A stretch of DNA of 28,141 nucleotides, from the IMG/VR virus record IMGVR_UViG_3300047562_002715, positions 1 to 28,141 of that record; one strand, given 5' to 3'. The stretch is from a virus. Below the pieces are notes generated by a model. The model did no database searches, was not told where the DNA came from, and saw only the letters and a list, made by a program, of their open reading frames with translations. The translations under genes were made by a program, and so were the position numbers. This document shows, in pieces, positions 1-28,141 of this stretch. How positions within the stretch are numbered: position 1 is the first letter of the stretch; every line of letters starts with the position of its first letter.

Positions 1-922
1 TTCCATTACCAATAGTTGCTGTTGCCTCTGCACCCGATCCTCCACCACCAATAAATCTTACTCCAGGTGCTACTGTGTAACCAGTTCCAGAATTAACTAT
101 CTGTACAGATTGGACAGATTTTGCGGACGGATTCAAATTGTCATTACATACAACAACTCCACCAATCATTACTGCAGTTGCAATTCCAGTAACTCCTCCA
201 GAAGGAGCAGATGAAATAGCAACTCTTGGTGTTGAAGTGTATCCACCACCACGATTTGTAACTGTTATAAATCTAATACCACCATTGACCAAAGACAGAT
301 TTGCAGTCGCAGTTACTGCAGAACCAACTAACGTCAGTGTTTGTGTTCTTCCCACAAATACATCTTGATTATCTGCACCATCCTCTCCAATTAGAATGTC
401 GTCAATTTCGTCAACTCCAGTATTAATAATTTCATCTTCATATCTGAATAGTTCGCATCTAAGTTCATAAACATAATTTTTCTGTAGTTGGTAAAATGGT
501 TTTTCATGCTCTACGTATTTTATTTCAAATAGTCTATCGCCAAGAGGAAAATATAAAAGATCTCCTTCTTTTGGTCTAGACGAAAGTTTTATATTACTTT
601 TCCCAGAGATTAGTGGAGAAATATAATCTTCATATCTTTCTTTGGAAATTATGAGAGTAATTTCATTTGTTGCTTGAATTCCAAATTTTGTAAGTATTGA
701 TGAGTTGTCTGCATAACCTTCATAATTTTCTACATATGCTTCTATTGGATGAGCAATTTCGAATTTGGATTCTATAACCTCGCGGATAACAGTCTTTTCT
801 GTAACATACTGTCTTGGCAAATAATATACTTCAACACCATACATTCTCAACTGTTCGTTGATTATGTCTTGAATTAGACTTTGCTCTTCTCTTGAACCTT
901 GTTGAAAGAATGGATTTAGCAT
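1..922 (-). CDS. gp14: Neck protein gp14 (3' end cut off by the window edge)
   Basis: This open frame starts with ATG at 922 (MLNPFFQQGSREEQ...) and runs off the left edge with no stop, giving at least 307 residues. The N-terminal ~185 residues have the form I know from cyanophage gp14 neck proteins, including the stretch INEQLRMYGVEVYYLPRQYV and the later SRPKEGDLLYFPLGDRLFEI. In T4, gp13 and gp14 form the neck that closes the filled head and receives the tail. The gene lies 5 bases after the gp13 stop, which is the T4 order. T4 gp14 is 256 residues, so this one is longer. The excess, from about residue 186, is a glycine-rich beta-module with NRGGGYTSTP and NSGTGYTVAP units and a GGGGSGAEATA segment at the window edge. 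That module is also present in other structural proteins here. The family call is confident; the C-terminal extent is unknown. Confidence 0.85.
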   Translation of the reverse strand, partial: MLNPFFQQGSREEQSLIQDIINEQLRMYGVEVYYLPRQYVTEKTVIREVIESKFEIAHPIEAYVENYEGYADNSSILTKFGIQATNEITLIISKERYEDYISPLISGKSNIKLSSRPKEGDLLYFPLGDRLFEIKYVEHEKPFYQLQKNYVYELRCELFRYEDEIINTGVDEIDDILIGEDGADNQDVFVGRTQTLTLVGSAVTATANLSLVNGGIRFITVTNRGGGYTSTPRVAISSAPSGGVTGIATAVMIGGVVVCNDNLNPSAKSVQSVQIVNSGTGYTVAPGVRFIGGGGSGAEATATIGNG

Positions 923-927
923 GATTA

Positions 928-1776
928 TTATCCAATCATATCTAAGGGTGGAAGTTCATAAGTATTAGACATCTTTTCCATTATTACATCTATTTCTTTT
1001 TGTCCATCGTCATATAGTTGTCTACCATTTAATTCAACTCCACCCGGAAGTTTTACTCCTTGGAATTTAATTAAGTTTTGTCCCCACTGCCTTTTTATCA
1101 AAGACGTTAAGTATAGTTTTAAGAATGAATCATTCCAAACCCTACTGAAGTCGTTTGGATTTAATGCCCTATAACAATCAATAATTAAATAATCTCCAAC
1201 AGCAACACTTCCCCAATCAATATCCAAATATAATCTATCCTGCCTTTGGTTAAATCTTATCTGCTTTTGAGTTGTAAGAAGAAAGTCAATATCCTCAAGA
1301 TATGTCTTTGTCATTGCATATGTTAATATCTCTGTCGATCCCCAATAGTAAATATCATTCAAAAACAGTTGATACTTAACACTAAACATATTATTAGTTG
1401 TTGTATTAGTTCCATCAAAATGATAAATCTTTTGTATTCCAATAATAGATGGTGGAACTTGTAGGAAATTGCTATTTTCTTTATATGTAAAAGTAACTGG
1501 AGAACCTGAGATGGTTGCAGTAGCAGAAGTAGTCGCTATTCCTGCTGTTGGATTGTCTCCATTTGGTGCCCTACCTCTGTCAATATCATCCTGAGTTACT
1601 TGATACTTTAGGTATACTTGACCAACACCATCAAAGTGTCTTTCTTGAAAAAATTGAATTGCATCATCTACAAGATCATCTATTTGCTCATCGGCAACAT
1701 TAATTTCCAAAACTGGCGCACCTAGTTTTCTTTTGCAATAATCTATTAATTCTTGTCTAGAAGTGGGTTGCGCCAT
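928..1776 (-). CDS. gp13: Neck protein gp13
   Basis: A 282-residue protein beginning MAQPTSRQELIDYCKRKLGA, with the N-terminal signature RKLGAPVLEINV (about residues 16-27) followed by an acidic amphipathic segment (DEQIDDLVDDAIQFFQ). I recognise this as the cyanophage form of T4 gp13 (309 residues in T4), a head-completion or neck protein that works with gp14 after DNA packaging. Position supports the call: gp14 follows after 5 bases. A late-type octamer lies 20 bases upstream of the ATG, so this gene probably starts its own late transcript. A short Ser/Thr/Ala-rich insert (AGIATTSATATISGSPV, about residues 78-94) resembles linker sequence in the large structural proteins of the same cluster. 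No clear Shine-Dalgarno sequence is visible. Confidence 0.85.
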   Translation of the reverse strand: MAQPTSRQELIDYCKRKLGAPVLEINVADEQIDDLVDDAIQFFQERHFDGVGQVYLKYQVTQDDIDRGRAPNGDNPTAGIATTSATATISGSPVTFTYKENSNFLQVPPSIIGIQKIYHFDGTNTTTNNMFSVKYQLFLNDIYYWGSTEILTYAMTKTYLEDIDFLLTTQKQIRFNQRQDRLYLDIDWGSVAVGDYLIIDCYRALNPNDFSRVWNDSFLKLYLTSLIKRQWGQNLIKFQGVKLPGGVELNGRQLYDDGQKEIDVIMEKMSNTYELPPLDMIG

Positions 1777-1796
1777 TTTTATTATACTTTTTAAAA

Positions 1797-1804
1797 TATT
1801 TATG
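1797..1804 (-). promoter_or_regulatory. T4-late-type promoter octamer upstream of gp13
   Basis: The minus strand reads CATAAATA, differing from the T4 late consensus TATAAATA only at the first base, which varies in cyanophages. It lies 20 bases before the gp13 ATG. The TAA stop codon of the preceding 61-residue gene (1800-1802) is inside the octamer. The same spacing occurs at two other genes in this window. This is called from motif and spacing only; no transcript data were available. Confidence 0.6.
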
Positions 1805-1985
1805 GATTGGTGCTAGAAGAGAACATTTGAGATATAACTTCTTGTTGTTTCATATAAAGTTTCATATAAGATTTACTAATATTTCGTAAATCTTCAATAT
1901 CTTCAATAGAGTCTATCTCTGCACACGCTTTTACATATTCAAAACTTTTTGAAAGATTTTCTAAAACAATTTTGTCAGGATCCAT
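1800..1985 (-). CDS. Small conserved cyanophage structural-cluster protein, 61 aa
   Basis: A 61-residue acidic, mostly helical protein (MDPDKIVLENLSKSFEYVKA...). It contains LSKSFEYVKACAEIDSIEDI and RNISKSYMKLYMKQQEVI, a pattern I associate with short conserved hypothetical proteins of T4-like cyanophages. The start codon lies inside the end of the preceding 76-residue gene (11-base overlap), which indicates translational coupling. No catalytic motif, membrane segment or signal peptide is visible. Its position between the giant DUF4815 protein and gp13, where T4 has the whisker and tail-fibre genes, suggests a structural or assembly accessory role; that is inference. The gene's stop codon forms part of the late promoter of gp13. 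Confidence 0.7.
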   Translation of the reverse strand: MDPDKIVLENLSKSFEYVKACAEIDSIEDIEDLRNISKSYMKLYMKQQEVISQMFSSSTNP

Positions 1986-2205
1986 TTACTAAACTCCTAA
2001 GTAATGACTTAATTTCATCAAGGTCTCCCTTAATGTTAGCAACATCATCCTCCAAATTTTGTATCTTCTTATTTTCTTCACTTTTTACATTTTTTCTTGC
2101 AATATATTGTTGATATTCTGACATGTCCAAGTTGACGATGGAGTTTGTATTTGGGTCTCGTAGAAGGTTCAGATGACCTTCTACTCTTAGATATTCTGGG
2201 TTCAT
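1975..2205 (-). CDS. Small coiled-coil conserved cyanophage protein, 76 aa
   Basis: A 76-residue protein. The N-terminal half (MNPEYLRVEGHLNLLRDPNT, then NSIVNLDMSEYQQYIARK) looks like a short conserved domain. The C-terminal half, about residues 40-72, has heptad-like spacing of hydrophobic residues (IQNLEDDVANIKGDLDEIKS) and is probably a coiled coil. I recognise this type from cyanophage structural clusters but know no assigned function. It starts 8 bases after the stop of the 2517-residue gene and overlaps the next gene by 11 bases, so all three are probably cotranslated. Because it follows the giant tail protein, it may be an oligomerising accessory or chaperone for that protein; this is inference. 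Confidence 0.75.
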   Translation of the reverse strand: MNPEYLRVEGHLNLLRDPNTNSIVNLDMSEYQQYIARKNVKSEENKKIQNLEDDVANIKGDLDEIKSLLRSLVNGS

Positions 2206-2213
2206 TTTAAAAA

Positions 2214-5200
2214 TCAGGCAAGGGCAATAACTCTTAGATTTCTAGCTCTTGGTGGATATACTTGATTGGTTGATGTCATTACCAACTTAATTCTATAAGA
2301 TCTAAATGATGGAAGATTGTCTGCCGTGAAATTGTATTCACGATATTCAATATTTCCGGATTCAAATCCAAAAGATGTTGTTTGTTGGACAAATGTATCA
2401 GGAAGACCATTACTATTTTCAAAGTTTATAATTTGCTTTCTTGCATCCAAATTATTGTATCCTGGGAAAGGAGTAAAGATTGGAATAAAGTTTTGGGACT
2501 CTCCTATTGCATAGAATGCTCTTATGTCACAATAAGTGTTTATGTGAGCATCTATAATAATCTTAATAGATGACGCTGGATTTTCTAAAGTAATCTCTTT
2601 AGAAACATATTGGAAAGCAGATGGATCGGTTCCCAAAGTATTAACTCTATTATCAGTTGCATAATCTGTAATAACACTGTTAATTCTGTTGGAAGTCAAA
2701 ATAGCACTGATTCTTTGAGTATCAATTACCGGACTTACGCGAGAATCTACTGTGTTCAAGAACATTCTAATGTTCATTGATTTATTTCCAGGAATAGTTC
2801 CAAGTTTGGAAGTTTCGTTGATTTTGGAAGCAATAAGTCTTGGTGTGTTGAAATAATTTGTCTTATCTAATGCAAGAGGTTCATATCCAACATCAACATA
2901 TGGAATTTCGTTTCCACTAATACTAGAAGCAGTAACTGTTCTAATTTCTGCGCTTAGTGCGGTTCCTTGTACCGTTATATTTTGAACGGATGGAGTTATT
3001 AGTTCGAAAGGAATATTTTGTGTAGCCTTAATGTTAAATCCTCCACCAAGTTTTGTTTCATTGATATAAAGTTTGGGGAATCCTGAACTTAGTGTTCTAT
3101 CAGTTCCATTTGAACTCATATCAAGTTTGATATTGTATGAATCAAACTTGATTGGATCTGCAACGGTTGCATCACCAAGATAATGAGTAGTATTAATTCT
3201 TGATAGAGAAACTCCACCCAATTCATACTTATAAACTGGAGTTCCTGATAAGTGATCAACAGCCATTGATGCTGTCGGTGAGAAGAATGTTGGGTCAATA
3301 TAACCAATTCTGGTTATATCATCAAGAGAACCAACGCTAGTTGCTCTGTATTCAAACAACTCTTTCCCAATAAGAGCATATCCAGGATTTGTTGAACTGA
3401 CTCCAACATTTTCAAAAGATGCGAAATTTATAGAATCGACAACTGGAATTGATGCAGTGGAATCAAAGGCATAATCTGTGGATAGTTTTGTTGGTGGAAT
3501 ATCACTTTCCACTCCAGAAATTTCCACATAGTTATCACTGAAATACATTCCGTGGTTTTTGTGATTGACAACAATATGTAATCCATCGTTATCAACGTTT
3601 TTCTCATCAACTTGAACATCGCCACCAAATGAATAGTTTAATACTGTAGTCAAACCAACATTGTTAACATACAATACAGTGTTGCCTACTCCAGTGGTTA
3701 AGAATTCACCCTGAACATTATCAAGAATCAATTCGTTAGTACTTGCAATTGAAACAAGTGAGAATAGCGCATCTCTACCAACAGGTGATGAACCAAGAGT
3801 GCTTATACCAAGAACATCACCAACCTGATAACCATTTCCAGAATTAACTATTGTAGCGCCAATAGCAACTCCATTTGAAATTGTAATATCTGCTTTTGCA
3901 TCTCTTCCATTTCCAGTTATTGAAATTAGGTCAATATTTGTGAAGGTTGCAATTCCTGATGAAGGAGTATATCCAATACCTGCATTTATAATTTGAAGTG
4001 CTCCAGTTGCAATACCTGCATTTCCAATATAATTGCCAGAAGCATCTGTTCCCTGTTGGAGAATAGTATTTCCTAAGGTGAGATTTGCATCATAAATTGC
4101 AGTAGAAAGACCCAATCTAATCTGTCTGGAGTTTAAGTTCAGTGAGTTTGGTAGTAAAGTTGGGACCTGAGAGTTTCCTGGTCTCAGTTCAGGACTATAG
4201 AAATCAACACTACCAGAATCTATGAACTCGGCTCTATAAAGAGTAAACTTCAAGTCTTCCCACTGACTTGCTTCCCAGGTAGAAGCATTCTGGGATTTAA
4301 ATAGAGATCCAAGATATGGTTGGTTTGAAATATATGATTGGGTAAGAATATCTACTTCACCAACTCTTGAGATATATGCATTATACTTAGTTGAGTTAGA
4401 ACCAACAACGATTGCATATTCTTTGCCACCCTCCAGATAAACTGGAGATTTAAATGTAAATGAAGTCGGCACTGAACCATCATTGGAAATATTGACACTA
4501 TCTGGTTCTAGAATTATTTCGGAGAATGGGAGAATGGTTTGTGTGGGATATCCATTCTGCATCGTTCTGATTTGGAACAATACTGGAATATCTGCATCAT
4601 CTCTAGTCTTAAAGAATAGTTCGCATCTTGTTAAGAAGACACCACTTTCTTCTTGCACCAAGAATGATTGTGCGAGAGGGTCCCACCAGGGGCATCTGTA
4701 CCAGTTAGTTGACTTGGATACAACTTCACTCTTAACCAACTGATTTCCAGTTGTTCTGGACACATTCTCCTGCTCAAGTTCTTGTTTTTGCTCAATCTTA
4801 GCATTTCTTGTTGAAATGATATTTTCCTGAACAGTTTCAATAGTTCCACTAGAAATAAACTTCTCTTCAGCAATTGTTGAAGCTAAGTTGTGGTCATTGA
4901 TGTTATTATTAATCAGGGTAAGCGTCTTTGAACCATTTTCAAATCTAGGATTGACTGATATATTTGGGTTTGGTATATAGAAACTTCCAATTAGAGAAGT
5001 ATATACGTCGGAAACCAATCTAACGTTCGTTATAGATGCTTGAGCACCACTGGTTTTGCCAACCAAAGTCATACCAGATTGAACCCATCCACTATATTCT
5101 CCTTGATATTGAGCGCATAATGAGAATGTATCAATATTAAGAACTTCACTAGTTGATGAATATGTTGCTGGAAGTGGTTGACTTGTATATGGATTTAATG

Positions 5201-8200
5201 GGAAAGTTGAAGATGGGCTGTTGTATTGCCCTTCTTTATGGTTTGATTGTGCAACTCTAAATGCAATCTTTGGATCGCTTTCTTCAATAGATGTTTCACT
5301 TAGTCCAGTTTTTGCAACTGTGCCAATAACAGTTTCTCCAACTTCAAACACACCAGAAATCATACTTATTTCAAGTAGTTTTGGTGTGCAGAACTTAGTA
5401 ACATCTACACCGTCAAAGAATGCATAAACTTGTGTAAGTGGTTTTATATTCTTTGCAATAAACTGAATATTGCGAGATCTTAAGTATTGAACTAAATCTC
5501 TACTTACAACTTTATCACCAATAGACTCTCTATCAAACTGCTCAGTAACGAAGGTGGTCGTTCCAGTTCTTGATTTTACACCGGTTTCTTTAACTTCTCT
5601 GTAAGTATCTTGCGTTACCGTTGTAGTTGAATATCCCCAACGGCGACGCCAGTATCCATAGTAACCCCAATATCCATAGTAACCATAATAACCATATGGC
5701 CAGCCCCACCACCATCCACCATAATAACCATAGTATCCATAGTTATAAGAAGTATCACTTCTAACGCTTACACTTTCAATAACCTCCTTTCCAGTCCAGT
5801 TTGTTTCCCAAGCACCCCAAACAGTAGGTGCATATCCAGTTTGTGGGTCAACATTAAACTGTTGTTGAGCTTGAGCCATTGTTTGAGAGTAGTTACCCTC
5901 AACATTAATAATTTTTGCATCTAAACGAACTGTATCAACCCAAGTATCCGTAGATGGAGTAAGTTCGATTGTTCCCTGCCAGAAACTAATGACAAAAGGA
6001 GTTACGCTTTCAGTTCTTGTTGCAATAGACTGTTTTAACCATTCAACTTCGGAATAATCTAGAGTTATAAGGTCACCAGTTTTCCTAATATTATTGCCTT
6101 CTGGTTGTTCAAATGCATAATCAACATCTGGGTCTAGTCCTTCAACAGGACCAGGAATTAAATCAACTGCAGTGGTATAGTGTTTGGGACGAAGTTCTTT
6201 ATTCTTTAAGTCGATACTATTTTCAAAAGGAATTCCATTTTCCTGTGATGTGAGTGAGCTAAAATTATCGACAAAGAATCCAGACTTAAATCTATCTAGA
6301 CCATCGTTGTCTGGGACAAACAAGTTTGCAGTGCTACTTTCAAGAGTTGATAATGCAGTATAGTATTCTAAGTTTTTAATTCTATTTTCAAGCTGTTTGA
6401 TATCGACCATTCGATATCTCTTATGTTCTAAGAATTGAACAGAAGCCTGAGAGATGTCAAATAGATATGGTGGAAGCGTTACCGTCGCAATTTCTAATGC
6501 ATCATCAATAGAAATTGGTTTTTCTGGTTTTTCTGAAGGAACGCCGTACTTAACTTGGAAAGTTCCATCTTTGCGAACATAAATTCTATCAATTCTTCCA
6601 AGATAGAAAGAAAATGTTGTAATAATAGATTCGTCAGATGCTAAAATATTTGCTGCAGAATTTCCAGATCTATCAAATTCTCTACCATAAAACTCTAAAG
6701 GAGATCTTGAGTTTTCTGTGACAGTAAAGTCAGAAACTCTTGGTCTAATATCCAACGTATCACAGTTTCTTACAGAGTTAACTGTTTGAATATCCTTAAC
6801 ATAATCAAATCCAGTATATGAATCTGCTGTGGTGATGTCGCCATCATCAGAATCTTGATAGTAACCGCTACTAAAATAGATTTTTAGTTTTTTAGTTGGG
6901 GAAGATGAATTTGCAGTTCTCGTTATTGTGCCATGACCATAGAATGTTCCTCTCTGCCCATTATCAAACTTATAATTTGATGAAATGTTTAGACTTGGGG
7001 AGTCTATGGTTGTAATTACTGCCTGAATTCCTGATTCTTCAAAAGTTATTGTCTCACCTTCTTTGAGTGTAGTTTCATTTCTAGGAATGAATGATATTTG
7101 AGAGTCGGTTAATCTTTCGGCGCATACGCCAATTGCACCACTTAGTTGACCAATAAACTGTTCACCCAAAATCAAATCCGTTGTCTTAGTTGAAGGACCA
7201 CTAATTGATGAAAGAACTAATGTTGGAGCAGAAGGATCTGCCGTCGTCTTTGATTCATATACACCCCAAACATTAACAATATCTGGAACATTTAGTGATA
7301 AAGTTTCATCCTGAACTCTTGTTCCATATGGATAATTACCATAAATCAATCCATCGTTTAGAGTTGTTGTTCCAGTTCCGGATGCAGATAGTTTTGACTT
7401 ATTTACAATAATAGATGATACTCTATTCTTTAATTTGTTCTTTGCTTTTGGTTTAATTTTAGTTAGAGTTGCGACTAAAGTAGCATTATCATCAGAACCC
7501 AGATTATAAATTTGAAGTTGCTTTGAACCACCAATATAATCAAATCTATCTGATGTCAAAACTTCTGTGCTTCCATCTGATCTAATCAGAGAATATCTTT
7601 CCTCATCAAATGGTAAAAATGTCTCATTTTCTCCAGCGTTTACTGGGACAGATAATTGATTACCCGATATGGATACATTGTAAGTTTTTCTGATTGTTAT
7701 TGATGCTTCATCTAGATTGACTGAAGAAACATTGGGTCTAGGTAAAATTGTAAAGAGAGTGTCGTCATTCGATCTAGTTGACCTTGTTGCAGTAATCTTA
7801 AGATCGGTTACAATTAAGTCTGATTGTGGCAGAGAACCTTGATTAATACCGGTAACGCTTGTTACTCCAGAAATTTCTACCGTAGTAGTTCCAACACTAA
7901 CGACACTTGCATATGCTGGCTCTTGTGATAGATTATTGCTATATTTTACAAGATTTCCTACTTTAATAATTTTTCCTGGGAAATTGGGATTTGTGCTAGT
8001 GATTGTACTAATACCACCACTTTCGGAACTTATAGTTGCAATACCAACTAAAAATGCATCTGACTGAATTGTATCAGCAGTAAATGTTTTTGCTGCACCA
8101 ACAATACCATAGACAGACTTTACATCTGAGATAGTATGTGAAGTAATTGCAGTAGCAATTCTATTATTACTTACCCCATCAAAAATAAACGATTCATTCC

Positions 8201-9767
8201 TTAAGAAATCGCCATTTTTCTGGTATAAGGTAATTAAAGAACTATCCGTAACAGAATCCTTTAGGAATGCAATCGCGCCGCTATTTTTTCCCTGAACGAA
8301 TGTTGGTACGGTAAGAGTTATTGGTTCGTTTAGGGTAATTTCTGTAGTAGTTTGTACATCATATAGAGAAATGTCCCATTGATTTAGATCTGAATTTGCT
8401 GCGTCATATGAACCAGATTCTAATCTGAAGTCATATACTCTAGCTACACCAATTTCCTTTCCAGGTGCTGTTGTTGATGCTGCACCAACTCTTTCACTTC
8501 TTAAGCTAAGAACATATGTATTTCCAATACCGATAGTTGGGCTTCCATAAACTCTATTTAAAGTTAGAGTTGATCCAGTATTATAATTGATTGCCAAATC
8601 TTTTAGAGTTGCTGTAGTTCTTGGTTTTTCAGAATCCAAAAATACTGGGGAAATTGTTTCGACTTCATATCCCCTAACAAATGCCTTTCCGGGAGAAATC
8701 TGATAAACTGCTAGACTTTCTGAAGGTGTTGACCCACCATAAGTAAACTGACCCTCATTAAATATGCCGTGGTTTCCTAAACCATCATTTAAAGACTCTT
8801 TTATTGTTAGATCGAAAGGAGTTACATAGTAATCTCCAGACTCTGCAAATGTTCTTCTCGCCAACTCATCTTCAATTAAATTGTAATCTTTTGTGGAACG
8901 ATTTGTTTTGATAACACCATCAATAATTGTAGCAAGTTCTACAAAATTGTTATCATTAAAATCTGTTAGATCTTTTTTGAATAGAGATAGTGATATTTTT
9001 AATCTATCCGCACCGGGAGCTGAATAGTTGTTAAATCCTTGCGAGTTGTCATTTAGGGATTCGTCAATATCAGAATTAATTATTTCTTCATTGACAAATA
9101 AACCAACCCTATAATTTGAATTGTTAGAATATTGGTCTAGAATTAAAGTTTCTGTCGATACATTTACAAAGTAACCTCTAACAAAGTAAACACCTTCTGT
9201 GATGGAAAAGGCTGAACCAGTAGAAGTTGCATTAGTTGCCTTTGTGATGGCAAAGGGAGAATTTGCAGTTATTGCAGTATTTCCAAGTAATCCTGATGTA
9301 ATAGTTACACTAGTTAATAATCCCTCACCATCCAAAAATTCAACCGTAGAATTATTCTGGGTACTAGAGCTTATATAATTTAGATATAAAGTAGTAGATC
9401 CTCTTTCAGAATCTGCAGATAGAAGAACTTTTTCAACAACTGCAGTGATACCTGATGTTTGTCCCGTTATTTTTGTACCAACAAGCTGCTCAACATATGC
9501 ATCTACTGGAACTCCCAAATAAGAGTTCTCTAATTCAACTGCATAATAAAATTGGTTGTATGAAATGTTGCCAGGAATAACTTTAGCACCTTCTTTAAAA
9601 AAGTGCTGACCAAATCTTTCTACCTGGTTTTGTAATATTGATTGTAATGTTGTTAGCTCTCTAGCTTGTACTGGATATCCTGGTTTAAATAATACTTTAT
9701 GATAGTCATTATTCGCGTCAAAATCGTCAAAATATGGCGCAACATTGAGATTGGTTACTTGGGACAT
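2214..9767 (-). CDS. Giant DUF4815-type baseplate/tail structural protein, 2517 aa
   Basis: A 2517-residue virion protein. The N-terminus (PYFDDFDANNDYHKVLFKPG, then YPVQARELTTLQSILQNQ, residues 11-48) is the hallmark start of DUF4815 proteins of cyanophages. Other visible parts, in order: an extremely aromatic Tyr/Gly/Trp tract at about 1341-1379; a conserved block at about 1687-1805 that begins WWDPLAQSFLV, continues with PVLFQIRTMQNGYPTQ and ends in KEYAIVVGSNS; glycine-rich GxGY modules at about 1903-1995; and a C-terminal lectin-like or beta-sandwich region ending in NLRVIALA. It sits between gp8 and gp13, where T4 carries genes 9, 10, 11, 12 and wac, so it may do the job of several peripheral baseplate or fibre proteins. 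That role is inferred from position. It starts 6 bases after the gp8 stop, and no frameshift is seen over 7.5 kb. Confidence 0.85.
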   Translation of the reverse strand: MSQVTNLNVAPYFDDFDANNDYHKVLFKPGYPVQARELTTLQSILQNQVERFGQHFFKEGAKVIPGNISYNQFYYAVELENSYLGVPVDAYVEQLVGTKITGQTSGITAVVEKVLLSADSERGSTTLYLNYISSSTQNNSTVEFLDGEGLLTSVTITSGLLGNTAITANSPFAITKATNATSTGSAFSITEGVYFVRGYFVNVSTETLILDQYSNNSNYRVGLFVNEEIINSDIDESLNDNSQGFNNYSAPGADRLKISLSLFKKDLTDFNDNNFVELATIIDGVIKTNRSTKDYNLIEDELARRTFAESGDYYVTPFDLTIKESLNDGLGNHGIFNEGQFTYGGSTPSESLAVYQISPGKAFVRGYEVETISPVFLDSEKPRTTATLKDLAINYNTGSTLTLNRVYGSPTIGIGNTYVLSLRSERVGAASTTAPGKEIGVARVYDFRLESGSYDAANSDLNQWDISLYDVQTTTEITLNEPITLTVPTFVQGKNSGAIAFLKDSVTDSSLITLYQKNGDFLRNESFIFDGVSNNRIATAITSHTISDVKSVYGIVGAAKTFTADTIQSDAFLVGIATISSESGGISTITSTNPNFPGKIIKVGNLVKYSNNLSQEPAYASVVSVGTTTVEISGVTSVTGINQGSLPQSDLIVTDLKITATRSTRSNDDTLFTILPRPNVSSVNLDEASITIRKTYNVSISGNQLSVPVNAGENETFLPFDEERYSLIRSDGSTEVLTSDRFDYIGGSKQLQIYNLGSDDNATLVATLTKIKPKAKNKLKNRVSSIIVNKSKLSASGTGTTTLNDGLIYGNYPYGTRVQDETLSLNVPDIVNVWGVYESKTTADPSAPTLVLSSISGPSTKTTDLILGEQFIGQLSGAIGVCAERLTDSQISFIPRNETTLKEGETITFEESGIQAVITTIDSPSLNISSNYKFDNGQRGTFYGHGTITRTANSSSPTKKLKIYFSSGYYQDSDDGDITTADSYTGFDYVKDIQTVNSVRNCDTLDIRPRVSDFTVTENSRSPLEFYGREFDRSGNSAANILASDESIITTFSFYLGRIDRIYVRKDGTFQVKYGVPSEKPEKPISIDDALEIATVTLPPYLFDISQASVQFLEHKRYRMVDIKQLENRIKNLEYYTALSTLESSTANLFVPDNDGLDRFKSGFFVDNFSSLTSQENGIPFENSIDLKNKELRPKHYTTAVDLIPGPVEGLDPDVDYAFEQPEGNNIRKTGDLITLDYSEVEWLKQSIATRTESVTPFVISFWQGTIELTPSTDTWVDTVRLDAKIINVEGNYSQTMAQAQQQFNVDPQTGYAPTVWGAWETNWTGKEVIESVSVRSDTSYNYGYYGYYGGWWWGWPYGYYGYYGYWGYYGYWRRRWGYSTTTVTQDTYREVKETGVKSRTGTTTFVTEQFDRESIGDKVVSRDLVQYLRSRNIQFIAKNIKPLTQVYAFFDGVDVTKFCTPKLLEISMISGVFEVGETVIGTVAKTGLSETSIEESDPKIAFRVAQSNHKEGQYNSPSSTFPLNPYTSQPLPATYSSTSEVLNIDTFSLCAQYQGEYSGWVQSGMTLVGKTSGAQASITNVRLVSDVYTSLIGSFYIPNPNISVNPRFENGSKTLTLINNNINDHNLASTIAEEKFISSGTIETVQENIISTRNAKIEQKQELEQENVSRTTGNQLVKSEVVSKSTNWYRCPWWDPLAQSFLVQEESGVFLTRCELFFKTRDDADIPVLFQIRTMQNGYPTQTILPFSEIILEPDSVNISNDGSVPTSFTFKSPVYLEGGKEYAIVVGSNSTKYNAYISRVGEVDILTQSYISNQPYLGSLFKSQNASTWEASQWEDLKFTLYRAEFIDSGSVDFYSPELRPGNSQVPTLLPNSLNLNSRQIRLGLSTAIYDANLTLGNTILQQGTDASGNYIGNAGIATGALQIINAGIGYTPSSGIATFTNIDLISITGNGRDAKADITISNGVAIGATIVNSGNGYQVGDVLGISTLGSSPVGRDALFSLVSIASTNELILDNVQGEFLTTGVGNTVLYVNNVGLTTVLNYSFGGDVQVDEKNVDNDGLHIVVNHKNHGMYFSDNYVEISGVESDIPPTKLSTDYAFDSTASIPVVDSINFASFENVGVSSTNPGYALIGKELFEYRATSVGSLDDITRIGYIDPTFFSPTASMAVDHLSGTPVYKYELGGVSLSRINTTHYLGDATVADPIKFDSYNIKLDMSSNGTDRTLSSGFPKLYINETKLGGGFNIKATQNIPFELITPSVQNITVQGTALSAEIRTVTASSISGNEIPYVDVGYEPLALDKTNYFNTPRLIASKINETSKLGTIPGNKSMNIRMFLNTVDSRVSPVIDTQRISAILTSNRINSVITDYATDNRVNTLGTDPSAFQYVSKEITLENPASSIKIIIDAHINTYCDIRAFYAIGESQNFIPIFTPFPGYNNLDARKQIINFENSNGLPDTFVQQTTSFGFESGNIEYREYNFTADNLPSFRSYRIKLVMTSTNQVYPPRARNLRVIALA
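5630..5746 (-). repeat. Tyr/Gly/Trp-rich repeat tract inside the DUF4815 gene
   Basis: This stretch encodes about 39 residues made almost only of Tyr, Gly and Trp in short units such as YGYYGYYGG, WWWGWPYGYY and GYWGYYGYW, followed by an RRRWGY basic patch. At DNA level it shows degenerate repeats of 'ccatagtaa' and 'ccataataa' on the plus strand. It is flanked by ordinary Ser/Thr-rich sequence and is in frame. Nothing similar occurs elsewhere in the window. Confidence 0.9.
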
Positions 9768-9773
9768 AATTCT

Positions 9774-11327
9774 TTAGAACTGCAAAATGACTTTAATATC
9801 TTCTTTTTGATTTGATGACCTAGTTATTGATGGTCTATTATCTACGTAGATAATATTTCCAGAATATCTTTTAACTTCTGGACTCGACAACCCGTTTGTA
9901 AAAGACTGACCAAGGTAGTATGTTCTATTATTTATTACGGTAGATACACCAGTGAATGAAGTGCTTATCGATAAAACTGAACCAACATTTCCATTTATTA
10001 CTAAACTTCCCCCAGTAAGTGGATTACTTGTAAATTCAACCAAATCAAATCCATAAATTGGATTTGTTTGTGCTGTTCCTACCGTATTAAATCCTGCTAG
10101 AGTTCTATCTTGCCAATATTTCAAAACTCCTGTGGTTTGGTCATAACTAACAACTCTACCAACTGCAGTAACACCTGTTCCAACTGTTTGAGTTATAAAT
10201 GAGTCTGGAGTAAAGGTTGCAGAATCAAATCCAATACCAGATAGTTTGATTGCATTTAGAGCACTCGCTTTCTCAAGATTTAGAATCTGGGAAGAGTTAA
10301 ATGCTTGGGGATTTTCTACTATTCCAACTCTTGCAATTTGATTGCCAGTTATAAAATCAGGATTTTCATTATCATTTTCTATTCTGGAATAGAGTAGAAC
10401 ATTATATGCTCCCAATTCTCTGTAGATATCTGCTCCATGCCCACCTTTTGGTGAGATGATGACATCAAATGTTGGTCTTGTTGAACCAGTTGGAACTCCA
10501 CCAGCAACTAAATCTACGTTTCCGTAAGTGTACCCAGATCCCTGATTTGAGATGACTACAGACTCTACTTGTTGGTCATTATTAACAGTTATTGTACACT
10601 CTGCACCAGTTCCATCTCCACTAATAGGAACTCCAGTATATGTTCTATTTGCAGTTCCAATACCAACTCCTCTATTCGTTATGGTAACTATTTTAATAGA
10701 TCCATCAATAGCATTATCTCTTACAGATGCATTCTCGCTACCAGTTTCCCAATCCGAAGGAACTGGCATAAAATCTGTGGATTCAAATTTTACAATATCA
10801 CTTGGTCTAATTGTGTATAGATATTTCCAAATATATCCATCTCCACTAGTACCAGCCGCTCTTGGTTCTAAGTCAGTGAATGTTGGTTCATCTAGAGATG
10901 GTCTTCCTCTTGGATTTTCTGGGTCTGTTCCATTTTGGAGACAAATATAAACTTTATAGTCACTATTAACGACATAATATGAAGCAGAATATAGATTGGT
11001 AGATCCAGATATTGGTGCTATATTTGACCTACTGTAATCATGTCTATAATAATCATATGTTAGTCCTGATGTCCAATTTCTTTTTTGGACAACTTGGCGA
11101 ACGTCAGATTGAGAAATCTTCTTTAACGCGATTATTGTATCCCAATAGTCATTTTCTTCATTAAAACTATCTTTTGGTGCTGGAGGATTTGTATTCCAAT
11201 CACTTTGAACATCTGTAGGATTTGGTAATCCTACAAAAGCATAATACGAATTCACATTCGTAGATACTCCAGCAATGAAGTTTTTTGCATTTAATATTCT
11301 AATCTGATCAGTTATAATGGCTGCCAT
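9774..11327 (-). CDS. gp8: Baseplate wedge protein gp8, enlarged
   Basis: A 517-residue homologue of T4 gp8 (334 residues), a component of the baseplate wedge. Aligned from memory, the T4 landmarks are present in order: VVQKRNW at 79-85 (T4 VIPRRDW), SGDGYIWKYLYTIRPSD at 161-177 (T4 GDGYVWEYLFEIPP), and the C-terminus SGNIIYVDNRPSI...EDIKVILQF at 489-517 (T4 SGEMIYMENRPPI...EEINILFTF). The extra length lies between the second and third landmarks. It includes a glycine-rich GxGY module at about 207-280 (TITNRGVGIGT, GTGAECTITV, ISNQGSGYTYG) like those in neighbouring proteins. The gene sits between gp7 and the gp9/10-position gene, as in T4. A late-type promoter octamer lies 20 bases upstream of the ATG. 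Confidence 0.93.
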   Translation of the reverse strand: MAAIITDQIRILNAKNFIAGVSTNVNSYYAFVGLPNPTDVQSDWNTNPPAPKDSFNEENDYWDTIIALKKISQSDVRQVVQKRNWTSGLTYDYYRHDYSRSNIAPISGSTNLYSASYYVVNSDYKVYICLQNGTDPENPRGRPSLDEPTFTDLEPRAAGTSGDGYIWKYLYTIRPSDIVKFESTDFMPVPSDWETGSENASVRDNAIDGSIKIVTITNRGVGIGTANRTYTGVPISGDGTGAECTITVNNDQQVESVVISNQGSGYTYGNVDLVAGGVPTGSTRPTFDVIISPKGGHGADIYRELGAYNVLLYSRIENDNENPDFITGNQIARVGIVENPQAFNSSQILNLEKASALNAIKLSGIGFDSATFTPDSFITQTVGTGVTAVGRVVSYDQTTGVLKYWQDRTLAGFNTVGTAQTNPIYGFDLVEFTSNPLTGGSLVINGNVGSVLSISTSFTGVSTVINNRTYYLGQSFTNGLSSPEVKRYSGNIIYVDNRPSITRSSNQKEDIKVILQF

Positions 11328-11346
11328 TTGACGGAGTTTTTTTATC

Positions 11347-11354
11347 TATTTATT
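11347..11354 (-). promoter_or_regulatory. T4-late-type promoter octamer upstream of gp8
   Basis: The minus strand reads AATAAATA in the 44-base spacer between gp7 and gp8, which is the longest gap inside the structural module. It is 20 bases upstream of the gp8 ATG, the same distance as at gp13 and gp25. It departs from the T4 consensus TATAAATA only at the first base. The region is AT-rich, so a chance match is possible; the repeated spacing is the main support. Confidence 0.55.
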
Positions 11355-11371
11355 AGAGATATTAAAAGCAT

Positions 11372-14300
11372 TTATATTATATAATTTTTATATTTTAGTG
11401 GAGAACTTCTAAAAATAAGTGCCGATGATGAGATACCAGATATGCCATTATTTGTATATGCATTATACTGATTTTCAGAACTTCTATAAGATAAATTAAT
11501 TTTACCCCAACTAAAGCTTCCAAAATAAAAAGATGATGTTGATGAACCAAAGGAAACTGTTGCCATTCCACTAACTCTTGCAAATACTCTTCTAACTATA
11601 GTTGTTCCTATTCCAGTTATCGTTGATAATACATCACTTGCAGAATCTACTTGATAGATGTTATCTATGCATGTAGTAGCAATACCAATAGTATTTCCTA
11701 TATTATCTAAAGAATAGAAACTATCAGTCGAGAAACCAACATTAGAATCGTAAACAATAAAATAATCATCTTGATTTAAAGAACTTAATGTTACTGCAGA
11801 TCCTACCAAGGATGAATCTCGCAAGTAAGAGTCTTCTGGAATATAAAGGTCAAAAATAACTTTATCCGCTGAAGAAATGGTAGTCGTCCCAAATCCAACA
11901 ATAACTCCAGAATCGCCAACAAAGTTTGTGACTGCATCAGATTCATAATTTGCAGAAGGGGTTTCTATTAGAACTTTTGGTGGATTTGGTTGGGAATATT
12001 CAGTTCCACCAAAAGAAATTGAAATGCTAGTAACTACACCAGAAGAAACTGATGCAATTCCAGAAGCTCTTTGGGTAGTTCCAAGTCCAACCGGAGTTTC
12101 AAAAACAACTACTGGGGTTGAAGTGTATCCAAATCCACCATCAGTTATAGTAACAGATATTACTTCTCCTGTAGAAGAAACAGTCGCAGTAGCAGAAGCC
12201 CCAACTTTGTTCTCCTGAGATATAATGGTAATATTATTTTGGAAATCTAACTCAATATCATTTTCATTCTGGGGATCAAAGAAAGGTCTTAGATTATCCA
12301 CATAAACAGTGGTTGAACCCACACCAACAGACTGAATAATATACGCTGCAGGATATATTGATGGTTCATATAATGTTCTATCTTTGCTTATTTCTTGCTC
12401 ATTAATAATCTTATCTTCAGTTTGTTTGCACCATATTACTGGTCTTCTTAATGTTGGATCCGTTGTATTTCCAGGACCATAATATGGATTTGTATCAACT
12501 AAGTTTGTAGATTTGATATCAAGAACTGTTCTTGGATTTTCTAGTAGAGTTGCTGGTTGCCCAAGCAAAGAATCGTATGTTAAAATAATATCATCTCCAA
12601 TTTTTACCGTTTCCAGTATATTTCGGAAAATAACATCAACATCCCCATTACCCTTGTAGAATAAAATCTTACAAGTATCTCCAATTTTTGGTGCTTCTGT
12701 GAATTCAATAGCACTTCCACCATTAAATACGTATCCCTCTCCAGGAACCTGAAGAATATCATTAACGAAAACTAAAAGAGTATCTTGAATTGTAATATTC
12801 GAACCCTTTTCAGTCAATACAGAAACAATCTGTCCCTGATAGTATAGTGGGAAAATTAATCTCTGATCGTCAAAAAGATATTCTATATTATCGAATATTT
12901 GTATTTCACCAACAGACCATCCAGTAAATTTATCATTAAATATTCTATCAACACGTACCTCAAACTCTTTAAATGATGGTGATGATGTTGTAGGAATACC
13001 TGCAATTCCACCAATAGGAATAGTCAAAACATCTCCAACAGTATATCCATATCCAACATTATTGATGGTAAAATCAATAACGCTTGAACCTTGTCCAACA
13101 ACAATATCAATAGTTGATTGAGTTCCTATACCTGAAGAAGAACTTGAGTATACAAGAGGTATATTTGAATATGATAATGGATCGTCAATGATAACATAAG
13201 GTGGGTTTGTTGACGTATATCCAACTCCTGGGTTTGTGATGGCAATACTAACAATATTACCGTTATTGACAGCAGCAGTTCCTATGAATTCTATGTTTGG
13301 AGTTCCTGTGCTTGAGGTTGCAACGGCAACTCTAACAACAACAGGTTCTATACCAGTTGCAGTTTGAATTCCAGATCTATATCCAGAACCACTATTTCCT
13401 ATACTAATAGAAGCAATAGTGCCTGCAGTTGATACGATTGCTGTTCCTCCTGCAGATATTAGTGGTTGATATCCAAACCCTTCAGTTGAACCAACAGAAA
13501 CTATCAAACCACCCACCGGTAAAGTTGATGTATTAATATCAGATGCTAGAGATGTTGCTGCTCCGACGAATGATATTGAAGTTATACCTGCATCTTCATC
13601 TAAAGTGTATGAATTTGTCAGTCCAGGAGGTTGGAATATATCATTTATTAAAACAATTGCATTATCTGAGGATATTCCTGTTATGTTTAAACCTTCAGAG
13701 GTTAAGGTAAATGTCTTTCCGATACCATTAAATCCAGAAGAAATATCATCAAATATGTAATTCTTATAATATGTCTCTTCTGTAGTCTCTCTAGTTCCAT
13801 TCTTTAAGAACACTCTTCCTTGGAAGCTTGATCCAGTAGAAATTCCTATCCAATCTCTTTCATCTGGGGGATTTGTAGTAGATGATAATGGAACATTGCC
13901 ATATGGAGCTGATACAAAGTTTATTGTATTATCTACAATATTATAGTTGCCAATAACTTTGGTTACAGTTGTTCCTGTAGAATGTCCAACAGATTCTGTT
14001 CCCATCCAAGGTCTAATAACGCTAACTGAATTGGTGCTTCCAATACCAACACCAGAAATTCTCATTATTTCGTTATCAATCTTTAACAAATCTCCACCAA
14101 AAAGATTTGTTATGCTATCAACATAAATTATATCTTCAGAACTTAGTGCGCTAGTAGATAGTCCAGTAACAATGTCTGTAGAAACGATTGGAGATTGAAT
14201 AACATTATCGATAGTAACCAGAACTTTTGCATTTTGGTTTGTTGAGGTTATTGTATGTTCACTTCCAATACCAACAGAAACAAAATCAATTTCAACTGGA

Positions 14301-17300
14301 ACAGTTTTTAATGCATCTTCTGCACTCTTTGCAAGTTTTATAGTATTACTATCAACTTTAATAATATATACTGAGCTTGGTAATTTGTCAGTAGTTCCTA
14401 TACCAACACCAAAATATGTTGTTACTATTCCAATTGGTTCATTAATTGTTGTTTCGGAACCAGAAGAATATGTAATAAGTTCTCCACTAACAAAGAAATG
14501 ATTTGGAAGTTTGATTGTATTTTCATTTATATCTACAATAGATGAATTGCTTCCATTAAATAGTCTTTCAAATACTGGATAATTTTTGTGAGTTATGTCA
14601 AATGCTCTTCGGATATCAATATCTGTACCAAAATAATCACCATATCCTGTAGTAAATGTTCCGTTATTATAACTGACATTATCTCTAGTATCATCAATAC
14701 TTCTAAGTGAATTGAAGTAAACTTTTACTTCAGCATCTATATTTGCTATTGGAGTGAACAGAAGTTGTGTTCCATCTACAGATTTTACAGCTCCTACAGT
14801 TCCTAAACCAGAATTAGTTTCTATATTTGCAAATTCTGTTAGGTAAGTTTCTGAGTCATCATCTATCAATATGACTTCGGATAATTGATGGTAATTGTTT
14901 GTGGTATCTGATACTTGAACAATAAAATATCCACCATCGTATTCATTTGGATATTCTCCAATGACACTGGATATTGGAGACGTTGATGATGCAATCGAAG
15001 TAGATCTTGCCCCAAATTTGGCATACTTCATATCAAATGTCCCTACACCAGATACGGAAGAATCTGAAATTGCAACCTGGAGGGTGCTTATTGACGCGGC
15101 AATACCAATGTTTGGGGTAAAATCAATATTTACATTTGAACCTGTTATATATGCATTATATGTTCCAAATCCAGAAGATGCATATCCACTGGAAGATTCT
15201 GTGGATAATTGACCGTAATCTATAAACTCAATATCCGTTCCGTTATGTATAAAACTCAATTCGTCAAATTGATATTCTCCAGTGTTTGAACTAATTTCGA
15301 CTAAAATCTTTCCAGAAGTATATGTTGTTCCAAGACTAACTATCGTCGTAGAACCACTAGATACATACGTTGTATTTGTTTTTAAGTCAACCAAACCACC
15401 TAGAGTAGTGCTACCAATTCCAGAGAAGTTTTCTTTTAGATTATTTGATAAAACACTTACATAATAATCATTTACGGAATATTTTACTGGGTAAAATCTA
15501 AGTACACCGTCATTTCCATCAACAATAAAATCAAAAGAACCTAAATCATAAGATGTTTCTAGTCTTGCGTATTGGTTTATATACCCAATAAAATTATCAT
15601 GAATAAGGGTGACTAGCATCAATTGCCTTTGTCCAATATATCTCTTATCCTTAACATAAGTGATATATTTTAATGCTCTTGCATCGGCAAGTGCAAATCG
15701 ATTTATATCACTAAATCTTGTTGGTCTTGGATAACTATTAAAAGTACTACTGAAATCATCTATAGTTAAAACTCTATTTCCAACTGATTCAAAATAATCA
15801 GTCAAAACTCTACTTGTAAAATCTACCTCATTTGATAGAACTCTATTTTCAATTCTCAATGAATTTTCTCTAACTAAATCAAAGTCATATACGCAATTTA
15901 GATTTCCAAATCCAACAATGTCGGCAGTGATATCGATTATACTGGTAGAGATTCCAACAGATAACTGATTACCTTCAACTTCACTAATAGAAGGTTCGCA
16001 TTGATAATCACTAAATTTTTTAAATCCTGCCGTATGATTTAGAGATCCAACCGCATCTTCCCAAGTTTCATATGAAACTTTAGATTTTAGTGAATATGAA
16101 AAGTTTTGGTAGTAAAAATTATCTTGAACTCTCTGCAAATCATTATTAAGTACTCCAGTATCTGTAATCCACCCATTTTTTACTTTAGAATAAGGACCAA
16201 CATCAATAAATCCATTAAATTCAGTAACAGATGAGATAATACCGTTTGATTTTGAGGATAATCCCTGCAAAACTCTATCACTTTCGACATAATCCCTAGT
16301 TAAAATTTTAAGATTATTGACTTTGTTATCCCATGATTCTACAACTCCAAGTATTTCTTGCGAATCTTCATATTTTACATTTTCTCCCACTAAGAAATCA
16401 TTATTTTTTAGTGAAATATCAAAAACTGGAAAATATTTTTCTGGTATTATTCTTCCGGCAGAGTTGATTGGATCATATGTGCCAGGTTCTTCGCCAGAAT
16501 TTAAGAAATTACTCAAATTGTAGGTTATTGAACCAATACCACCGATGTTTTCATCTACTGAAGTTATTGTGAACAATTGATAGTTATAATTTTGTGAGTT
16601 ATAACCTTTTGCAGTAGAACCAATTCCAATACTAACATTCTCTACCATAATTTTATCATTCACAGAGAATGGGAAAGTATTTCCGGTACTAAATCCAACG
16701 GATAGAATTACAGAAACATCTTTAGTTGTAGAATTGTAAATGATAGTTCCAATGCCAACACCATTTGGATTTTCTGTTGGGATTATCTTTGGTGTTACTG
16801 GGTTTAATCTGTAAGTATTATTCAGAATAGTAACTTTAGTATCTCCTATAGAGTATCTTAAATCAACTTCTGGAATAATTTCTTGAGTTTCTCCATCAAG
16901 AACAATCAATTTGGGTGTAGTGTTATAACCTCTACCTACAGATGTTATTCCAATACTATCAAAAGAGCTTAATGAGTCAATTTTTACTATTTGGGGAAAA
17001 GCTAAACTTGGTCTTATTGTAAAGTCTGAAGAAAAATCAAAACCAATATCGCTAATATTGGTTTTTTCTATTCTACCAATAGTTTTACTTACTGGTTCTA
17101 ATATCGCACCAGATCCGCTAGATGTTCTAACTGTAGAAAATTCTGGTAAACTGTAGTAGTTTTGACCTTTATTTTCTATATCAATTTTTGTTATCCCACC
17201 AAAAGCATTTGATGAATTTGTCTCATAGTTTACAGTAGATATTGTTGGATCATATGAAGATGATTCTGGATTTCTTAGCAATACATAAGTAAATGATGTT

Positions 17301-20300
17301 GAAGCAATTGAAGTAATTTGGTGTTTCCCACTATAATCACTTTCAACGACACTTATTTCATTATTAGAGAATACCGTATCATCTACACTTGTAGTTTCCT
17401 TTACTTCAGGTAATACATTTTTATATACTGGATCCAATCTATAGTATAATTTTTGCGGTATATTTGCACTTATATCCAAAGTTACTTTTGCTGTCGAATC
17501 TATACCAACTCTACCAGATCTCTTTACTTCAAAAGTAGAACCATCCTCAGATTTATCAAATAATTGAGTGTAGTTGGAATCTGAATAAAAGTTCAATTCA
17601 AATGCAGAATATGTAGCAGAATCTTTGAAATATGATAGTGATGTGTCGGAAACATCAAAAGATAATGTTGAATTTTTATAAGCATTTAAAGGTGGATTTA
17701 TCAATGATAGTGTTCCATCATCGGCGGAATTAATATCCACTATTTGTGGAATAAATGATGGATCCTTTATATACAATTCGGATAATCTGACATTATCTTT
17801 ATCAAAAACAATAATATAATATTCTCCATTATTTAATAATCCTAAAGATGGTGATGCTGAAGTATATAAAACTTTTTGCCCATTTTTAAAATTGTGATCA
17901 TTTATTGTTATAGTATTTGTTACTGTATTGACACCAACTGCTGAAAAATCTTTGGGATTAATCAATACTTTTCTATTATAGTCATTATACTTAATGACAT
18001 AATTCTCAGTTGTGTTTGGACTTACATTAACAAATACATAATCGTTATTGATAAGTCCATGTGTTTGTGCTGTAGAAACAGTAACTGTGCTTCTAGAAAC
18101 GTTTCCACTAACTTTTGGATACTCAGTTTTAAAACTATGATAATTTCCTGTGCCAATTCCCAAGAAGTATAACGTTCCTGTATTTGCAGTTAAACTTGTT
18201 ACACCAACAAAAGTTCCCGTAGAACCTAGTCCAACTTTTACTGTAGAAATACCAATTAAGTCATCGGATACCTTGGCAACATAAACCGTTGATTGGTCTG
18301 TAAGAACAGAAGTTGATATTCCATCAGATGATATTAATATTCCATCTCCGCTATAGGTGGAATATAGGAGCGAATCTCCCGTATTTAAATTATGTTTTGG
18401 TAGATAAATTGTTTTTGTTGGAATTGTAATTTCTGTAATTCCAACTCCTGGATTTGAGAAAACTAATGTGGAACCAATACCCACTCCAGAAATACTACCT
18501 AAACCAACTGCCTCTGCAGGGTCAAAATAAATCTCTTTGTTTGGTTTATATGCAAATGAAGTTGACTTACCAACGTTTATACTAATTCTTCTAGGGACTT
18601 CATATAAAACGTCACTATAACTATGTGCTGTTCCAACAGTGCCATCAATAGATCTCAGAACTCTAATTCTTGATGATGGTCTATCAACCTCAAGTACTTT
18701 TACCCTTTCACTTCCAATAGAGAATATGTCATTCTCTTTAACATTTGAATATGCAATATTTCCGGAAACCGAGAAATAAGTGACTATTCCAGTCAATCCT
18801 ACAGTACCAACTCCACTTGGACTTGATATTGAAAACGTATTTGTAGTAACTCCAGCAGAATAAAAAGATCTATCTAATATTGAACTTGTATTAAGACCTG
18901 ATAATGTAACCAGATCTTTATTATTAATACCATGTGGCGAATCAGATTCTATAAAGAATAATCCACTATTACCTTCTTGTGGATAAATTTCAACATTATA
19001 AACAGTCGTTGAAGCAACGCTGATAGAGTTTACATTCTTTCCACTAACTCTGGAAACCTTGGATGATAATCCAAATCCTCTAGTATCATTATCATTAAAT
19101 ATTATCCTATCATTTACTTTATATTGAGATCCTCCCGAAATAATTTTAATGTCTTCAACTGATCCGGGAGAAGCATATTTAATATCTACCGTTTGATTTA
19201 GATCATTTGGTAAATTAAAATATGGATATGATGCGCTATTCTTAAACAGATTATAATGTTTAGTATTTCTTATCCAATTGCTACTATTTAAATCATAATC
19301 ATCTTGGTTTGAGTTATCGTCAAAGTTAAATTCATTTGGTTTAGACTTGAAGGTATTTCCTATTAGATATGGAAAAGCTGGCAATCTATAACCACCAAAA
19401 GATAGTGAAGATGAAGAATCTATAGTTGCAAAATATGCATAAGTCCCATTTGGGAAATCTGGAGTTATACAGAATCTTCCGTTATGTTCATCTAACACAG
19501 TATCATCATCATTATTATTATACTCATAATCTTCAATGAAAAATCCATTTGGGAATGGTGGTCTATCGCTTAGGGGATTTAGAGAATATCCTGAGTTTAG
19601 TCTTGTTACTATTCCGCCATCTTTTTTAGAATAACCATAGGGTCCATAAATTGGATTTCCATCATATGCCCATCCAATAATTGGTGAGTGGTCTGTAGAA
19701 GAAACTTCACTATTATTAAATATTCTTAAATCAGTTTTTCCATAAAGAATATCACCACCAAGTTCCACTGCATAAATGCTTTCTCTTAGTTTTCTTGGTG
19801 CATATACGTGACCATACTGCAATCCATATCTTGAAATTGAATTTTTAAATATAAATCCATCATCTCTTTTTATGCTACTCAAATTTTTCTGGAACAAATT
19901 AACTGTCCAAGATTTTATTTTTGGTTGTAAATCTGCGCCACTTCCCGGAGATATAGCTTCGATGAAAGTATTTTTTGGATCATATCCAATTCCACTTTCA
20001 ATAATTTTTACAGATGTAATAGTGCCATTTTCCAGTACTGGAGTGATAACAGCACCTACACCTTCAGATTCAGTACGAATAGCCAAATCTGGTGGAGCAA
20101 TATATCCTGAACCTGGATTATTAATAAGAACTTGTTCAAGTTTACCCCCATTTATTATCGGTATTAATTTGCAACCAGAACCAATGTTTAAGTTTACTTG
20201 AGGATTTCTATTGAAGTTTAGAACTTCAGATGATCCATATCCAACGCCATTTTCTTCTAAGTGTACTGAAGTAATTTCTCCTCTAAAGATTGGTTGTACC

Positions 20301-23300
20301 TTTGCTGAGAATGTCTCTCCATTTATGGAAGATATTCCTACCCTACCAACAACTTCAACGCTAATTTCAGGATAATTAAATGAATGAACTCCACTACCAG
20401 TTGATGTTAGATTGATATATTGCTTATTTCTGTAATAAAAATCTTTATTGCCAGTTTCTATGCCAACTAAAGATAATCTAAATTTATTATCATCGACTTT
20501 TGTAACGTAATAATTTTCTCCAGCAGTTAATCCACCAATAGAACTTCCTGTTGTGCTATATTTTACAATTTCTCCAGAATTGAAATCGTGATTCTTAATC
20601 TCTATATTTTCAATAGATGTTGTTATTCCGGATGCTATTGCAGTTCTCTTCTTGTTCTGATAATTAACGCCACCACTCTGAACATTAATAGAATTGATAA
20701 CAGACTTCTTATTATATGATTCTATGTACTGATTACCAACACCAAATGATGTTAATGAAATTGTATTGATACCAGATAATGCATCGCTATAAGTATTGTG
20801 GAATTTTATTGTATACTCATCAACAGTTGAAACAAAATATGAAGAATTAGTTGATATTCCACCAACACCTTCTTGCGAATCAGTTCTATAAACAACTCTT
20901 TCACCGTATCTAAATTTGTGATATGTGGTGAAACCAATAGAATTATTTGAGGTGTCTACTTGAGACGATTGTGGTTCTGCATTAAAATATACTTTATGAT
21001 CTACCAGTTTTAAAGAAGCAAATGCCTTTGCACCAATTCCATTACCTCCGCTTATTTTTATTTTTGGAGTTTCAAGATAATCAAATCCAGGATCAATAAT
21101 CCTTATCGCTCTAAGAGAACCATTTACAGAACAATATCCAGTCGCACCAGTTCCAACCGAATCTGAGATTACTAGAGTTGGTGGATTTATAACGTCATAA
21201 TCAGCACCCGTGCTATTAACTTCAATATCCTCTAGAGGACCATAATAAATCCTATCCTTAGATTTGTAGTTTAATATTTCTACACCATTGATTAGAATAC
21301 CAGTAGAACCTGGATCGGTGACATACTCACCTCCATCATTAATTGGTGGTCTCAGTTCTCTTAGTAATTTTTGTGACTGTAATTCTAAAGAATACTTTTC
21401 ATAATCTTCAATCGTACTATTTGAAACCGTTACTGGATTATCTAATGAAACGAAAATTGAATTGTAAATATTTGATCTACTTTTTGCAAACCTAACAGTG
21501 CTTGCGTTTATTCTTTGTATAAAATACAATCCATCTTCAAACAAAGAACCATTCGAAGATGTGTAATAAACAGATTCTCCCGTATAGAATCCATGGTCTC
21601 TGTTCGTTGTTATTTGGAAAGAATCGCCAACGAAAGTCCCTGAGAAAGTAATAGAACGAGCAGAAGATTTTAGTGGCAAATCACTATAATGAGGCAGAGA
21701 AGGTGTAGATACTAAAACTTTATCTCCATCAGCATATGCATTTTGGATATTAGCAATTTCCGTATTAATATTTGAATATACTTCCGACTCAGCTTTGAGG
21801 ATTAATTTTCTTACTGTATATTTTTTTGTAGTATCTAATACTCCTTGTCCAGAAATTTTAACACTATTTTCGGATACAACAGAAATTACTTTTGTTTCAC
21901 TCTCACTTCCAATACTTGATACTAAATTTAACTTGTCACCAATTTTAAAATTGTGAGCAATTATTGTAGTCAAAAGATATGTATTATCTGTAATATCAAT
22001 TAATTGTAAAGTACTTGATTCTATTACGATGGAGTTATTAAAGAACCAACTATTATACACATTAGAATCTTTTGGATTTAACCCTAAAGATCTTATAATA
22101 GCTCTCTCACCCTTCTTATAATAGTAAGAATCCGAATCAAAAGTTACATTAGATAAAACTGGATTTATTTTTACCTTTATAGTTTCATTTCTATCTTTGT
22201 TTGAAGTTCCATATGCATAAACGTTTAAACTTATTTCAGTAGAATCTTTAACAGTTTTTTCGATATTTTGACAATCGTGAAACTGGTTAAGATTTTTTGA
22301 AGAATATGTAATAACTCCTTCAGTTCCATCGTCATATACTACTGCAATTTCTCCCTGATTTGGAAATCCGATAGTAGAATCAACATCGATAGTTGTAGAA
22401 CTTTGGGAAACATCTCCAATAATTTTGGTTTTGGGGTGGATGGATAAATTTCCATACAAAGATCCATCAACACGAATATCTCTATTATATCCACCATCAA
22501 AACTTAATTTGTAATATACTCTTCCATTTTTGGATACTATCTTTTCTACATCGGAAATTGCAGTATAACCACTTGAAATAGAACCATACTCATCTTGGAA
22601 GAGAGTTGAATTGATGAGATCGGTTGGGTCGCCAGAAATACTCTCTACTACTAAATCATTTGTTACTTGATATTGAGCATCTGATGGTCTTACAAGTAAG
22701 TCTCTTGGCTTGATAACACTAACATCTTCACCATAAAGAACTTTAAATAAGATTTTAAATGAGTTATCAGTTCCTCTTGTTGAATAAAAATCTTTAGATT
22801 GCTTTATAAAAAGATACTTATCTAATCCAGTGTAAAAATCTCTATTCTCAAATCCAGGAGTTAACTGGTATTTAATTTTATTGAAAAATTCTGCCAGGAA
22901 GAGAGAGCTCAAATTCTTTACTTCAGACCCACTTGTATGGTCCTCTGACAGCGAAGTTTCGAATACTAGATGGTCTGGACGGTTTTCATCATTATATGAT
23001 GTTGTCCCACTAAAACCTCTTGCACAACCTAAAAAGGAATTCTCTGTTTTTCCTGTATATGTGATGATTTCATTATCAATTTGTATCAATCCATAATAAT
23101 CTGGAAATCCTATAGTGGATTGAACATTAATGGTTTCATCCAAGAAAGAAACATCAGATGACAATAGCGTAGATTCTTCCTGACGCTTTATTGTATCTAA
23201 TTTAATATATTGGTCAATATTTTGAATAAGATCTGCTGGTGCTCCCTGAAATTCTTGGGAGATATAATACTGTTTTAAAAATTCGGCAACTAGAGGAAAT

Positions 23301-23368
23301 TCTTCCCTAACATATGAAGGGAGTTGATTTTGAAGAACGTTGTTGATCTGAATTCTCTTTTCTGTCAT
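11372..23368 (-). CDS. gp7: Giant gp7-like baseplate wedge protein with repeated beta-modules and a YHYH-like domain, 3998 aa
   Basis: A 3998-residue intact frame, about four times the length of T4 gp7 (1032 residues). The N-terminus carries a gp7 signature: SKDFYSTRGTDNSFKILFKV, then LYGEDV, at about 190-215, corresponding to YDFYSTKGIEASYKFLFKVL in the C-terminal part of T4 gp7 (recalled from memory). The preceding segment (FPLVAEFLKQYYISQEFQGA) also matches there. In T4 gp7, with gp6, gp25 and gp53, initiates the baseplate wedge; the gene's place between gp6 and gp8 fits. The rest is modular. An IDNEIITYTG/GCARGFSGT unit is at about 75-125 with a second copy near 3073-3135. About nine HNF/YYV/VD modules lie between 469 and 3019. 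GxGY modules occur near 712-786, 1030-1155, 2056-2160, 3300-3455 and 3720-3806. A YHYH-like domain lies at about 1180-1345. VGIGT/S micro-motifs are scattered throughout. The start is 4 bases after the gp6 stop. Confidence 0.85.
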   Translation of the reverse strand: MTEKRIQINNVLQNQLPSYVREEFPLVAEFLKQYYISQEFQGAPADLIQNIDQYIKLDTIKRQEESTLLSSDVSFLDETINVQSTIGFPDYYGLIQIDNEIITYTGKTENSFLGCARGFSGTTSYNDENRPDHLVFETSLSEDHTSGSEVKNLSSLFLAEFFNKIKYQLTPGFENRDFYTGLDKYLFIKQSKDFYSTRGTDNSFKILFKVLYGEDVSVIKPRDLLVRPSDAQYQVTNDLVVESISGDPTDLINSTLFQDEYGSISSGYTAISDVEKIVSKNGRVYYKLSFDGGYNRDIRVDGSLYGNLSIHPKTKIIGDVSQSSTTIDVDSTIGFPNQGEIAVVYDDGTEGVITYSSKNLNQFHDCQNIEKTVKDSTEISLNVYAYGTSNKDRNETIKVKINPVLSNVTFDSDSYYYKKGERAIIRSLGLNPKDSNVYNSWFFNNSIVIESSTLQLIDITDNTYLLTTIIAHNFKIGDKLNLVSSIGSESETKVISVVSENSVKISGQGVLDTTKKYTVRKLILKAESEVYSNINTEIANIQNAYADGDKVLVSTPSLPHYSDLPLKSSARSITFSGTFVGDSFQITTNRDHGFYTGESVYYTSSNGSLFEDGLYFIQRINASTVRFAKSRSNIYNSIFVSLDNPVTVSNSTIEDYEKYSLELQSQKLLRELRPPINDGGEYVTDPGSTGILINGVEILNYKSKDRIYYGPLEDIEVNSTGADYDVINPPTLVISDSVGTGATGYCSVNGSLRAIRIIDPGFDYLETPKIKISGGNGIGAKAFASLKLVDHKVYFNAEPQSSQVDTSNNSIGFTTYHKFRYGERVVYRTDSQEGVGGISTNSSYFVSTVDEYTIKFHNTYSDALSGINTISLTSFGVGNQYIESYNKKSVINSINVQSGGVNYQNKKRTAIASGITTSIENIEIKNHDFNSGEIVKYSTTGSSIGGLTAGENYYVTKVDDNKFRLSLVGIETGNKDFYYRNKQYINLTSTGSGVHSFNYPEISVEVVGRVGISSINGETFSAKVQPIFRGEITSVHLEENGVGYGSSEVLNFNRNPQVNLNIGSGCKLIPIINGGKLEQVLINNPGSGYIAPPDLAIRTESEGVGAVITPVLENGTITSVKIIESGIGYDPKNTFIEAISPGSGADLQPKIKSWTVNLFQKNLSSIKRDDGFIFKNSISRYGLQYGHVYAPRKLRESIYAVELGGDILYGKTDLRIFNNSEVSSTDHSPIIGWAYDGNPIYGPYGYSKKDGGIVTRLNSGYSLNPLSDRPPFPNGFFIEDYEYNNNDDDTVLDEHNGRFCITPDFPNGTYAYFATIDSSSSLSFGGYRLPAFPYLIGNTFKSKPNEFNFDDNSNQDDYDLNSSNWIRNTKHYNLFKNSASYPYFNLPNDLNQTVDIKYASPGSVEDIKIISGGSQYKVNDRIIFNDNDTRGFGLSSKVSRVSGKNVNSISVASTTVYNVEIYPQEGNSGLFFIESDSPHGINNKDLVTLSGLNTSSILDRSFYSAGVTTNTFSISSPSGVGTVGLTGIVTYFSVSGNIAYSNVKENDIFSIGSERVKVLEVDRPSSRIRVLRSIDGTVGTAHSYSDVLYEVPRRISINVGKSTSFAYKPNKEIYFDPAEAVGLGSISGVGIGSTLVFSNPGVGITEITIPTKTIYLPKHNLNTGDSLLYSTYSGDGILISSDGISTSVLTDQSTVYVAKVSDDLIGISTVKVGLGSTGTFVGVTSLTANTGTLYFLGIGTGNYHSFKTEYPKVSGNVSRSTVTVSTAQTHGLINNDYVFVNVSPNTTENYVIKYNDYNRKVLINPKDFSAVGVNTVTNTITINDHNFKNGQKVLYTSASPSLGLLNNGEYYIIVFDKDNVRLSELYIKDPSFIPQIVDINSADDGTLSLINPPLNAYKNSTLSFDVSDTSLSYFKDSATYSAFELNFYSDSNYTQLFDKSEDGSTFEVKRSGRVGIDSTAKVTLDISANIPQKLYYRLDPVYKNVLPEVKETTSVDDTVFSNNEISVVESDYSGKHQITSIASTSFTYVLLRNPESSSYDPTISTVNYETNSSNAFGGITKIDIENKGQNYYSLPEFSTVRTSSGSGAILEPVSKTIGRIEKTNISDIGFDFSSDFTIRPSLAFPQIVKIDSLSSFDSIGITSVGRGYNTTPKLIVLDGETQEIIPEVDLRYSIGDTKVTILNNTYRLNPVTPKIIPTENPNGVGIGTIIYNSTTKDVSVILSVGFSTGNTFPFSVNDKIMVENVSIGIGSTAKGYNSQNYNYQLFTITSVDENIGGIGSITYNLSNFLNSGEEPGTYDPINSAGRIIPEKYFPVFDISLKNNDFLVGENVKYEDSQEILGVVESWDNKVNNLKILTRDYVESDRVLQGLSSKSNGIISSVTEFNGFIDVGPYSKVKNGWITDTGVLNNDLQRVQDNFYYQNFSYSLKSKVSYETWEDAVGSLNHTAGFKKFSDYQCEPSISEVEGNQLSVGISTSIIDITADIVGFGNLNCVYDFDLVRENSLRIENRVLSNEVDFTSRVLTDYFESVGNRVLTIDDFSSTFNSYPRPTRFSDINRFALADARALKYITYVKDKRYIGQRQLMLVTLIHDNFIGYINQYARLETSYDLGSFDFIVDGNDGVLRFYPVKYSVNDYYVSVLSNNLKENFSGIGSTTLGGLVDLKTNTTYVSSGSTTIVSLGTTYTSGKILVEISSNTGEYQFDELSFIHNGTDIEFIDYGQLSTESSSGYASSGFGTYNAYITGSNVNIDFTPNIGIAASISTLQVAISDSSVSGVGTFDMKYAKFGARSTSIASSTSPISSVIGEYPNEYDGGYFIVQVSDTTNNYHQLSEVILIDDDSETYLTEFANIETNSGLGTVGAVKSVDGTQLLFTPIANIDAEVKVYFNSLRSIDDTRDNVSYNNGTFTTGYGDYFGTDIDIRRAFDITHKNYPVFERLFNGSNSSIVDINENTIKLPNHFFVSGELITYSSGSETTINEPIGIVTTYFGVGIGTTDKLPSSVYIIKVDSNTIKLAKSAEDALKTVPVEIDFVSVGIGSEHTITSTNQNAKVLVTIDNVIQSPIVSTDIVTGLSTSALSSEDIIYVDSITNLFGGDLLKIDNEIMRISGVGIGSTNSVSVIRPWMGTESVGHSTGTTVTKVIGNYNIVDNTINFVSAPYGNVPLSSTTNPPDERDWIGISTGSSFQGRVFLKNGTRETTEETYYKNYIFDDISSGFNGIGKTFTLTSEGLNITGISSDNAIVLINDIFQPPGLTNSYTLDEDAGITSISFVGAATSLASDINTSTLPVGGLIVSVGSTEGFGYQPLISAGGTAIVSTAGTIASISIGNSGSGYRSGIQTATGIEPVVVRVAVATSSTGTPNIEFIGTAAVNNGNIVSIAITNPGVGYTSTNPPYVIIDDPLSYSNIPLVYSSSSSGIGTQSTIDIVVGQGSSVIDFTINNVGYGYTVGDVLTIPIGGIAGIPTTSSPSFKEFEVRVDRIFNDKFTGWSVGEIQIFDNIEYLFDDQRLIFPLYYQGQIVSVLTEKGSNITIQDTLLVFVNDILQVPGEGYVFNGGSAIEFTEAPKIGDTCKILFYKGNGDVDVIFRNILETVKIGDDIILTYDSLLGQPATLLENPRTVLDIKSTNLVDTNPYYGPGNTTDPTLRRPVIWCKQTEDKIINEQEISKDRTLYEPSIYPAAYIIQSVGVGSTTVYVDNLRPFFDPQNENDIELDFQNNITIISQENKVGASATATVSSTGEVISVTITDGGFGYTSTPVVVFETPVGLGTTQRASGIASVSSGVVTSISISFGGTEYSQPNPPKVLIETPSANYESDAVTNFVGDSGVIVGFGTTTISSADKVIFDLYIPEDSYLRDSSLVGSAVTLSSLNQDDYFIVYDSNVGFSTDSFYSLDNIGNTIGIATTCIDNIYQVDSASDVLSTITGIGTTIVRRVFARVSGMATVSFGSSTSSFYFGSFSWGKINLSYRSSENQYNAYTNNGISGISSSALIFRSSPLKYKNYII
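14310..21960 (-). repeat. Array of about nine dispersed FCCH-like modules within the gp7-like gene
   Basis: The encoded protein repeats a 45-65-residue unit: His-(Asn/Asp/Gly)-Phe-like turn, a G(D/E/Q)xVxY strand, a variable loop often containing GGL or LL, then YYV or YFI, V(D/N)xxxxR/K-(L/F)(S/A). Examples are IKNHDFNSGEIVKYST with YYVTKVDDNKFRLS (about residues 924-966), INDHNFKNGQKVLYTS with YYIIVFDKDNVRLS (1823-1866), and LPNHFFVSGELITYSS with YIIKVDSNTIKLA (2953-3019). Others begin near 469, 588, 809, 1473, 1655 and 1766. The pattern resembles the modules often labelled E1 FCCH-like in phage tail proteins; that match is from memory. The copies are diverged, so they are repeats at protein rather than DNA level. 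Confidence 0.65.
17039..17065. other. Perfect 11-bp inverted repeat inside the gp7-like gene
   Basis: The plus strand has AAAACCAATAT, a 5-base loop CGCTA, and ATATTGGTTTT, a perfect stem, followed by further T residues on the plus strand. It lies within codons for KTNISDIGF. The stem is AT-rich with a short T-tract, so it could act as a weak terminator of antisense transcription or an mRNA hairpin, or it may be chance. Confidence 0.4.
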
Positions 23369-23372
23369 TTTG

Positions 23373-25301
23373 TTATGATCTTACTAAATTTCCGTTACTG
23401 TAGCTTGAAGTTACAATATAGTTTGATGCCGAAGGATCAAGTCCAGATGCTATTTGGTCTGGAATCATTTCGAAAATACTCTTACTAATATCTAGTTGCA
23501 AATATAAATCCTGTAATCCAATTACATCATTTGACCTTGGGATGGCAGAAATTTCTATAATAGATTGTCCATCCTTAATTTTACCTTCAAGAATATTAAT
23601 AGGATTTAATGTTATAATACCATTCACATAATCTATTGTTCCAACATTTCTCTTTAAAACTGTTGCAGTAGTTGAATTCACATTTGGAACTGTAAATAAG
23701 AAGATTGAACCCGTTGTCCTGTTGGAATCTGGTATATCTGACAAATATACAGTCTCTTGGAATTCTGATATTCTAAATCCAGATGATTTGATGTTATATC
23801 CATCCATACTCTTAATATGGAATGCATTCCCAAATCCAATTTGATATTCTGCGATTGTATTTAATGCAACTCGCAAATCCCTTCTAATCTGAATTTTAGT
23901 AATATTTGAAGTAACAGATTCGTGACTATCATCAATTATCTTCAAGAATTTACTATATTTAAATCTTGCACCATACTTATTTAAGTCAGTTGATTCTGAG
24001 TATTTTGTAGCATTTGATTGAATGATAGTAGAAACAAATGCAGAACTTGGAGCTAGATTTGTGTTGTAATATACCTTTGAATCTACCTCAACAAAAAGAT
24101 ACTTCAGATCTAGTATTTCGGGTACTATACCAGCAACAGCATATTTTTTTAAATCTCTCTTTATGTTTTCCTTAATTAGATTTGGTATAAAATCTCCTGT
24201 TCTTGGTTTTATGCTTATGAAGACTTTTCCATATTGTGGAGGAATTAACTCTTCTCCACCAAATACAGAGATTGATTCTGTCTCTGGATAAATTTTTGAT
24301 GGGATTAGTGCTTCGTAATCATTTGCAGATAATGCTCTATTCTGTGATGAATATATTCTTGGTGCATATCTACGAATAGATTCCACTGATTCAATATTTT
24401 CGCCGCCCTGAGATATAACACCAGTTGTAAGTAGAGATATTCCAGAAGTTACCTGATACTCTATTGAGTTGCGAGTATATGATAAACTTCCAGAAAAACT
24501 AAATTGACCAATTCCATTACCACTATCACCATTTGAAGTTATATAATTTATTTCAATAAAATTATTTTCTTCTAGTTTTTTCCCAAATAAAACGCCATCA
24601 CCAAAAAATATTTCATATCTCTCATCTTCAATTTCTTGAATATAGTAAACATTGGAGTTTTCATCAATGTCAAATACATTATCTTGCAATCTATACTTTA
24701 TAGATGATGTAGATGAAACATTTTCTCTTACTTTTACTGATATTAATGCAGTATCAACCCCCGCATTTGGTAGTATGAATCTTTGATTTACGTTTCTTGC
24801 ACTATATGTGAAGTTGCTTGTGAGTAAAACGCCTTCATATATCTGAATATCATTAAATGATGCAATATTATCTACAACTGGAACAGTAATATCATCTAAA
24901 ATCGAGAATACGAAAGATTGATTGCCAAAAGATCCTGATGTGGTTGCAACAACACCCTTCTTCAACGTCAATGTTGATGGTACTGGAGTGATGTCTGTTG
25001 TATCTACAAAAAAGCTTACCGTTGCTAGTGCTGCTTTTCTTGACCTTGGAATATATCCAATATTTCTTGCAAGTGATACAATATTCTCTCTTAACGAAGC
25101 ACTATCAATAAACACTTCATTTGAAACCATATTTGCATTATATGAAGTGATATAAGTGTTATATGCTAAAACATCTATAATAGTTGCCAAGTTGGATCCT
25201 TCAAAATCATAATCCGTAAAATTGGAATTTGATTTTAAGTAATCTTTTATAGATGTTTTAATCTGGTCAAAATCCAGATTTGAAAAATTTACTAATGGCA
25301 T
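23373..25301 (-). CDS. gp6: Baseplate wedge protein gp6
   Basis: A 642-residue protein, close to T4 gp6 (660 residues). The N-terminal region (IKDYLKSNSNFTDYDFEGSN at about 18-37, then LAYNTYI at 45-51) matches T4 gp6 (NEFLDYDFEGSRL...LLAYNTLYI) as I recall it. Later landmarks also correspond: DERYEIFFGDGVLFG (T4 TEFYFGEGEIS), EINYITSNGDSGNGIGQFSF (T4 IEYISTNGADANGAVGFSY), and KVFISIKPRTGDF (T4 AFIAAKPKSGLY). gp6 dimers form the inner ring of the baseplate and join neighbouring wedges; gp25 and gp7 bind it in the core bundle. The family extends to baseplate J-like proteins. The ATG follows the gp25 TAA directly with no intervening base, so translation is probably coupled. Confidence 0.96.
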   Translation of the reverse strand: MPLVNFSNLDFDQIKTSIKDYLKSNSNFTDYDFEGSNLATIIDVLAYNTYITSYNANMVSNEVFIDSASLRENIVSLARNIGYIPRSRKAALATVSFFVDTTDITPVPSTLTLKKGVVATTSGSFGNQSFVFSILDDITVPVVDNIASFNDIQIYEGVLLTSNFTYSARNVNQRFILPNAGVDTALISVKVRENVSSTSSIKYRLQDNVFDIDENSNVYYIQEIEDERYEIFFGDGVLFGKKLEENNFIEINYITSNGDSGNGIGQFSFSGSLSYTRNSIEYQVTSGISLLTTGVISQGGENIESVESIRRYAPRIYSSQNRALSANDYEALIPSKIYPETESISVFGGEELIPPQYGKVFISIKPRTGDFIPNLIKENIKRDLKKYAVAGIVPEILDLKYLFVEVDSKVYYNTNLAPSSAFVSTIIQSNATKYSESTDLNKYGARFKYSKFLKIIDDSHESVTSNITKIQIRRDLRVALNTIAEYQIGFGNAFHIKSMDGYNIKSSGFRISEFQETVYLSDIPDSNRTTGSIFLFTVPNVNSTTATVLKRNVGTIDYVNGIITLNPINILEGKIKDGQSIIEISAIPRSNDVIGLQDLYLQLDISKSIFEMIPDQIASGLDPSASNYIVTSSYSNGNLVRS

Positions 25302-25703
25302 TTACCTGGTAGGTTGCAAGACGAACTGTAACTCTTGAGGTGGAACATCTATTCCAATAATTCTGTAGATTATAACAACATCAAAAGCACCGTTTTCATA
25401 ATCGGGATATACTTCTACACTTATTAATCTAACTCTTGGTTCGTAGTTATTGATGGAATTTGTAATTTCATCTCTAACTGTAGATGCCGAAAGTTCATCG
25501 ATATTTTCAAATAATGACTTTGATATTCTAGATCCAAAATCTTCATCAAAAAACTTTTCACCAGGAAGGGTAAGTACAATATTTCTAACGGAACGAGCAA
25601 TTGCTGACTCATTCTTCAAAGCAATTAAATCACCAGTCAGAGGATTAGTCTGAAATGATAAACTTATGTCTTTAAAACCTTGACTTACCCTTTCTAGAGG
25701 CAT
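25302..25703 (-). CDS. gp25: Baseplate wedge protein gp25
   Basis: A 133-residue protein (T4 gp25 is 132). The diagnostic parts are visible: GEKFFDEDFGSRISKSLFEN at about 48-67, and NNYEPRVRLISVEV at 85-98 containing the conserved Glu-Pro-Arg triad (residues 88-90) shared by gp25 and the type VI secretion protein TssE. gp25 connects the gp6 core bundle to the first sheath ring and helps trigger sheath contraction. The gene begins a run of structural genes and is followed immediately by gp6. A late-type octamer is centred about 24 bases upstream of its ATG, within the end of the preceding gene. Start: MPLERVSQGF, with no alternative ATG nearby. Confidence 0.96.
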   Translation of the reverse strand: MPLERVSQGFKDISLSFQTNPLTGDLIALKNESAIARSVRNIVLTLPGEKFFDEDFGSRISKSLFENIDELSASTVRDEITNSINNYEPRVRLISVEVYPDYENGAFDVVIIYRIIGIDVPPQELQFVLQPTR

Positions 25704-25722
25704 TTAATGTTATAAATCTATC

Positions 25723-26484
25723 TTATTTATCAGTCTTTTTTGATTCATAGAGGGGTTCTGTGCCGTATTCCCAGTCATCATAGTCCTCATCATTACGAAT
25801 TTTTGAGTGAATTTCATTTTGATGGTAAAAATCGTGTTTTTTTGGTGTTAAGTCGTCATTTGCAATCTCTCGAAGCATTTTTTGCTTCTCAATTTGGTTA
25901 TCCCAACCATATTCACTTGACAAATACTGTGTTCCCCACTCATTTTTCATAAAGTTTTGGTCTTTATCGACTTTTTTAGTCATTTTTAGCTCCTGATTGA
26001 TTAGATCAGAACTTTTTACGGGGTTGCTATCCCGTTTTTCAATAATATCATAATCATCTTGCATTATTTCTTTCAAGTATTCATCATCCCACATATCATA
26101 GTAGGATGTTTTTGCTAAAGTTTCCCTAAATGAGCGTAGTTTCTGAGTTGGCTGTCCTAAAATCAAATTATATTTGCCATTATTAGTTTTAATTCCGTTA
26201 ATGAATGTATCGTAGGCACCACAATCCTCAAAAAACTTCCATGTTTCATACTTTTTATTACATACATCTACCCACTCCTGAACTTCATTCAAATTAAAAT
26301 GGTCCTCGATAATATAAACTACCACATCTAACTCTTGAATGGGTTCTATGTCGCTTGCAGAGCACTCTACGATGCGATATTTCGACTTAGAAGCAAACGG
26401 GCAAACCGCAAACCCATTTAATTCTGGTCTCACCTTTGAAACCTCGGCAATCCAATTAAGAATAAATCGTTCTTTTTCTGACAT
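25723..26484 (-). CDS. Conserved cyanophage protein of unknown function, 253 aa
   Basis: A 253-residue protein that I recognise as a conserved unknown of T4-like cyanophages. The N-terminal half (residues 1-140) looks like a folded alpha/beta domain: FILNWIAEVSKVRPELNGFA, then VCPFASKSKYRIVE, with a Cys-Pro-Phe-Ala motif at 28-31. That motif recalls the NLCPFA motif of bacterial DUF1415 proteins; this is a weak resemblance, not an assignment. The C-terminal third is very hydrophilic and acidic (NDEDYDDWEYGTEPLYES), probably flexible. No membrane segment or known catalytic motif is visible. An intrinsic terminator ends at the base before the ATG, leaving no visible Shine-Dalgarno sequence or leader. 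The gene must therefore be expressed by read-through or from an unrecognised start. It lies just upstream of gp25, but a structural role is not shown. Confidence 0.8.
   Translation of the reverse strand: MSEKERFILNWIAEVSKVRPELNGFAVCPFASKSKYRIVECSASDIEPIQELDVVVYIIEDHFNLNEVQEWVDVCNKKYETWKFFEDCGAYDTFINGIKTNNGKYNLILGQPTQKLRSFRETLAKTSYYDMWDDEYLKEIMQDDYDIIEKRDSNPVKSSDLINQELKMTKKVDKDQNFMKNEWGTQYLSSEYGWDNQIEKQKMLREIANDDLTPKKHDFYHQNEIHSKIRNDEDYDDWEYGTEPLYESKKTDK
25724..25731 (-). promoter_or_regulatory. T4-late-type promoter octamer upstream of gp25
   Basis: The minus strand reads GATAAATA, 20 bases before the gp25 ATG. It overlaps the TAA stop of the 253-residue gene (25723-25725), as also happens at gp13. 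It would drive the gp25-gp6-gp7 transcript. Two further octamers at the same distance from their genes make the call more credible than the motif alone. Confidence 0.6.
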
Positions 26485-26517
26485 AAAAAAAGAGTGCTTA
26501 ACCTATTTAAGCACTCT
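26485..26517 (-). terminator. Intrinsic terminator ending the glycosyltransferase/small-protein unit
   Basis: On the minus strand a perfect 11-bp stem (AGAGTGCTTAA / TTAAGCACTCT) with a 5-base loop ATAGG is followed by six further T residues, and then directly by the ATG of the 253-residue gene. It lies 9 bases after the stop of the 44-residue gene. The plus strand lacks a T-run after the stem, so it should act only on leftward transcription. Confidence 0.9.
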
Positions 26518-26526
26518 GAAAATTAT

Positions 26527-26661
26527 TTAACCTTTACCTTGTCCACGATACTTTTTCTTTTTGCCATTACGAGAGGTTGCACTCAGTAGTGTACGAGCAG
26601 AACGTCCTTGGCGAGTTTTCTTAGGTGCTCCAGGTTGAAAGATAGTTTTATTAAGTGCCAT
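26527..26661 (-). CDS. Small highly basic conserved cyanophage protein, 44 aa
   Basis: A 44-residue protein, MALNKTIFQPGAPKKTRQGR..., ending in a Lys/Arg/Gly-rich tail (NGKKKKYRGQGKG). About a third of its residues are Lys or Arg, which suggests nucleic-acid binding; that is inference. I recognise this peptide as strongly conserved among T4-like cyanophages. The start is well supported. A strong Shine-Dalgarno GGAGG lies at 26669-26673, 7 bases before the ATG, and the ATG overlaps the TAA of the upstream 49-residue gene as TAATG. A strong terminator follows 9 bases after the stop, so this is the last gene of its transcript. It is too short for many ORF callers. Confidence 0.85.
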   Translation of the reverse strand: MALNKTIFQPGAPKKTRQGRSARTLLSATSRNGKKKKYRGQGKG

Positions 26662-26810
26662 TAAATTTCCTCCAGTTCAATTAAATTAGGATCAATATCA
26701 TCTCCCGAGAAAAAGCGTTCCGAGAGGTCTTGAAGAACCTCAGTACATTCTTCTGCACTGAGGTTTGTATAAATCTTACGCCCTTTATAAAGTACGTTAT
26801 ATTGTTTCAT
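26661..26810 (-). CDS. Small conserved cyanophage protein, 49 aa
   Basis: A 49-residue protein (MKQYNVLYKGRKIYTNLSAE...ending in NLIELEEI). It starts within the stop codon of the glycosyltransferase gene (TAATG overlap at 26810), and its own stop overlaps the next start in the same way, so three genes are chained by one-base overlaps. The motif YNVLYKGRKIYTNLSAEE is of a kind I know from many short cyanophage proteins. It is also similar to YHIYAKEKCIYHSLKEEE in the 74-residue protein on the other side of the glycosyltransferase. The fold is probably a short beta-hairpin followed by a helix. No function is known to me; there are no membrane or metal-binding motifs. Confidence 0.82.
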   Translation of the reverse strand: MKQYNVLYKGRKIYTNLSAEECTEVLQDLSERFFSGDDIDPNLIELEEI

Positions 26811-27574
26811 TAGATAATACGAGTTTTCTCATGCCCAACTCTAATACGAGGATCGCACCAGATATCAAAGCCTTTCTCTTTTGCATCAAGACAGAATGAA
26901 ACATCCTCTCCACACATATCCTGAACATTTCCAGATTCAAAGACTTGCATCTTAGGAGCAAACCAAGGATATTCGAGATTTTCAAAAACTCCTTTCTTAA
27001 TCAGAACCCATCCAAAACCTGTGTAATCTACAGTGAACGGCTTACGACGCTTCTGAATCGACTCCACAGTTTCGTGGTTCATAACTCCACCATTCTTGCG
27101 GAAATCATCTTCTTCTAACCAGTGTGCGACAGATGTTGTGTGTCCATCTTCTGTGGCATACCAACCAGCAACAATCTCACGCTCAGTTCCATCTTCACTC
27201 AGTGCCATATCACAAAGTTGCCAGAACTTGTTAGTGTCAAAGACAATATCCGAGTCAATCCAAAGTTGATAATCATATTCTAATTTACCATCCCAAGGAA
27301 TTTGATTCGGACCTCTAAGAACATTTGCACCTAATACTTTACAACGTGCAAAGTTTACCATCGATGAGTAATCTTGTGAAATCTGAATACTCATTCCATT
27401 CTGTACCATATCAAAGCATAGTTGTACAAATGCTTTCAGAAAAATAAAAGAGCATCCTCTTCCAGGAAGACAAAATACAATTGACTTTCCTTTCATTCTT
27501 TCTTTAATTGCAGCAATATCCCATTCTTCCTTTTTGGTTGGTGCTGCAGCTTTAACAGTAAATCCTTTTGACAT
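26810..27574 (-). CDS. GT-A-fold glycosyltransferase (family 2-like)
   Basis: A 254-residue protein with the hallmarks of a GT-A nucleotide-sugar transferase. Residues 31-37 (SIVFCLP) form the first strand of the Rossmann-like half. YQLWIDSDIVF (102-112) holds the metal-binding DxD triad (Asp107-Ser-Asp109). YTGFGWVLIKKGVFE (185-199) and CGEDVSFCLDAKEKGFDIWC (221-240) carry the acceptor-side acidic pair, and GHEKT near the C-terminus offers the usual late His metal ligand. The length is normal for a cytosolic single-domain enzyme; there is no membrane segment. Such genes are common in cyanophages and may modify virion proteins, host surface glycans or phage DNA; the substrate cannot be read here. 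It has a near-consensus sigma70 promoter just upstream, an AAGGA Shine-Dalgarno at 27586-27590, and is chained to two small genes downstream. Confidence 0.88.
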   Translation of the reverse strand: MSKGFTVKAAAPTKKEEWDIAAIKERMKGKSIVFCLPGRGCSFIFLKAFVQLCFDMVQNGMSIQISQDYSSMVNFARCKVLGANVLRGPNQIPWDGKLEYDYQLWIDSDIVFDTNKFWQLCDMALSEDGTEREIVAGWYATEDGHTTSVAHWLEEDDFRKNGGVMNHETVESIQKRRKPFTVDYTGFGWVLIKKGVFENLEYPWFAPKMQVFESGNVQDMCGEDVSFCLDAKEKGFDIWCDPRIRVGHEKTRII

Positions 27575-27598
27575 AAGAAAAATAATCCTTCAACATCA

Positions 27599-27627
27599 AT
27601 TTTAACAGTCTATATATCTCCTGTCAA
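27599..27627 (-). promoter_or_regulatory. Near-consensus sigma70 promoter for the glycosyltransferase unit
   Basis: The minus strand has TTGACA (27627-27622), a 17-base spacer, and TAAAAT (27604-27599). The -35 box is a perfect consensus, the spacing is ideal and the -10 differs by one base. It lies in the 55-base gap between the 74-residue gene and the glycosyltransferase. Transcription would start near 27592, giving a short leader that includes the AAGGA ribosome site. Host-type early promoters of this form are usual in T4-like cyanophages. Confidence 0.82.
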
Positions 27628-27629
27628 CT

Positions 27630-27854
27630 TCAATAAGATGGAGTTCCAGGAGGTTCAGCAGATAAGTTATTCCCCCCTCCGATGTTCGTAGATAACTCAA
27701 TATAACTCAAATCATTTACCTCATAATCAGTCTTCATAATACCTACCATTCCTTTTAAATTCTCCCAGGTATTCTTAAACTCTTCCTCCTTTAATGAATG
27801 GTATATGCACTTCTCCTTTGCATATATGTGATATATTTTTTCGGTTGCAGTCAT
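27630..27854 (-). CDS. Small conserved cyanophage protein, 74 aa
   Basis: A 74-residue protein starting MTATEKIYHIYAKEKCIYHS. The frame remains open upstream to 27902, but the start at 27854 is preferred. A GGAG Shine-Dalgarno lies at 27863-27866 with 8-base spacing, and a longer form would overlap the preceding gene with a poor, charged N-terminus. Residues 5-35 share the pattern Y-x-(I/V)-x-x-K-x-(K/R)-x-IY-x-x-L-x-x-EE with the 49-residue protein downstream, suggesting distant paralogues. The C-terminal tail GGGNNLSAEPPGTPSY is glycine/proline-rich and probably disordered. Function is unknown to me. The next promoter begins 3 bases after its stop. Confidence 0.8.
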   Translation of the reverse strand: MTATEKIYHIYAKEKCIYHSLKEEEFKNTWENLKGMVGIMKTDYEVNDLSYIELSTNIGGGNNLSAEPPGTPSY

Positions 27855-27885
27855 AAAAATATCTCCGGAATTTTTTCTTTCTTTT

Positions 27886-28044
27886 TCATTTCGACACTGC
27901 ATTATATATCACAGCAATACAAAATCCTAGTGCAATAAAAAACGGGCGTGGATATCTTATCATCCATCCCGCTATAACAACCTTCCAGAAATTCCAATAG
28001 GGGCGTCTTCGATAATACTTCGAAGAGTATAGAGGGGCATTCAT
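27886..28044 (-). CDS. Small single-pass membrane protein, 52 aa
   Basis: A 52-residue frame: MNAPLYSSKYYRRRPYWNFW, then KVVIAGWMIRYPRPFFIALG, then FCIAVIYNAVSK. It has a basic N-terminus (Lys9, RRR at 12-14) followed by a tryptophan-rich amphipathic segment and a hydrophobic stretch at about 35-49 long enough to cross or enter a membrane. The positive-inside rule places the N-terminus in the cytoplasm. The ATG overlaps the TGA of the preceding frame as ATGA, a typical coupling signal. The 74-residue gene follows after 31 bases that hold its ribosome site. A different frame over the same bases (GTG start at 28093) is less plausible in composition. Function is unknown; small membrane peptides of this sort are common in phage early regions. 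Confidence 0.65.
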   Translation of the reverse strand: MNAPLYSSKYYRRRPYWNFWKVVIAGWMIRYPRPFFIALGFCIAVIYNAVSK

Positions 28045-28121
28045 ACTTCCGGAAAAATATTTTTAGATTGATATTGAGAGGTCGATTTGTCACCTCTGTA
28101 GGTTAGGGTAGTTTGGGTTTT
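28041..28121 (-). pseudogene. Broken or start-less short frame resembling DUF4278 (YRG motif)
   Basis: An open stretch of 26 codons, KTQTTLTYRGDKSTSQYQSK followed by NIFPEV and a TGA, with no start codon: an in-frame TAA precedes it at 28122-28124. The segment TLTYRG resembles the start of the short cyanobacterial and cyanophage DUF4278 proteins. The TGA overlaps the next gene's ATG as ATGA, which argues that this frame is, or recently was, translated. A run of six A residues lies at the upstream end. A one-base change there would join it to the frame reading ALRYKK at the window edge. It could be a frameshifted or truncated gene, a sequencing error near a contig end, or chance. Confidence 0.4.
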
Positions 28122-28141
28122 TTATAACGCAACGCCGCGCC

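Follow-up and report, generated by a model that had tools for sequence, protein, structure and literature searches.

In the sea, few viruses are as abundant as the T4-like cyanophages and pelagiphages. The baseplate wedge to which theirs can be compared is that of phage T4, whose members are gp7, gp11, gp10, gp8, gp6, gp53 and gp25, with gp7 being a monomer present in six copies per tail (PMC3004832). T4 gp7 (1,032 aa; PDB 5iv5, 5hx2) is encoded between gp6 and gp8. A further T4 gp7 ortholog has been described for Vibrio phage XM1. This protein, gp17, has only 242 residues and joins two gp6-type chains via an N-terminal helix-turn-helix (residues 1-48), while its regions 80-106 and 201-242, which are unresolved in the structure, hold the tail spikes (PMC10457771). 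For pelagi- and cyanomyophages T4 gp7 has been stated to be absent, with VrlC acting as its substitute (PMC7029224).

The closest described phage for the gene investigated here is the Synechococcus phage S-SM2 (GU071095). Its ortholog SSM2_097 (4,156 aa) is annotated as "gp7, baseplate wedge initiator", and gp7 is known in this distinct virus by annotation alone. Both genes share the block layout described below as well as the gene order gp25-gp6-gp7-gp8-VrlC, and the proteins are 54% identical over residues 1-429. The name gp7 for this gene is therefore already known, from the annotation of the S-SM2 ortholog and from PHROG 2885. In contrast, a description of the split colinear core or of a pelagimyophage gp7 was not found in the searched literature, the scope of which left out most subscription journals.

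Gene neighbourhood and gp7 identity of the giant ORF

The DNA analyzed here (the window, 28,141 nucleotides) comes from a virus record that is itself only a fragment of 28 kb. According to Pfam and PHROGs names its gene order is gp25-gp6-giant ORF-gp8-VrlC-gp13-gp14, all on the minus strand. The baseplate wedge/sheath initiator gp25 (133 aa, positions 25302..25703) was recognized by PF04965 (E=1e-13) and the baseplate wedge protein gp6 (642 aa, 23373..25301) by PF21379 (E=8.5e-16) and PHROG 219. The giant ORF comprises 3,998 codons with its start at 23368 and its stop at 11372, and the predicted mass of the protein is ~436 kDa. It is followed by the baseplate wedge protein gp8 (517 aa, 9774..11327; PF09215, E=7.3e-17) and by a VrlC/DUF4815 structural protein of 2,517 aa (2214..9767; PF16075, E=9e-55; S-SM2 annotation). 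The genes of gp13 (1776-928) and gp14 (922-2, truncated at the contig end) complete the window. In T4, gp8 is followed by gp9-gp12, whereas VrlC occupies this place in the window. The neighbours named by Pfam and PHROGs agree with the order gp6-giant ORF-gp8, which the original prediction had cited in support of its assignment as gp7.

A false giant ORF caused by a frameshift or an assembly error was ruled out, as homologs of 3,980-4,460 aa are encoded on many independent contigs.

The gp7 core signature that had been postulated near the N-terminus of the 3,998-residue protein is real. A phmmer search with residues 1-263 against all PDB chains matched residues 186-218 to T4 gp7 726-758 (FFESRSYDFYSTKGIEASYKFLFKVLYNEEVEI) at E=1.8e-4; another gp7, that of PDB entry 9f4a, was hit at E=5e-4. 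The T4 segment quoted in the original prediction is correct and lies within the C-terminal third of T4 gp7. The signature itself (SKDFYSTRGTDNSFKILFKV) occupies residues 191-210 (22739..22798, minus strand), one position further than the span of about 190-209 given before. When the full 3,998-aa protein was used as phmmer query against the PDB, nothing was obtained at E<=0.1; probably the short signature is diluted in the whole protein, so that the 1-263 segment is required. The Pfam family PF23786 "Baseplate_wedge" matched residues 181-223 with E=1.4e-5 and 25.1 bits, which narrowly missed the cut-off of 27 bits. Profile-profile comparison by hhalign of the T4-type gp7 core with the family of the giant protein yielded E=5.6e-9 over T4 725-826, and PHROG 2885 "baseplate wedge subunit" spanned residues 1-3340 with E=0.

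A structural model of residues 1-434 was calculated from 90 related sequences and was of moderate quality (mean pLDDT 76.6, pTM 0.44). Foldseek comparison of this model with 350,542 PDB chains gave only two matches under E=0.001, namely 9f4a_A0 (1,031 residues, E=3.9e-5) and, second, the T4 chain 5iv5_BJ (1,004 residues, E=8e-5). Entry 9f4a is the variant baseplate of Klebsiella phage KP1. Both 9f4a and 5iv5 contain gp7, and the lengths of the two chains fit gp7. The fold comparison with gp7 proposed in the original prediction thus came out in its favour. The TM-scores to gp7 were low (0.12), and consequently the Foldseek result backs the gp7 identity and not a detailed superposition. Taken together, PF23786, the profile-profile match and the first two Foldseek ranks argue against a chance occurrence of the gp7 signature.

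Since the record of the window is a 28-kb fragment, the presence of a second gp7 gene was investigated in its relative S-SM2. The complete S-SM2 genome contained a single match to T4 gp7, which is the giant gene; a separate gp7 gene was not detected there, as the original prediction would have it. We conclude that the giant gene very probably codes for the gp7 ortholog in a T4-related myovirus of cyanophage type (Kyanoviridae-like); in this protein the core is colinear but split, and the insert would form an outward peripheral loop.

Core blocks A, B and C

By sequence, the gp7 core consists of three blocks in constant order: block A, a helical hairpin; block B with the motif DFYxSRGT..LFKxLY and the beta region following it; and block C with the motif QDxxYYQxFSY..HPxGF. 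In the giant protein, block A comprises residues 1-58 (23195..23368, minus strand). According to hhalign it corresponds to T4 gp7 ~643-689, where the T4 helical domain PF21428 is located (643-689). The helices of block A are seen in the model, the confidence of which is modest in this part. A small beta module of about 90 residues (~61-150; 22919..23188, minus strand) separates A from B; it appears as a gap in the alignment with the short gp7s and as beta strands in the model. Block B (residues 154-258; 22595..22909, minus strand) carries the DFYSTRGT...LFKVLYGEDV signature and was defined by the phmmer match to T4 726-758, by HMM and by hhalign. Block C (GVLN..QRVQDNFYYQNFSYSLKS...LNHTAGFKKF) was located by hhalign and HMM at residues 2388-2460 (15989..16207, minus strand) and corresponds to T4 gp7 ~847-892. 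Its T4 counterpart reads YYVMKIKSNLPSSRWKSDVIRFVHPVGF.

Short gp7-like proteins were gathered using Xanthomonas phage X1 as bait and aligned, and a profile was built from 60 short gp7s. These proteins consist of little beyond the three-block core. In hhalign comparisons the profile aligned to T4 gp7 in one stretch (641-906, probability 98.6, E=7e-16). To the giant protein it aligned in two stretches, residues 1-255 (probability 99.7, E=2.9e-26) and residues 2350-2460 (probability 97.7, E=1.7e-12), the latter containing the block C pattern GxLN..QDxxYYQxFSYxxKS...HxxGF. The residues Y93, Y98, H118, G121 and F125 of block C (numbering of the aligned segment) are invariant in 69 sequences. A search for block C by regular expression missed all of the short gp7s, and HMMs were used instead. 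The block-C HMM detected SRB7757 (1e-25), HTVC008M (3e-22), phiM7 (2e-18), X1 (1e-12) and RL2RES (2e-6), each time at the colinear place, and it also matched S-PM2, P-HM1 and S-RIM2. T4 847-889 was matched weakly (E=0.0011), again in colinear position.

The distance between blocks B and C is 2,234 aa in the giant protein. It has a median of 2,263 aa (range 1,644-2,451) in 38 large proteins, as opposed to a median of 316 aa (163-858) in 59 short gp7s. As block C is found at ~2388-2460 and the order is that of T4, the core of the giant protein is colinear but split by ~2,000 residues. Judged from the sequences, the gp7 core is interrupted by an insertion and not rearranged.

The direct similarity of block C between T4 and the window is weak (hhalign probability 3.5-20%, E about 0.001-0.012), so the short gp7s have to serve as a bridge. 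Moreover, block C was poorly modelled in isolation: the AF2 model of residues 2328-2532 had a mean pLDDT of 58, only a ~60-residue beta unit before block C was confident (~90), and Foldseek gave no significant match for it. Both observations would also fit a genuine N-terminal gp7 core followed by one long C-terminal tail, with block C as a motif common to phage baseplates in general. However, the one-stretch alignment of the short gp7s to T4 641-906 puts this block on T4 ~864-892, and the order of the blocks is equal across every lineage. The fetched loci comprise 1,607 ORFs, and block C occurred in none that is clearly not a gp7. It was found only in gp7 candidates that have the N-terminal core as well, in ORFs cut by contig ends and in the latter part of one gp7 that is split, and in no case did it precede the N-terminal core. 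The generic-motif explanation is therefore unlikely, and block C is regarded in the following as the other half of the core of gp7. The split gp7 mentioned is a short one that is encoded by two ORFs of 566 and 380 aa (L092:5995-8780), with the N-terminal core in the first and block C in the second.

The original prediction had described the giant protein as a permuted or re-built gp7 in which the core was moved to the front and the peripheral part replaced. Indeed, T4 gp7 has the signature in its C-terminal part and the giant protein in its N-terminal part, as expected if a T4-like gp7 had truly been permuted. However, the core also stands first in 59 distinct short proteins of 471-1,029 aa, in which the signature of block B lies near residue 90 (median); the only exception is RL2RES with an N-terminal extension of 267 residues. 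The core comes first, with block C later, in most of the non-T4 gp7s detected, including X1 (498 aa), SRB7757 (587 aa), Sinorhizobium phiM7 (1,006 aa), HTVC008M (1,016 aa) and dozens of environmental proteins, and for the four named phages the neighbouring genes agree where annotated. In addition, the A-B-C order is unchanged, and hhalign profile comparison found no counterpart of T4 gp7 1-640 in the giant protein (probability 0.4%). The N-terminal, peripheral part of T4 gp7 is thus missing from the giant, as had been assumed, but the terms "permuted" and "moved to the front" do not apply. An extension at the N-terminus of T4 gp7 is the simpler explanation, and a true permutation appears very unlikely. 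Since a core at the front is usual among the gp7s found, the ~640 leading residues of T4 are an apparent addition and look like a lineage-specific N-terminal extension. The short gp7s also have no leading region of such size; consequently, T4 1-640 was not treated as defining the family.

The colinear arrangement also bears on the published absence of gp7. Pelagibacter phage HTVC008M encodes a 1,016-aa "putative structural protein" (L277:33435-36485) between gp6 and gp8, with gp7 blocks at residues 2-58, 166-415 and 685-836. On the strength of its sequence, which contains each of the three core blocks, this protein is a gp7. Since it shares the block layout of the giant protein, the statement that pelagi- and cyanomyophages do not possess gp7 is contradicted. 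According to that statement (PMC7029224) VrlC would replace gp7, and the giant would have to be an unrelated virion protein with a borrowed short gp7-like motif; the restriction of the pairwise similarity to T4 gp7 to ~33 residues is consistent with such a motif. In contrast, profiles find the whole of blocks A, B and C in the protein encoded between gp6 and gp8, in the giant and in HTVC008M alike. Profile comparison revealed neither a gp7 core nor gp7 similarity in VrlC, and the independent fold search put T4-type baseplate chains of gp7 length first. A replacement of gp7 by VrlC is thus very unlikely.

The colinear split core provides a simple evolutionary model, in which a fixed core received insertions at two positions and was extended at either end, instead of permutation or gene replacement. 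It defines the boundary between core and periphery in proteins of 3,000-6,400 residues. With both halves of the gp7 core located, structural biologists know where to look.

Insertion, C-terminal extension and the baseplate periphery

The giant insertion between blocks B and C extends over residues ~330-2335 (16364..22381, minus strand). Its limits, which were derived from the B-to-C distance relative to the 59 short gp7s, are uncertain; T4 gp7 has no such insertion. A YHYH domain (PF14240, E=4.2e-22) lies within it at residues 1222-1318 (19415..19705, minus strand), and the YHYH motif was found in 73 of 94 large homologs. Block C is followed by a C-terminal extension of ~1,460 residues (~2535-3998; 11372..15766, minus strand), as deduced from the block positions. 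The original prediction had spoken of nearly 3800 residues of repeat modules behind the signature. Recurrent module types are indeed present, namely GY-type and "STxGFP"-type beta units, but the same region also holds the YHYH domain and the second gp7 core block at ~2388-2460.

Three of the environmental viruses sampled have a separate ORF for the region past residue ~2,900. There, the giant gp7 is encoded by two adjacent ORFs of ~2,905-2,939 aa and ~1,100-1,180 aa (L187:1092-13121, L190:999-13358 and L207:987-13105).

For the assembled baseplate we propose the following arrangement. One copy of the giant gp7 would be present per wedge. The helices of blocks A and B would pack with two gp6 chains below gp25 and thereby make up the core bundle of the wedge. 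Despite its distance of more than 2,000 residues in the sequence, block C would fold back on the A/B half and close the gp7 core, so that the inserted chain would exit the wedge and loop outward with its beta modules. The periphery of the baseplate may then be formed by six of these ~200-kDa loops and the C-terminal arms, in combination with gp8 and VrlC. This periphery might carry sites for fibre attachment or carbohydrate contact, the equivalent of which T4 builds from gp7 domains and gp9-gp12. XM1 gp17, a protein of minimal size, may be likened to the giant by its description, with core-bundle helices at the N-terminus and spikes on flexible regions outside.

Since no Kyanoviridae baseplate structure, high-resolution or otherwise, was found, we infer the copy number, the outward course of the loop and any receptor contact from these comparisons. 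By analogy, the added modules may have a peripheral or receptor-binding role. YHYH-type domains have been listed among putative host-recognition elements (PMC7029224), and one might guess that the YHYH domain of the giant protein contacts a receptor.

The gp9/10 domain (PF07880) was not detected in complete S-SM2, S-PM2 and P-HM1, and gp11 (PF08677) was not detected in five relatives. Apparently, the missing gp9/gp10 N-terminal domains and gp11 leave the periphery to other components in S-SM2, S-PM2 and P-HM1. Neither the giant protein nor VrlC showed sequence similarity to gp9, gp10, gp11 or T4 gp7 1-640, a comparison that is weak for VrlC with its profile of just 5 sequences. Moreover, S-RIM2 keeps a gp9-like gene despite an even larger gp7. 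Any takeover of gp9-gp12 roles, which the original prediction considered possible, may therefore not be a simple one-for-one exchange. We tentatively suggest, at somewhat less than even chances, that the Kyanoviridae baseplate is of a distinct kind: gp7 would itself be the periphery, and besides the core in two halves a ~200-kDa YHYH loop and a C-terminal arm would replace the gp10-gp11-gp12 pins and contact the host.

The S-RIM2 gp7 gene is annotated with 6,378 codons (L270:10012-24303 and L278:1-9353), and its product contains an extra insertion of ~500 aa that separates block A from block B. Behind this gene lie the gp9-like gene, a gene for a 1,713-aa protein and then the next baseplate wedge gene.

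Some further features of the window were noted. Residues 1341-1378 of VrlC (5634-5747, minus strand) form an extreme Tyr/Gly/Trp tract (YNYGYYGYYGGWWWGWPYGYYGYYGYWGYYGYWRRRWG), for which a simple pattern scan found no counterpart in the other fetched ORFs. Only ~440 bases (1777-2213) lie between VrlC and gp13/gp14, unlike the large host-recognition island reported between VrlC and gp14 in pelagimyophages (PMC7029224). Two ORFs upstream of gp25, 26810-27574 (254 aa) and 25723-26484 (253 aa), both on the minus strand, received no Pfam assignment above cut-off; by eye only, the former resembles a glycosyltransferase-type protein. In the neck protein gp14 (2-390, minus strand) GY-type repeat modules follow the conserved domain, and modules of this type are common to the giant gp7 and gp8.

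Follow-up and report, generated by a model that had tools for sequence, protein, structure and literature searches.

Late transcription in T4-type phages starts from a compact promoter that, according to a passage in PMC2988020, requires no -35 element. This promoter is given as TATAAATA at -13 to -6 in T4 and as CTAAATA in Aeh1 (passages in PMC1524935), and as NATAAATA in S-PM2 (a passage in PMC2984593). For a group of genes comprising T4 gene e, soc, 49, I-TevI, and Aeh1 mobE, passages in PMC3014915 and PMC2988022 describe a hairpin in the early RNA that hides the ribosome site, and a late RNA that lacks part of this hairpin. The intrinsic terminators of T4-type phages are described in passages of PMC2988022 as a stem and a short loop with an immediate U-tract.

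Here we compare these systems with a junction in the window, i.e., the whole 28,141-nucleotide stretch of DNA analysed, which is an IMG/VR virus record from a T4-like cyanophage with gp25, gp6, and gp8 on its minus strand. The junction lies between a 44-aa gene (phrog_516) and a 253-aa ORF (Table 1). In the interpretation that we favor with moderate confidence, 34 bases at this junction of an early and a late unit form the terminator of the early unit with a late promoter nested in it. One 34-base stretch would probably stop one message and start another, and in a group of cyanobacterial viruses the loop of an early-transcript terminator appears to carry the start signal of the next late gene. 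A late promoter in a terminator loop is not described in the titles and abstract openings of the literature matches listed, nor in the passages of the papers cited here.

As in T4 gene e, soc, 49, I-TevI, and Aeh1 mobE, to judge from the passages cited, the gene is at the end of a longer early RNA, and the box at 26504-26511, if used, is placed so that the late RNA would lack the 5' strand of the hairpin. Unlike in these genes as the passages describe them, where the Shine-Dalgarno sequence or the AUG is concealed within the helix, the stem here is followed by a T-tract, the AUG lies 6 unpaired nt beyond it, and there is no Shine-Dalgarno sequence; a sequestered Shine-Dalgarno or AUG of that type is not found at 26484. 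The best reading is that the 26484 element is a variant of the gene e/I-TevI arrangement and not a member of it. A second element, upstream of gp13 (see below), differs from the described arrangement in that the box is the loop itself. Compared with the T4-type (gp55) late promoter in the cited passages, the box deviates from NATAAATA at a single specified base and has the same distance to the start codon as that of gp25, but it carries a T at -12 and is embedded in a terminator. The element also has the stem, short loop, and immediate U-tract of the T4-type intrinsic terminators in the passages of PMC2988022, and differs from them in having only 4 G-C pairs in 11, a loop that is partly conserved in sequence, and a T-tract that ends at a start codon.

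Table 1. Positions of the features at and around the junction in the window.
Feature	Positions	Strand	Description
Early (sigma70-like) promoter of upstream unit	27599..27627	-	TTGACA-17-TAAAAT, TG before second hexamer; 11/12 matches
Glycosyltransferase-like gene, first of upstream unit	26810..27574	-	phrog_1574; weaker match to phrog_34859 glycosyltransferase
49-aa ORF	26661..26810	-	Borderline phrog_3252 match, E 0.00099
44-aa ORF, last gene of upstream unit	26527..26661	-	phrog_516
Intrinsic terminator	26485..26517	-	Arms 26507-26517 and 26491-26501, loop 26502-26506, T-tract 26485-26491
Candidate late-promoter box CTTAAATA (-13 to -6)	26504..26511	-	End of 5' arm and start of loop; putative
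Predicted late RNA start (+1), A in 3' arm	26498	-	Placed by T4 spacing; leader 26485-26498 = 14 nt
253-aa ORF	25723..26484	-	Residues 8-141 match phrog_10325 (function unknown)
Internal Shine-Dalgarno AGGAG (25990-25994) and ATG (25981-25983)	25981..25994	-	Opens 86-aa C-terminal part of 253-aa ORF
Consensus late box ATAAATA of gp25	25724..25730	-	20 nt before gp25 ATG
gp25 baseplate wedge gene	25302..25703	-	Late class by T4 analogy

Terminator Hairpin Abutting the Start Codon

The minus strand at 26517-26482 reads AGAGTGCTTAA-ATAGG-TTAAGCACTCT-TTTTTT-ATG, which is an 11-bp terminator hairpin with a T7 tract abutting the ATG at 26484 of the 253-aa ORF. The original prediction had placed the end of the hairpin and T-run at 26485 and the ATG at 26484, and these positions are right. 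The hairpin has a folding energy of -13.7 kcal/mol, while shuffles average -4.09 (z -5.25; 0/200 shuffles equal it), and the stable stem-loop with an immediate U-tract that characterizes intrinsic terminators is thereby found at 26485-26517. Of nine terminator-like sites in 10000-28141, it is listed first and its T-tail is the longest; because 6.9 such sites are expected in shuffles of this region, the scan alone proves nothing, and it is the fold that carries the proof. The same prediction held that RNA from the upstream unit should end at the hairpin, which the stem (z -5.25), the T7 tract, and the conservation of the element support, and that read-through RNA would bear the hairpin a few bases 5' of the AUG, which is supported by the predicted stem lying 6 nt away.

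Early-Type Unit above the Junction

Upstream of the glycosyltransferase-like gene that opens the unit, an early promoter scores 11 or 12 of 12 in 76 of 93 distinct regions (window included), with a shuffle expectation of ~0.3 at score 11. Since this early-type promoter is conserved, the junction separates an early-type unit from gp25 and other late-class genes. The 253-aa gene had been suggested to be separated in time from the unit above, and the promoter in these 76 regions makes such a separation likely. At 26484-26560, no sigma70 promoter was found among the best-scoring sites listed. In 37 of the 93 regions, [AC]TAAATA occurs within 80 nt upstream of the glycosyltransferase-like gene, and 12 of the 25 rows displayed have it within the early-promoter spacer; early and late promoters possibly overlap there.

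Candidate Late Promoter in the Hairpin

The original prediction stated that no promoter was visible between the hairpin and the gene. This is probably wrong, given the late-type box within the hairpin. TTAAATA, running from the last bases of the 5' arm into the loop's first half, is invariant in 24/24 aligned copies of the element, whereas the other bases of the loop differ between copies in both identity and number. No particular loop sequence is required for a terminator. TTAAATA is similar to the late box of T4-type phages, N[A/C]TAAATA, and the distance from its end to the ATG is 19-22 nt in all 23 distinct relatives among the matches listed, i.e., the ~20 nt characteristic of a late promoter, before a gene of the late unit. 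Upstream of gp25, 70 of the 107 regions having a box show a distance of 20 or 21 nt between the end of the box nearest the ATG and the aligned start. The predicted +1 is a purine in 24/24 aligned copies (A in 23, G in one), and the base after the box is not G in 5 of 24.

The T at -12 is off consensus, as none of 110 gp25 boxes has T there, and CTTAAATA therefore departs from N[A/C]TAAATA. Variants of the stem carrying A, C, or G at -12 were also sought; they occurred in 41 stretches, none of which continued with a T-run and ATG.

In the mechanism we propose, RNA from the promoter at 27599-27627 would run through the glycosyltransferase-like, 49-aa, and 44-aa genes, fold the hairpin, and stop in the T-tract, and little early RNA would enter the 253-aa gene. 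In any read-through RNA, the stem so close to the AUG should hinder ribosomes. Late in infection, a gp55-type sigma would recognize CTTAAATA in the 5' arm and loop, and RNA would start at about 26498. This late RNA would hold only part of the 3' arm, so that it could neither fold the hairpin nor terminate there, and its leader AGCACUCUUUUUUU would run directly into the AUG.

If this is true, a compact phage genome overlays stop and start signals on the same bases, and neighboring genes switch in time without an antiterminator. It would further explain cyanophage genes that begin right after a T-tract without a ribosome-binding site, and would provide a searchable signature, namely a late box as a terminator loop.

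Calibration of the Late Box

The window contains 4 copies of ATAAATA against 18.7 expected, all of them on the minus, i.e., coding, strand. In 498 kb of relatives, 5 antisense copies were counted against 174 expected, and such strong avoidance can readily be used to identify the late-sigma specificity of unknown phages. In the 108 distinct regions upstream of gp25, ATAAATA was counted 103 times and CTAAATA 7 times, and one region has neither. Antisense counts in eight isolate regions (392 kb) were 3 for ATAAATA, 3 for CTAAATA, 42 for TTAAATA, and 43 for GTAAATA, the last two showing no avoidance. With 116 observed against 151.5 expected in the clade, TTAAATA is not clearly avoided antisense, and thus does not amount to a strong late promoter on its own. 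Depletion of ~3-fold or more is seen for [CG]TTAAATA and TTAAATAG, and the antisense copies observed and expected were 8 vs. 23.1 for CTTAAATA, 5 vs. 24.5 for GTTAAATA, and 8 vs. 21.4 for TTAAATAG.

Of 9 [CG]TTAAATAG sites located elsewhere than in the element, 5 are followed 18-24 nt downstream by an ATG that opens an ORF, compared with 20/945 in permuted-core controls (Fisher p 1e-6) and 1/228 for [AT]TTAAATA[ACT]. This family was defined after 3 of the 5 positive sites had been seen; without the isolate regions the count is 2/5 (p 0.005), and one of these two (L047) overlaps a stop codon. Four of the five positive sites, in Bellamy, S-SCSM1, AG-345-E15, and L047, are located downstream of a phrog_516-like gene and ahead of the next gene. 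For Bellamy, gene 106 was identified as phrog_516-like, and the S-SCSM1 site comes after one further short reading frame. AG-345-E15 has another terminator, GGGGGAGCAATCCCCCTTTTTTT, with GTTAAATAG after it and an ATG 19 nt later, so that terminator and box are adjacent, not nested. The fifth site is before gp15 of P-TIM68. Separately, a late box at 9929-9935 on the minus strand lies inside the gp8 gene, ~160 nt before the following 7.5-kb gene, and is a possible internal late promoter.

Conservation of the Element and the Case for a Plain Terminator

A protein-only search of viral contigs returned at least 600 stretches, of which 80 loci were kept, and the N-terminus and upstream DNA were readable in 47. 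Among these matches, the element is present in 25 of the 47 relatives (23 distinct) and absent in 22. The T-run is 7 long in 21 of the 23 distinct relatives listed, 8 in one, and 6 in one; it contacts the ATG in 21 and is 2 bases off in the other 2, and conservation of the geometry in other cyanophages, which had been put forward as a check, is thus borne out among these matches. Several relatives carry one or two extra N-terminal codons (ATG TTT ...), and the T-tract still abuts the ATG. Lower-identity relatives are mostly without the element.

In the 23 distinct aligned rows, 99.6% of the stem cells are paired, with only G-U changes and no two-sided changes in the element's own stem, so that its conservation could have other causes. 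A scan with a 14-mer found at least 119 stretches and at least 69 full elements. All 69 follow the end of a phrog_516-like gene, and the T-run contacts the ATG in 65 and is separated from it by AT in 4, among the matches listed. As these loci were selected for the sequence, they were left out of the conservation counts. A 58-base blastn query against a phage collection (E up to 10) matched 5 records, none from a cyanophage, and the exact element is accordingly known here from IMG/VR contigs only.

The alternative that survives best, which we regard as unlikely, is a plain terminator: the hairpin ends the early unit, the AAATA of the loop is inherited and is not a promoter, the 253-aa gene is weakly read through or silent, and genome compactness accounts for the contact between ATG and T-tract. 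The off-consensus T at -12 speaks for it, as do 12 relatives that have a terminator at this junction (such as GCAGGAAGAAATTCCTGCTTTTTT) without an [A/C]TAAATA or TTAAATA box (one of the 12 has GTAAATA at the upstream stop codon), and those, e.g., L026, L031-L035, L046, and L076, in which the gene begins right after the upstream stop codon without the element. It fits poorly with the invariance of TTAAATA beside variable loop bases, with a box-to-ATG spacing that matches gp25, with the recurrence of the same box at the junction outside such a hairpin (L003, L210, L212), and with the nested box in a covarying stem before gp13. In L025, L041, L042, and L043, the junction holds a hairpin of another kind with a T-run. 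A conserved terminator that differs from the element, with no late box before the next gene, follows the phrog_516 gene in L055, L056, L059, L060, L074, L075, L077, and L080-L084.

Late Box as a Hairpin Loop Upstream of gp13

The gp13 site came up in a search for hairpins around late boxes. A search with Syn1 gp13 (at least 80 loci) together with isolates gave 58 distinct upstream sequences, of which 46 were aligned. Among the matches listed, 44 of these 46 have a stem of at least 9 contiguous pairs and a 7-nt loop that is [A/C]TAAATA, the exceptions being L267 with a mismatch in the closing pair and L305 without the stem, and a T-run of 4-7 before a G follows the stem in 45 of 46 (L268 has TTTTTA). 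Six of the 12 stem pairs are changed on both sides (shuffle mean 2.7, with 1/500 shuffles reaching 6), the covariation score is 0.321 vs. 0.150 in shuffles (0/500), and 94.5% of the stem cells are paired in 29 distinct rows. Since the stem covaries around the box, both hairpin and box are kept.

In five near-identical loci (L323, L326, L327, L329, and L332), a late box lies at the foot of a terminator-like hairpin with a T7 running into the gp13 ATG, and L322 and L335 have a box before gp13 and no T-run at its ATG. The nested arrangement was not found before gp13 in the five isolates L209, L210, L212, L213, and L216. S-PM2 and Syn1 carry the gp13 form, so that the proposal, if true, is testable in culture.

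We give about even chances to the broader proposal that T4-like cyanophages build some unit junctions in which an intrinsic terminator has a late-promoter box for its loop. Two independent instances would then be the 26484 element, with a variant box and a T-tract that adjoins the AUG, and the gp13 element, with a consensus 7-nt loop and a covarying stem. A general enrichment of hairpins around late boxes was set aside as support. A hairpin score of at least 10 was reached around 8 of 55 late boxes against 0.8 expected from flank shuffles, but controls on real sequence (4.5% of random and 7.9% of non-coding positions, and 4/41 background GTAAATA sites) shrank the effect to a modest one. A score of at least 14 was reached by 4 of the 55 vs. 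0.27%, of which one is the 26484 element and two are the same gp13 site. In T4 (74-112 kb), 18 [ACT]TAAATA sites have an ORF ATG within 60 nt, and 6 of them score at least 8 vs. 1.8 expected, with none of the 18 scoring at least 10. Late boxes in or overlapping inverted repeats without a T-run were also seen at L214:18514, L209:33255, L210:40945, and L216:41680, upstream of a VrlC-like gene, gp15, and gp18.

Possible Antitermination and Gene Exchange at the Junction

The original prediction interpreted the junction as a switch in which the gene is read only when an antiterminator or a phage-modified polymerase suppresses termination. An early promoter and its genes do lie directly upstream in the same direction, and read-through RNA would include the gene, yet dependence on suppressed termination was not supported. 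No alternative antiterminator fold appeared in the MFE and centroid folds of a 121-nt stretch, which both retain the terminator stem, and the single Rfam match over 23000-28141 is under the gathering score and located elsewhere than the hairpin. Antitermination is also not needed, because the hairpin contains a late-type box, spaced from the ATG as usual, that permits a fresh start of the gene, and overall we find such a switch very improbable. A transcript start inside the upstream gene, which had been named as an outcome that would speak against the switch, is not what the sequence suggests either, as the predicted start falls within the hairpin.

T4-type phages reportedly shuffle genes at promoter/stem-loop (PeSL) cassettes, which are said to consist of a sigma70 early promoter and a stem-loop. 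As far as this goes, the 26484 element is similar in combining a terminator with a promoter where genes are exchanged, and differs in that the promoter is late-type and nested in the hairpin. That the near-identical hairpin is kept as a crossover site for exchanging the gene below, with regulation secondary, agrees with L089 and L111, in which the gene body is unrelated and the element and its T-tract/ATG join are retained, but leaves the invariant box beside variable loop bases and the 19-22 nt spacing unexplained, and is in our view the least probable reading, one that can also hold together with a nested promoter. Below the element, the scanned L089 and L111 carry a phrog_3704 gene (labelled ferredoxin); L102 is identical to L089 there, and L118, L145, and L165 are near-identical to L111. 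All six replacements retain the C-terminal RDSNP[VL]KSS of the other family, and look as if the body had been exchanged between two fixed ends.

Start Codon, Leader, and the 253-aa Gene

Returning to the nested late promoter, its RNA would be translated from a U-rich 14-nt 5' end. There is no Shine-Dalgarno sequence before the ATG at 26484, which confirms that part of the original prediction, but such a lack is ordinary here: a Shine-Dalgarno sequence is present in 0/95 distinct gp25 leaders, 5/46 gp13 leaders, 5/96 leaders of the glycosyltransferase-like gene, and 0/11 of the 49-aa gene, as compared with 10/10 of the 44-aa gene. Leaders of this kind, which the original prediction had called unusual, are common in these phages. 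A late-leader fold pairing the U-tract with early codons was also observed.

A start codon farther downstream was considered and rejected. The next in-frame ATG is residue 131, and as a start there would remove nearly all of the conserved domain (8-141), the ATG at 26484 is very likely the correct start codon. Relatives align from its methionine or from one or two codons after it.

The 253-aa ORF itself resembles two genes in one frame, an N-terminal domain (phrog_10325) and an 86-aa C-terminal part with its own AGGAG/ATG (25983), and the N-terminal domain has its own stop in S-SCSM2R, L121, and L131. An inverted repeat, ACGGGATAGCAACCCCGT, lies within the ORF at 26018-26035, has its T-run on the plus strand, and is partly intergenic in L121.
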